This document shows, piece by piece, positions 1 through 30,863 of a stretch of DNA of 30,863 nucleotides. The stretch is from IMG/VR virus record IMGVR_UViG_3300048067_000077, positions 1-30,863 of that record; one strand, given 5' to 3'. The notes under the pieces were generated by a model. It was not told where the DNA came from, made no database searches, and saw nothing but the letters and a program-made list of their open reading frames with translations. How positions within the stretch are numbered: the stretch's first letter is position 1; every line of letters starts with the position of its first letter. Position numbers and translations under genes: made by a program. The stretch is from a virus.

Positions 1-409
1 CAACCCTACCAGCAATCTTATAAAAGTCGTGCCATAATGCTCTTTCTTGACAATGTATCAATCCAATTCTTTTATCTAAATATGGTTTTAGTTGTGAGAA
101 CAAACAATAAGATAGAAATCTACCTTTTTTATATTCATTCCAATCTTTGTTCTCATAACCATTGTCTAAATACTTTTCACAATAATGATGTACTTGAGTT
201 CCTCTTGTTGCAGATTTTCTTGAAACATAAGTTGCAACATCTTCACCAACTCTTTTTCTCCACTCAAATAAACCTTCTTTACCTCTGTTTTTTAAAACAG
301 TAGTGATAGATGGATAAAACTTACCCTCTGGTGTTTCGTATAACCTTATGCCATCAGAAGTCTTAGCACTTATGTCTGGTATATCTAAATTATTTTTGTG
401 TTGGAACAT
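1..409 (-). CDS. PD-(D/E)XK-type phage exonuclease, partial (N-terminal part)
   Basis: The reading frame runs open off the left edge of the window, so only about the first 136 residues are visible. The protein starts MFQHKNNLDIPD and carries the motif order FYPSITTVL, then LFEWRKRVGE, then ATRGTQVHHYCEKYL. That order is typical of the RecB-like exonucleases encoded by T4-like cyanophages and pelagiphages. The RGTxxH element is the N-terminal signature; the catalytic D and ExK residues would lie in the missing part. The ATG at 409-407 lies inside the end of the preceding 34-codon gene, a different frame overlapping by 20 bases. A role in recombination or host DNA degradation is inferred from the family. 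The family call is fairly good; exact function is uncertain because the catalytic half is absent. Confidence 0.7.
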   Translation of the reverse strand, partial: MFQHKNNLDIPDISAKTSDGIRLYETPEGKFYPSITTVLKNRGKEGLFEWRKRVGEDVATYVSRKSATRGTQVHHYCEKYLDNGYENKDWNEYKKGRFLSYCLFSQLKPYLDKRIGLIHCQERALWHDFYKIAGRV

Positions 410-494
410 TCTTTTTCTTATATTCATCTGGTACTTTTCCATAACCTACAACTCTATCCCATTCTCTTTGAGTATAACCTTCTTTGTCTATCAT
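390..494 (-). CDS. 34-residue hypothetical protein
   Basis: This small open frame starts with an ATG that overlaps the stop codon of the M15 peptidase gene (ATGA at 494-491) and ends inside the start of the exonuclease gene. The protein begins MIDKEGYTQREWDRVVGYGK and is polar, with no membrane segment and no motif I recognise. The tight overlaps on both sides and the lack of any other frame filling 410-490 support a real translated gene, possibly a translational coupler. Function unknown. Confidence 0.55.
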   Translation of the reverse strand: MIDKEGYTQREWDRVVGYGKVPDEYKKKNVPTQK

Positions 495-961
495 ATATTA
501 AGACCATTTGTGTATACTACTTTACCATTTATTTTACTTGCTGTCAATACCGATTTTCTATTTTTTCCATCTTCATTATAAGATATATGAATCCACCCAC
601 TTCTAGGGTCGCCTGGTGTATAGAACTCTAAAATGAGCTGGTCAAAATCTAGATTGTTTTCTATCCACATAGCCACATCTGCATTACTTTCTTTTAAACA
701 CTCAAGGTCAACCGCCTGACCTTTACAATGTTGTGATTTAGAAGAACCACCTATCTTTGCATTTAAATCTGGACTTCTATACCCAGATGTAATGAGTGTT
801 ATACCAAACTTTTCTCTTATTGGTTGTACAACATTTGCAAATAACTTTTTTGCATTTTGTAAATGTTCTTCACTTAATGAATTATCTATTCCGTGTCGTG
901 TTGCAGTTTGTGATTTAATATATTCTGCAACTGTAAAATTTTCACTTAATTTTTCAGACAT
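491..961 (-). CDS. M15-family peptidase (endolysin, D-Ala-D-Ala carboxypeptidase-like)
   Basis: This 156-residue protein matches the Peptidase M15A fold: an N-terminal helical part (FTVAEYIKSQTATRHGIDN), the segment ITSGYRSPDLNAKIGG, then SQHCKGQAVDLE and a late GWIHIS. The predicted zinc ligands are His78, Asp85 and His125, with Glu112 as the likely catalytic acid. Such enzymes cut peptide cross-links of peptidoglycan. There is no signal peptide, so it would need a holin or would act in the virion. A second, different cell-wall enzyme (SleB-like) sits at 4496-5146, and a candidate spanin pair is at 14418-15228. The ATG at 961 follows an AGGAGAAAATATG-type ribosome site. The family call is strong; the assignment as the main endolysin is inference. 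Confidence 0.85.
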   Translation of the reverse strand: MSEKLSENFTVAEYIKSQTATRHGIDNSLSEEHLQNAKKLFANVVQPIREKFGITLITSGYRSPDLNAKIGGSSKSQHCKGQAVDLECLKESNADVAMWIENNLDFDQLILEFYTPGDPRSGWIHISYNEDGKNRKSVLTASKINGKVVYTNGLNI

Positions 962-970
962 ATTTTCTCC

Positions 971-1531
971 TTAAAAATTTACCTTGTAACTTACACCTAT
1001 TGAATTGTATTGACTATCACCTCTTTTAAATTTACTTCCGATACCTATACTATTATTCTTATTAAGTTTATAAGATATTCCTGCCTTATATGTAATGTCT
1101 GATTGTTCGTATATAGAATCAAAACTATCTCTGAATCTTACACCACCTTTAATACTCCAGACATCATTTAATTTATATTTTAGACCAGGCTCTATGTGCC
1201 AGTATTCGTGACTTTTATCTCTAGTGAACTTATATCCAGCACCACCTCGTATGTACATACTAAGTTTACCATAAACTTTTTTAGAACTTATCAATGCAAA
1301 TTCTGCTCTCTGGTCATTACTGGTAGAACTATCTTTTACTTTTAATCTTGTTTTTATTTCAGCAGAGAATACATCATTTAGTTTCTTACCAACAGTAAGT
1401 CCATACTCTGATGCATTTTTACCACCATTCAATCCATCTTGTAAACCATAACCAAATTTTGCATAATAACCATCTGCACTTACAGTAATAGGTAATGCAA
1501 CAATACTTGCAATCATCAAATATTTTTTCAT
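971..1531 (-). CDS. Exported outer-membrane beta-barrel-like protein
   Basis: Starting at the ATG at 1531 (an upstream in-frame TTG at 1540 is less likely), the 186-residue protein opens with a Sec signal peptide, MKKYLMIASIVALPITVSA, with probable cleavage before DGYY. The mature part is about ten alternating amphipathic strands, for example YYAKFGYGLQDG, EYGLTVGKKL, AEIKTRLKVK, WSIKGGVRFRDS, TYKAGISYKL and NSIGVSYKVNF. It ends in a C-terminal Phe preceded by alternating hydrophobics, the signal read by the BAM machinery. A small 8-10 strand barrel in the host outer membrane is therefore likely. A phage could use it for superinfection exclusion or to alter permeability; that is inference. 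Its start forms TAATG with the stop of the preceding gene. Confidence 0.7.
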   Translation of the reverse strand: MKKYLMIASIVALPITVSADGYYAKFGYGLQDGLNGGKNASEYGLTVGKKLNDVFSAEIKTRLKVKDSSTSNDQRAEFALISSKKVYGKLSMYIRGGAGYKFTRDKSHEYWHIEPGLKYKLNDVWSIKGGVRFRDSFDSIYEQSDITYKAGISYKLNKNNSIGIGSKFKRGDSQYNSIGVSYKVNF

Positions 1532-1743
1532 TATTGACAACTTCCCTTTGGGTGTTCGCCATTTTCTTCTGGTGATTTTCCGTGTTTTAAATAATAATCT
1601 CTAGCCTTACGAATATTCGCACCGTGATGATTTCCCATCTCACACCACTTTTTAATATATTCGTTTTCTGGTTCAAGTCTTAATACTTCTTTCACTAATG
1701 TTTCTTGTATTCTCCAATCCCATCTTTGTTTTGTACTTTGCAT
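1531..1743 (-). CDS. Hypothetical protein, 70 residues
   Basis: A soluble, charged protein that starts MQSTKQRWDWRIQETLVKEV and has a central EYIKKWCEMGNHHGANIRKARDYYLKHG segment (read in parts; a helix-turn-helix is possible but not clear). Two Cys and two adjacent His are present, but not in a recognisable zinc-binding pattern. It lies between phoH (7-base gap) and the beta-barrel gene (TAATG overlap), so it is probably co-transcribed with both. I do not recognise the family. Confidence 0.6.
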   Translation of the reverse strand: MQSTKQRWDWRIQETLVKEVLRLEPENEYIKKWCEMGNHHGANIRKARDYYLKHGKSPEENGEHPKGSCQ

Positions 1744-1749
1744 AATATA

Positions 1750-2454
1750 TTACTCTCCTAGACCAAGTTTTGTTTTTTCTATTAAATAATTACGAACAAA
1801 ACCAGAACGAACAATATCACCTATTGTAAATTCTACTGTTTCAAATTCTTTCATTTGTTCTAATATTCTCATAAAATCTTGTAGTCCTTCTTTTTCACTC
1901 ATCTTGGTCAAATCTGATTGAAAGAAATCACCACAAAATATAATTTTACTGTCTTGACCAACTCTTGTAACAATCGTATCTAACTCGTGAAAGTTACAGT
2001 TCTGAGATTCGTCAACAATTACGACAGCGTTATCTAATGTTATACCACGAAGATATGAAGTTGTCAAGAAGGTAACACTACCTTGATTTTTTAATCTGTC
2101 GTATAACATACTAAATGCATTATCACTTGATTGTTCAAACATAAACTGAACCATATTGTGATATGGTACTTGGTACAATGCAGACTTATCTTCTTCATCA
2201 CCAGGCAGAAACCCCATATCTCTTGTTGGAACAACTGAACGAATAATGATAACATTTTCGTACTTAGTTTTTGGGTCTAACACTTGCTCTAATGCTAGAT
2301 ACATTGATATAAAAGTTTTTCCAGTACCAGCTGCACCAAACAAAAACAAATTCTTATTGTCTTTTCTCCAGGCATTAAAGACTACCTTTTGATTATCTGT
2401 AATTGGTTTCACAGTAACTAAATTATCTAATTTAATGTCTTGTTTTTTACTCAT
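1750..2454 (-). CDS. phoH: PhoH-like P-loop ATPase
   Basis: The 234-residue protein is a typical phage PhoH. Walker A is GAAGTGKT (residues 40-47), there is an IIRSVVPTRDMGFLPGD motif near 70-85, and Walker B is VVIVDESQN (Asp148-Glu149). Downstream lies IIFCGDFFQSDL, which matches the family's GDxxQ element. PhoH proteins are NTPases often annotated as phosphate-starvation induced and are very common in marine phages; their substrate is unclear, with RNA helicase or nuclease links proposed. The start overlaps the stop of the SoxYZ-like gene by 8 bases, placing phoH immediately downstream of it. No PHO box is evident. Confidence 0.93.
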   Translation of the reverse strand: MSKKQDIKLDNLVTVKPITDNQKVVFNAWRKDNKNLFLFGAAGTGKTFISMYLALEQVLDPKTKYENVIIIRSVVPTRDMGFLPGDEEDKSALYQVPYHNMVQFMFEQSSDNAFSMLYDRLKNQGSVTFLTTSYLRGITLDNAVVIVDESQNCNFHELDTIVTRVGQDSKIIFCGDFFQSDLTKMSEKEGLQDFMRILEQMKEFETVEFTIGDIVRSGFVRNYLIEKTKLGLGE

Positions 2455-3163
2455 AACTTTCCTCGTAATTATTTCCTAAATTATCAGTATATACTATTTT
2501 TTCTATATCTCCACTAAACAAAGTAAAGTAATGATTTTGTGATATACCGATTGTTCCCTCATATGAGAATATACCTTTACTTGTTTTAACAACAACAGAG
2601 TCAATATAATCTGCTGGTATTTCTGTTCTAGTTAATTGATCAAATTGTAGTCCAGAATAGTTTGGGTGATTGAATTGAATTCTTTTTTTATCAAAATGTA
2701 ATTTATCATCAATAATATCTACTCTATCTTTTGGTACACTACTATCAACTAATGGTGTTGCAGAACAACCACCAGCTGCCTTAATATACTTTCTATTATA
2801 AAATAAATTACCATCTATATCTTCTGCAACAACAGTTAAGTGTGTGTATGCATTTACTCTTATATTAGTTTCAATATATGGTAATAAACCTACAAACTCA
2901 AATGTTGCACAACAAGGTGTTGGATTCTCGTCTATAATTAAAGTAAATTTAATTAAGTCTTTTGACTTTGTTGTGATAACAATAGGAACATTTCCACTAT
3001 CTATTGCACGATAAGGTGATACAATAATTATGTCATCAGTTCGTTCTAAAAACTGTTCTTTATATAAATTATCTTTCAACCATTCTTTCCAACTATCTGA
3101 ACAAACAGATATTGGAAATAGTAAAATAATAAGACTAAGGACTACGCTTTTTATGTTTATCAT
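2447..3163 (-). CDS. Exported SoxYZ-like fused carrier protein (quinoprotein dehydrogenase-associated type)
   Basis: The 238-residue protein has a Sec signal peptide (hydrophobic residues 6-20, likely cleavage before DSW). A SoxY-like domain follows: YRAIDSGNVPIVI, LIIDENPTPCCATF, IRVNAYTHLTVVAE and DGNLFYNRKYIKAAGGCSA, with the carrier-type Cys at residue 133. A SoxZ-like domain comes next: FNHPNYSGLQFDQLTRTEIPADY and IGISQNHYFTLF. This order matches the fused SoxYZ-like carrier of methylotrophs and other proteobacteria, encoded beside PQQ-dependent alcohol dehydrogenases, rather than true thiosulfate-oxidising SoxY, which ends in GGCGG. In this family the cysteine sits internally because SoxZ is fused behind it. 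It would act in the host periplasm. The gene overlaps its upstream neighbour by 29 bases and is followed by phoH. It is a likely auxiliary metabolic gene; the precise reaction is unknown even in bacteria. Confidence 0.82.
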   Translation of the reverse strand: MINIKSVVLSLIILLFPISVCSDSWKEWLKDNLYKEQFLERTDDIIIVSPYRAIDSGNVPIVITTKSKDLIKFTLIIDENPTPCCATFEFVGLLPYIETNIRVNAYTHLTVVAEDIDGNLFYNRKYIKAAGGCSATPLVDSSVPKDRVDIIDDKLHFDKKRIQFNHPNYSGLQFDQLTRTEIPADYIDSVVVKTSKGIFSYEGTIGISQNHYFTLFSGDIEKIVYTDNLGNNYEESYE

Positions 3164-3437
3164 ATGCTCTTTTTGCTTTTAATTTCTTAATTGATTTTTT
3201 ACCATATCTATCTGCGAGTGGGCTAGTAGGGTGTTTTTCTGCAATCTTACTAAACACCTCTCTCATACCAGAATCACCCTTTTCACTTTTAGTAACTCCA
3301 CTAACTACATTCATATTTAAATAATCAGCAGGTTCAATGTTAGGATTGACTTTTAAATACTCAACTTTCTCTTCGTAAGACATAAATTCGTCAAAATATT
3401 TATTTTCTTTTTTATTGTAAAAATCGTATCTAGGCAT
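3135..3437 (-). CDS. Conserved T4-like phage protein with FmdB-like N-terminus
   Basis: The 100-residue protein begins MPRYDFYNKKENKYFDEFMS, the PxYDF opening seen in FmdB-type zinc ribbons, but it lacks the CxxC pairs, so no zinc site is expected. The C-terminal half carries REVFSKIAEKHPTSPLADRYG followed by a very basic tail (KKSIKKLKAKRAYDKHKKRSP). From memory, the same layout (VSGV, then HPxSPLADRYG, then a basic end) recurs in T4-like cyanophages as a protein of unknown function. The start directly follows the stop of the preceding 56-residue gene, implying coupling. Function unknown. Confidence 0.65.
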   Translation of the reverse strand: MPRYDFYNKKENKYFDEFMSYEEKVEYLKVNPNIEPADYLNMNVVSGVTKSEKGDSGMREVFSKIAEKHPTSPLADRYGKKSIKKLKAKRAYDKHKKRSP

Positions 3438-3608
3438 TTAATCTAACTTCTTATCAATCTCTAATCTCAAGTCAAGAATTCTTTCTTCTATATAATTGAT
3501 TGCAGTATTTACATAACCCATATCTTCTGGGCCGTGTTCTTCTACAAACTTTTTTGCAATGTGTACTTCATCTTGAAGCATCATAAGTCTATCAAGTTTA
3601 CTTGTCAT
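3438..3608 (-). CDS. Small hypothetical protein, 56 residues
   Basis: Reading the minus strand from the ATG at 3608 gives MTSKLDRLMMLQDEVHIAKK and then VEEHGPEDMGYVNTAINYIE, finishing in a charged helix (RILDLRLEIDKKLD). A good ribosome site (GGAGATAATATT before ATG) precedes it. The stop codon abuts the ATG of the next gene. It is predicted to be all-helical and soluble. No family is recognised. Confidence 0.65.
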   Translation of the reverse strand: MTSKLDRLMMLQDEVHIAKKFVEEHGPEDMGYVNTAINYIEERILDLRLEIDKKLD

Positions 3609-3612
3609 AATA

Positions 3613-3744
3613 TTATCTCCTTAGTTTTTTTTTATAATTTTTAATCTCACCTTTAAACTCTTTTAGTATTGTAAACATATCTATTGTTTGCATTACAAAC
3701 ATACCAAAAAAGAAGCCAGTAAAAAATAGTAATAATTCACCCAT
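3613..3744 (-). CDS. Small single-pass membrane protein, 43 residues
   Basis: This short frame starts at the ATG at 3744 inside the end of the upstream coiled-coil gene and translates as MGELLLFFTGFFFGMFVMQT followed by a basic tail rich in Lys (KEFKGEIKNYKKKLRR). One N-terminal membrane helix with a positive cytoplasmic tail fits an inner-membrane protein with N-out topology. Its last codons include the ribosome site of the following gene. Size and shape would suit a holin or lysis-regulator accessory, but nothing proves that. Confidence 0.6.
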   Translation of the reverse strand: MGELLLFFTGFFFGMFVMQTIDMFTILKEFKGEIKNYKKKLRR

Positions 3745-3967
3745 TTTTTCTCTCCAATTCTTCTATAAGTTCCTTAACTCTAATTTGTAAATCGTGTATT
3801 TGTTTTTGCATTTGTGCAATCTCAAACTGATACAATTCATCTTTACCTAACCAGTTTCTCTTTAACTCTTCTCTCTTTTTTTTCACTTCTTCACTCTCTA
3901 AATATTCTAAGTCACCTTTTACAATGTGTTCATTAATCATATCCCAATATCCTTTTCTTGAAACCAT
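3737..3967 (-). CDS. Hypothetical coiled-coil protein, 76 residues
   Basis: The protein starts MVSRKGYWDMINEHIVKGDL and continues into a charged helix; residues 50-74 (FEIAQMQKQIHDLQIRVKEL) show heptad spacing typical of a coiled coil. The start is preceded by AGGAGTATACCATT, a good ribosome site, and overlaps the end of the preceding gene by 31 bases. The function is not recognisable. It may pair with the small membrane protein whose start it overlaps, but that is only a suggestion from position. Confidence 0.6.
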   Translation of the reverse strand: MVSRKGYWDMINEHIVKGDLEYLESEEVKKKREELKRNWLGKDELYQFEIAQMQKQIHDLQIRVKELIEELERKNG

Positions 3968-4494
3968 AATGGTATACTCCTATTCTTCCAAGTCGCAAAT
4001 CTAGTCTTCTCTTTTATATAGTAGTTCTTATAAGCTGCGATTGGTTGATTAGGAATCTTGCAATAATCTGGCATACATTGGGGCATCTCAGTTAGTCTAG
4101 TATCTGGATTAATATTCTTTGGTATAATATTTAAGTATGGTAATCTATTTTCTACTGAGTGTTTCTTACCATATCTAAATGTATATTCTTTTAGTAAATT
4201 CATTAGTAAATGTAATAACCAAGAATAATTACCTTTGGTTTCTCTACACCATATTGCAGATGGGTGTTTAGTATGACACGCCAACATTAGGTTTTCTTCC
4301 ATAAAGTCTGTTGGGTGTTTCCATCTTTTTACATTTCTACCAGTTTTAGATTTACCAGCATATTCTTTTCCGTCTAGTAATCTATGTGCAGTAGATAATA
4401 GTTGTGCATACTCTACACACATTTTTACAGCGTGTTTATCACAATGTTCCAAAGATGCAATCTTTGGGTCTTCATTAGTATAAAATATATTCAC
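3937..4494 (-). CDS. Conserved phage protein of unknown function (GTG start)
   Basis: I place the start at the GTG at 4494, giving 185 residues beginning VNIFYTNEDPKIASLEHCDK. The GTG has an ideal ribosome site (AGAAGGAGAT) and follows the SleB stop by one base; the longer frame to 4635 would run far into the SleB gene. Conserved-looking blocks are HCDKHAVKMCVEYAQLLSTAH, then HTKHPSAIWCRETKGNYSWL, then EYTFRYGKKHSVE, and near the end AYKNYYIKEKTRFATWKNR. Many His, Trp and Tyr residues suggest an enzyme or nucleic-acid binder. From memory similar proteins occur widely in T4-like marine phages without assigned function. Confidence 0.65.
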   Translation of the reverse strand: MNIFYTNEDPKIASLEHCDKHAVKMCVEYAQLLSTAHRLLDGKEYAGKSKTGRNVKRWKHPTDFMEENLMLACHTKHPSAIWCRETKGNYSWLLHLLMNLLKEYTFRYGKKHSVENRLPYLNIIPKNINPDTRLTEMPQCMPDYCKIPNQPIAAYKNYYIKEKTRFATWKNRSIPLWFQEKDIGI

Positions 4495-4495
4495 A

Positions 4496-5146
4496 TTATC
4501 TCCTTCTATAAAAAATATGTCTACCAATTTTAACAGTTTTTTCAAAATCTCTTGACCATTTTGGTTTAACATAGTCAGCGTGATAATACAACGCACCGTC
4601 TGTAATGTCAAGCAAAGTTTTGAAATTTGATGCAACTAAACCCTCTGCAAGTGTAAACAGTTGATTATATGTGTAGTAATCTTTTATCTCATCTGATTTA
4701 CCATCACAGTACCAACTAAATTGACACATATTTTTAATGGGTTTCTTTAAACCTTTTTCTTTTAACCACCATTGTGATATTTTAGCATCTTCTATAACAC
4801 CACAAATTGTGTTTGGATATAATTCACTTTTTACTCTATTTAAAACTACATTGGTTACACCTAGAACTCCAGCTGTTCCCTCATTACGAGCTTCAAAATA
4901 CATATTTTTTGCAAGACAAGTAATTTCTTGTTCGTCAATATATCTATCATATTGTGCAATTTCCATATATTGCATTTTTGGTGTTCTGTCTGGTCTATTG
5001 ATACCAGCAATAATAACAACTGTTGATAATATTGATATAAAAACTTTAAAAAACACTCTGTGCCCCTCTGTGTTTTTGAATTGTAGGGAACGGTCTGGTA
5101 ATCCAACTTGTTCCCTTACAACTCTGGGTTTAGTTCTCTTGGTCAT
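4496..5146 (-). CDS. Membrane-anchored SleB-type cell wall hydrolase
   Basis: The 216-residue protein has a basic N-terminus, one membrane helix (about residues 31-49, VFFKVFISILSTVVIIAGI) and a C-terminal Hydrolase_2/SleB domain. Signatures are CLAKNMYFEARNEGTAGVLG with the predicted catalytic Glu85, TNVVLNRV, CQFSWYCDGKSD, and DGALYYHADYVKPKWS ending in IGRHIFYRR. SleB-like enzymes are lytic transglycosylases or amidases acting on peptidoglycan. The helix would act as a signal-anchor presenting the domain to the periplasm, like SAR endolysins. It is followed at once by the GTG-started gene and overlaps the upstream small membrane protein gene. It gives the phage a second cell-wall enzyme besides the M15 peptidase. 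Confidence 0.87.
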   Translation of the reverse strand: MTKRTKPRVVREQVGLPDRSLQFKNTEGHRVFFKVFISILSTVVIIAGINRPDRTPKMQYMEIAQYDRYIDEQEITCLAKNMYFEARNEGTAGVLGVTNVVLNRVKSELYPNTICGVIEDAKISQWWLKEKGLKKPIKNMCQFSWYCDGKSDEIKDYYTYNQLFTLAEGLVASNFKTLLDITDGALYYHADYVKPKWSRDFEKTVKIGRHIFYRRR

Positions 5147-5291
5147 CTTTCTTATTCATAATATAAGTGCCAAGACTCATAAACCCAATCCCAGCGACTG
5201 CGAGGATGGAAAGAGTAGTGAGAGAGGCGTCACCATCAACAGCACCAGCCGCAAGAATACTGAATATAAATCCAATCAAAAAATAAAACAT
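5130..5291 (-). CDS. Small two-helix membrane protein, 53 residues
   Basis: Reading from the ATG at 5291 gives MFYFLIGFIFSILAAGAVDG, then LTTLSILAVAGIGFMSLGTY, then a charged tail (MNKKDDQEN). Two membrane helices separated by a short acidic loop (DGDAS) fit a holin-like shape. It lies directly upstream of the SleB hydrolase (17-base overlap) and is the first gene after a predicted promoter, so hydrolase and membrane protein should be co-expressed. A holin role is plausible from context only. An AGG ribosome site lies 7 bases before the ATG. Confidence 0.65.
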   Translation of the reverse strand: MFYFLIGFIFSILAAGAVDGDASLTTLSILAVAGIGFMSLGTYIMNKKDDQEN

Positions 5292-5321
5292 AATATACCT
5301 ATAAATTTAAATGTTAATAAT

Positions 5322-5343
5322 ATATGTTATTATAATAACATAT
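5322..5343. repeat. Perfect 22-base palindrome over a promoter -10 region
   Basis: The sequence atatgttattataataacat plus the final at reads identically on both strands. It covers the predicted -10 hexamer of the promoter for the small membrane protein and SleB genes, so it could be an operator or a cruciform-forming element. An AT-only stem is weak as a terminator and has no following U-tract beyond the local AT richness. Confidence 0.6.
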
Positions 5344-5359
5344 TTTAATTAAATGTCAA
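5329..5359 (-). promoter_or_regulatory. Predicted sigma-70-like promoter for the membrane protein-SleB operon
   Basis: On the minus strand a perfect -35 TTGACA (5359-5354) is followed by TATTAT after 16 bases with an upstream TG (extended -10), or TATAAT after 19 bases. The start site would fall near 5325, inside the palindrome, leaving a leader of about 35 bases with an AGG ribosome site. Confidence 0.65.
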
Positions 5360-5377
5360 CCCCTATGCAGATTTTTT
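5354..5377 (-). repeat. Shared gene-end/-35 element, copy 1
   Basis: On the minus strand this reads AAAAAATCTGCATAG followed by GGGGTTGACA: the last codons (Lys-Ser-Ala-stop) of the gene ending at 5363 plus the -35 box of the next promoter. A nearly identical copy, differing by one G, sits at 22269-22291 at the end of another, apparently unrelated gene. Confidence 0.6.
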
Positions 5378-5842
5378 ATAATCTTTGTGTTTAACATTTA
5401 AAAAATTGTCATCCCAATCAAATGCCTCTTGTACTACTTGTTTTGATAATCCTTTATATTTTTGATGTAATCTCTTATCCTTTGCAAGTATTAAAACTTC
5501 TGCTTCAGCCTCTTGTAATCCTTCTAACATTTGGACAAACATAGTTTCACATTTAACTTGTTTTAATTTATCGTTTCCACCTCTTATAAAGTGAAATAGT
5601 TTACTTGCTTCTTGTTCTAACCTTGTATGTTCAGTTCCAGCTGGTGCATCATTTTTAATAAATGGTACATCACCGTCTGGTAATCTCCATACAATCTTAG
5701 GGTCAAAGCTAGATTTCAAAATCATTTTCAATCCATCACTTCTGTATTTTCTTAATACTTCTATTTTTTTATCTTTTACTTTTGCATTATTGACCATTGT
5801 TAATACTTCGTGTATTAAAGGTCTTACAACATCATATGCCAT
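5363..5842 (-). CDS. DUF6433-like conserved phage protein
   Basis: The 159-residue protein resembles a family common in T4-like cyanophages: VLTMVNNAKVKDKKIEVLRKY near the start, then SFDPKIVWRLPDGDVPF, LFHFIRGGN and MLEGLQEAEAEVLILAKDKR, ending near KHKDYKKSA. I believe this is the family called DUF6433, but I am working from memory. It is predicted mostly helical and soluble, with no catalytic motif that I can see. It follows directly on the T4-type RNase H gene (ATG at the RNase H stop), so a DNA-metabolism link is possible. Its last codons form part of an element repeated at 22269-22291. Confidence 0.7.
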   Translation of the reverse strand: MAYDVVRPLIHEVLTMVNNAKVKDKKIEVLRKYRSDGLKMILKSSFDPKIVWRLPDGDVPFIKNDAPAGTEHTRLEQEASKLFHFIRGGNDKLKQVKCETMFVQMLEGLQEAEAEVLILAKDKRLHQKYKGLSKQVVQEAFDWDDNFLNVKHKDYKKSA

Positions 5843-6687
5843 TAAAAATCTCCTAGTTTTTCAGTTAGTTCTTTTAGTCTATGTTTCATAAAATAAGGTA
5901 ATATTTTACTCCTATCACTTTGAGTAATTTTATTTACCCACATATTATATATAAGTTCCCCCAACTCATTTGGTATACTATCAAAGTCTATCAATGTTTT
6001 GTTTCTTTGATAGTTTCTTTTTATCTCACCCTCTGGAATACCATTCTCTTTCCATTCTGTTAATTTCTTTTTCGTTATAGGTCTTTGTCTTAATTCATCT
6101 ACAAAGACAGTATCTTGTGATAAAACATTTGGAACACCATCACCTTTATCACCTCTTATAATATGTTCAAACTTATATTGTTCTGGGTTGTCATCAACCA
6201 CAAATTTTTTCAAAGTCGGTGAATATTGTTTTACATTATTCTTTTCGTGTAATTGTATGAAGTCTTTATCTCCAGATATAATTAATATATCTTCATATAA
6301 ATTTGGTGTAGAAGAAATCCTATTTGATATTATCGCAATAATATCATCAGCTTCTGCACCTTCAATTTTTAAAACTTTATATGGGAAATTTTCTTCTAAC
6401 TCATTTTGAATTTTAGTTAGTATATCAAATAGTTCATTCCAATTTAAACTACTTTCACTTCTTGCTTTTTTACGATTTTGTTTGTAATATGGAAAGTAAT
6501 CTTTTCTCCAACAATGTCTGTCATCATAACAAAGCACCAATTCACCAAAATCTTTACTGAATTTTGTTTTATATGACCTTAAAGAATTTAGTACCATATG
6601 CCTTACCAAATCTTCACTCAAAGGTTCATCTTTTATCTGTATCATCAAATTACTAATTGTAACTTGATTCATATCAACTAATATCAT
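5842..6687 (-). CDS. rnh: T4-type RNase H (5'-3' exonuclease/flap endonuclease)
   Basis: The 281-residue protein matches T4 RNase H, a FEN-1-like nuclease that removes RNA primers from lagging-strand fragments. Metal-binding acidic residues appear in the expected order: Asp5 in MILVDMNQ, Asp55-Asp56 in LCYDDRHCWR, Glu112 and Asp114-Asp115 in EGAEADDII, Asp140 and Asp142 in SGDKDF, and Asp180 and Asp183 in RGDKGDGVPN (helix-hairpin-helix region). Length is close to the T4 protein (305). It belongs with the primase and exonuclease as the replication set of the window. The start overlaps the upstream gene by 4 bases (ATGA). Confidence 0.92.
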   Translation of the reverse strand: MILVDMNQVTISNLMIQIKDEPLSEDLVRHMVLNSLRSYKTKFSKDFGELVLCYDDRHCWRKDYFPYYKQNRKKARSESSLNWNELFDILTKIQNELEENFPYKVLKIEGAEADDIIAIISNRISSTPNLYEDILIISGDKDFIQLHEKNNVKQYSPTLKKFVVDDNPEQYKFEHIIRGDKGDGVPNVLSQDTVFVDELRQRPITKKKLTEWKENGIPEGEIKRNYQRNKTLIDFDSIPNELGELIYNMWVNKITQSDRSKILPYFMKHRLKELTEKLGDF

Positions 6688-7076
6688 TTATTCTTTTTTT
6701 TGTCCAAAGCTTTTAAAAACTTAGGTATCAATTCCATTTTAAATATTGTGTTAGTATTACCCTTTTTATCTTTTTCTTGAACCATAAACTTATCAACTAA
6801 AGGTTGCATTTCGTGTTTAATATCTAAATCTCTGTAAATAGAGCTCTTGATTGATTCAATAACAAAAGATAAATCTTTTATAAATGTTGGGTTATTAACT
6901 TTCAATCCATTATCATCTAAAGCGTGTACTAATTGTACTATCAAGGCTTCAGTAAGTGTATCTGCAAAAGACATATCTTCATTAAGTCTTAACAAATTTT
7001 TGTCTGGCTTAACCACTTTTCTTTTACCCTTAAATCTTTTAGGAAATGTAATTATGTTATCGTTTTTCTTTTCCAT
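6684..7076 (-). CDS. Conserved hypothetical phage protein, 130 residues
   Basis: The most credible start is the ATG at 7076 (MEKKNDNIITFPKRFKGKRK); the longer frame to 7166 overlaps the next gene heavily and adds an unlikely Cys/Trp-rich stretch. The protein is helical, with LRLNEDMSFADTLTEALIVQ, VHALDDNGLKVNNPTFIKDL and a basic C-terminus (LKALDKKKNK). Similar proteins (an IxFP opening, then a region on the order of DxxGxxVxxxxFxxDL) are common in T4-like marine phages. Function unknown. The gene overlaps rnh by 4 bases. Confidence 0.7.
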   Translation of the reverse strand: MEKKNDNIITFPKRFKGKRKVVKPDKNLLRLNEDMSFADTLTEALIVQLVHALDDNGLKVNNPTFIKDLSFVIESIKSSIYRDLDIKHEMQPLVDKFMVQEKDKKGNTNTIFKMELIPKFLKALDKKKNK

Positions 7077-7084
7077 AATAATAT

Positions 7085-7327
7085 TTATGTCCAAAAGTTC
7101 ATTAAACCAACAACTGATATAATAAACCCAACAGAGTTTAATAGTATGATAGAACCGTCTTTCCAATAATATCCAACACTAACCCATACAACACTACCAA
7201 TGGTCATAAAGTATAGGTTTAGTGGATAGATATTAAAAGATGTAAAACATAAGCCTGTCAACAATAGGATAGAACCAAACCATTTTAGACCTCTAACATC
7301 TTTTCTTTTTCTATTTTTCTTATACAT
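7085..7327 (-). CDS. Small three-helix membrane protein (DUF6552-like)
   Basis: The 80-residue protein starts with a basic cluster (MYKKNRKRKDVRGLKWFG) and then shows three hydrophobic helices: about residues 15-35 (ILLLTGLCFTSFNIYPLN), 38-54 (YFMTIGSVVWVSVGYYW) and 58-77 (IILLNSVGFIISVVGLM). The pattern (LKWxG, N-I-x-P-L-N, then xGSxxW) resembles a small membrane protein family of marine alphaproteobacteria that I recall as DUF6552, which would imply a host-derived gene. That resemblance is from memory. It lies just downstream of the bS21 gene and overlaps its end by 43 bases. Confidence 0.65.
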   Translation of the reverse strand: MYKKNRKRKDVRGLKWFGSILLLTGLCFTSFNIYPLNLYFMTIGSVVWVSVGYYWKDGSIILLNSVGFIISVVGLMNFWT

Positions 7328-7551
7328 CTTCTTGTACTCGCAGCCTTCTCTTTTCTTTTTCTTTCACTTCTAGTTTCAAAGAACTCTCTTTTGCGAAGTT
7401 CATTGAACATATCTTCTTTTTGTAACTTCTTTTTAAGTTTTCTGATTGCCTTATCAATATTACCGTTTTCTACTGCAACAGCAGTACCAGGCAATCTTTT
7501 CTCTGGAAATCTTTTCTTTTTATTAAACTTATGTACTTGTTTGAATTTCAT
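7285..7551 (-). CDS. rpsU: Ribosomal protein bS21 homolog
   Basis: Residues 24-80 are a clear bS21: AVAVENGNIDKAIRKLKKKL, then QKEDMFNELRKREFFETRSE and a basic end with KRKEKAASTRRCIRK. bS21 sits on the 30S subunit near the anti-Shine-Dalgarno end of 16S rRNA and helps initiation. Phage copies are thought to replace or supplement the host protein and so favour phage mRNAs. The protein has a basic N-terminal extension of about 22 residues (MKFKQVHKFNKKKRFPEKRL) beyond the usual start. The gene itself has one of the strongest ribosome sites here, GGAGG six bases before the ATG, lying within the upstream gene (23-base overlap). Confidence 0.92.
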   Translation of the reverse strand: MKFKQVHKFNKKKRFPEKRLPGTAVAVENGNIDKAIRKLKKKLQKEDMFNELRKREFFETRSERKRKEKAASTRRCIRKIEKEKMLEV

Positions 7552-7726
7552 ACATATCCTCCATTAATTGATTAGTAACTTCTGCTTCATATTGGTCAAT
7601 GCCTGTTAAAAAAGCATTGATATCTGTTATTGATAGTTTTGTAATATCCGAAACATCTGCACACTTCATAACATAGTCTACAATGTGATTAGGGATATCT
7701 TCGTGTGTATTATAAAAAAAAATCAT
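7529..7726 (-). CDS. Small acidic hypothetical protein, 65 residues
   Basis: The protein begins MIFFYNTHEDIPNHIVDYVM and is acidic and helical, with SDITKLSITDINAFLTGIDQ and a C-terminal NQLMEDMYEIQTST. No motif is recognised. It is translationally coupled on both sides: its ATG overlaps the stop of the 62-residue gene by 4 bases, and its end contains the ribosome site and start of bS21. It probably belongs to the early transcript begun at 7918-7945. Confidence 0.6.
   Translation of the reverse strand: MIFFYNTHEDIPNHIVDYVMKCADVSDITKLSITDINAFLTGIDQYEAEVTNQLMEDMYEIQTST
7558..7562 (-). promoter_or_regulatory. Strong Shine-Dalgarno site of the bS21 gene
   Basis: GGAGG on the minus strand, six bases before the ATG at 7551. 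It pairs with five consecutive anti-Shine-Dalgarno bases and fixes the start of the bS21 gene at the long form. Confidence 0.65.
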
Positions 7727-7911
7727 AATTTAAAATTGTACCTTTCTATCTCACTTTTAATCATTTCAGAATAATGTTTAAGATAACTTACTCCAGAGTC
7801 ATTAATACCGTGTTTTTCTGTATTATTAACTTTTTCATTCATCATCTTGACAATCTCTGAAAGATTTTCAATAGCGAGTTGTTTATTTGTTTTTATTTCT
7901 TTCCATTCCAT
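7723..7911 (-). CDS. Small helical hypothetical protein, 62 residues
   Basis: The protein begins MEWKEIKTNKQLAIENLSEI and continues as charged helix (MMNEKVNNTEKHG, then YLKHYSEMIKSEIERYNFKL). No family is recognised. It is the first gene behind a predicted promoter whose -10 box ends only six bases before the ATG, so its message may be leaderless; there is no Shine-Dalgarno site. It likely heads an early operon running through bS21. Confidence 0.6.
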   Translation of the reverse strand: MEWKEIKTNKQLAIENLSEIVKMMNEKVNNTEKHGINDSGVSYLKHYSEMIKSEIERYNFKL

Positions 7912-7917
7912 AATTAC

Positions 7918-7945
7918 ATCTTACCATAAAAATTAATATTGTCAA
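7918..7945 (-). promoter_or_regulatory. Predicted sigma-70 promoter giving a leaderless transcript
   Basis: Minus strand: TTGACA (7945-7940), 16-base spacer, TAAGAT (7923-7918) with an upstream TG (extended -10). The -10 ends six bases before the ATG at 7911, so transcription should start at or next to the start codon. Confidence 0.6.
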
Positions 7946-7947
7946 CC

Positions 7948-8199
7948 CTAATTTAAAGTTTCTACTAACTCACCATTTTCTATTTTAACTAATCTAACTA
8001 ATTGACCAAAGTTTGTTTTGAAAACTTCTACTAAATTATCATAATCTCCAGACATCATTTCTTTGACTATTGTGTCAATCTCATCTTTTGATAAATTTAA
8101 TTTAACTCCTAAATATTTTGCCTTACTCATCAATGCAAATGCATTTCCGTCTGGGCCGTTTAAATTTACTTCTACTCTATACTGCAATTTTGCCTCCAT
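7948..8199 (-). CDS. Hypothetical phage protein, 83 residues
   Basis: I favour the ATG at 8199 (MEAKLQYRVEVNLNGPDGNA); a longer frame to 8259 only adds sequence that overlaps the next gene. A TTG at 8187 with a GGAGG five bases before it is a real alternative start. The body reads FALMSKAKYLGVKLNLSKDE, then KEMMSGDYDNLVEVFKTNFG and LVRLVKIENGEL. The NLNGPDGNAFxLM plus GDYxNLV layout is, from memory, common in small phage proteins of unknown function. Predicted alpha/beta, soluble. Confidence 0.6.
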   Translation of the reverse strand: MEAKLQYRVEVNLNGPDGNAFALMSKAKYLGVKLNLSKDEIDTIVKEMMSGDYDNLVEVFKTNFGQLVRLVKIENGELVETLN

Positions 8200-8461
8200 T
8201 GTAATAACATCTTGTTTCTTTATCAGTAGGTTTAACATCTCCTCTGCCATCAGCTTCACACTCTACAATATCGTAATAACCTTTATTTTGACCTTCTATG
8301 GCACAAAATGCATTATTTACAGTATCAGTATAAAATGTATCTGGATTTAAATCTATATCAAATAGAGCATTAAATTTAGGGCTCCATTCGTCATACCACC
8401 AATTACCACAAGGTGTCATAGTCCGACCTTTTTTATCTAAAACTTTATAACATTTTTCCAT
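8177..8461 (-). CDS. Hypothetical protein, 94 residues
   Basis: The protein begins MEKCYKVLDKKGRTMTPCGN and is rich in aromatic residues (WWYDEWSPKF, FDIDLNPDTFYTD) and in Cys (5 in 94), ending ETRCYYNGGKIAV. The Cys residues do not form an obvious zinc motif. Its last codons hold the GGAGG that may drive the next gene. It forms TAATG-like coupling with the upstream gene at 8461. Function not recognised; probably an early host-interaction gene. Confidence 0.6.
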   Translation of the reverse strand: MEKCYKVLDKKGRTMTPCGNWWYDEWSPKFNALFDIDLNPDTFYTDTVNNAFCAIEGQNKGYYDIVECEADGRGDVKPTDKETRCYYNGGKIAV

Positions 8462-8709
8462 TATTTTACCTCTTTCAAATTAAATTTACTTGTAAGAATA
8501 TCTCTTACTCTTTCTCTGTCAAGACTATCACCATAAAATGGTAAAGAATCATCACTTGAAACATAGTCAATAGTTGCAGTAGTGATATTATCTCTAGTTG
8601 CACCCATATCATAGATACCATTTTTACCATAAAAATCATAAACATACTCTACAAATTCATTCATTCGTTTTGCAAATTTTAGACTATTAAATATATCTTT
8701 TTTTTCCAT
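8461..8709 (-). CDS. Hypothetical early protein, 82 residues
   Basis: The protein begins MEKKDIFNSLKFAKRMNEFV and continues EYVYDFYGKNGIYDMGATRD, with a C-terminal RERVRDILTSKFNLKEVK. It is acidic and soluble. It sits directly behind a consensus promoter with an AAGAGAGAAAAAT leader before the ATG. No family is recognised. Position and promoter type suggest early expression. Confidence 0.6.
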   Translation of the reverse strand: MEKKDIFNSLKFAKRMNEFVEYVYDFYGKNGIYDMGATRDNITTATIDYVSSDDSLPFYGDSLDRERVRDILTSKFNLKEVK

Positions 8710-8742
8710 ATTTTTCTCTCTTTCTTTCTTGATTATATTATT

Positions 8743-8771
8743 ATTATACTTTGTTTTAAGAACAATGTCAA
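8743..8771 (-). promoter_or_regulatory. Consensus sigma-70-type early promoter
   Basis: Minus strand: TTGACA (8771-8766), 17-base spacer, TATAAT (8748-8743): full consensus. The spacer (TTGTTCTTAAAACAAAG) is nearly identical to that of the promoter at 9120-9148. Confidence 0.8.
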
Positions 8772-8785
8772 GTCTTTTTTTTAAA

Positions 8786-9085
8786 TTATTTTGTTAATTT
8801 TCTTTGTTTTCTTCTTTGTTGTTCGTTCCAAACTTCTTCTTGAACTTGTAAAGAAGGCCACTCGTGGTCATCTTCTATTGTATCATTAACCCACGCTAAC
8901 AAATCATTTGCTAACTTTTTTGCCTCTGTTTTACTAAGATTAACAACATTCATAGAATTATCAGATTGCATCCAATTAGTCTTTGGATTTCTTACAGTCA
9001 ATACACTCAATCTTGCACCACCAAAACCAGCATACTGTCTTAAACTTATTGTTTTTTTATTTGAAGATTTAACTCTTTTACCCAT
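8786..9085 (-). CDS. Hypothetical early protein, 99 residues
   Basis: The protein has a basic start (MGKRVKSSNKKTISLRQYAG), a beta-like middle (GARLSVLTVRNPKTNWMQSD), an NVVNLSKTEAKKLANDLLAW helix and a charged C-terminus (NEQQRRKQRKLTK). It may bind nucleic acid or a host protein, but no family is recognised. It has its own near-consensus promoter and an AAAGGACAAAAAA leader. A second early promoter follows its stop, so it may be expressed as a single-gene unit. Confidence 0.6.
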   Translation of the reverse strand: MGKRVKSSNKKTISLRQYAGFGGARLSVLTVRNPKTNWMQSDNSMNVVNLSKTEAKKLANDLLAWVNDTIEDDHEWPSLQVQEEVWNEQQRRKQRKLTK

Positions 9086-9119
9086 TTTTTTGTCCTTTCT
9101 TTCTTGACTTTATGTATCT

Positions 9120-9148
9120 ATTGTACCTTGTTTTGAGAACAATGTCAA
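9120..9148 (-). promoter_or_regulatory. Near-consensus sigma-70-type early promoter
   Basis: Minus strand: TTGACA (9148-9143), 17-base spacer, TACAAT (9125-9120). Spacer TTGTTCTCAAAACAAGG matches the promoter at 8743-8771 at 15 of 17 positions. The rest of the gap 9086-9196 is AT-rich sequence in which I see no gene or hairpin. Confidence 0.78.
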
Positions 9149-9196
9149 GTAAAAAAGTTAAAAAAATGAAAAAAAGATATGAATTAAATCAATGAC

Positions 9197-9748
9197 TTAC
9201 GAAGATATGTTATATTTTCTGTAATCATTGTGGTTTCCATACCAATGAACTTCGGTATGAATCTTGTTTTTATTGGATTTTATAATGTGTTTTTCCCACC
9301 AATCTGGTTCTTTTACAGTACAATGTGCATTTTCACCGTTTGGTAGTATTGCTTGTGCAAGTCTAGTGCAAATCGCAAGATATACAAATTTGTTTGCCTT
9401 ACTGTATATCTCATCAAGTATTTTAGGTACTATCTCTTCTGGTATATGTTCTAAAACATCTGTTGATATAACACCATCAAACTTATCCTCTGGTATGTTT
9501 TCGTGTTCTGGAAAGCCTGGGTCGTACATATAGATGTTTTCATCATTTATATGAAATAAGATGTTAAGGTGTGAATCTGTGTATTGACTACCCTTTCCAC
9601 AACCATAATCTAATACTGTTTGAGAATTTGTTATCAAAACAATATTCGCAATGTTTGGGGTTTCTTTAAATAAACTAACACCTTGATAGGTGTTTTTATC
9701 TTCGTGCATTGACCTATACAAGTCAATATAATGTTGTTCAATGTCCAT
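9197..9748 (-). CDS. Class I SAM-dependent methyltransferase
   Basis: The 183-residue protein has methyltransferase motif I as TVLDYGCGKGSQY (residues 44-56) and a motif III/IV-like stretch DGVISTDVLEHIPEE (91-105), typical of Methyltransf_11/25 type Rossmann enzymes. The end, NKIHTEVHWYGNHNDYRKYN, could help bind substrate. The substrate is unknown; possibilities are small molecules, lipid or protein. It is shorter than many relatives (200-250 residues), so the cap region is minimal. The start overlaps the PD-(D/E)XK nuclease gene by 11 bases. Confidence 0.85.
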   Translation of the reverse strand: MDIEQHYIDLYRSMHEDKNTYQGVSLFKETPNIANIVLITNSQTVLDYGCGKGSQYTDSHLNILFHINDENIYMYDPGFPEHENIPEDKFDGVISTDVLEHIPEEIVPKILDEIYSKANKFVYLAICTRLAQAILPNGENAHCTVKEPDWWEKHIIKSNKNKIHTEVHWYGNHNDYRKYNISS

Positions 9749-10073
9749 TATGTAACCTCATAAAATATTCTGCATCAATTAAAACTAATGGTTTTTGATT
9801 GTTTCTTTTTATAACAACAATCGGTTCATATTTACCAGCATTATCAGATGCTTGTTTATATGACTCCCATATGTTTAATTTTTCTTGGTTTTTACATTCA
9901 ATAGAATATGGAAACTTTTCTCTTGCAGCTCTTGCCATAATTAAATCTTCACCACCAGCACCCATTGAACGACTTTCAATATCCTCTTCGTGTATATCTA
10001 ATTTTTCTATGAGTTGTTCCCTAACCCATTTCTGTAATCTTCTACCTTTAGATTTTTTACTCTGTGTCTTCAT
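9738..10073 (-). CDS. PD-(D/E)XK-type phage nuclease
   Basis: This 111-residue protein carries the small-nuclease signature: RRLQKWVREQL, then SRSMGAGGEDLIM (Asp43) and, after a short strand, YSIECKNQEKL, giving the ExK pair Glu59-Lys61. A C-terminal strand KPLVLIDAEYFMRL closes the fold. Homologs in T4-like marine phages are usually left hypothetical. The fold could serve Holliday-junction resolution or cutting of host or modified DNA. It is preceded by a zinc ribbon gene with which it overlaps by 17 bases. Confidence 0.75.
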   Translation of the reverse strand: MKTQSKKSKGRRLQKWVREQLIEKLDIHEEDIESRSMGAGGEDLIMARAAREKFPYSIECKNQEKLNIWESYKQASDNAGKYEPIVVIKRNNQKPLVLIDAEYFMRLHNGH

Positions 10074-10203
10074 CTACATTATCTTCATCAAGTTCTTCAC
10101 CACAAAAAGGACAATGATTAACTTTATAGTATTCATCGTCCATATTGTGACTTATTTTAAATTCTGCTTCACAAGAATCGCAATAAATTGTTTTTCCAGG
10201 CAT
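10057..10203 (-). CDS. Small zinc-ribbon protein, 48 residues
   Basis: From the ATG at 10203 the minus strand gives MPGKTIYCDSCEAEFKISHN, a short linker, then VNHCPFCGEELDEDNVDEDT and Glu-stop. Two CxxC pairs (Cys8-Cys11 and, after a loop, CPFC) make a clear zinc ribbon with a very acidic tail. Such proteins are common in T4-like cyanophages. Its start forms TAATG with the ribonucleotide reductase stop, so it is translated from the same message. A role as a transcription or nuclease cofactor is only a guess. Confidence 0.75.
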   Translation of the reverse strand: MPGKTIYCDSCEAEFKISHNMDDEYYKVNHCPFCGEELDEDNVDEDTE

Positions 10204-12119
10204 TACTGAATCTCACAAGAACCAGACGAACACGCAAGTTCTTGTGAACCTACTGTCATATCGGATTTCTCATACTCTGATAACTTATTCCAATCAACAG
10301 TAATAGGCATTTTATTCAATAAATCATTATACTCTTTTTCATCACAATCTTGATACGGTGCTTGTTTATATGTATGTTCACTATATGGTAAGAAACTTAC
10401 TCCACTCATTAAGTCAAAGTTCTTATATACCCAAGCTCCAACATCAATCCATTCTTCTTCTTTTACAGAAATAGTAACTGAAGGTTTGTGTTCACACCAA
10501 TGTACTTGATATGTTTTCCAAAGTTCTAGTTGTTCAATCGCAGTTAAATCTTGTCTAAATACTGCATCTGGACTACATTTTATTGGAAAAGAAAACACAG
10601 TAGTATCATTTGGTTTCATAACATCATCTTCATTAGGAAAACCTTCTTCTACCATCATCTTTGTAAGTGGGTCTTTTTTATCACCTCTTACAGTTCTAAT
10701 ATAATAAGGATTGTGTCTAGCGTGAATACCACTTGCACTATCTACTAATTGTGAAACAGTTCCAGACGGTTTCACACAAGTAATCGCAGCTGAGTGATTA
10801 ATCTTTAATTTCTTAGACCAATCTTTGTTAGTATCTACTGACATTTGTTTAAGGTTCTTTAACAATGAATCTAAACCATTTAGTTTACCAGCAGTCCATT
10901 TATTATCCATAATACCAGTAAGAGATACACCTAATAATCTTTCTTCAACACAATTCTTTTTCCAATCTTTACTTACATATTTAAAATTAGTAAGTGTAGA
11001 TTGAAATGTTCCAAGTATTGTTGCAAGTTTTACTTTTCTTAGTAATGTATCTTCTGTATCCTTTGGTCTGACAACAACTTCAGATAAGTTACAAAATTCT
11101 CTACTTCGTAAAATTATTTCTGAGCAAGGATTTGTTCCAAAATCATATCCAACATCTCTTCTTTCATTCTTCTCTGCAATTCTCTTTGCAGATTCTCTGT
11201 TGAATATTCCTCGTTCACCAGACTTAGAATCATAAAGTGCTTTCCATTCGTCCATAAAAATGCCTATGTCTGGTTTCTCAGTATAACAAGCAGAGTTATT
11301 CGCAAGTGCTCTTTGACCATTATCAATCCACCATTGACCAGACTTTGCAACTCTCATTCTATCGTCAGAAAGATTAGATAAACTAATTAATGCACTTCTT
11401 CTAACACCACCAACAACAACAATCTCTGCTGTTTTACAAACAATATCGTGACATTCAATAGAACTTAATTTTCTTCCGTGTGCATTTTGAAATATTTCTG
11501 TTGTGAATTCAAATAATCTATGTAATGGTTCAGGCCCAGATGCACGACCACCAAAAGTTTTTAGTGGAGCACCAGCTGGTCTTACTTTAGTTAAATCCCA
11601 TTTAGGTATTTGTCCGTGATATAACATTGCAACAAGTTCTTTAAATGCTTTTGCCCAACCCATTTTACTGTCTTGAACAACAATAGTTGTATCACTAGGG
11701 TGAAACTCTTCTGCAACTGTTGGTAGATTACCAACAAATTGTCTTTCAACTGAGAATCCTACCCCAGTTCCATTCATCAATACATATAGTATTTCGTCAA
11801 ATGCTTGTGGTCTATCAACTGCAACATAACTACAATTATAACCAGCAATATTTTCTCTTCTTAGTGCTTCACCAGCTGTCATTAAACATCTCATAGAAGG
11901 CATAATATCAAGATGTATTACTGCATCTTCCAACTCTTCTCTCAATGACTTATCTAGATTATATTTACAACTTTGTTTCAAATGTTCTTGAAAAAAATCA
12001 AAGTATCTAGTTACTGTTTCTCTCCAAGTTTCTCTTCTACCTTCTTTCGGTATCCACCTTGAGTATCTTGATAGGTGTATAAATTCTTGATAATTAGTTG
12101 GAAGTTTACCATTAAGCAT
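10203..12119 (-). CDS. nrdJ: Monomeric adenosylcobalamin-dependent (class II) ribonucleotide reductase
   Basis: The 638-residue protein reduces ribonucleotides to deoxyribonucleotides using coenzyme B12. It belongs to the monomeric (Lactobacillus RTPR-like) class: YNCSYVAVDRPQAFDEILYV with redox Cys96, TGVGFSVERQ, GRASGPEPLHRL, and TNPCSEIILRSREFCNLSEV holding Asn330, Cys332 (radical Cys), Glu334 and Cys343 (redox partner). The shuttle pair is at the end, ACSSGSC, Cys630 and Cys635. All expected catalytic residues are present. There is no partner small subunit gene nearby and no cobalamin riboswitch. It overlaps the primase gene by 8 bases. T4-like cyanophages usually have class I enzymes, so the choice of class II is notable. 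Confidence 0.93.
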   Translation of the reverse strand: MLNGKLPTNYQEFIHLSRYSRWIPKEGRRETWRETVTRYFDFFQEHLKQSCKYNLDKSLREELEDAVIHLDIMPSMRCLMTAGEALRRENIAGYNCSYVAVDRPQAFDEILYVLMNGTGVGFSVERQFVGNLPTVAEEFHPSDTTIVVQDSKMGWAKAFKELVAMLYHGQIPKWDLTKVRPAGAPLKTFGGRASGPEPLHRLFEFTTEIFQNAHGRKLSSIECHDIVCKTAEIVVVGGVRRSALISLSNLSDDRMRVAKSGQWWIDNGQRALANNSACYTEKPDIGIFMDEWKALYDSKSGERGIFNRESAKRIAEKNERRDVGYDFGTNPCSEIILRSREFCNLSEVVVRPKDTEDTLLRKVKLATILGTFQSTLTNFKYVSKDWKKNCVEERLLGVSLTGIMDNKWTAGKLNGLDSLLKNLKQMSVDTNKDWSKKLKINHSAAITCVKPSGTVSQLVDSASGIHARHNPYYIRTVRGDKKDPLTKMMVEEGFPNEDDVMKPNDTTVFSFPIKCSPDAVFRQDLTAIEQLELWKTYQVHWCEHKPSVTISVKEEEWIDVGAWVYKNFDLMSGVSFLPYSEHTYKQAPYQDCDEKEYNDLLNKMPITVDWNKLSEYEKSDMTVGSQELACSSGSCEIQ

Positions 12120-13119
12120 CTATTTTTCTCCATTCGTTAAATCGGACTTTTGCTTCTAGTCCTTTATATGTGTTATTGTCTATTAGTTTTTTTATGTCTT
12201 TTACTCCAGACACAACCATTTCGTTGATGTCTTTCTGTTTTATTTGTTCTGGAAACAAACAAACAGAATAATCATCTTCTATGAAACTTCTAATTCTTTT
12301 TACTATTTCCCTATTTCTTGGTTCATTATCTGGTATCAAAGTTACACTATTCTTTTTATCAATTCTTAAATCAGAGTGTGCAGTTGCAATACAATTATCT
12401 AAAAATAAACTATCAATAGGCCCTTCTACCACATAAACCCTTTTATTCCAATCAACACTATCTAAACCATATAATTTTTTATCATCTGATAATCTTATAG
12501 TCAGATACTTCGGTTCTTCTTTACCAAATGCACGACCTTGTAGTGCAAACATTTTATTACTCTTATCTAAAAAAGGTATCACGAATCTAGGGTGATCACC
12601 CTTTAAAGATGGAAACTTGTTCGGTGCAAATGTGTTGACCCACTCATAGAATTTGTTGCAGAAAAACAACTTGTAATGAAAACGACTTTGAATATGTCTA
12701 TTTCTGACCCATTTAGTTACTGGGTGGTCTGGACTAAGTTGTGAAATTTTCTTGAGTTTTTTGAGTGGAGAGTCCCCTTTTAAAAATACTGATTTAGATA
12801 AATTCAAATCTTTTTTTTTATCGTCTGATTGTATATATACATTCTTATTTTTATAGATTTCAAATGTATATTCTTTGTGCAAATCACTATTTACATATCT
12901 TAATAGACTACCAAAGTCAGTAGATTTCTCACAATTATGACATTTATAAACATAAAATGTCTTATTGAGTATCAGATAACCTCTAGCTTTAGTTTTAGAC
13001 TTTTCTGAATCACCACAGTATGGACATCTGAAATTATATAAATTACCAGATTTCTTTTTAAACTGTGATAACTTTGAAGATAAAAGACCAATATATTTTG
13101 TATCAACGAAAGTGTTCAT
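12112..13119 (-). CDS. 61: DNA primase, T4 gp61 type
   Basis: The 335-residue protein has an N-terminal zinc site (CPYC at 32-35 and CHNC at 60-63) followed by a Toprim core: VYVVEGPIDSLFL with Glu232 and Asp236, and TLIPDNEPRNRE around Asp264. The middle section FVIPFLDKSNKMFALQGR is the usual lead-in. It makes RNA primers at the fork, working with the replicative helicase (not in this window). It has its own consensus sigma-70 promoter ending eight bases before the ATG, and is followed by the ribonucleotide reductase gene, so DNA synthesis and precursor supply are co-expressed. Confidence 0.9.
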   Translation of the reverse strand: MNTFVDTKYIGLLSSKLSQFKKKSGNLYNFRCPYCGDSEKSKTKARGYLILNKTFYVYKCHNCEKSTDFGSLLRYVNSDLHKEYTFEIYKNKNVYIQSDDKKKDLNLSKSVFLKGDSPLKKLKKISQLSPDHPVTKWVRNRHIQSRFHYKLFFCNKFYEWVNTFAPNKFPSLKGDHPRFVIPFLDKSNKMFALQGRAFGKEEPKYLTIRLSDDKKLYGLDSVDWNKRVYVVEGPIDSLFLDNCIATAHSDLRIDKKNSVTLIPDNEPRNREIVKRIRSFIEDDYSVCLFPEQIKQKDINEMVVSGVKDIKKLIDNNTYKGLEAKVRFNEWRKIDA

Positions 13120-13127
13120 AGATAAAC

Positions 13128-13156
13128 ATTATATACCATAATTAAAAGATTGTCAA
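13128..13156 (-). promoter_or_regulatory. Consensus sigma-70 promoter of the primase-RNR operon
   Basis: Minus strand: TTGACA (13156-13151), 17-base spacer, TATAAT (13133-13128), perfect consensus. The start codon lies only eight bases past the -10 box, so the mRNA leader would be one or two bases long; no Shine-Dalgarno site precedes the ATG. Confidence 0.8.
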
Positions 13157-13158
13157 TA

Positions 13159-13569
13159 CTATATTGCAAACATTATTACTTTGTGAAGAATAAATCCAGC
13201 GACTATTGAACCACCGATAATAATCCATCTCCACTTTTCTAATATACCTACCCTATTAGATAATTCTCTTTGAAGTTGATGAAATCTTTCAATATCATCT
13301 GAATTGTGTTTACTTATAACTGCTACTATTTCTTTATAATTTGATGTAACCCTTGAATGTAATTCTTGTATTTCTCTTTTTATTTCTTTTTCGTGTTTAA
13401 CTATTTCTTCTTCTTGTCTTCCAAGTTTTTCTTCGTGTACTGCAAGTATTTTGTTAATACAGTTTGATACATCTGTAAGTTTACTAATCGCAGTATCAAG
13501 GCGTGAGTGAATATGTTTCATATCACTCACATCCTTTTTAAGAAGTTCTAGTTCTGTTTTGATAGTCAT
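13159..13569 (-). CDS. Tail-anchored coiled-coil membrane protein
   Basis: The 136-residue protein is a long charged coiled coil (residues about 1-110; for example LAVHEEKLGRQEEEIVKHEK) ending in one membrane helix (WRWIIIGGSIVAGFILHKVI). A C-terminal anchor leaves the coil in the cytoplasm, or in the periplasm if exported otherwise. Homologs with the LEKWRWxxxGG anchor recur in T4-like cyanophages, function unknown. A TATAAATA late promoter lies five bases upstream of the ATG; an internal ATG at 13521 with an AAGGA site is an alternative start. Neighbours are lysis-type membrane genes, so a lysis or envelope role is possible. Confidence 0.68.
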   Translation of the reverse strand: MTIKTELELLKKDVSDMKHIHSRLDTAISKLTDVSNCINKILAVHEEKLGRQEEEIVKHEKEIKREIQELHSRVTSNYKEIVAVISKHNSDDIERFHQLQRELSNRVGILEKWRWIIIGGSIVAGFILHKVIMFAI

Positions 13570-13574
13570 ACTTA

Positions 13575-13582
13575 TATTTATA
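13575..13582 (-). promoter_or_regulatory. T4-type late promoter (TATAAATA)
   Basis: Minus strand TATAAATA, the T4 late consensus read by gp55-bearing polymerase, immediately upstream of the coiled-coil membrane protein gene. Only five bases separate it from the ATG, so the message from it would be leaderless or start inside the gene. Confidence 0.5.
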
Positions 13583-13611
13583 AGTGTTCAAAAATTTGAC
13601 AACTTACATAA

Positions 13612-13633
13612 TTTGACTAAACAAACAGTCAAA
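13612..13633 (-). repeat. Stem-loop with 7-bp stem
   Basis: TTTGACT, an eight-base loop and AGTCAAA form a hairpin just past the stop of the small two-helix membrane protein gene. There is no U-tract after it, so it could be a weak terminator, an RNA stabiliser or a protein-binding site. Confidence 0.45.
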
Positions 13634-13640
13634 CAAATGA

Positions 13641-13826
13641 CTACCATTCAGACTTAACAATAGTCCAAACTCCGTATGCAATAGCAATGTAAGCAGCCCA
13701 AGTTATTAAACCTTGAAATAATAAACCAACAAGACCTACACCGACTAGCATTGCTCCATCCCAAGATGTTCTCTCTTGAACTCTATCACTAATCCATTCT
13801 CTAGCGTTTTGAATCCACTCTACCAT
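13641..13826 (-). CDS. Small two-helix membrane protein, 61 residues
   Basis: The protein begins MVEWIQNAREWISDRVQERT, then SWDGAMLVGVGLVGLLFQGL and ITWAAYIAIAYGVWTIVKSEW. An amphipathic N-terminal helix and two membrane helices are clear. The sequence (TSWDGxxLxGxGLxxL, then AAYxAIxYGxWT) matches a well-conserved small membrane protein of T4-like cyanophages by memory. Next to the DUF1353 gene (one-base gap) and the spanin-like pair it may be a holin, but no test of this is possible from sequence. Confidence 0.72.
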   Translation of the reverse strand: MVEWIQNAREWISDRVQERTSWDGAMLVGVGLVGLLFQGLITWAAYIAIAYGVWTIVKSEW

Positions 13827-13827
13827 C

Positions 13828-14421
13828 TTATTCTCCTATTTTTAAATTTCTTTTTCTATGTTTATTCCAAGCAAACCAACCACCAAGTCTTAGTGCCCAG
13901 TAGGCAAGATAGTTTAGAAAATAGAAACCATTTATTTCTATATTGATATCTCTGAAAATTTTATCTGCTTGTTTTTGGTCAACCATCAACAAAGAACTTT
14001 GTTGTAAAGCAGGTTTCAGAGCTGCATATTTATAAGCATAATCGTGGATTAAACCACCTAAAAGTAATACCCCAACTGGTGATAAAAAAGTTGCTAAAAA
14101 CTTAGGTACACTTGCACCATCAAAAGAAAAACCTTTTGGTATTACATATTTAACACCATTTAGTTGGTAATGAAAATCTTTTGAAATTTCCCATCTTCTA
14201 CTACCTAATAACCACATCAATATTGCACCCCAAAAACCTTTATCTCTAGTTGCGATTCTAATCGGTTTCATATGAGGGTACTCATCATATTTAAAATTGA
14301 CTCTCCATTTATTAATTTGTTTTTTGTCTACAATGTTTATTATACAACCAATGATTATTAGTGCAATAACAACTGCCCATTGCCAAAATTGTTCTGCAAG
14401 TGATAATATCATTTCCATCAT
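13828..14421 (-). CDS. DUF1353-family membrane-anchored protein
   Basis: The 197-residue protein has an N-terminal membrane helix (about residues 14-31, QWAVVIALIIIGCIINIV) and a DUF1353 domain. The diagnostic run is YVIPKGFSFDGASVPKFLAT, then LLLGGLIHDYAYKYAAL, then QKQADKIFRDINIEING. The conserved Asp of FDGASVP and the His-Asp of IHDY suggest a hydrolase-like active site, but the family has no known activity. DUF1353 genes recur in phage lysis modules. It overlaps the lipoprotein gene by 4 bases and is followed after one base by the small membrane protein. Confidence 0.8.
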   Translation of the reverse strand: MMEMILSLAEQFWQWAVVIALIIIGCIINIVDKKQINKWRVNFKYDEYPHMKPIRIATRDKGFWGAILMWLLGSRRWEISKDFHYQLNGVKYVIPKGFSFDGASVPKFLATFLSPVGVLLLGGLIHDYAYKYAALKPALQQSSLLMVDQKQADKIFRDINIEINGFYFLNYLAYWALRLGGWFAWNKHRKRNLKIGE

Positions 14422-14768
14422 TTCTTTTCCTTAGATTCATAATACTCTTTGTATGACTTAATTATTTCTGATTTCTTTTTTAGATTGTTTCGTATTTGTG
14501 CAAAGTTTTTTGCAATAAGTTGATAATCATTATCTGTAAGACCAAATAATACTGGGTCAATACCTTGTTCTTCAAGTTTTTTAAACACTTCTTCTGCATT
14601 GTTTGATGTGATAACAATCCACTTGAGTGGTTCAAGTTTAGGTAATATTGGTTCTTCTAAATTAAGAGGCTGTCTTTCAACCTCTGTTGAAAAGATTTCT
14701 AATTTCTTAATACTAGAACAACTTGATACAGTAAATAAAAGGAGAAAAATTAGACTAATACGATACAT
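14418..14768 (-). CDS. Lipoprotein, candidate outer-membrane spanin subunit (o-spanin-like)
   Basis: The 116-residue protein begins with a lipoprotein signal, MYRISLIFLLLFTVSSC, with the lipidated Cys at residue 17 followed by SS (outer-membrane sorting expected). The mature part has a proline-rich stretch (LEEPILPKLEPLKWIVIT), then NAEEVFKKLEEQGIDPVLFG, LTDNDYQLIAKNFAQIRNNL and a helical tail. It overlaps the upstream i-spanin-like gene by 14 bases, the arrangement of Rz/Rz1 pairs. The mature protein is larger than classical Rz1, so the spanin assignment is inference from arrangement. Confidence 0.68.
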   Translation of the reverse strand: MYRISLIFLLLFTVSSCSSIKKLEIFSTEVERQPLNLEEPILPKLEPLKWIVITSNNAEEVFKKLEEQGIDPVLFGLTDNDYQLIAKNFAQIRNNLKKKSEIIKSYKEYYESKEKK

Positions 14769-15228
14769 AATTTGGATTCGCTATACTTGGACATTCGGTG
14801 TTGATTTCACTTTTTTTAGTTGCCATCAACTCTTTTTCTGTTAGTGGTGAACCAGATGAAATCTCAACGCATCGCAACGCATTTGCAGTTGCTTTGTTAA
14901 TTATTCTTTGAATTGCTTTATCTTTTGCAATCGCAGTTTTACCAAAATCTCTACCACCTTTATTAAATCTATTATCTAGGTCACTTAATTCTTTTTGTAG
15001 ATTATTTGATAAAATAGTAAGTTTTTTATTTGTTTCTATAATTGATTGAAAATCTTGTTTTTGTTGTTCTATGACTTGTTTTTGTGATTCTACACTTTGT
15101 TCTAATAACACATTATTTGCTTTGAGTACAGCATTATCTGCACGAAGCTTGTAAACATATGCAACTGCACCACCTATACCAACAACCATAATAATAGTAA
15201 TAGCCATTTTTGCATAACCAAATATCAT
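14755..15228 (-). CDS. Rz-like inner-membrane spanin candidate (i-spanin)
   Basis: The 157-residue protein has an N-terminal anchor (ITIIMVVGIGGAVAYVYKL, about residues 10-28), a long coiled coil (VLLEQSVESQKQVIEQQKQD) and a C-terminal part with KAIQRIINKATANALRCVEI and a second Cys near the end (NTECPSIANPNYVSY). Anchor plus periplasmic coil plus Cys is the shape of phage Rz proteins that fuse inner and outer membranes at the end of infection. The lipoprotein gene next door overlaps it. With the two cell-wall hydrolases it completes a Gram-negative lysis set. Confidence 0.75.
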   Translation of the reverse strand: MIFGYAKMAITIIMVVGIGGAVAYVYKLRADNAVLKANNVLLEQSVESQKQVIEQQKQDFQSIIETNKKLTILSNNLQKELSDLDNRFNKGGRDFGKTAIAKDKAIQRIINKATANALRCVEISSGSPLTEKELMATKKSEINTECPSIANPNYVSY

Positions 15229-15915
15229 TTATCTAAACTCCGAATCAGATAAACCTCTAATTAATTTTAAAAAATTTTTAATTTGACTATTAGGAACATC
15301 TAATGTATCTGTTCCTATTTGTATCATCATTTTTTTACCACCAAATCTATCATCATCAAAAGATAATCTAACTCCACCTCTCATATATCTGTTTTCATCA
15401 AGTTCAAATCCTTCTTTAACTTTCATTCCCATTTTTTTTCGTAATGCATCTATTTCTTTTTTAATTGCATTTTGTTTAGGTGAACCACCAAGAGTTCTTA
15501 ATGCTTTATTTGTTAATTTAAGAAGTTGTAATCTTTGTTCTGGTGTTCCCTTTCCACCAAAAAACTTATCACTGTCATATTTTTCATCTACAAAATCTTC
15601 CATTCTAATTTTACCAAGTTTGTTTATATCAGATGCTTTATAATTGTGTTTTAACATAAGTCTTGACATTGCCATTGTACTAACAAAAGGTATATCTGCT
15701 TTATATAATTGAATTAAACCATCTTTATTTGAATCAATCTTATCAAATATTTTCATCAAAGGTGTTGGATTAATCTTTTTACCTTTTAAAGGTTCATATG
15801 CTTTTCTAAGTTTGTTAATCATATCATTACTAAATTTAGCTGCATTTAAATCAGCCATAGGTTTAGTAGTTAAATCTGCATAAGGAAAATTGTAATATTC
15901 TTTAAACTTTTTCAT
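15229..15915 (-). CDS. Virion/internal-type protein with an EF-hand-like loop
   Basis: The 228-residue protein begins MKKFKEYYNFPYADLTTKPM, a relaxed form of the capsid-targeting leader seen in its neighbours, though without the I/L-x-E cleavage site. Residues 61-72 (DSNKDGLIQLYK) resemble an EF-hand loop but have Lys instead of Glu at position 12. The rest is helical and basic (KKEIDALRKKMGMKVKEGFE), and the end (GGVRLSFDDDRFGGKKMMIQ) is beta-rich. It sits in the structural/internal gene block. Function unknown. Confidence 0.6.
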   Translation of the reverse strand: MKKFKEYYNFPYADLTTKPMADLNAAKFSNDMINKLRKAYEPLKGKKINPTPLMKIFDKIDSNKDGLIQLYKADIPFVSTMAMSRLMLKHNYKASDINKLGKIRMEDFVDEKYDSDKFFGGKGTPEQRLQLLKLTNKALRTLGGSPKQNAIKKEIDALRKKMGMKVKEGFELDENRYMRGGVRLSFDDDRFGGKKMMIQIGTDTLDVPNSQIKNFLKLIRGLSDSEFR

Positions 15916-15921
15916 ATCAAC

Positions 15922-17805
15922 CTACGCAAACTTCACTTGTTTCATTGCAAACTTTTGTAACTTTAAAAAGTCAGTAATTGTTCCGTTCATCAATTTTTCT
16001 ATTTTCTTTTTATTATCTGGTTTTACTGCATCATATACTTTCATAATTGCATTTGCAGTAAACAAGTCAACAGTTGCCTGTTTGTCTTTAAACTTAACTT
16101 TTTGATTTTGTTTTCTTTTCACAATGTTTTGTAAAACTTTTAAATTAGTTTCCACAAGTTCGTGTTCGTTTCCAAAGTCATTTACTTTTTCTAGAATAGA
16201 TGCAGTAAATGTTGTTTGAATTTCTAGTTCTTCTTTCAACCTTTTATTTAACATTCTATCTTCTTGTGGTATTTGATCTAGTTGAGGGGGATTTAATTCA
16301 GTAGGACTACCCATTGATGATTTACCAATAACTGTTCTTCCAAAATCGTTTACTTGTTTTTTACTACCTTTAACTCTTACATATTTTCCTAAGAGTGCAG
16401 CTTTTAAACCTAAACCCTTTGCACCATTAAATACTTTAAGTCCCATAACACTATCTTTTGTTTTAAGTGTCATAACTTCTTCTGTTATTTCCATTGTTTC
16501 TTCCTTGACTGTGTGTTCGTATGCTGGTTGTATTGCTAATAAACCTTGTTTAGATTTAGGAACATTCATCATTTTAATTGCAATTTGTTTTGCTTGGTTT
16601 ATGTCTTTTACTTTATTTAAAGGAATTTCTACTTTCTTACCACCATAAAATGCAAGAAATCCAGCTAGTTTTTTCTCATTCATCATAGGTTCTTCCTTGA
16701 ATGTAATTTGATTAGGGTCTGACACACCAAATTTTTTTAAGATTGCATCTATTTTACTAGGATTAATTTTCATCTTTATAGGGTCATACTCACCCTTACC
16801 AGCCCTACCAGTACCTAATTTAATTGGTTTAACACCCATATTCATAAGTGTTTTAACTAACAACATTGCAGTTCTGTCATTAGTAAAATCTGCAAGTCTA
16901 TTTAAGATAACACTTCTTGGGTCAATTTTACTATATGCTTTCTTTTGTTTTTTATATGGAAAGTCATCCAATCTGCCTGGTGCATCATCTAATTCACCAG
17001 CAAGTGCAGCTATATCATCACCTAATTCATCATCTGGAATATGTGTATCTACAAAATCATATGCTTGTTTTGCATTAGGTTTTTTCTTAAAAAACTTAGT
17101 TAATTCATAACCAGATTTGTTTGATACTTCTGGGTTTCTATTGAAAATACCACTAGACATAGTTCCTTCTGTAATCTCTTCTACAACTTTTGCACTTTTA
17201 AAACCTATGAAGTTTTTTATATCAGCAACTTCTCTACCAATATCAACATTTTTACCACCATCAAGTGTTACTGAATCATCACTCATATTCTGTGTTATTT
17301 TGATTCGCTGATTTGGTCTACTCTTTTTGTTAATTAGATTTATATGGTTTACAATTTTTTGTATATCTCTGTCAACATTTCCTCTATTAAGTTTTATCTC
17401 TACTTTTTTCATTTCTTCAAGTTCAACTTCTTCTGCAAGAGACCAACCTTTTGATGTGTATTGTTTCAAATCTTTTTTATCAACTACGATAACTTTATTA
17501 TTTTTTACAACCATAACTTCTTTACTAGGATTAATTAATTGTCTAGGTTGTTTTACTTTTTCATCAAGTTCAACTTCTTCTGAAACTCTTCTTGCTTCCC
17601 TTTGTTTCAGTATTCTTTGAACAAATTTCTTTGCAATAGATGTTCTACCATCATATAATTTTTTCTTTTTCTTTTTCATAGCAACTGTTGGGTCATCACC
17701 AGTGGCTGCAACACCAGCAGTAGATGTTGTCGGTGCATCTTCTTTTACATCTTTTTCTGGGAATCCAGTGAAAGGGTCTACTCTTACATATTTTTTCTTA
17801 TCCAT
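15922..17805 (-). CDS. Large modular virion-associated protein (627 residues)
   Basis: The protein joins several modules. The N-terminus (STAGVAATGDDPTVAMKKKK, then YDGRTSIAKKFVQRILKQRE) matches the opening of T4-like cyanophage structural proteins. Middle parts include KIVNHINLINKKSRPNQRIK and FVDTHIPDDELGDDIAALAG. The C-terminal module, NLKVLQNIVKRKQNQKVKFK then ATVDLFTANAIMKVYDAVKP, also recurs in cyanophages by memory. Acidic linkers with repeated EEVELxE motifs separate the modules and may be processing sites for the prohead protease. Charged residues dominate; no enzyme motif is visible. A role as prohead core or packaged internal protein is inferred. Confidence 0.65.
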   Translation of the reverse strand: MDKKKYVRVDPFTGFPEKDVKEDAPTTSTAGVAATGDDPTVAMKKKKKKLYDGRTSIAKKFVQRILKQREARRVSEEVELDEKVKQPRQLINPSKEVMVVKNNKVIVVDKKDLKQYTSKGWSLAEEVELEEMKKVEIKLNRGNVDRDIQKIVNHINLINKKSRPNQRIKITQNMSDDSVTLDGGKNVDIGREVADIKNFIGFKSAKVVEEITEGTMSSGIFNRNPEVSNKSGYELTKFFKKKPNAKQAYDFVDTHIPDDELGDDIAALAGELDDAPGRLDDFPYKKQKKAYSKIDPRSVILNRLADFTNDRTAMLLVKTLMNMGVKPIKLGTGRAGKGEYDPIKMKINPSKIDAILKKFGVSDPNQITFKEEPMMNEKKLAGFLAFYGGKKVEIPLNKVKDINQAKQIAIKMMNVPKSKQGLLAIQPAYEHTVKEETMEITEEVMTLKTKDSVMGLKVFNGAKGLGLKAALLGKYVRVKGSKKQVNDFGRTVIGKSSMGSPTELNPPQLDQIPQEDRMLNKRLKEELEIQTTFTASILEKVNDFGNEHELVETNLKVLQNIVKRKQNQKVKFKDKQATVDLFTANAIMKVYDAVKPDNKKKIEKLMNGTITDFLKLQKFAMKQVKFA

Positions 17806-18443
17806 TAAATTTCTCCTAATGCATCTTCTACTGATACTGGTTCAATATCATCCATACTTACAAAAATCTTACTATTACTATTAGTATGTAGGACTGCAAA
17901 AACTGGAACTCCTAATACTGTATCAGATGGTAATGTGTCCTCTAATGTTTCCACATCATCATCTTTTTTTAATAAAGGTATATCCTCATCATCATCTTTT
18001 ATAATATCGTTTGACAGTTTATAAACACCTTTTGGTAATTTACCATCAACTAAATCAACTTCTTCAGTAATCGTGTCATCTAGTTTAATATCATTTTCTT
18101 TTATAAACTTTAAAAATTCTCTTTCAAACATTTTAGGGTCAACACCCTCTTTGAATGTGTCCTTTAATAAAAAAAGTGCAGCTGCATAAGTTCCAACTTT
18201 AGAACCTAGTCCAGGCACTCTTGCAAAAATTCTTTTAATATTGAATACTAACTTGTGGAGAACAGTATATGCATTTCTTTCTTTGATTGTTGAAAGAGGT
18301 GTTGGTTTTGTTGTTCCAGGCACGACTTGTCGTAAACCTTTTTCGTTAATAATACCAAGTTTAAATGCATCAGTTTTTTCAAAAGGCGTTACTAATAATT
18401 TAATAAACCTATAAGTTACAAATAAATCTATCGCAGTTCCCAT
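17805..18443 (-). CDS. Conserved T4-like marine phage protein, structural block
   Basis: The 212-residue protein starts MGTAIDLFVTYRFIKLLVTP, then FEKTDAFKLGIINEKGLRQV, RNAYTVLHKLVFNIKRIFAR and KVGTYAAALFLLKDTF. That series is a well-conserved T4-like cyanophage protein of unknown function. The second half has acidic low-complexity sequence (KDDDEDIPLLKKDDDVETLE) and a final beta-rich part (GVPVFAVLHTNSN). It overlaps the next gene by one base (TAATG). Position suggests assembly or virion function. Confidence 0.68.
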   Translation of the reverse strand: MGTAIDLFVTYRFIKLLVTPFEKTDAFKLGIINEKGLRQVVPGTTKPTPLSTIKERNAYTVLHKLVFNIKRIFARVPGLGSKVGTYAAALFLLKDTFKEGVDPKMFEREFLKFIKENDIKLDDTITEEVDLVDGKLPKGVYKLSNDIIKDDDEDIPLLKKDDDVETLEDTLPSDTVLGVPVFAVLHTNSNSKIFVSMDDIEPVSVEDALGEI

Positions 18444-18805
18444 TAAATATTCCTTAAAATACTTTCTACTTTTTCGTCATTCTCTATATTTTTTAACTCA
18501 CCTTCTGGAAGAATTTTTAAAAATTCCATAAATGGTTTTATATATTTCCATAACGAAGTTTCTAATTTAAATAATAAAAGTGTTGAACACGCATCTGCAC
18601 CAAAGACATTATTTAAAACAATTATGTGATTTAAAATCAATCGTTCTTTCAAAGGCCCATTGTCTTGATACTTTCTCAACAATCTCTTAATATATTTGAA
18701 TCTCTTCATATCATCAAGAAATTCTTTTTCATTATCCCCTTGAGGATTATTATAATGTTTCATCGCATACATCATAACATTATCAACAGTTATTTTCTCA
18801 AACAT
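18443..18805 (-). CDS. Conserved T4-like marine phage protein, 120 residues
   Basis: The protein begins MFEKITVDNVMMYAMKHYNN and continues EKEFLDDMKRFKYIKRLLRK, LKERLILNHIIVLNNVFGAD and LLLFKLETSLWKYIKPFMEF. These blocks match a small helical family found at this same position in T4-like cyanophage structural clusters, by memory. No enzyme motif is present. It is coupled to both neighbours by one-base overlaps. Function unknown; an assembly or neck-related role is possible. Confidence 0.7.
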   Translation of the reverse strand: MFEKITVDNVMMYAMKHYNNPQGDNEKEFLDDMKRFKYIKRLLRKYQDNGPLKERLILNHIIVLNNVFGADACSTLLLFKLETSLWKYIKPFMEFLKILPEGELKNIENDEKVESILRNI

Positions 18806-19236
18806 TATTTAATTTCGGCAGTGACCTTGAATTTTCCATTTTCTTTTTTTTCATAAACAAAATTAATGGAACGACCACCTTCAACTCTATGTGAAATACC
18901 ATCATCATTAACAAACTCATTGTGAGGTGTGTCAATGTCTTTACCAAATCTACCACCGAATTGTGTTAACGGTGCAGATATGTTTCCAGAATCTTCTACT
19001 ACATCAATATTTGGAAATGTTAATCCAATACTTGCAAGTCTTCTTCTCACAACACTAATAGTTTGTTCTGGTAACATATGATCCATTTCGGCAATACAAC
19101 CCAAAAATGAATTAAGTTTTCTAACAACACCATCATCAGACACATCAACCATATCGTGGTCGGAGTCGTGTTGTGCATTAGAGTTCGCAGGCTTCGGCCC
19201 TCGTAGTTCAGTAATATACTGTTTAAAATCTATCAT
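18805..19236 (-). CDS. Internal/virion protein with capsid-targeting leader
   Basis: The 143-residue protein begins MIDFKQYITE|LRGPKPANSN; the bar marks a predicted gp21-type cleavage after Glu10 (I-T-E). The first ten residues match the T4 internal-protein leader in spacing (M-x-x-F-x-x-(Y/F)-I-x-E). After a His/Asp-rich spacer (AQHDSDHDMVDVSDDG) come VVRKLNSFLGCIAEMDHMLP and VVRRRLASIGLTFPNI, conserved in T4-like cyanophages, and a beta-rich end (GGRSINFVYEKKENGKFKVT). It is likely packaged in or attached to the head. Function unknown. Confidence 0.68.
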   Translation of the reverse strand: MIDFKQYITELRGPKPANSNAQHDSDHDMVDVSDDGVVRKLNSFLGCIAEMDHMLPEQTISVVRRRLASIGLTFPNIDVVEDSGNISAPLTQFGGRFGKDIDTPHNEFVNDDGISHRVEGGRSINFVYEKKENGKFKVTAEIK

Positions 19237-19409
19237 TATGATTTCCCTAATTTATTTTTTTTCTTTGAACCATCAGCACGAGGAATTAAACCTCGTGCCT
19301 TTAGTCTTGCAAGAGCAGTGAAACCTATTTTTTCACCTCTCTTATATTTTTTCAACATAGTATCTAGATGGTCACCCATCTTTTTACTTTTCATCTTTAA
19401 GTCAGACAT
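19236..19409 (-). CDS. Small basic phage protein, 57 residues
   Basis: I start the gene at the ATG at 19409 ([20 protein letters not shown]), which forms TAATG with the preceding stop; the longer frame to 19466 adds a Cys-rich stretch read from the neighbour's coding strand. The body KYKRGEKIGFTALARLKARG then LIPRADGSKKKNKLGKS is strongly basic and recalls a short conserved T4-like cyanophage protein. It may bind DNA or act in assembly. No motif with a known function. Confidence 0.65.
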   Translation of the reverse strand: MSDLKMKSKKMGDHLDTMLKKYKRGEKIGFTALARLKARGLIPRADGSKKKNKLGKS

Positions 19410-19873
19410 TACTGAATGACAGTAGCAATACTTGTTGCGAAAGATGAAGTTGCAACTGCAGCCCAAGCAGTACCAGTATACATTAATGATACTGATTCAC
19501 CAGCGGCATCTAGTACAACAGTAGTACCAGAACCAACTGTGGCGGCAGGAGTTACAGTGATGTTATTACCAGCAGTAGTACAAATAATTGTCTTCAACTG
19601 ACCAGTTACACCAGCTGCAAGTGTTACAGTTACTGCACCACCAGATGAATCAACTGTTGAAACAGCAGTAGAAACTGAAACAGCAGTAGAAGTATTAGTT
19701 AGTGCTTCTGTACTGTTAGTTGCAATAAATGTTGGAATATAGTTAAATACATTCGCAGCTGAAATTTTCTTATTGATAGGTGTACCAGTTGGGTCATCTA
19801 CAATGTGAAATAAATCAGCAGTTGCGATACCAGACCCTAAGTCTGTTAACGCAGTAATTTTCTTATCAGCCAT
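19409..19873 (-). CDS. Beta-rich virion structural protein, 154 residues
   Basis: The protein begins [20 protein letters not shown] then [20 protein letters not shown], the opening shared by many phage tail-fibre-type and decoration proteins. The remainder is Thr/Val/Ala-rich beta sequence ([40 protein letters not shown]) with a C-terminal [17 protein letters not shown] like fibre end domains. It follows the repeat-bearing structural gene and a coiled-coil gene. A fibre or head-fibre part is likely; which one cannot be told. Confidence 0.72.
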
Positions 19874-19890
19874 ATTTTATCTCCTATGGT

Positions 19891-20127
19891 CTAAACCCCA
19901 GCAATAGTGTGGGGAATGTTACTGTCGGCATCAGAATTTTCATCTTTTCCGACATCAGTTTTCTCACCGAATTCATTACAAAGCGCTATGGCACCAGCGA
20001 TAGAGAATTTAGTTTGTTTCAACGACTCTACTTGTTTGAGTGCCTCTACAAGTTGATTCTCTACCTTTGATAATTCAACTTGTAATTCTTGTTTTCTCGT
20101 CTCAATATCTTTTAATTCCAAAGACAT
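19891..20127 (-). CDS. Coiled-coil protein of the structural block, 78 residues
   Basis: The first half (MSLELKDIETRKQELQVELS, KVENQLVEALKQVESLKQTK) is a strong coiled coil; the second (SIAGAIALCNEFGEKTDVGK) is less ordered and ends with an acidic tail. It lies between two structural genes with an AGGAGTATATT ribosome site. It may trimerise a fibre or act as an assembly chaperone; both are guesses. The codon use looks like its neighbours'. Confidence 0.6.
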   Translation of the reverse strand: MSLELKDIETRKQELQVELSKVENQLVEALKQVESLKQTKFSIAGAIALCNEFGEKTDVGKDENSDADSNIPHTIAGV

Positions 20128-20150
20128 AATATACTCCTATAATTTAGATT

Positions 20151-21671
20151 CTAGCTATCTGGTAGTGCGATATCATCAGCAGCATCACCAGAAATACTTG
20201 AAGCAGCAACTAGAGTTTCATATTGAACTCTACCAGCACGACCACCAGTACCTACTGTTTTCTTAACCCAACCTACATGGCTAAGTTCTGTGGTGTTACT
20301 ATCACCGTCATTACCTAAACCAGTTGAAGCTACAGCAGTTGCTGTTGTTGCACCAGTTACAATAGTAAATGTTTGAGCACTATGACCAGTACCAATATTA
20401 ATCGCAGTTCCACCTTCAGTAGCTGCAATCTTAAAGGTATCGTCAGTTTTATCTCTAACAAATACAGTTTGTCCGTTAGTTACATTGGTCATTAAAGTTC
20501 CACCACCTACTTGGTTGTAAGTGATTTGGTCAGCATCTGTTAGTCCGTGTCCAGTAAATGTGATTACATTAGTACCAGCATTTACATTACCAGTTGGAAT
20601 TGTCATTTTTGGTGCTTCAACTGTTACAGCTGGTGTAGATTGATAATCAGAACCTACTGCTGTTACAGTAATTGCAGAAACAGCTCCACCAGAAACTGTG
20701 GCAGTTGCAGTTGCAGTAGTACCAGTTAATGTTTGTGAGTTATTACCAACATTACTAGAACCACCAGTCATATCAAGTGCAGTACCAGCTTGTGCATTAG
20801 AAAGTGAACTTGCTAACTTAATAGTGTCTGCATCTACACGAATAACAAATAATTCAGTATCATCTGTAATGTTACCACTATTTTGTGCAAGATTAGTTCC
20901 ACCTTGACTATTATAAGTTATAGATGTACCAGTTCTCATATTGTGGCCTGTAATGGTAAATGTATCGTTTGCAAGTGAAACATTTGCAGTTGTAAGAACT
21001 CTTGCAGTTGGCCCTGCAACAGTAATAGTTGGTGCTTGTACATATCTTGCACCAGTAGTTGATGTTAATGCAATATCAGTCACATTATCAACACCAGCAA
21101 CAGATTCACCTTCATCTATACCAAATACAGTGCTATCAATAGTTCCACCGTGTCCGTTTATTGGTGGTCTTGATACAGTTGCGGCAACACCACTTTCTGT
21201 ACTTCCACCAAAATCAGATGTTAATGTCATACCAGTATTTGTTTCACCAATAAATGTTTGTGAATTATTACCAGTTCCAGTTATATTAATTACTGAACCG
21301 CCTTCTGTTGCAGATACATCTATTGTATTTGCATCGTGAACAGTTTTAACAAATACGATTTGTCCGTCTGTGATTCCAGCGATTGCAGTTCCACCAGCTG
21401 CACTATATGTGAGTGGTGTGTTTGCAGTATATCCGTGTGAAGTAATGGTAATTCTTTCATTACTTGCGTTTACAGCAGATGTAGCAACTGTTCTAGGTGG
21501 TGTAAGGTCTTTTACTCTCACTTTTTCTCCACCAGCTGTAGTGACTACATCACCGATTTTTACTTCGGTTTTGTATGCTCCACTTGCATTAGCTTGTACA
21601 ATCGCACTTCCATTCGTGTAAGTGTGAGTACCAGATAAAGCGGAGCCATCATTCATACTCCATAAACTCAT
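20151..21671 (-). CDS. Large beta-rich virion protein with three tandem repeats
   Basis: The 506-residue protein starts MSLWSMNDGSALSGTHTYTN and has three related units at about residues 66-140, 228-315 and 362-436. Each reads roughly (T)ITxHGx..xxxITYxxxGG, then DGQxVFVxxxxxDTxxxxATEGG and ends NxSQTF. The C-terminus (SHVGWVKKTVGTGGRAGRVQ then YETLVAASSISGDAADD) is highly typical of T4-like cyanophage structural proteins. No catalytic motif; a head decoration or fibre protein is likely. A late promoter (TATAAATA) lies 25 bases before the ATG, with AAGGAGAAAACA as ribosome site. Confidence 0.82.
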   Translation of the reverse strand: MSLWSMNDGSALSGTHTYTNGSAIVQANASGAYKTEVKIGDVVTTAGGEKVRVKDLTPPRTVATSAVNASNERITITSHGYTANTPLTYSAAGGTAIAGITDGQIVFVKTVHDANTIDVSATEGGSVINITGTGNNSQTFIGETNTGMTLTSDFGGSTESGVAATVSRPPINGHGGTIDSTVFGIDEGESVAGVDNVTDIALTSTTGARYVQAPTITVAGPTARVLTTANVSLANDTFTITGHNMRTGTSITYNSQGGTNLAQNSGNITDDTELFVIRVDADTIKLASSLSNAQAGTALDMTGGSSNVGNNSQTLTGTTATATATVSGGAVSAITVTAVGSDYQSTPAVTVEAPKMTIPTGNVNAGTNVITFTGHGLTDADQITYNQVGGGTLMTNVTNGQTVFVRDKTDDTFKIAATEGGTAINIGTGHSAQTFTIVTGATTATAVASTGLGNDGDSNTTELSHVGWVKKTVGTGGRAGRVQYETLVAASSISGDAADDIALPDS

Positions 21672-21695
21672 TGTTTTCTCCTTATAGTTTTATAA

Positions 21696-22223
21696 CTATT
21701 TATAACCTAATTTTTTCAATTCGTTTAATGTTGTACTCACAGACATATGATGTATTCCGATACCACCTTTTGATTTCCACTCTTTAATATTTTTAGCGTG
21801 GTCATCAATTAAAACATTAGGTTTATTGTTTGTCATTGCAAAATCTTGTTTTTGAGAACGCCTTACTAAATGTATACGGCTTCTCTGTGTTAAACTCAAA
21901 TTCTTTCTCAACCATTTCATTTTACCAGGCACACAATTACTATCTTTTGTTGAATATGCAGATAATATATGTGAACCATATTTATTAACGAAACTCCATA
22001 ATCTCTTTGCTCCAGGCATCCATTCTAAGTTTTCCCAAAAGGATTTATTCTTGTGAATAGTTGCCCATCTTTTTGCATTATCCATTTTTACAAAGGTTTG
22101 ACCGACTTCTTTATCGGCACCTCCTAAAAAATCAACCAACACCATATCCATATCGCAAAATAGTGTTGGTAATTCCTCTTTCTCGCTTAATGTAGAATTA
22201 TAAACATCATAAAAATTTTTCAC
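21696..22223 (-). CDS. HAD-superfamily phosphatase/nucleotidase-like protein (GTG start)
   Basis: The 175-residue protein starts at GTG 22223 behind an AGAGAGGTAAA ribosome site. Its core is a HAD fold: LFCDMDMVLVDF with nucleophile Asp24 and Asp26, FWENLEWMPGAKRL, a loop with Ser (LSAYSTK) and LIDDHAKNIKEWKSKGGIGI with Asp140-Asp141. That is closest in layout to 5'(3')-deoxyribonucleotidases. The leader MKNFYDVYNSTLSE (L-S-E at 12-14) resembles capsid-targeting leaders of the neighbours. It has its own strong sigma-70 promoter although it lies amid late-type genes, so it may be made early or from both promoter types. Substrate unknown. Confidence 0.75.
   Translation of the reverse strand: MKNFYDVYNSTLSEKEELPTLFCDMDMVLVDFLGGADKEVGQTFVKMDNAKRWATIHKNKSFWENLEWMPGAKRLWSFVNKYGSHILSAYSTKDSNCVPGKMKWLRKNLSLTQRSRIHLVRRSQKQDFAMTNNKPNVLIDDHAKNIKEWKSKGGIGIHHMSVSTTLNELKKLGYK
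21697..21704 (-). promoter_or_regulatory. T4-type late promoter (TATAAATA) for the repeat structural gene
   Basis: Minus strand TATAAATA sits at the end of the HAD-type gene, 25 bases before the ATG at 21671, with an AAGGAG ribosome site between. Spacing and target (a virion gene) fit T4 late promoters well. Confidence 0.7.
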
Positions 22224-22246
22224 TTTACCTCTCTTTTCATTCTGTT

Positions 22247-22274
22247 ATTATAACACACTATCGTAGCTTGTCAA
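22247..22274 (-). promoter_or_regulatory. Sigma-70-type promoter of the HAD gene
   Basis: Minus strand: TTGACA (22274-22269), 16-base spacer, TATAAT (22252-22247), with TGT immediately before the -10 (extended -10). Its transcript would carry a leader of about 18-20 bases including the AGAGAGG ribosome site. Confidence 0.78.
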
Positions 22275-22291
22275 CCCTATGCAGATTTTTT
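22269..22291 (-). repeat. Shared gene-end/-35 element, copy 2
   Basis: Minus strand AAAAAATCTGCATAG then GGGTTGACA: the Lys-Ser-Ala-stop end of the gene ending at 22277 plus the -35 box of the next promoter. It equals the element at 5354-5377 except for one G fewer. Confidence 0.6.
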
Positions 22292-23095
22292 TTCTTCTTT
22301 AGAAGTTTCAATATCTGACATTGGTTTACCAGTCATAGTTTTATTCATTTTTTTACTTTTGATAAGTTCTTTGTCTTTTTTGTCTTTCTTATGGTTTTCG
22401 TGTCCTTCTTCGTGAACTATTTCTAAGTCTTTAGTTGGAACTTGTTTTTCAATTCCGTGTTGAAACCAAATATCATACCATTCAACCATACCTTTTTTAT
22501 CTGGGTCGGCGTGCATTGAGTGTATTGTATTACCTCTACCCCATTTTTCGTGTACTACATTTTTTGCACACATATGCCAATGGTTGGCTGGGTTAGGTGA
22601 ATCTTCTAGTTTATTTTCTTCTAATGATTCTTTATAAACTCTTTTACCTTGACTATGAAGTTGTTTAGCAATTTTAGCATTAGGGGCAAAAATGTGATTC
22701 TTATTATTAGGCGTATTTGAATTATCTTTTTTAACCTTACCACCTTTAACAATAAATCTATCATTCTCATAAGCGTCAGATTCTTTTACTGAATCACTCC
22801 ATACTTTTTTTAGAGCATCTCTCATAGTATCAACTCTAAAATATGCGTTTTCATTCTTAGACATTTTTGATTCCTTTTCAGTTTCTTTTTTCATTGCTTT
22901 AGATATTGCTTTTCTTTTCTTGTGAAGAAATTTATCACTTGAATCAACATCTCCATCATTATCAATATCTTTATCTTTTCTATCGTCAAACTTTTTCTTT
23001 ACAGCGTCTTTATTTACTGGGTCTAATTTTTTCTCGTAAATAGATAACACGGCATTTTCCAAAGTTCCATTTTTTGTATCAAAATACTTTGTCAT
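22277..23095 (-). CDS. Virion-associated protein with a canonical EF-hand loop
   Basis: The 272-residue protein contains KKKFDDRKDKDIDNDGDVDS then SDKFLHKKRKAISKAMKK. The twelve-residue loop at 43-54 has Asp at positions 1, 3, 5, 9 and 12, a sound calcium site. A second conserved part reads ANHWHMCAKNVVHEKWGRGN, then GMVEWYDIWFQHGIEKQVPT. Both modules recur, from memory, in T4-like cyanophage structural proteins. The rest is charged linker. It ends KEEKKSA. Calcium binding could aid capsid core assembly. An internal or core protein is inferred from context. Confidence 0.68.
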   Translation of the reverse strand: MTKYFDTKNGTLENAVLSIYEKKLDPVNKDAVKKKFDDRKDKDIDNDGDVDSSDKFLHKKRKAISKAMKKETEKESKMSKNENAYFRVDTMRDALKKVWSDSVKESDAYENDRFIVKGGKVKKDNSNTPNNKNHIFAPNAKIAKQLHSQGKRVYKESLEENKLEDSPNPANHWHMCAKNVVHEKWGRGNTIHSMHADPDKKGMVEWYDIWFQHGIEKQVPTKDLEIVHEEGHENHKKDKKDKELIKSKKMNKTMTGKPMSDIETSKEEKKSA

Positions 23096-24150
23096 TAATT
23101 TTCTCCTTGTTTATCACGACTTGCATCAGTAACATCTTTAATTTTTGCTCTTTGCATAATTGTGTCGTGTTTATCTTTCATTCTCTCTTTTTCTCTATTA
23201 ATCAATTCTTTGGCGGCATCAGTAGCATCACCTTCCATCATACCAATATGCGATTGAACTCTTTTGGATTGACCTAAATGCATTTTAGATGCAGCTCTTA
23301 ATTCATCACAAATAGTATCTAGTGTTTTGTTTTCTAAATCTAATCTATCAATACGAACTGCCTGACTTAAATGTTTTTTAGATGCACCTTTAAGTTCTTC
23401 AACAACTTTTTTCATATCCTCTAAATCACCTTCTTTTTCCATAATAACACTTTCTTCAATAGGGTTCAGAATATAATCTCTCATTTTATTCATACTGTTT
23501 GATGCAACTGCAAGTTTATTAGTCCACCAAGTTGGTAGTGAACCTTCCTTGTCCATAGAGTTTAGTTTACTCATAATCTCATTTGCATCTTCAATAACTG
23601 TTTTACATTTTCTAATCATTGATGGAACATCACTATGTCCATCTTCATTAAGTTCTTCTTTTAGTGCCTTCTCTGTTTTCTTTGCAATATCTTGTCCAAA
23701 CTTCTTTGCAAGTGCAGACATAAGTTGTTTATCAAACTTCTTAACTTCAGGCCCCTTTTTAATACCTTTTTTTTCTAATTCACGATAATACTTAAATAAA
23801 GATGGTGATTTAATTTCAATTTTATTTGCAATTTCTATTCTTGCTTTCAAACCAAGTCCCTTTTCTCTAAGTTGTTTTGCTCTTACAACAAGGGCATCTT
23901 TTGTTGTTAATGACAATGACTGAGGATTCGTCATTGATACTTCATCAAGTTCAAAAGATTCTTTTTTTGCCATTTTAGTTGCAACTGCCATTTTAACTTG
24001 CATACCTTTTTCTTTACCATATCTTTTTTCAAAATCTTTTAAAGGTAAATCTTTTGCAATCTCTTCTCTGCGTTTCAACTCATTTGGAGTCAGTGTTCTT
24101 TCCCTAACTTGTTGATACATCTCTGTCATAGTTTTTCTATATGTTGTCAT
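23095..24150 (-). CDS. Virion/internal helical protein with a duplicated motif
   Basis: The 351-residue protein starts MTTYRKTMTEMYQQVRERTL, then LKRREEIAKDLPLKDFEKRY and KGMQVKMAVATKMAKKESFE. A middle module (NEDGHSDVPSMIRKCKTVIE, then GSLPTWWTNKLAVASNSMNK) is shared with T4-like cyanophage virion proteins. Residues 252-266 (ELKGASKKHLSQAVR) and 283-297 (ELRAASKMHLGQSKR) form an internal duplication. The protein is almost all helix. A role in the prohead core or as a packaged protein is likely; no enzyme motif is seen. Confidence 0.66.
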   Translation of the reverse strand: MTTYRKTMTEMYQQVRERTLTPNELKRREEIAKDLPLKDFEKRYGKEKGMQVKMAVATKMAKKESFELDEVSMTNPQSLSLTTKDALVVRAKQLREKGLGLKARIEIANKIEIKSPSLFKYYRELEKKGIKKGPEVKKFDKQLMSALAKKFGQDIAKKTEKALKEELNEDGHSDVPSMIRKCKTVIEDANEIMSKLNSMDKEGSLPTWWTNKLAVASNSMNKMRDYILNPIEESVIMEKEGDLEDMKKVVEELKGASKKHLSQAVRIDRLDLENKTLDTICDELRAASKMHLGQSKRVQSHIGMMEGDATDAAKELINREKERMKDKHDTIMQRAKIKDVTDASRDKQGEN

Positions 24151-24158
24151 ATTTATTC

Positions 24159-27035
24159 CTAATTATCAACCTTTGCACCTTTTCTCCACTGATAACAACT
24201 CCAGTATCGTGCCTTTGTTTTTGGGCCAGGATTATCACAATTATGTCTTGCTCTAAAACTCTTTAATCTGTTAGGGTCATCCCTTTTTATTTCCATATTT
24301 GGATCGCCGAAAGTCACTTTAACTACATTACCTTTTTCATTTTTCACATAAACACCAAATTTTTTATTACTTCCACTAGGTAGTCTAAATGGGTCATTTA
24401 ACTTAACTTTACGACCTTGATATTCAGATTCTACTATGTCTAATTTCTCTATATATTTATCTTCTAAATCATCTTTAGAAATCTTTGACCTCATAAGATT
24501 ATAGGTTTCTTGGAGTTTTTCTTCCCATTCATCTTTGTATCTTTCTTGATACTCTTTTCTAGTAGACGGTCTTTCAAACCAGTCTTGTATGTTGGATTCA
24601 CTCGCAACCTTTGACTTGACTGACTGTTCATAATCTTGGCCTGGTGTAACATCAAATGTATGTCTAGCATAAGGTTCTCCTATTTCATATGATTCTTTCT
24701 TCTTTTTCTTTTTAGATGCTCTTGCTTGTTTTTGTAAATCTGGGTCTGCTTTACCACCAGTTAACATTGAGTTCACTCTTGCAAATGCCCATTGTTGTGG
24801 AGTAGTGCCTGGTCTGTGTCCAGTTTTCCAAGCTGCAAGTCCTCTATCATAACTCTTCTTTAGAATACCATAAGGAACACCAGTTTGTTGTGATTTCTTA
24901 ACAAGACCAGCAATCTTCTCAGTAAGATTTACAGATTCATCTATTTCAAAATCAACTTTAGCTGCAAGGTCAGATGGTAATTTACCTTTTTTTACTAAAC
25001 CATTAATGTAATATGCAACATCTCTTGCATCAACACCTTTTACCATTTGTCCTAATGCTTGAGCAGGATTTCTATGTCCTTGTTTATGCATTTGTATGTA
25101 CATTTTAAGTATCCTATCATAACCTCTAGGGTGAGTCATTTGATGTATCTTATCATAGATTTTTCTATAATAAGGCATTTCTTTTATATCAGTTTCTTCA
25201 CCTTTTGCTCTTTGTAATTGTGCTGGTGTGGGTGCTCCCTTTTCACCTTTCTTTCTCATCTTCTCACCAGAACCTTGTTTTATTCTTTGTCTTTTTTTAT
25301 GAATGTTTGCCCATAAACTCTCGTCAACTTCTAATTGTTCTTTTAATGCCTTTAATAAATCTTTATATGATTTAGAAATTTTACTCTGAAATTTTTCTTT
25401 ATCAGATGCTTTTTTCATAGAATCATATTTTGATTGAACTGCTTGTGCAATCTTAGATGAAACTTTTACTTTCTTCTTATCCATAAATTGTACTGGAAAA
25501 TTACCTCGTAAAGATACAGACTTTCTTAACTGCATCATAATATTTTTATCTGCAGCTTTAATATCATCATCTGTTGCAAAATCATCAACATCTGCTGGGT
25601 CTATTCTTTTTTCTGAAACTTCACCATACATCTGTTTAAACTTTTTAGTATATTGTGATGGTTTAGTTTTCTTATCTTTATCACCAGGCGCTGGTTTGTA
25701 TGCATTTGGGTTATCATCGTCCATTTTCGCTCCCTTTGTAAAATGGGCATCTCTTGCCTTTTTAGTAGATACAGACATTCCTTTTTTATCACCTACACCT
25801 TTTGCATAATACTTTGCTGGTTCAGAGCCTGGACTGTCTTTTATATCTGAGTCTTGTTTTGTTTTTGTTATTTTTTTTGTTTCTTTTATTGAATGAAGAA
25901 ATGCTTTATGCACATTTTCACCATCTGTGTATTGCACATAGTTAGTACCTCTTCTAATTATCTCACCACTAGTTCCATCATTTATATTTTCTACTAAATC
26001 TCCGATTTGATAGATTGCACCTCTGACATATAAATCTCTTTCAATTTCTTCATCAGAGTATTTTGAATTCTCTTTTAAGTTCATACCTTTCCTCACATCC
26101 TTGAATAATTGATTACCATTTTTAAAACCTCGTGGTAATCCTTTTTGAAATGTATCATAATCATTATTAGTTGCAGCTGCCCTCATCTTAGATGCACTCA
26201 TTCCAGTAACACCTTCTGCATCTGGGTCTCTTTCGCCTGCACTAAAAATATTAATAGTATCAAAATCATAAAAACCGTGTCGTTTTTCTTGACCATTATA
26301 TGTTGTCAATAGTTTTTTAAACTCTGCAACTCTATCCGAACCTACCACCATATTTAATTCTACATAACCTTGTTGGTGAAAGTAAACTGCAATATCTAAA
26401 ACTGTTTTTAATTTGTTATTTGCGATTATGTTTCTTTTATGTTTTGGAAACATATCTCTCATATATGCAACTTTCTTTGCAAGTGGTAAAGGGTCTTTCT
26501 TATTGTTTTGAGAATGTGATGGGAATATATAATAGTCATCTCCACCAGCAATCTTCTTAACTTTTTCTATTAGTTTTTCGTGGCCAGTTGTTGGTGGATT
26601 AAATCTACCAAATGTAAATATAACTGATTCAGTTGCTTCTGAAAAAGTTCTAAACGATTCGTACTTAATAACCTTATTAGGTGTTTTGAAGTTTTGTTTT
26701 CTCATAATAGTCTTGTTTGTTACTTCTATTTCATTACCTTTTGTTTTAATAACAACTGGTAAATTTAAATTAGTTGACATATCTTTTAAAACAGCTTGTA
26801 TGTCTGGGTTGTTTATTATATTCTTTGCTTTGTTTTTTTGAATCTTCTTAAAAAACCTTTGTAATTCAGATACTTTTATCTCTGGACTATTTCTTGGGTC
26901 ATTCATTCTATCTACAAAGTGTTTAGTAAATTCTATATCAACTCCATATTTTTTTAATATTCTATCTGCAAATTTTTCTAAATCATTTATATCTTTTCTT
27001 GATACCTCTTCTTCTAATAACTCTCTAAGTTTCAT
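24159..27035 (-). CDS. 958-residue modular internal protein with cytidylyltransferase-like domain
   Basis: Modules in order: a leader, MKLRELLEE|EVSRK, with possible cleavage after Glu9; a small domain (about 20-125) with FTKHFVDRMNDPRNSPEI; a nucleotidyltransferase domain (138-320) with VIFTFGRFNPPTTGH, where TTGH (149-152) matches the HxGH-type site, and GMSASKMR (278-285). Next come an SH3/KOW-like unit (DLVENINDGTSGEIIRRGTN, 346-365), a conserved linker (ARDAHFTKGAKMDDDNPNAY), SLWANIHKKRQRIKQGSGEK (573-592), a DUF5824-like unit (GILKKSYDRGLAAWKTGHRP) and a C-terminal SFRARHNCDNPGPKTKARYW unit. T4-like cyanophages have the same modules, often as separate or differently combined proteins. 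It probably acts on nucleotide-linked metabolites or NAD; delivered with the virion by inference. Confidence 0.75.
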   Translation of the reverse strand: MKLRELLEEEVSRKDINDLEKFADRILKKYGVDIEFTKHFVDRMNDPRNSPEIKVSELQRFFKKIQKNKAKNIINNPDIQAVLKDMSTNLNLPVVIKTKGNEIEVTNKTIMRKQNFKTPNKVIKYESFRTFSEATESVIFTFGRFNPPTTGHEKLIEKVKKIAGGDDYYIFPSHSQNNKKDPLPLAKKVAYMRDMFPKHKRNIIANNKLKTVLDIAVYFHQQGYVELNMVVGSDRVAEFKKLLTTYNGQEKRHGFYDFDTINIFSAGERDPDAEGVTGMSASKMRAAATNNDYDTFQKGLPRGFKNGNQLFKDVRKGMNLKENSKYSDEEIERDLYVRGAIYQIGDLVENINDGTSGEIIRRGTNYVQYTDGENVHKAFLHSIKETKKITKTKQDSDIKDSPGSEPAKYYAKGVGDKKGMSVSTKKARDAHFTKGAKMDDDNPNAYKPAPGDKDKKTKPSQYTKKFKQMYGEVSEKRIDPADVDDFATDDDIKAADKNIMMQLRKSVSLRGNFPVQFMDKKKVKVSSKIAQAVQSKYDSMKKASDKEKFQSKISKSYKDLLKALKEQLEVDESLWANIHKKRQRIKQGSGEKMRKKGEKGAPTPAQLQRAKGEETDIKEMPYYRKIYDKIHQMTHPRGYDRILKMYIQMHKQGHRNPAQALGQMVKGVDARDVAYYINGLVKKGKLPSDLAAKVDFEIDESVNLTEKIAGLVKKSQQTGVPYGILKKSYDRGLAAWKTGHRPGTTPQQWAFARVNSMLTGGKADPDLQKQARASKKKKKKESYEIGEPYARHTFDVTPGQDYEQSVKSKVASESNIQDWFERPSTRKEYQERYKDEWEEKLQETYNLMRSKISKDDLEDKYIEKLDIVESEYQGRKVKLNDPFRLPSGSNKKFGVYVKNEKGNVVKVTFGDPNMEIKRDDPNRLKSFRARHNCDNPGPKTKARYWSCYQWRKGAKVDN

Positions 27036-27225
27036 TTCCCACCTCTACTATTGGTTCACTGCTAGATGTATCTATGTAATCACCTTTAGATGATTTCATA
27101 TATTTTCTCGTACTAACATCTTTTACCAACATACCATTTTTTAAAGTGTAAGTGATATACTTTGCAACAATTACACCTTCTTTACTTCTATTAATGTGTT
27201 CTTTCATAGGGCCATCTTCCATCAT
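27025..27225 (-). CDS. Small conserved phage protein, 66 residues
   Basis: The protein begins MMEDGPMKEHINRSKEGVIV, then AKYITYTLKNGMLVKDVSTR and KYMKSSKGDYIDTSSSEPIV. The GM-V-x-x-VSTRK-Y-x-x-x-GDYxDxxxxEP layout recurs in T4-like cyanophages. It overlaps the mega-protein start by 11 bases and the upstream basic protein by 4, so it belongs to the same late operon. No function known. Confidence 0.62.
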   Translation of the reverse strand: MMEDGPMKEHINRSKEGVIVAKYITYTLKNGMLVKDVSTRKYMKSSKGDYIDTSSSEPIVEVGNET

Positions 27226-27683
27226 TTTTTTGCTCTCATTTTTGCAATTCTCTCTCTGTCTGCAATTCTTACTTTTCTTTCTTGTTTCTTCGCAATCTTA
27301 TTAATTTTCTTTTTAACATTCGGTTTAGATAAAAAGTTTTGAGTTATCTGTGCTTTTCTCTGCATAGGTAAACTTCTATATGGAAGTTTGTATATCTTTT
27401 GCACTAACAAATCTATTGCTTTCTTTCTTGCAATTCTTTTAATTGCTTCTGGTTTTTTATACCTTTTAAGAGATTTCATTCTTTTCTTTAAAAACAATGC
27501 AGACTTAGCTCTTAACTTTCTTCCTGCTTTTCTTGCTCTTTGTATAAACTTAGAAATTGCAGTTACTTCATCAAGATTTTCTTTATCCATAATCTCAACA
27601 ACTTCTTGGTCAACAGAATACATATCTCTTACATCGTTATCCAAATCCATAACATACTTTTTTAACTCTGTAAATGTCTTCAT
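27222..27683 (-). CDS. Highly basic internal-type protein, 153 residues
   Basis: The protein starts MKTFTELKKYVMDLDNDVRD, a leader-like opening, then DENLDEVTAI-type sequence (KENLDEVTAISKFIQRARKA) and a very basic helical region (KSALFLKKRMKSLKRYKKPE, then KVRIADRERIAKMRAKK). About one residue in three is Lys or Arg. That composition recalls T4 internal proteins IPI-IPIII and DNA-compacting proteins. It is probably packaged with the genome and bound to DNA. There is no clear I/L-x-E site in the first twelve residues, so leader processing is uncertain. Confidence 0.66.
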   Translation of the reverse strand: MKTFTELKKYVMDLDNDVRDMYSVDQEVVEIMDKENLDEVTAISKFIQRARKAGRKLRAKSALFLKKRMKSLKRYKKPEAIKRIARKKAIDLLVQKIYKLPYRSLPMQRKAQITQNFLSKPNVKKKINKIAKKQERKVRIADRERIAKMRAKK

Positions 27684-28000
27684 TTGTTCATTTCCTTTGT
27701 TTTCTTTTTCATCTTCTCTATATAAGCACGATAGATTGCAGCCTCTTTAGTTTTACCAGCAACTTTTGCTCTTTGTTCCATTGCAATCGCAGCTTGTATT
27801 TTATGTGCGTGTTTTTTATCACTACTATTTATTTTCTTTATACTTGCCCTTGCAGTCTTTTCATCTTTAAATCCTAGTCCGTGTATTGTACCTTTAGGAT
27901 TCTCATCTGTATATAAATCAGAATGTTTATCAGACCCTGCTGGTTGACCTTTCTTTCTAGGTATTCTTGGTGCTTCTATAAATTGTTTAAATGTTTTCAT
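27680..28000 (-). CDS. Internal protein with capsid-targeting leader, 106 residues
   Basis: The protein opens MKTFKQFIEAPRIPRKKGQP; the first eight residues are almost identical to the T4 internal-protein leader MKTYQEFI. It continues SDKHSDLYTDENPKGTIHGL, GFKDEKTARASIKKINSSDK and KKHAHKIQAAIAMEQRAKVA, a domain common in T4-like cyanophages, ending in a basic helix. The leader strongly suggests entry into the prohead. The domain's biochemical role is unknown. It overlaps both neighbours by 1-4 bases. Confidence 0.72.
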   Translation of the reverse strand: MKTFKQFIEAPRIPRKKGQPAGSDKHSDLYTDENPKGTIHGLGFKDEKTARASIKKINSSDKKHAHKIQAAIAMEQRAKVAGKTKEAAIYRAYIEKMKKKTKEMNK

Positions 28001-29058
28001 TAAATCAATCCGTTATATTGCAATTTAAGTGAAGTAAATTTACCAAGTCTACCAAGTTTTGCTAATTTCTTACCAGCTCTTACACCAGAATCACTTCTAA
28101 TATTCATTTTAATTGTTTTCTTTTCCTCTGGTGTTTCAATATCAATTAACCACTCTTGAACTGAACTTTTATTTAAATATGCTTTAAAATTATTAATAAG
28201 TGGTAATAAAGATGCAAGGTCATCATTCTTTTGTTCTGCTGTTTTACCTACAGCTTTAACTAAAATTAATGGAATTTTTTCTTTTGCATCTTGTAAATTA
28301 AAATTATTTTTAACCCAATCTTTAAATTCATCTAAACTTAATGAATTTACTATATCGCAAAAATGTTCTCTACATACTTTTAACATTATAGTGTACAATT
28401 CATTTGCTCCTTTTTCATTTTCAACAAAAAAATCTAAGTATAATTGTCTAACACCATTCTTATTTGACATATAGTTATTTTTATTAGCAATACTATCTAT
28501 GCCAGGTATTTTTGAATAAACACTATCCCACAAATCATCCTCTAGTTTTTTAATCTCACTTTCTTTATTTAATTTTTTATATTGTGTACTTACATAACTA
28601 TTAAGTAATGGTTCTTTAGATTTCTTTTCACCAGCTTTTAAACTAACTCCTAGTGTATCTCCATTAGAAAAAAATATAAAAATATCACCAGCGTGATTTT
28701 TTGGAATACCAGATGGTTTTTGTCTATATCCCCAAACTACTTTTTTTATCTTTTTAGTTCTATTAATATCATACAAGTAATTTGTAATACCTATTGCATT
28801 TTCTATTTTTGTTTTTACTAGTTTTTCTGGTAATGAAGTCAATGAATCAATGACTGCAACACCAGCACTCTTATTTGCATCTACTACAAAAGAATTTTTA
28901 TCTTTTTTTAAATCTAATTTATATAAAAACTTTTTAAAATCTTCAACTGATGATGGTTTAAATTTTAAATTAAATGCAAGTGTTGGAAAAAGTTCTGTTA
29001 TTGATGCAGTTGCAGTAGTATCAACTCTTTCACTTATGAACTGTCTAAATCTTAACAT
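28000..29058 (-). CDS. Internal protein with leader and a possible PD-(D/E)XK-like nuclease domain
   Basis: I start it at the ATG at 29058 (352 residues: MLRFRQFISE|RVDTTATA, I-S-E at 8-10); a GTG three bases earlier would add one residue. The leader fits the gp21 rule. The central part VVWGYRQKPSGIPKNHAGDI then FIFFSNGDTLGVSLKAGEKK resembles the D...(E/S)xK strands of restriction-type nucleases, with Asp125 and Lys141 (ATG numbering). The C-terminus, IRSDSGVRAGKKLAKLGRLG, is basic. If active it could degrade host DNA when injected. The nuclease call is a hypothesis; the fold is not certain. Confidence 0.66.
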   Translation of the reverse strand: MLRFRQFISERVDTTATASITELFPTLAFNLKFKPSSVEDFKKFLYKLDLKKDKNSFVVDANKSAGVAVIDSLTSLPEKLVKTKIENAIGITNYLYDINRTKKIKKVVWGYRQKPSGIPKNHAGDIFIFFSNGDTLGVSLKAGEKKSKEPLLNSYVSTQYKKLNKESEIKKLEDDLWDSVYSKIPGIDSIANKNNYMSNKNGVRQLYLDFFVENEKGANELYTIMLKVCREHFCDIVNSLSLDEFKDWVKNNFNLQDAKEKIPLILVKAVGKTAEQKNDDLASLLPLINNFKAYLNKSSVQEWLIDIETPEEKKTIKMNIRSDSGVRAGKKLAKLGRLGKFTSLKLQYNGLI

Positions 29059-30296
29059 CACTTATCCCAATTCTTTATTGCAGTAAAGTTATTAAAACTA
29101 AACTCCATTCTATCAACAAGTTTTACGGCCTTACCATCATTATTAATTGCGACATAACCTTCTGGATTTGTAACCTTAAATCCATTTTTCGTTTTTATAA
29201 AGGTGTCCGTCAGTTGTTTAACTGAATTCAACTTTTTAACAATTAACATCTTTGCGGCCACAAGGGCTTGTTGAAAAGAAATGACACTTTCTATATTTCT
29301 GATATGTTTCTTAAACTCTCTCAGATACTCGTTCTTATTTCTTTCAATCTTTTCTTTTGCTCCGAGTGTCTTTACTTTGTCCTTATTCTTATCAAAATGG
29401 TTTGCAATATGGTCAAGATATCCTTGAGCGTGTTGCCTTACATTTTTGATAGTTTGTCCTTGTCTTACTTTTAAATTATTATATGTTTTCAGACTAGCAC
29501 CAGACAAATTCCCTACCATTGAATTTTGAAGTCTAATAAACTTCTCTAACAATGATGAATTTATTCGTCTAAAAATCTTACCAACTGTTGATAAGTATAA
29601 TGTTACTTCTTCTGTTTCTGATTGAGTAAAAGTTGCTTTACCAGAAACATCTTTAAATGAAGCATTATCCATCCATACACTATCTATATTTTTTAATCCT
29701 TTTATATCCACACCGAATTTTGCTGACATTGATGGCAAATTATCGCCTTCATAGGTGGTGTGCCATACAACTCCAATTTGTGATTTAGAGATTTGTCCAG
29801 CAAGTTCAGAACCCATAGGTGCAGCATAAACGATAGTGTTAGGCTGAAAAGAAATAAAGGTTTGTTCATCAATTTTCTCCTTTTTTAAATCTTTCTTGGT
29901 GAACATTAAATCACCTTGAATAACATTTTTAATTCCTAATTTTTTAAATTCTTTTAATGCGATTGCAAACTTGTCTTTTAAATCACCAGAAACATCTATT
30001 TCTGATTCTTCTTTATACAACTTTGGATTTACATTAAATACTGATTTCTTTGCGACAAAGAACTTGCCATCTGATGGGTCAATGCCTGCAAATATAGCAG
30101 GGGCCCCGTCCCACTTAACAGTCATATTAACTGAACCTTTAGATGACCCAGATAACATATCTCTTAATGATTGTAGAAAATTAATTGCACCTCTACCCCC
30201 ACCGACACCAAAGTTGAGTATCTCATCTTCCAAGTGTTCAAGGTGTAGATTTTTGCCTTGTTTATCTTCTAATAAAAATTCTTTAAATGTTAACAT
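29058..30296 (-). CDS. Internal protein with leader and ligase-like nucleotidyltransferase motifs
   Basis: The 412-residue protein begins MLTFKEFLLE|DKQGKNLH, with an L-L-E site at 8-10. Inside is a possible covalent-nucleotidyltransferase core: motif I TVKWDGAPAIFAG with Lys61 (KxDG), a motif III candidate VIQGDLMF (125-132), motif IV candidate NPEGYVAI (377-384) and motif V candidate KAVKLV (389-394). A long helical insert (about 235-355) separates III and IV, unusual for the superfamily. The gene may be the phage family known as DUF6267, by memory. It could be a packaged RNA or DNA ligase. Overlapping early and late promoters lie upstream. Confidence 0.68.
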   Translation of the reverse strand: MLTFKEFLLEDKQGKNLHLEHLEDEILNFGVGGGRGAINFLQSLRDMLSGSSKGSVNMTVKWDGAPAIFAGIDPSDGKFFVAKKSVFNVNPKLYKEESEIDVSGDLKDKFAIALKEFKKLGIKNVIQGDLMFTKKDLKKEKIDEQTFISFQPNTIVYAAPMGSELAGQISKSQIGVVWHTTYEGDNLPSMSAKFGVDIKGLKNIDSVWMDNASFKDVSGKATFTQSETEEVTLYLSTVGKIFRRINSSLLEKFIRLQNSMVGNLSGASLKTYNNLKVRQGQTIKNVRQHAQGYLDHIANHFDKNKDKVKTLGAKEKIERNKNEYLREFKKHIRNIESVISFQQALVAAKMLIVKKLNSVKQLTDTFIKTKNGFKVTNPEGYVAINNDGKAVKLVDRMEFSFNNFTAIKNWDK

Positions 30297-30324
30297 TTTT
30301 CAATTTTTCCATAGTTCTATTACT

Positions 30325-30352
30325 ACTATATTTATAAATTGAAATTTGTCAA
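30325..30352 (-). promoter_or_regulatory. Sigma-70-type promoter upstream of the ligase-like gene
   Basis: Minus strand: TTGACA (30352-30347), 16-base spacer, TATAGT (30330-30325). It overlaps a late promoter core, giving the operon possible early and late expression. Confidence 0.6.
30329..30336 (-). promoter_or_regulatory. T4-type late promoter (TATAAATA)
   Basis: Minus strand TATAAATA, 32 bases upstream of the ATG at 30296, between the -35 and -10 of a sigma-70-like promoter. It could drive the whole leader-bearing internal-protein operon (30296 down to 24159) late in infection. Confidence 0.7.
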
Positions 30353-30356
30353 GTCT

Positions 30357-30863
30357 TTAAAACATTCCAGTTCTTGCATTTAAATTACCAGCAACCATAA
30401 CTCTTTCAAAGTCAATTTCTTGTGGTGGTACTTTATGTTTTACCCAGCCTGGAAACATCACCAGTAATCCGTTTGACGGTTGTACTTTATAATCTGTGTT
30501 TGTGAATACTAATGGTGAACATTGACTAGTTACATTAACATAGTATGTCCAAGACCATATCGCAGGCCAATGGTCGTGGGATACAGTATATTCTCCCTTT
30601 TTATATACTGCACCCCAACAATCGTAACAATCTGGAATGAATTGTACTGGTGATACTTCTATTGAAATTTCTCTTACCCAGTTTACTAGTTCTTGAAAAT
30701 GTTCACCACCAGCTTCTAATTGCATATTCCATTCAGTCATTTGTGCTTTTACATTTGACTTGTAATTTATTCTATCACCTTGTTGTCTGATAAACTTTTC
30801 TAATATAGGGTTAAGAGTTTTCCATTTGTCATATGTTTTGAGAACAACTGGATATCTCTCTTT
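30357..30863 (-). CDS. 2OG-Fe(II) oxygenase-like protein, partial (N-terminus cut)
   Basis: The frame is open to the right edge; visible upstream residues (RYPVVLKTYDKW, then RINYKSNVKAQ) show that the Met at 30740 is not the true start. The C-terminal part has the 2OG-FeII_Oxy_5-type layout: WGAVYKKGEYTVSHDHWPAI with a His-x-His metal site, WSWTYYVNVTSQ, SNGLLVMFPGWVKHKVPPQE with the distal His, and FERVMVAGNLNART with the 2OG-binding Arg. Such genes are common in T4-like cyanophages and may hydroxylate proteins, nucleotides or structural parts. It ends just upstream of the promoter pair of the internal-protein operon. Confidence 0.82.
   Translation of the reverse strand, partial: KERYPVVLKTYDKWKTLNPILEKFIRQQGDRINYKSNVKAQMTEWNMQLEAGGEHFQELVNWVREISIEVSPVQFIPDCYDCWGAVYKKGEYTVSHDHWPAIWSWTYYVNVTSQCSPLVFTNTDYKVQPSNGLLVMFPGWVKHKVPPQEIDFERVMVAGNLNARTGMF

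Follow-up and report, generated by a model that had tools for sequence, protein, structure and literature searches.

Leaders of the T4 capsid-targeting type and fused modules in a probable late gene cluster of a marine T4-like phage

The T4 internal proteins IPI-IPIII start with MKTYQEFIAE, as quoted in a preliminary description of the DNA analysed here, where a cluster of genes with similar starts was proposed to encode proteins packaged in the phage head and injected into the host. Are these leaders really of the T4 type, and what would become of the proteins behind them? The window, i.e. the whole stretch analysed, is a 30.9-kb fragment (30,863 nucleotides) of a marine T4-like phage (Kyanoviridae-like); the capsid and prohead protease genes are absent from it. 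All open reading frames claimed for the cluster were found in place, on the minus strand. Four of them carry the best leaders (a slash marks a presumed or predicted cleavage position throughout):

18805-19236, minus strand: 143-aa protein, leader MIDFKQYITE (19207-19236)
27680-28000, minus strand: basic protein of 106 aa, leader MKTFKQFIE/A (27974-28000)
28000-29058, minus strand: nuclease-like protein of 352 aa (phrog_2496, E=1.2e-55), leader MLRFRQFISE (29029-29058, minus strand), predicted cut before R11
29058-30296, minus strand: DUF6267 protein of 412 aa (Pfam PF19782, E=4.5e-98; KWDG and EGYV motifs), leader MLTFKEFLLE (30267-30296, minus strand), predicted cut before D11

At the level of sequence, the cluster leaders resemble the T4-type capsid-targeting sequence (CTS). 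The four genes have an aromatic or hydrophobic residue at positions 4 and 7, I/L at 8 and Glu at 9 or 10; three end in I/L-x-E with Glu at 10, as had been proposed, and in the fourth, MKTFKQFIEA, Glu is at 9 (F-I-E/A). A strict T4-register pattern was matched by seven of 53 cluster genes, with 0.18 expected from shuffled N-termini, and by 4/400 genes outside the clusters of the window, Melnitz and HTVC008M (1.0 expected); the pattern was composed after the leaders had been seen, and the Fisher p-value for cluster versus other genes (5e-5) is therefore descriptive. In the window the matches were exactly the four genes singled out in the preliminary description, whose leaders are thus above chance by this pattern. 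The HTVC008M cluster contained no strict match. A loose leader regular expression was discarded for its high background (15 matches in Melnitz against 7.6 expected); it also matched four of nine MazG homologues, through MazG's own domain sequence. Raw counts of [ILVFM]xE sites were likewise rejected as evidence, their density ratio being 1.21 in cluster and other genes alike. The patterns, module boundaries and offsets used here and below were all chosen after inspection of the data.

An N-terminal leader of about 10-19 residues, hydrophobic or aromatic at 4 and 7, occurs in looser form in other genes of the window, and in several neighbouring cluster genes its hydrophobic-x-Glu end lies just ahead of the folded domain. 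Further genes considered were:

15229-15915, minus strand: 228-aa protein, leader-like MKKFKEYY without Glu site, internal GFELDE/N (ELDE 15394-15405)
15922-17805, minus strand: lysine-rich protein of 627 aa, internal EVELDE/K (ELDE 17560-17571) and EVELEE/M (residues 127-131), partial homology to Melnitz 22687-23205
21696-22223, minus strand: 5'-nucleotidase-like protein of 175 aa (phrog_2643, E=4.3e-30), leader end STLSE/K (22182-22223)
22277-23095, minus strand: 272-aa protein, non-canonical leader, EF-hand-like DIDNDGDVDSSD module common to other cluster proteins
23095-24150, minus strand: 351-aa protein, leader MTTYRKTMTE (24121-24150), internal FELDE/V at residues 66-70
27222-27683, minus strand: protein of 153 aa, first 39 residues acidic and closing with NLDE/V, remainder very basic (net charge +37)

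Among the looser leaders proposed earlier, those at 24159 (MKLRELLEE) and 21696 (...STLSE/KEELP) were backed by relatives, while the one at 15229 is a weak case. At 27222 the site lies further in (...ENLDE/VTA, residue 39), and it is at about this point, from residue 37 onward, that the protein becomes homologous to Melnitz 14525-14917. The leader at 23095, absent from the earlier list, was also backed by relatives.

Leader frequency was counted per family over distinct members in 99 related loci. Seven cluster families had the leader in 50-100% of members, three others in 38-46% and some in 17-29%; in replication genes it was found in 0%. Individual values were 11/12 distinct homologues for the 143-aa protein, 7/7 for the 351-aa protein, 18/23 for the Melnitz 14525-14917 family and 7/14 for the 5'-nucleotidase-like family, where some called starts are too short or internal. 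In the DUF6267 leader, Glu10 is invariant in 10 homologues and the rest varies. In a set of 1133 N-termini drawn from related loci in IMG/VR and deduplicated, the CTS core, M-x(1-4)-[FY]-x-x-[FYLIH]-[ILVFM]-x, was followed by Glu in 62 of 116 cases and by Asp in four (background 7.9% and 4.9%).

We consider it likely that the cluster is an operon of late genes for internal head proteins, which are targeted by their leaders and processed by a gp21-type protease. The leader would bind the prohead core and bring the protein into the head; the protease would cut after hydrophobic-x-Glu and release the mature form, just as happens with IPI-IPIII of T4. The mature proteins, mostly basic, would remain with the DNA in the head and probably pass into the host alongside it. 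Packaging of most leader-bearing proteins is very probable and leader removal only slightly less so; for injection, argued from T4, our confidence is lower, with the balance still in its favour.

Cleavage sites elsewhere in related phages bear on leader removal. In Melnitz the presumed capsid site is AFLSE/AAP and that of the protease YITE/A, matching a leader TFLSE/A; in S-CREM2 the presumed capsid site LLTE/AP resembles the leader FLTE/A (in both phages prohead protease and capsid sites were assigned through annotation and position). The leader might instead be an uncut docking peptide for assembly or for another partner, with hydrophobic-x-Glu as part of an amphipathic helix and the proteins reaching the virion intact. 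Work on the T4 CTS assigns targeting to residues 4 and 7 and processing to 8 and 10, and the two are separable: Asp at 10 inhibits processing, and a protein so altered is packaged yet unprocessed (PMC9026906). The HTVC008M nucleotidyltransferase, too, retains a leader-like start without the Glu. The strong preference for Glu over Asp, the agreement with the presumed capsid site and the persistence of hydrophobic-x-Glu where genes have fused and a signal for the N-terminus would serve no purpose make an uncut leader improbable.

For the late operon itself, a promoter sequence was found at the head of the cluster:

30329-30336, minus strand: T4-type late promoter TATAAATA, 40 nt ahead of the first gene in the cluster

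Of 51 related loci left after deduplication, 32 have the same motif in this place (1.6 expected), as judged from sequence; across the whole window its count was not in excess over chance. Leader-bearing homologues of the nucleotidyltransferase have been detected in virions by mass spectrometry, according to published reports: S-SM1_190 (MKKFSAFLNE/A), S-SZBM1_140 (MRFRQFIIE/A) and S-CREM2 gp154 (MKNFSSFLTE/A). S-SZBM1_139 and S-CREM2 gp155 and gp156 are also reported in virions although none of them has a canonical leader; virion presence therefore does not depend on one. Were the cluster products non-virion late proteins, these detections would be carry-over and the shared starts would reflect common ancestry or N-terminal duplication. 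Several homologues are indeed enzymes usually labelled auxiliary metabolic genes, the S-CREM2 authors concede that CsCl-purified virions may hold contaminants, and the S-SZBM1 DUF6267 protein, which has no leader, was not detected in virions by mass spectrometry. Nevertheless, the nucleotidyltransferase was found by several independent virion studies, late promoter sequences are present, and the leaders differ in length and sequence yet keep the Glu; a non-virion role is very improbable. For the packaged set originally proposed, head targeting has strong support: leaders are conserved in a family-specific way, they agree with the presumed capsid site, late promoter sequences are present, and leadered homologues of one protein have been found in virions by published mass spectrometry; what that proposal missed was a mosaic reading frame with internal leader-like sites, described below.

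The enzymatic labels fared unevenly. The nucleotidyltransferase is backed at profile level, and the phosphatase is supported as a nucleotidase by PHROGs, with a Pfam NT5C match below cut-off. The DUF6267 protein has the KxDG and EGxV motifs, with K61, D63, G64, E379, G380, K392 and R396 invariant in 16 proteins, and may by motif be termed ligase/nucleotidyltransferase-like; the nuclease-like protein has a D...SxK motif (invariant columns D125...G137-S139-K141). Both labels derive solely from these short motifs: a Foldseek search with the DUF6267 model (mean pLDDT 59) and the nuclease-like model (mean pLDDT 74; residues 1-14 at low confidence, pLDDT < 50) gave no match at E <= 0.001, and no fold is claimed. 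PDB sequence searches gave no convincing match and PADLOC one negligible match.

The longest cluster protein adds a further question, namely whether processing extends beyond the N-terminus:

24159-27035, minus strand: 958-aa mosaic of leader, 116-aa module, nucleotidyltransferase (CTP_transf_like) and further modules including DUF5824 and EYQG
27009-27035, minus strand: leader MKLRELLEE
26637-26663, minus strand: embedded leader-like junction YESFRTFSE/A, residues 125-133
25611-25619, minus strand: candidate site VSE/K, residues 473-475, at the start of a module common to Melnitz 17131-18519
25320-25328, minus strand: candidate site VDE/S, residues 570-572
24936-24944, minus strand: candidate site IDE/S, residues 698-700, then LTE/K (704-706) at the DUF5824 module
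24429-24437, minus strand: candidate site IVE/S, residues 867-869, ahead of SEYQGRKVKLN

Judged by homology, this gene is a mosaic: elsewhere its modules occur as genes of their own, often with a leader. YESFRTFSE/A occupies the position of the free N-terminus MKKFSEIIE/A of the Melnitz enzyme gene; in two relatives (L015, L098) MKLRNLLE stands immediately ahead of the nucleotidyltransferase core, and in two others (L020, L022) a stretch homologous to the 106-aa basic protein precedes it within one reading frame. Where DUF6267 is fused behind another module, LSFEQFIKE/D is at the join. Sequences at fusion junctions include YESFRTFSEATES and KLSFEQFIKEDKAG.

With few exceptions, the roughly 50 distinct nucleotidyltransferase starts (IMG/VR loci and Melnitz) have hydrophobic-x-Glu 8-12 residues ahead of the FGRF core. 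Sites were enriched at module boundaries (17/28, 21/28 and 17/21 against 3.3, 3.6 and 1.0); at internal boundaries of long reading frames they occurred in only 6/11 nucleotidyltransferase and 11/21 ADR/EFT contexts. The DUF5824 boundary had [ILVFM]xE in all 17 of the distinct contexts upstream of it (random positions would give 1.7) and the EYQG boundary a site in all 14 distinct contexts (1.9 expected), though these sites may belong to the modules themselves. The frequent retention of a leader or L/I-x-E site at junctions suggests protease-cut internal polyproteins, and because of it the protease probably cuts fusions into modules too, a step we hold somewhat likelier than its opposite. The alternative, which opposes the polyprotein part only and otherwise overlaps with our main explanation, is that junction L/I-x-E sequences are ordinary acidic linkers or module N-caps, and that the fusions are multidomain internal proteins losing just their N-terminal leaders. 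It would fit the near-invariance of the DUF5824 and EYQG motifs, as expected of domain parts, and the many internal junctions without a site. It fits less well with whole leader-like strings kept at joins (SFRTFSE, TFRKFNE, SFEQFIKE), in positions that in sister phages hold a start codon and leader, and with the excess of [FVY][EQDR][LI][DE]E in clusters (7 versus 0.4 expected; elsewhere 6 versus 3.5). We regard it as unlikely, if well short of negligible. More tentatively, and with the odds rather against it, the leader itself could mark the recombination unit of a module-shuffling kit in marine T4-like phages, the prohead protease turning polyproteins into a mixed nucleotide- and nucleic-acid-handling set delivered at the start of infection.

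If our main explanation is true, the T4 internal-protein strategy reaches an abundant marine phage group, a simple sequence rule would spot head-packaged proteins among "hypothetical" and "auxiliary metabolic" genes, cargo delivered at the start of infection becomes directly testable in isolates (Melnitz, S-SM1, Syn9), and the cyanophage cytidylyltransferase would be reinterpreted as internal cargo.

Several known systems share features with the cluster. Polyvalent proteins (Iyer et al. 2017, PMC5512222) are likewise multidomain, with unrelated activities, encoded near virion genes and proposed to be co-delivered with DNA, and the 958-aa protein joins several unrelated domains in one polypeptide (CTP_transf_like, DUF5824, further modules). 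A zincin-like metallopeptidase domain is frequent in them, not universal; in the 958-aa protein no peptidase family was found by Pfam at E <= 0.1, zincin-like metallopeptidase included, and its processing would fall to the prohead protease. The ejection proteins of the giant phages SPN3US and phiKZ are likewise packaged, and a prohead protease cleaves them behind a short motif whose last residue is Glu, in some of them at internal sites, but several have propeptides of >100 residues and A-x-E or S-x-E motifs (PMC5694885). The cyanophage cytidylyltransferase/NMNAT-like T4-GC190 is a homologous enzyme in the same neighbourhood, reported from purified virions of several cyanophages; the accessible part of that description does not discuss a leader or processing, and the leader and fusions described here set the cluster apart. 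Closest are T4 IPI-IPIII and Alt, CTS-bearing and gp21-cut: they share a leader of 10 residues in which positions 4, 7, 8 and 10 hold the same kinds of residue, the L/I-x-E site, the late promoter sequence and mostly basic mature proteins otherwise unrelated in sequence. The cluster differs in uniting nucleotidyltransferase, nucleotidase-like and DUF6267 cargo, and in the recurrence of leader-like strings within fused multi-module proteins. We would class it as a variant of the internal-protein system already known from T4.

The preliminary description reported T4-like capsid-targeting leaders (CTS), some of looser form, at 18805-30296 and proposed a packaged, injected set of proteins, some with enzymatic domains; the ORFs and leaders were found in the window as described. 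In the window, Melnitz and HTVC008M, a strict T4-register pattern, composed after the leaders were already known, matched 7 of 53 cluster genes versus 0.18 expected from shuffling, and 4 of 400 genes outside the cluster versus 1.0 expected. A loose pattern, whose background is high, was not taken as evidence alone. In 99 IMG/VR loci, with duplicates removed, it was met in ten cluster families by 7/7, 11/12, 18/23, 8/11, 5/8, 4/8, 7/14, 6/13, 6/13 and 5/13 members, in four others by only 2/7, 1/4, 2/9 and 1/6, and in several more by none. Replicative helicase, RecA and DNA polymerase families also scored zero; three further non-cluster families scored 14-17%. MazG matches (4/9) were rejected as false positives, the pattern being met by the MazG domain sequence itself.

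The IMG/VR record is a fragment of 30,863 bases, from which capsid and protease genes are absent. Judged by the DUF6267 protein, the nearest annotated isolate is Methylophilales phage Melnitz, at 63.9% identity; more remote ones are Pelagibacter phage HTVC008M and cyanophages. The syntenic blocks and the late promoter motifs are:
Melnitz 12203-23656, syntenic block
HTVC008M 103767-116426, syntenic block
window, 40 nt 5' of the first cluster gene, late promoter motif TATAAATA
Melnitz, 47 nt 5' of the first cluster gene, late promoter motif TATAAATA

Of 51 distinct loci, 32 have the motif 5' of the gene that opens the cluster (1.6 expected); it was not found there in HTVC008M. Its count over the whole window is not enriched, so position is what counts. 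Another copy, at 21697-21704, precedes gene 20151-21671, a possible homologue, by position and the start MSLWSMND only, of the S-SZBM1_136/S-SM1_195 family; S-SZBM1_136 is described as a strongly detected virion protein. Elsewhere, a peptidase-like protein at 491-961 (SGYRSPDLNAKIGG...QHCKGQAVDLE) resembles part of the Melnitz baseplate hub/tail lysozyme protein.

Leader-like sites (slash, predicted cut) also occur at module joins. In the 958-aa protein (24159-27035), residues 11-126, 129-472, 470-632, 682-947 and 820-958 match separate or different Melnitz/HTVC008M genes. Its 116-aa module is free-standing with a leader in five loci (L077, L168, L188, L193, L195), shares an ORF with the nucleotidyltransferase in the window, L022 and L123, is fused to DUF6267 in L040 (LSFEQFIKE/D) and precedes kinase-like sequence in L142 (VLEE/G). 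Of the roughly 50 distinct nucleotidyltransferase starts (IMG/VR loci and Melnitz), almost every one carries hydrophobic-x-Glu at 8-12 residues on the N-terminal side of the FGRF core. HTVC008M is an exception, and cyanophage leaders lie farther upstream. Where the nucleotidyltransferase is internal, joins in window relatives read YESFRTFSE/A, ESVTFRKFNE/K or ESVTFRKLME/K. Counting contexts only when upstream sequence differs, sites were present at 17/28, 21/28, 17/17, 14/14 and 17/21 boundaries versus 3.3, 3.6, 1.7, 1.9 and 1.0 at random same-ORF positions (with internal joins alone, the first two sets give 11/21 and 6/11), numbers that are descriptive because offsets were picked after inspection and the DUF5824 and EYQG motif may be part of the domain itself. 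Homology of the 27222-27683 protein to its Melnitz counterpart is confined to the part from roughly the NLDE/V site onward. Nuclease-like relatives that are the first cluster gene of L029, L042, L053 and L056 have longer starts (about 30-35 residues), likewise ending FLTE, LFTE, LLSE or FLSE ahead of the domain.

Among the cargo, the nucleotidyltransferase has profile matches (PHROG E=1.5e-93; Pfam CTP_transf_like over cut-off); the nucleotidase-like protein (21696-22223) has PHROG E=4.3e-30 and Pfam under cut-off. In 16 DUF6267 proteins K-x-D-G, E-G-x-V and downstream K and R are invariant, which we take to be suggestive of the ligase/capping superfamily; Foldseek on the predicted structure gave no fold support for it. 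The nuclease-like protein (28000-29058) has D...S-x-K invariant among homologues and only weak Foldseek matches. A P-loop/Zeta_toxin-like (AAA_33) kinase has leader-like starts in Melnitz (18855-19523 of locus L006, MKTFAELQE/G) and HTVC008M (9562-10224 of locus L010, MIPFILKE/G). The predicted mature cluster proteins are mostly basic; that of 18805-19236 is not. Residues 21-70 of 22277-23095 form an EF-hand-like module, DIDNDGDVDSSD, common to several cluster proteins of these phages; similar strings occur in S-SM1_191 and Syn9_185.

Nucleotidyltransferase homologues are reported in virions of S-SM1 (PMC3037559), S-SZBM1 (PMC9146016) and S-CREM2 (PMC10665884), and an NMNAT-like protein in those of S-SCSM1 (PMC9602691). 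All three nucleotidyltransferase homologues have clear leaders. The S-SZBM1 DUF6267 protein has no leader and is missing from the virion table as published (PMC9146016). Outside the cluster, S-CREM2 virion protein gp136 (7302-8015 of locus L111), encoded between terminase genes, begins with the T4-type leader MQTFSMFFSE/D. On the other side, three proteins detected in virions lack a canonical leader (S-SZBM1_139; S-CREM2 gp155 and gp156), and the S-CREM2 authors allow for carry-over.

In the T4 CTS, targeting is set by residues 4 and 7 and processing by 8 and 10, Asp at 10 being inhibitory (PMC9026906); gp21 cleaves after L/I-x-E. In 1133 distinct N-termini, the residue after the leader core was Glu in 62/116 and Asp in 4/116. 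Presumed capsid sites, assigned by position and likeness to T4, not experimentally, are AFLSE/AAP in Melnitz (leader MQGFKTFLSE/AKVK) and LLTE/AP in S-CREM2 (nucleotidyltransferase leader MKNFSSFLTE/A); the Melnitz protease start contains YITE/A. T-even internal-protein genes were identified via the leader, IPI-IPIII otherwise having no common features (PMC12373910). In the open-access papers searched, cyanophages and capsid targeting appear together only in a T4 review; priority is uncertain because the search covered open-access papers only. The cluster shows the testable sequence features of the T4 CTS system and appears to work likewise: its proteins are candidate T4-type cargo, for which full membership would include packaging, leader removal and injection.

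What the first reader, a model, noticed from the sequence alone, without database searches (positions are those of the whole stretch)
29058..30296. Possible packaged ligase-type nucleotidyltransferase
The internal-type protein has TVKWDGAP (motif I, Lys61), a QGDLM strand (motif III-like), NPEGYVAI (motif IV-like) and KAVKLV (motif V-like) in the correct order for the DNA/RNA ligase and capping superfamily. The roughly 250-residue gap between III and IV, filled by helices, would make it a new subfamily. A ligase delivered with the DNA could repair host or phage nucleic acids, including tRNA breaks made by host defence; T4 fights that with Rnl1.
Basis: partly seen in the sequence, partly recalled or inferred. 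Interest (0 to 1): 0.78.

Follow-up and report, generated by a model that had tools for sequence, protein, structure and literature searches.

The report
Capsid-targeted ligase-like phage enzyme (DUF6267)
A gene of unknown function (Pfam DUF6267), common in ocean phages of the T4 type, is predicted to encode an enzyme built like RNA and DNA ligases; in this phage it starts with what looks like an address tag for loading into the virus head, and it sits next to a putative DNA-cutting enzyme, so the virus may inject a cutting-and-sealing kit with its DNA.

Summary
ORF 29058-30296 (minus strand, 412 aa) is a full-length DUF6267 protein (E 4.5e-98). The motif residues (Lys61, Asp63, Gly64; Lys84; Asp129; Glu379, Gly380; Lys392) are invariant in 132 non-redundant relatives. 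The AlphaFold2 model (pLDDT 88) resembles covalent nucleotidyltransferases: 49 of the 50 best structural rows are RNA or DNA ligases (best Z 8.2). Sequence profiles alone do not detect this. A helical insert of about 130 residues lies before motif IV and shrinks in other clades. Packaging is supported: residues 1-10 (MLTFKEFLLE) fit the functional positions of T4's capsid-targeting sequence; 81 of 81 clade members keep an [LIVMF]xE site before the conserved core; and a cyanophage partner protein with the same leader was found by others in virions. The gene is translationally coupled to a HinP1I-like nuclease, and similar pairing recurs with at least five nuclease-like families. Fourteen of 14 marine T4-like genomes with DUF6267 lack PF01068 and PF09414 ligases. 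Strand sealing, cofactor and substrate are untested; nothing supports tRNA repair specifically. Verdict: a new, probably capsid-delivered family of the ligase/capping superfamily; ligase activity likely but unproven.

The parts
29058..30296 (-). DUF6267 protein, 412 aa, predicted covalent nucleotidyltransferase (ligase-type), candidate internal head protein
   Evidence: Pfam PF19782 E 4.5e-98; AF2 model pLDDT 88.3, pTM 0.84; VIA-align: 49 of top 50 rows are ligases
30267..30296 (-). residues 1-10 MLTFKEFLLE, capsid-targeting-like leader ending in an LxE prohead-protease-type site
   Evidence: T4 ipII/ipIII read MKTYQEFIAEA; positions 4, 7, 8, 10 matter in T4 (PMC9026906); strict pattern 0 of 9,423 internal Met 10-mers
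30099..30119 (-). motif I, VKWDGAP (residues 60-66), nucleophile Lys61
   Evidence: K61, D63, G64 invariant in 132/132
30036..30056 (-). motif Ia-like VAKKSVF (residues 81-87), Lys84 in place of Arg55 of T4 Rnl2 (CAKRTG)
   Evidence: K84 132/132; Rnl2 alignment; register set by eye
29907..29918 (-). motif III QGDL (residues 127-130), Asp129 in place of Glu99 of Rnl2
   Evidence: Q127 and D129 132/132; G128 is Ala or Cys in the short clade
29751..29774 (-). motif IIIa position, GVVWHTTY (residues 175-182), invariant His179
   Evidence: H179 132/132, T180 and Y182 131/132; differs from the FDI of Rnl2
29226..29624 (-). helical insert, residues 225-357
   Evidence: seven helices in the model; span 211-364 is 153 residues here, 93-99 in the short clade
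29151..29162 (-). motif IV EGYV (residues 379-382)
   Evidence: E379, G380, V382 132/132; identical EGYV in T4 Rnl2
29109..29123 (-). motif V KLVDR (residues 392-396), single invariant Lys392
   Evidence: K392 132/132
28000..29058 (-). HinP1I-like PD-..-SxK nuclease, 352 aa, leader MLRFRQFISE, start overlaps the DUF6267 stop by one base (TGATG)
   Evidence: AF2 pLDDT 90.7; Foldseek HinP1I E 2.2e-3, prob 0.93; VIA Z 7.9 over 210 residues; E22, D125, S139, K141 invariant; overlap
27680..28000 (-). 106-aa basic ORF, leader-like MKTFKQFIEA, start overlaps the nuclease stop by one base
24159..27035 (-). 958-aa protein with a HIGH-type nucleotidylyltransferase domain (about 134-423) resembling NMN adenylyltransferases, plus DUF5824
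   Evidence: relatives of its nucleotidylyltransferase domain are virion proteins in cyanophages

Best explanation
DUF6267 is a new family of the covalent nucleotidyltransferase (ligase/capping) superfamily. Lys61 is expected to attack the alpha-phosphate of ATP or NAD+ and carry AMP, with Lys84, Asp129, Glu379 and Lys392 around the nucleotide, and then to pass AMP to a 5'-phosphate end so that a strand break is sealed. The helical insert probably takes the place of the separate nucleic-acid-binding domains of other ligases. In this phage and its relatives the protein carries a T4-type capsid-targeting leader, so it would be loaded into the prohead, trimmed by the prohead protease and injected with the genome, together with the translationally coupled HinP1I-like nuclease. 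Shown by computation: fold class (predicted), invariance of the motif residues, leader pattern, nuclease linkage, absence of recognised ligases from these genomes. Inferred: adenylation, sealing, DNA as the likelier substrate, delivery.
For: Fold: 49 of 50 best VIA rows are RNA or DNA ligases; best Z 8.2 (N. gruberi RNA ligase, 181 residues), then T. brucei REL1 7.9, Trl1 7.6, T4 Rnl2 7.4, T4 Rnl1 7.4, human LIG1 about 6. In the independent viral library, ligases and capping enzymes recur among the best rows outside the family itself. All motif residues are invariant across clades about 26-31% identical to the query. Leader: 28 of 82 clade members match the strict T4-type pattern; 81 of 81 keep [LIVMF]xE 4-5 residues before NLHLEH; 11 of 36 further relatives have textbook forms such as MHTFKQFLAE and MYSFKQYLNE; gp41, RecA and oxygenase neighbours have none. 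The leader predicts virion proteins: the S-SCSM1 NMNAT-like protein starts MKSFLQFLKEA and was detected in virions (PMC9602691). Nuclease linkage holds in both directions. Fourteen of 14 marine genomes with DUF6267 lack PF01068 and PF09414, 11 of 11 also lack PF01653, PF09511 and RtcB, while T4 is found by three of these models.
Against: Profile comparison with T4 Rnl2 finds no homology (E about 0.5). Foldseek against PDB has no significant hit. Z near 8 is within the aligner's noise range, so the case rests on the consistency of the rows and on the motifs. The second lysine of motif V is missing, and Glu of motif III is Asp. The leaderless S-SCSM1 protein is labelled hypothetical while its module partners are labelled virion proteins. 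XaC1 and XG4 carry DUF6267 as well as DNA ligase, Rnl1 and Rnl2, so it does not simply replace a missing ligase. Cyanophage forms lack the leader.
Confidence: 0.62

Rival explanations
1. An active covalent nucleotidyltransferase that is not a strand ligase: it caps, adenylates or guanylates RNA, a nucleotide or a protein to alter host or phage function after injection.
For: Same fold and motifs as ligases. Deviations in motifs III, IIIa and V, the unusual helical insert, and neighbours of the NMNAT type. T4 packages host-modifying enzymes such as Alt (PMC9026906).
Against: The constant neighbour is a nuclease, which fits sealing better. Top structural rows are ligases, not capping enzymes.
Confidence: 0.2
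2. An intracellular replication or repair ligase in phages that lack gp30, Rnl1 and Rnl2, not an injected protein; the leader has another role.
For: It lies in the replication block (gp43-RecA-gp41-MazG-nuclease-DUF6267) in DSL-LC02 and S-PM2. No recognised ligase in 14 marine genomes. Many cyanophage copies are leaderless.
Against: The leader pattern and its protease-type site are conserved in the window's clade and beyond, and the same leader marks a protein detected in virions.
Confidence: 0.15
3. Immunity or repair half of a nuclease cassette: the nuclease cuts host or rival-phage DNA and the DUF6267 protein reseals the phage's own breaks, as a methyltransferase protects in restriction-modification. 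This overlaps with the best explanation but gives it a specific purpose.
For: One conserved DUF6267 beside at least five exchangeable nuclease-like families with a D..SxK motif; coupled translation; HinP1I-like fold.
Against: No nuclease activity or target is known; S-SCSM1 has the nuclease-like gene and its DUF6267 in separate places.
Confidence: 0.25
4. A degenerate ligase fold used as a structural internal head protein without catalysis.
For: T4 internal proteins IPII and IPIII have no settled function; the fold match is modest.
Against: Every candidate catalytic residue is invariant in 132 of 132 proteins that otherwise diverge to under 30% identity.
Confidence: 0.08

Closest known systems
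Rnl2-type RNA ligases (T4 Rnl2, T. brucei REL1, N. gruberi RNA ligase)
   Same: Predicted nucleotidyltransferase core; motif I with Lys and Gly three residues on; AK[RK][TS] motif Ia; GE/GD motif III; EGYV motif IV; an N-terminal SLEN-like segment (HLEHLE here) and an FS after motif V
   Different: No detectable sequence homology; about 130-residue helical insert before motif IV; Asp for Glu in III; one lysine in V; capsid-targeting leader; nuclease partner
T4 Rnl1 and fungal Trl1 ligase domain
   Same: Structural rows at Z 7.4 and 7.6; KxDG motif I (from memory)
   Different: No tRNA-repair partner found in the window's module; marine genomes with DUF6267 lack Rnl1 matches
T4 internal proteins (IPI, IPII, IPIII) and Alt
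   Same: N-terminal capsid-targeting sequence of the MKTYQEFIAEA kind with an [LI]xE cleavage site
   Different: The body of the protein is unrelated and predicted to be a ligase-type enzyme
Virion-associated NMNAT-like / cytidylyltransferase proteins of cyanophages
   Same: Same gene module, same leader type, fused to DUF6267 in S-PM2d138
   Different: HIGH-superfamily nucleotidylyltransferase, not a covalent Lys-AMP enzyme
HinP1I / MspI restriction endonucleases (neighbouring gene)
   Same: Fold rows and D..xK catalytic pattern
   Different: Ser at the position of the second acidic (or Gln/Asn) residue; no methyltransferase partner seen; phage-borne, with a capsid-targeting leader

Membership tests
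Pfam DUF6267 (PF19782) | Full-length profile match above the curated cut-off | tested here: met
   329.5 bits against cut-off 27, residues 16-407, profile 1-375 of 376
Covalent nucleotidyltransferase (ligase/capping) superfamily | Nucleotidyltransferase core fold | tested here: met
   On a predicted model only: 49 of 50 best VIA rows are ligases, Z up to 8.2 over 181 residues; Foldseek weak
Covalent nucleotidyltransferase (ligase/capping) superfamily | Motif I KxDG with nucleophilic lysine | tested here: met
   K61, D63, G64 132/132
Covalent nucleotidyltransferase (ligase/capping) superfamily | Motif III with acidic residue, motif IV EG | tested here: met
   D129 and E379-G380 132/132; Asp, not Glu, in III
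Covalent nucleotidyltransferase (ligase/capping) superfamily | Motif V KxK | tested here: inconclusive
   One invariant lysine (K392); second position is Val. NAD+-dependent ligases also have a single lysine here (from memory)
Covalent nucleotidyltransferase (ligase/capping) superfamily | Covalent lysyl-NMP intermediate | not testable with these tools
   Needs biochemistry
Rnl2-type RNA ligase (PF09414) | Sequence-profile homology | tested here: not met
   hhalign against a 13-member Rnl2 alignment: probability about 0.1%, E 0.43-0.56; no Pfam ligase match among 77 members
T4-type internal (capsid-targeted) proteins | N-terminal targeting sequence with positions 4, 7, 8, 10 and an [LI]xE site | tested here: met
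   MLTFKEFLLE; rules from PMC9026906
T4-type internal (capsid-targeted) proteins | Presence in the virion and cleavage by the prohead protease | not testable with these tools
   No proteome of this phage; the partner protein with the same leader was detected in cyanophage virions
PD-(D/E)XK nuclease (neighbour 28000-29058) | Fold and D..xK catalytic residues | tested here: met
   On a predicted model: HinP1I Foldseek E 2.2e-3; VIA rows HinP1I, ACE1, Dna2, MspI, AdnAB; E22, D125, K141 invariant with S139

The most novel reading that the evidence does not exclude
A capsid-delivered cut-and-seal module: an exchangeable restriction-type nuclease, an NAD+-dependent ligase of a new family (DUF6267), and an NMN adenylyltransferase-like partner (fused to DUF6267 in S-PM2) that would turn the NMN released at each sealing step back into NAD+. 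It would supply the only ligase in marine T4-like phages that lack gp30, Rnl1 and Rnl2.
Probability: 0.15. Interest if true: 0.87.

Novelty: new variant of a known kind. Interest (0 to 1): 0.66.

Why it matters
DUF6267 occurs in more than 450 sequenced phages, nearly all marine T4-like phages of cyanobacteria, SAR11 and OM43, and has no assigned function in Pfam, PHROGs or NCBIfam. Naming it as a ligase-type nucleotidyltransferase gives these phages, which carry no recognised DNA or RNA ligase in our tests, a candidate ligase. The leader says it may be injected ready-made with the genome. Both claims can be tested directly with cultured phages (Melnitz, HTVC008M) and purified protein.

Tried and rejected
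Sequence routes to known ligases led nowhere: phmmer and profile search of PDB sequences, Pfam scan of 77 members, hhalign against an Rnl2 alignment. Foldseek against PDB gave no significant match, with ligases only among weak rows. Weak hits to Cor1, SLBP and similar families were taken as composition noise. PADLOC found no defence system (only weak hits). No paper in the library names DUF6267. Papers on phage RNA repair and NAD+ systems describe Rnl1, Rnl2, RtcB and NadM but, in the passages read, not this family. I considered that DUF6267 simply replaces missing ligases and rejected the strong form because XaC1 and XG4 carry it besides three known ligases. tRNA repair was considered and left open: nothing specific supports it. 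One leader recount used too narrow a pattern and was discarded in favour.

Full report
Observation. The ORF at 29058-30296 lies on the minus strand and encodes 412 residues. The protein is a full-length member of Pfam DUF6267 (E 4.5e-98) and of phrog_455, unknown function. tblastn finds relatives in 452 phage records, mostly Synechococcus and Prochlorococcus myoviruses plus Methylophilales, Pelagibacter, Vibrio, Stenotrophomonas, Pseudoalteromonas and Xanthomonas phages. The window itself is a 30.9-kb virus record with a gene set resembling that of Methylophilales phage Melnitz and the cyanomyoviruses.

Conservation. Proteins were extracted from 249 fetched loci. In 132 sequences non-redundant at 95%, K61, D63, G64, A65, P66 (motif I), K84 (Ia), Q127, D129 (III), H179 (IIIa position), E379, G380 (IV), K392 and V394 (V) are each invariant. 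The S-SCSM1 protein, fetched later, keeps the catalytic positions but has KMDGIA in place of KWDGAP, so A65 and P66 are not universal. The D129-E379 distance is 248-250 residues in the window's clade, 240-247 in the DSL-LC02/S-PM2 clade, 172-219 in the remote members and 163-169 in the short cyanophage clade. The variable stretch is the helical block.

Fold. The AlphaFold2 model from 77 sequences has mean pLDDT 88.3 and pTM 0.84. Foldseek against PDB gives nothing significant. VIA-align of Foldseek's own 1000 candidates gives 49 ligases in the top 50, the exception being DnaK: N. gruberi RNA ligase Z 8.2 (181 residues, 3.6 A), T. brucei REL1 7.9, Trl1 7.6, T4 Rnl2 and Rnl1 7.4, P. pacificus RNA ligase 6.5, human DNA ligase 1 about 6. 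In the viral library, after 16 rows of the family itself, RNA ligases, DNA ligases and capping enzymes recur at ranks 19, 21, 22, 26, 28-31, 38 and 45. Z values near 8 alone would not be decisive; the consistency of the rows and the invariance of residues expected in that active site make the superfamily assignment about 90% likely in my judgement. Sequence profiles do not see it: hhalign against a 13-member T4 Rnl2 alignment gives no match.

Differences from classical members. Motif III has Asp for Glu. The IIIa position reads HTxY, not FDI. Motif V has one lysine. T4 Rnl2 in our alignment has K35, R55, E99, F119-D120, E204, K225 and K227. The ends of the VIA alignments put F399-S400 of the window protein opposite F231-S232 of Rnl2, so K392 probably corresponds to K225 with one residue inserted after the strand; this is inference.

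Leader and packaging. T4 ipII and ipIII begin MKTYQEFIAEA (read from NC_000866). Positions 4, 7, 8 and 10 carry targeting and processing, and cleavage follows [LI]xE (PMC9026906). The window protein begins MLTFKEFLLE, its neighbour MLRFRQFISE, the ORF at 18805-19236 MIDFKQYITE, and the ORF at 27680-28000 MKTFKQFIEA, a near miss. The strict pattern M..[FY]..[FY][ILVM].E occurs in 0 of 9,423 internal Met-started 10-mers. It occurs in 28 of 82 DUF6267 proteins of this clade, and all 81 that could be scored keep [LIVMF]xE four or five residues before NLHLEH although the rest of the leader varies. Among 36 relatives from bacterial genome bins, most of them probably phage contigs, at least 11 have textbook leaders. 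Cyanophage DUF6267 proteins start directly at HLEH and have none, but the next gene, an NMNAT-like cytidylyltransferase, does: 135 of 157 (for example MKKFSAFLTEA), against 0 of 91 gp41, 0 of 16 RecA, 0 of 47 oxygenases and 1 of 92 MazG. Cytidylyltransferase or NMNAT-like proteins were found in virions of S-SM1 (PMC3037559), S-SCSM1 (PMC9602691), S-SZBM1 (PMC9146016) and S-CREM2 (PMC10665884). The S-SCSM1 and S-SZBM1 copies start MKSFLQFLKEA and MRFRQFIIEA. So the leader is linked to a virion protein by other groups' experiments, though not yet for DUF6267 itself. In S-SCSM1 the leaderless DUF6267 gene is labelled hypothetical, not virion protein.

Nuclease partner. The stop of DUF6267 and the ATG of the next gene share a base (TGATG). 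That gene (28000-29058) has invariant E22, D125, S139 and K141. Its model (pLDDT 90.7) matches HinP1I (Foldseek E 2.2e-3, probability 0.93; VIA Z 7.9 over 210 residues, with ACE1, Dna2, MspI and AdnAB below it). A scan that started from the nuclease found DUF6267 directly adjacent on the same strand in 47 of 68 loci, with two more nearby. In other clades the gene beside DUF6267 belongs to phrog_1462, phrog_3060, phrog_22045 or a Melnitz-type family, each with a D..S[LM]K motif. The phrog_1462 member next to the NMNAT gene in S-SCSM1 (SSCSM1_90) is annotated as a virion protein. Assignment of these other families as nucleases rests on the motif only.

Missing ligase. With models for DNA_ligase_A_M, NAD+ ligase, RNA_ligase, T4 Rnl1 and RtcB, 11 marine T4-like records with DUF6267 gave no match; T4, XaC1 and XG4 gave DNA ligase, Rnl2 and Rnl1. 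DUF6267 is present in all 11 and in XaC1 and XG4, and absent from T4. S-SCSM1, S-SZBM1 and HTVC008M also lack DNA_ligase_A_M and RNA_ligase. Such phages could use the host ligase, so this is suggestive only.

Mechanism. Likely steps: packaging through the leader, trimming at the LxE site, injection, self-adenylation at Lys61, transfer of AMP to a 5'-phosphate end, sealing. Packaging and trimming are inferred from the leader; adenylation is inferred from fold and residues; sealing and the choice of DNA over RNA are weaker inferences from the nuclease partner and the replication-gene neighbourhood (gp43, RecA, gp41, MazG). The partner HIGH domain is most like NMN adenylyltransferases (below curated cut-offs), which makes NAD+-dependent sealing with NMN recycling possible but untested.

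Noticed in passing
L318 2932-, L319 292-, L329 1569-, L019 2622-, L030 1015-, L018 1002-: A second kind of N-terminal segment (about YVRQLRPRxESY) is shared by nucleases of different families next to DUF6267; it may be another targeting leader.
   Followed up: partly
window 18805-19236 (minus): 143-aa protein with no family match starts MIDFKQYITE, a strict capsid-targeting-like leader: another candidate injected protein.
   Followed up: no
L029, ORF ending at 4936 (N-terminal part upstream of the DUF6267 start): The N-terminal domain of the window's 958-aa protein is fused in frame upstream of DUF6267 with a leader-like stretch KLSFEQFIKE between them, which suggests a head polyprotein cut by the prohead protease.
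   Followed up: partly
L086 4992-6767 (S-PM2d138): DUF6267 fused to the NMNAT-like cytidylyltransferase in one 591-aa protein.
   Followed up: partly
L400 42459-43793 (S-SCSM1 SSCSM1_90): phrog_1462 protein with the D..SLK motif is annotated as a virion protein although it has no capsid-targeting-like leader.
   Followed up: partly
L403 2907-3791 (S-SCSM1 SSCSM1_257): DUF6267 copy far from the nuclease-NMNAT module, with KMDGIA in place of KWDGAP at motif I.
   Followed up: partly
window 21696-22223 (minus): 5'-3' deoxyribonucleotidase-like protein (phrog_2643) in the same strand run as the candidate internal proteins.
   Followed up: no
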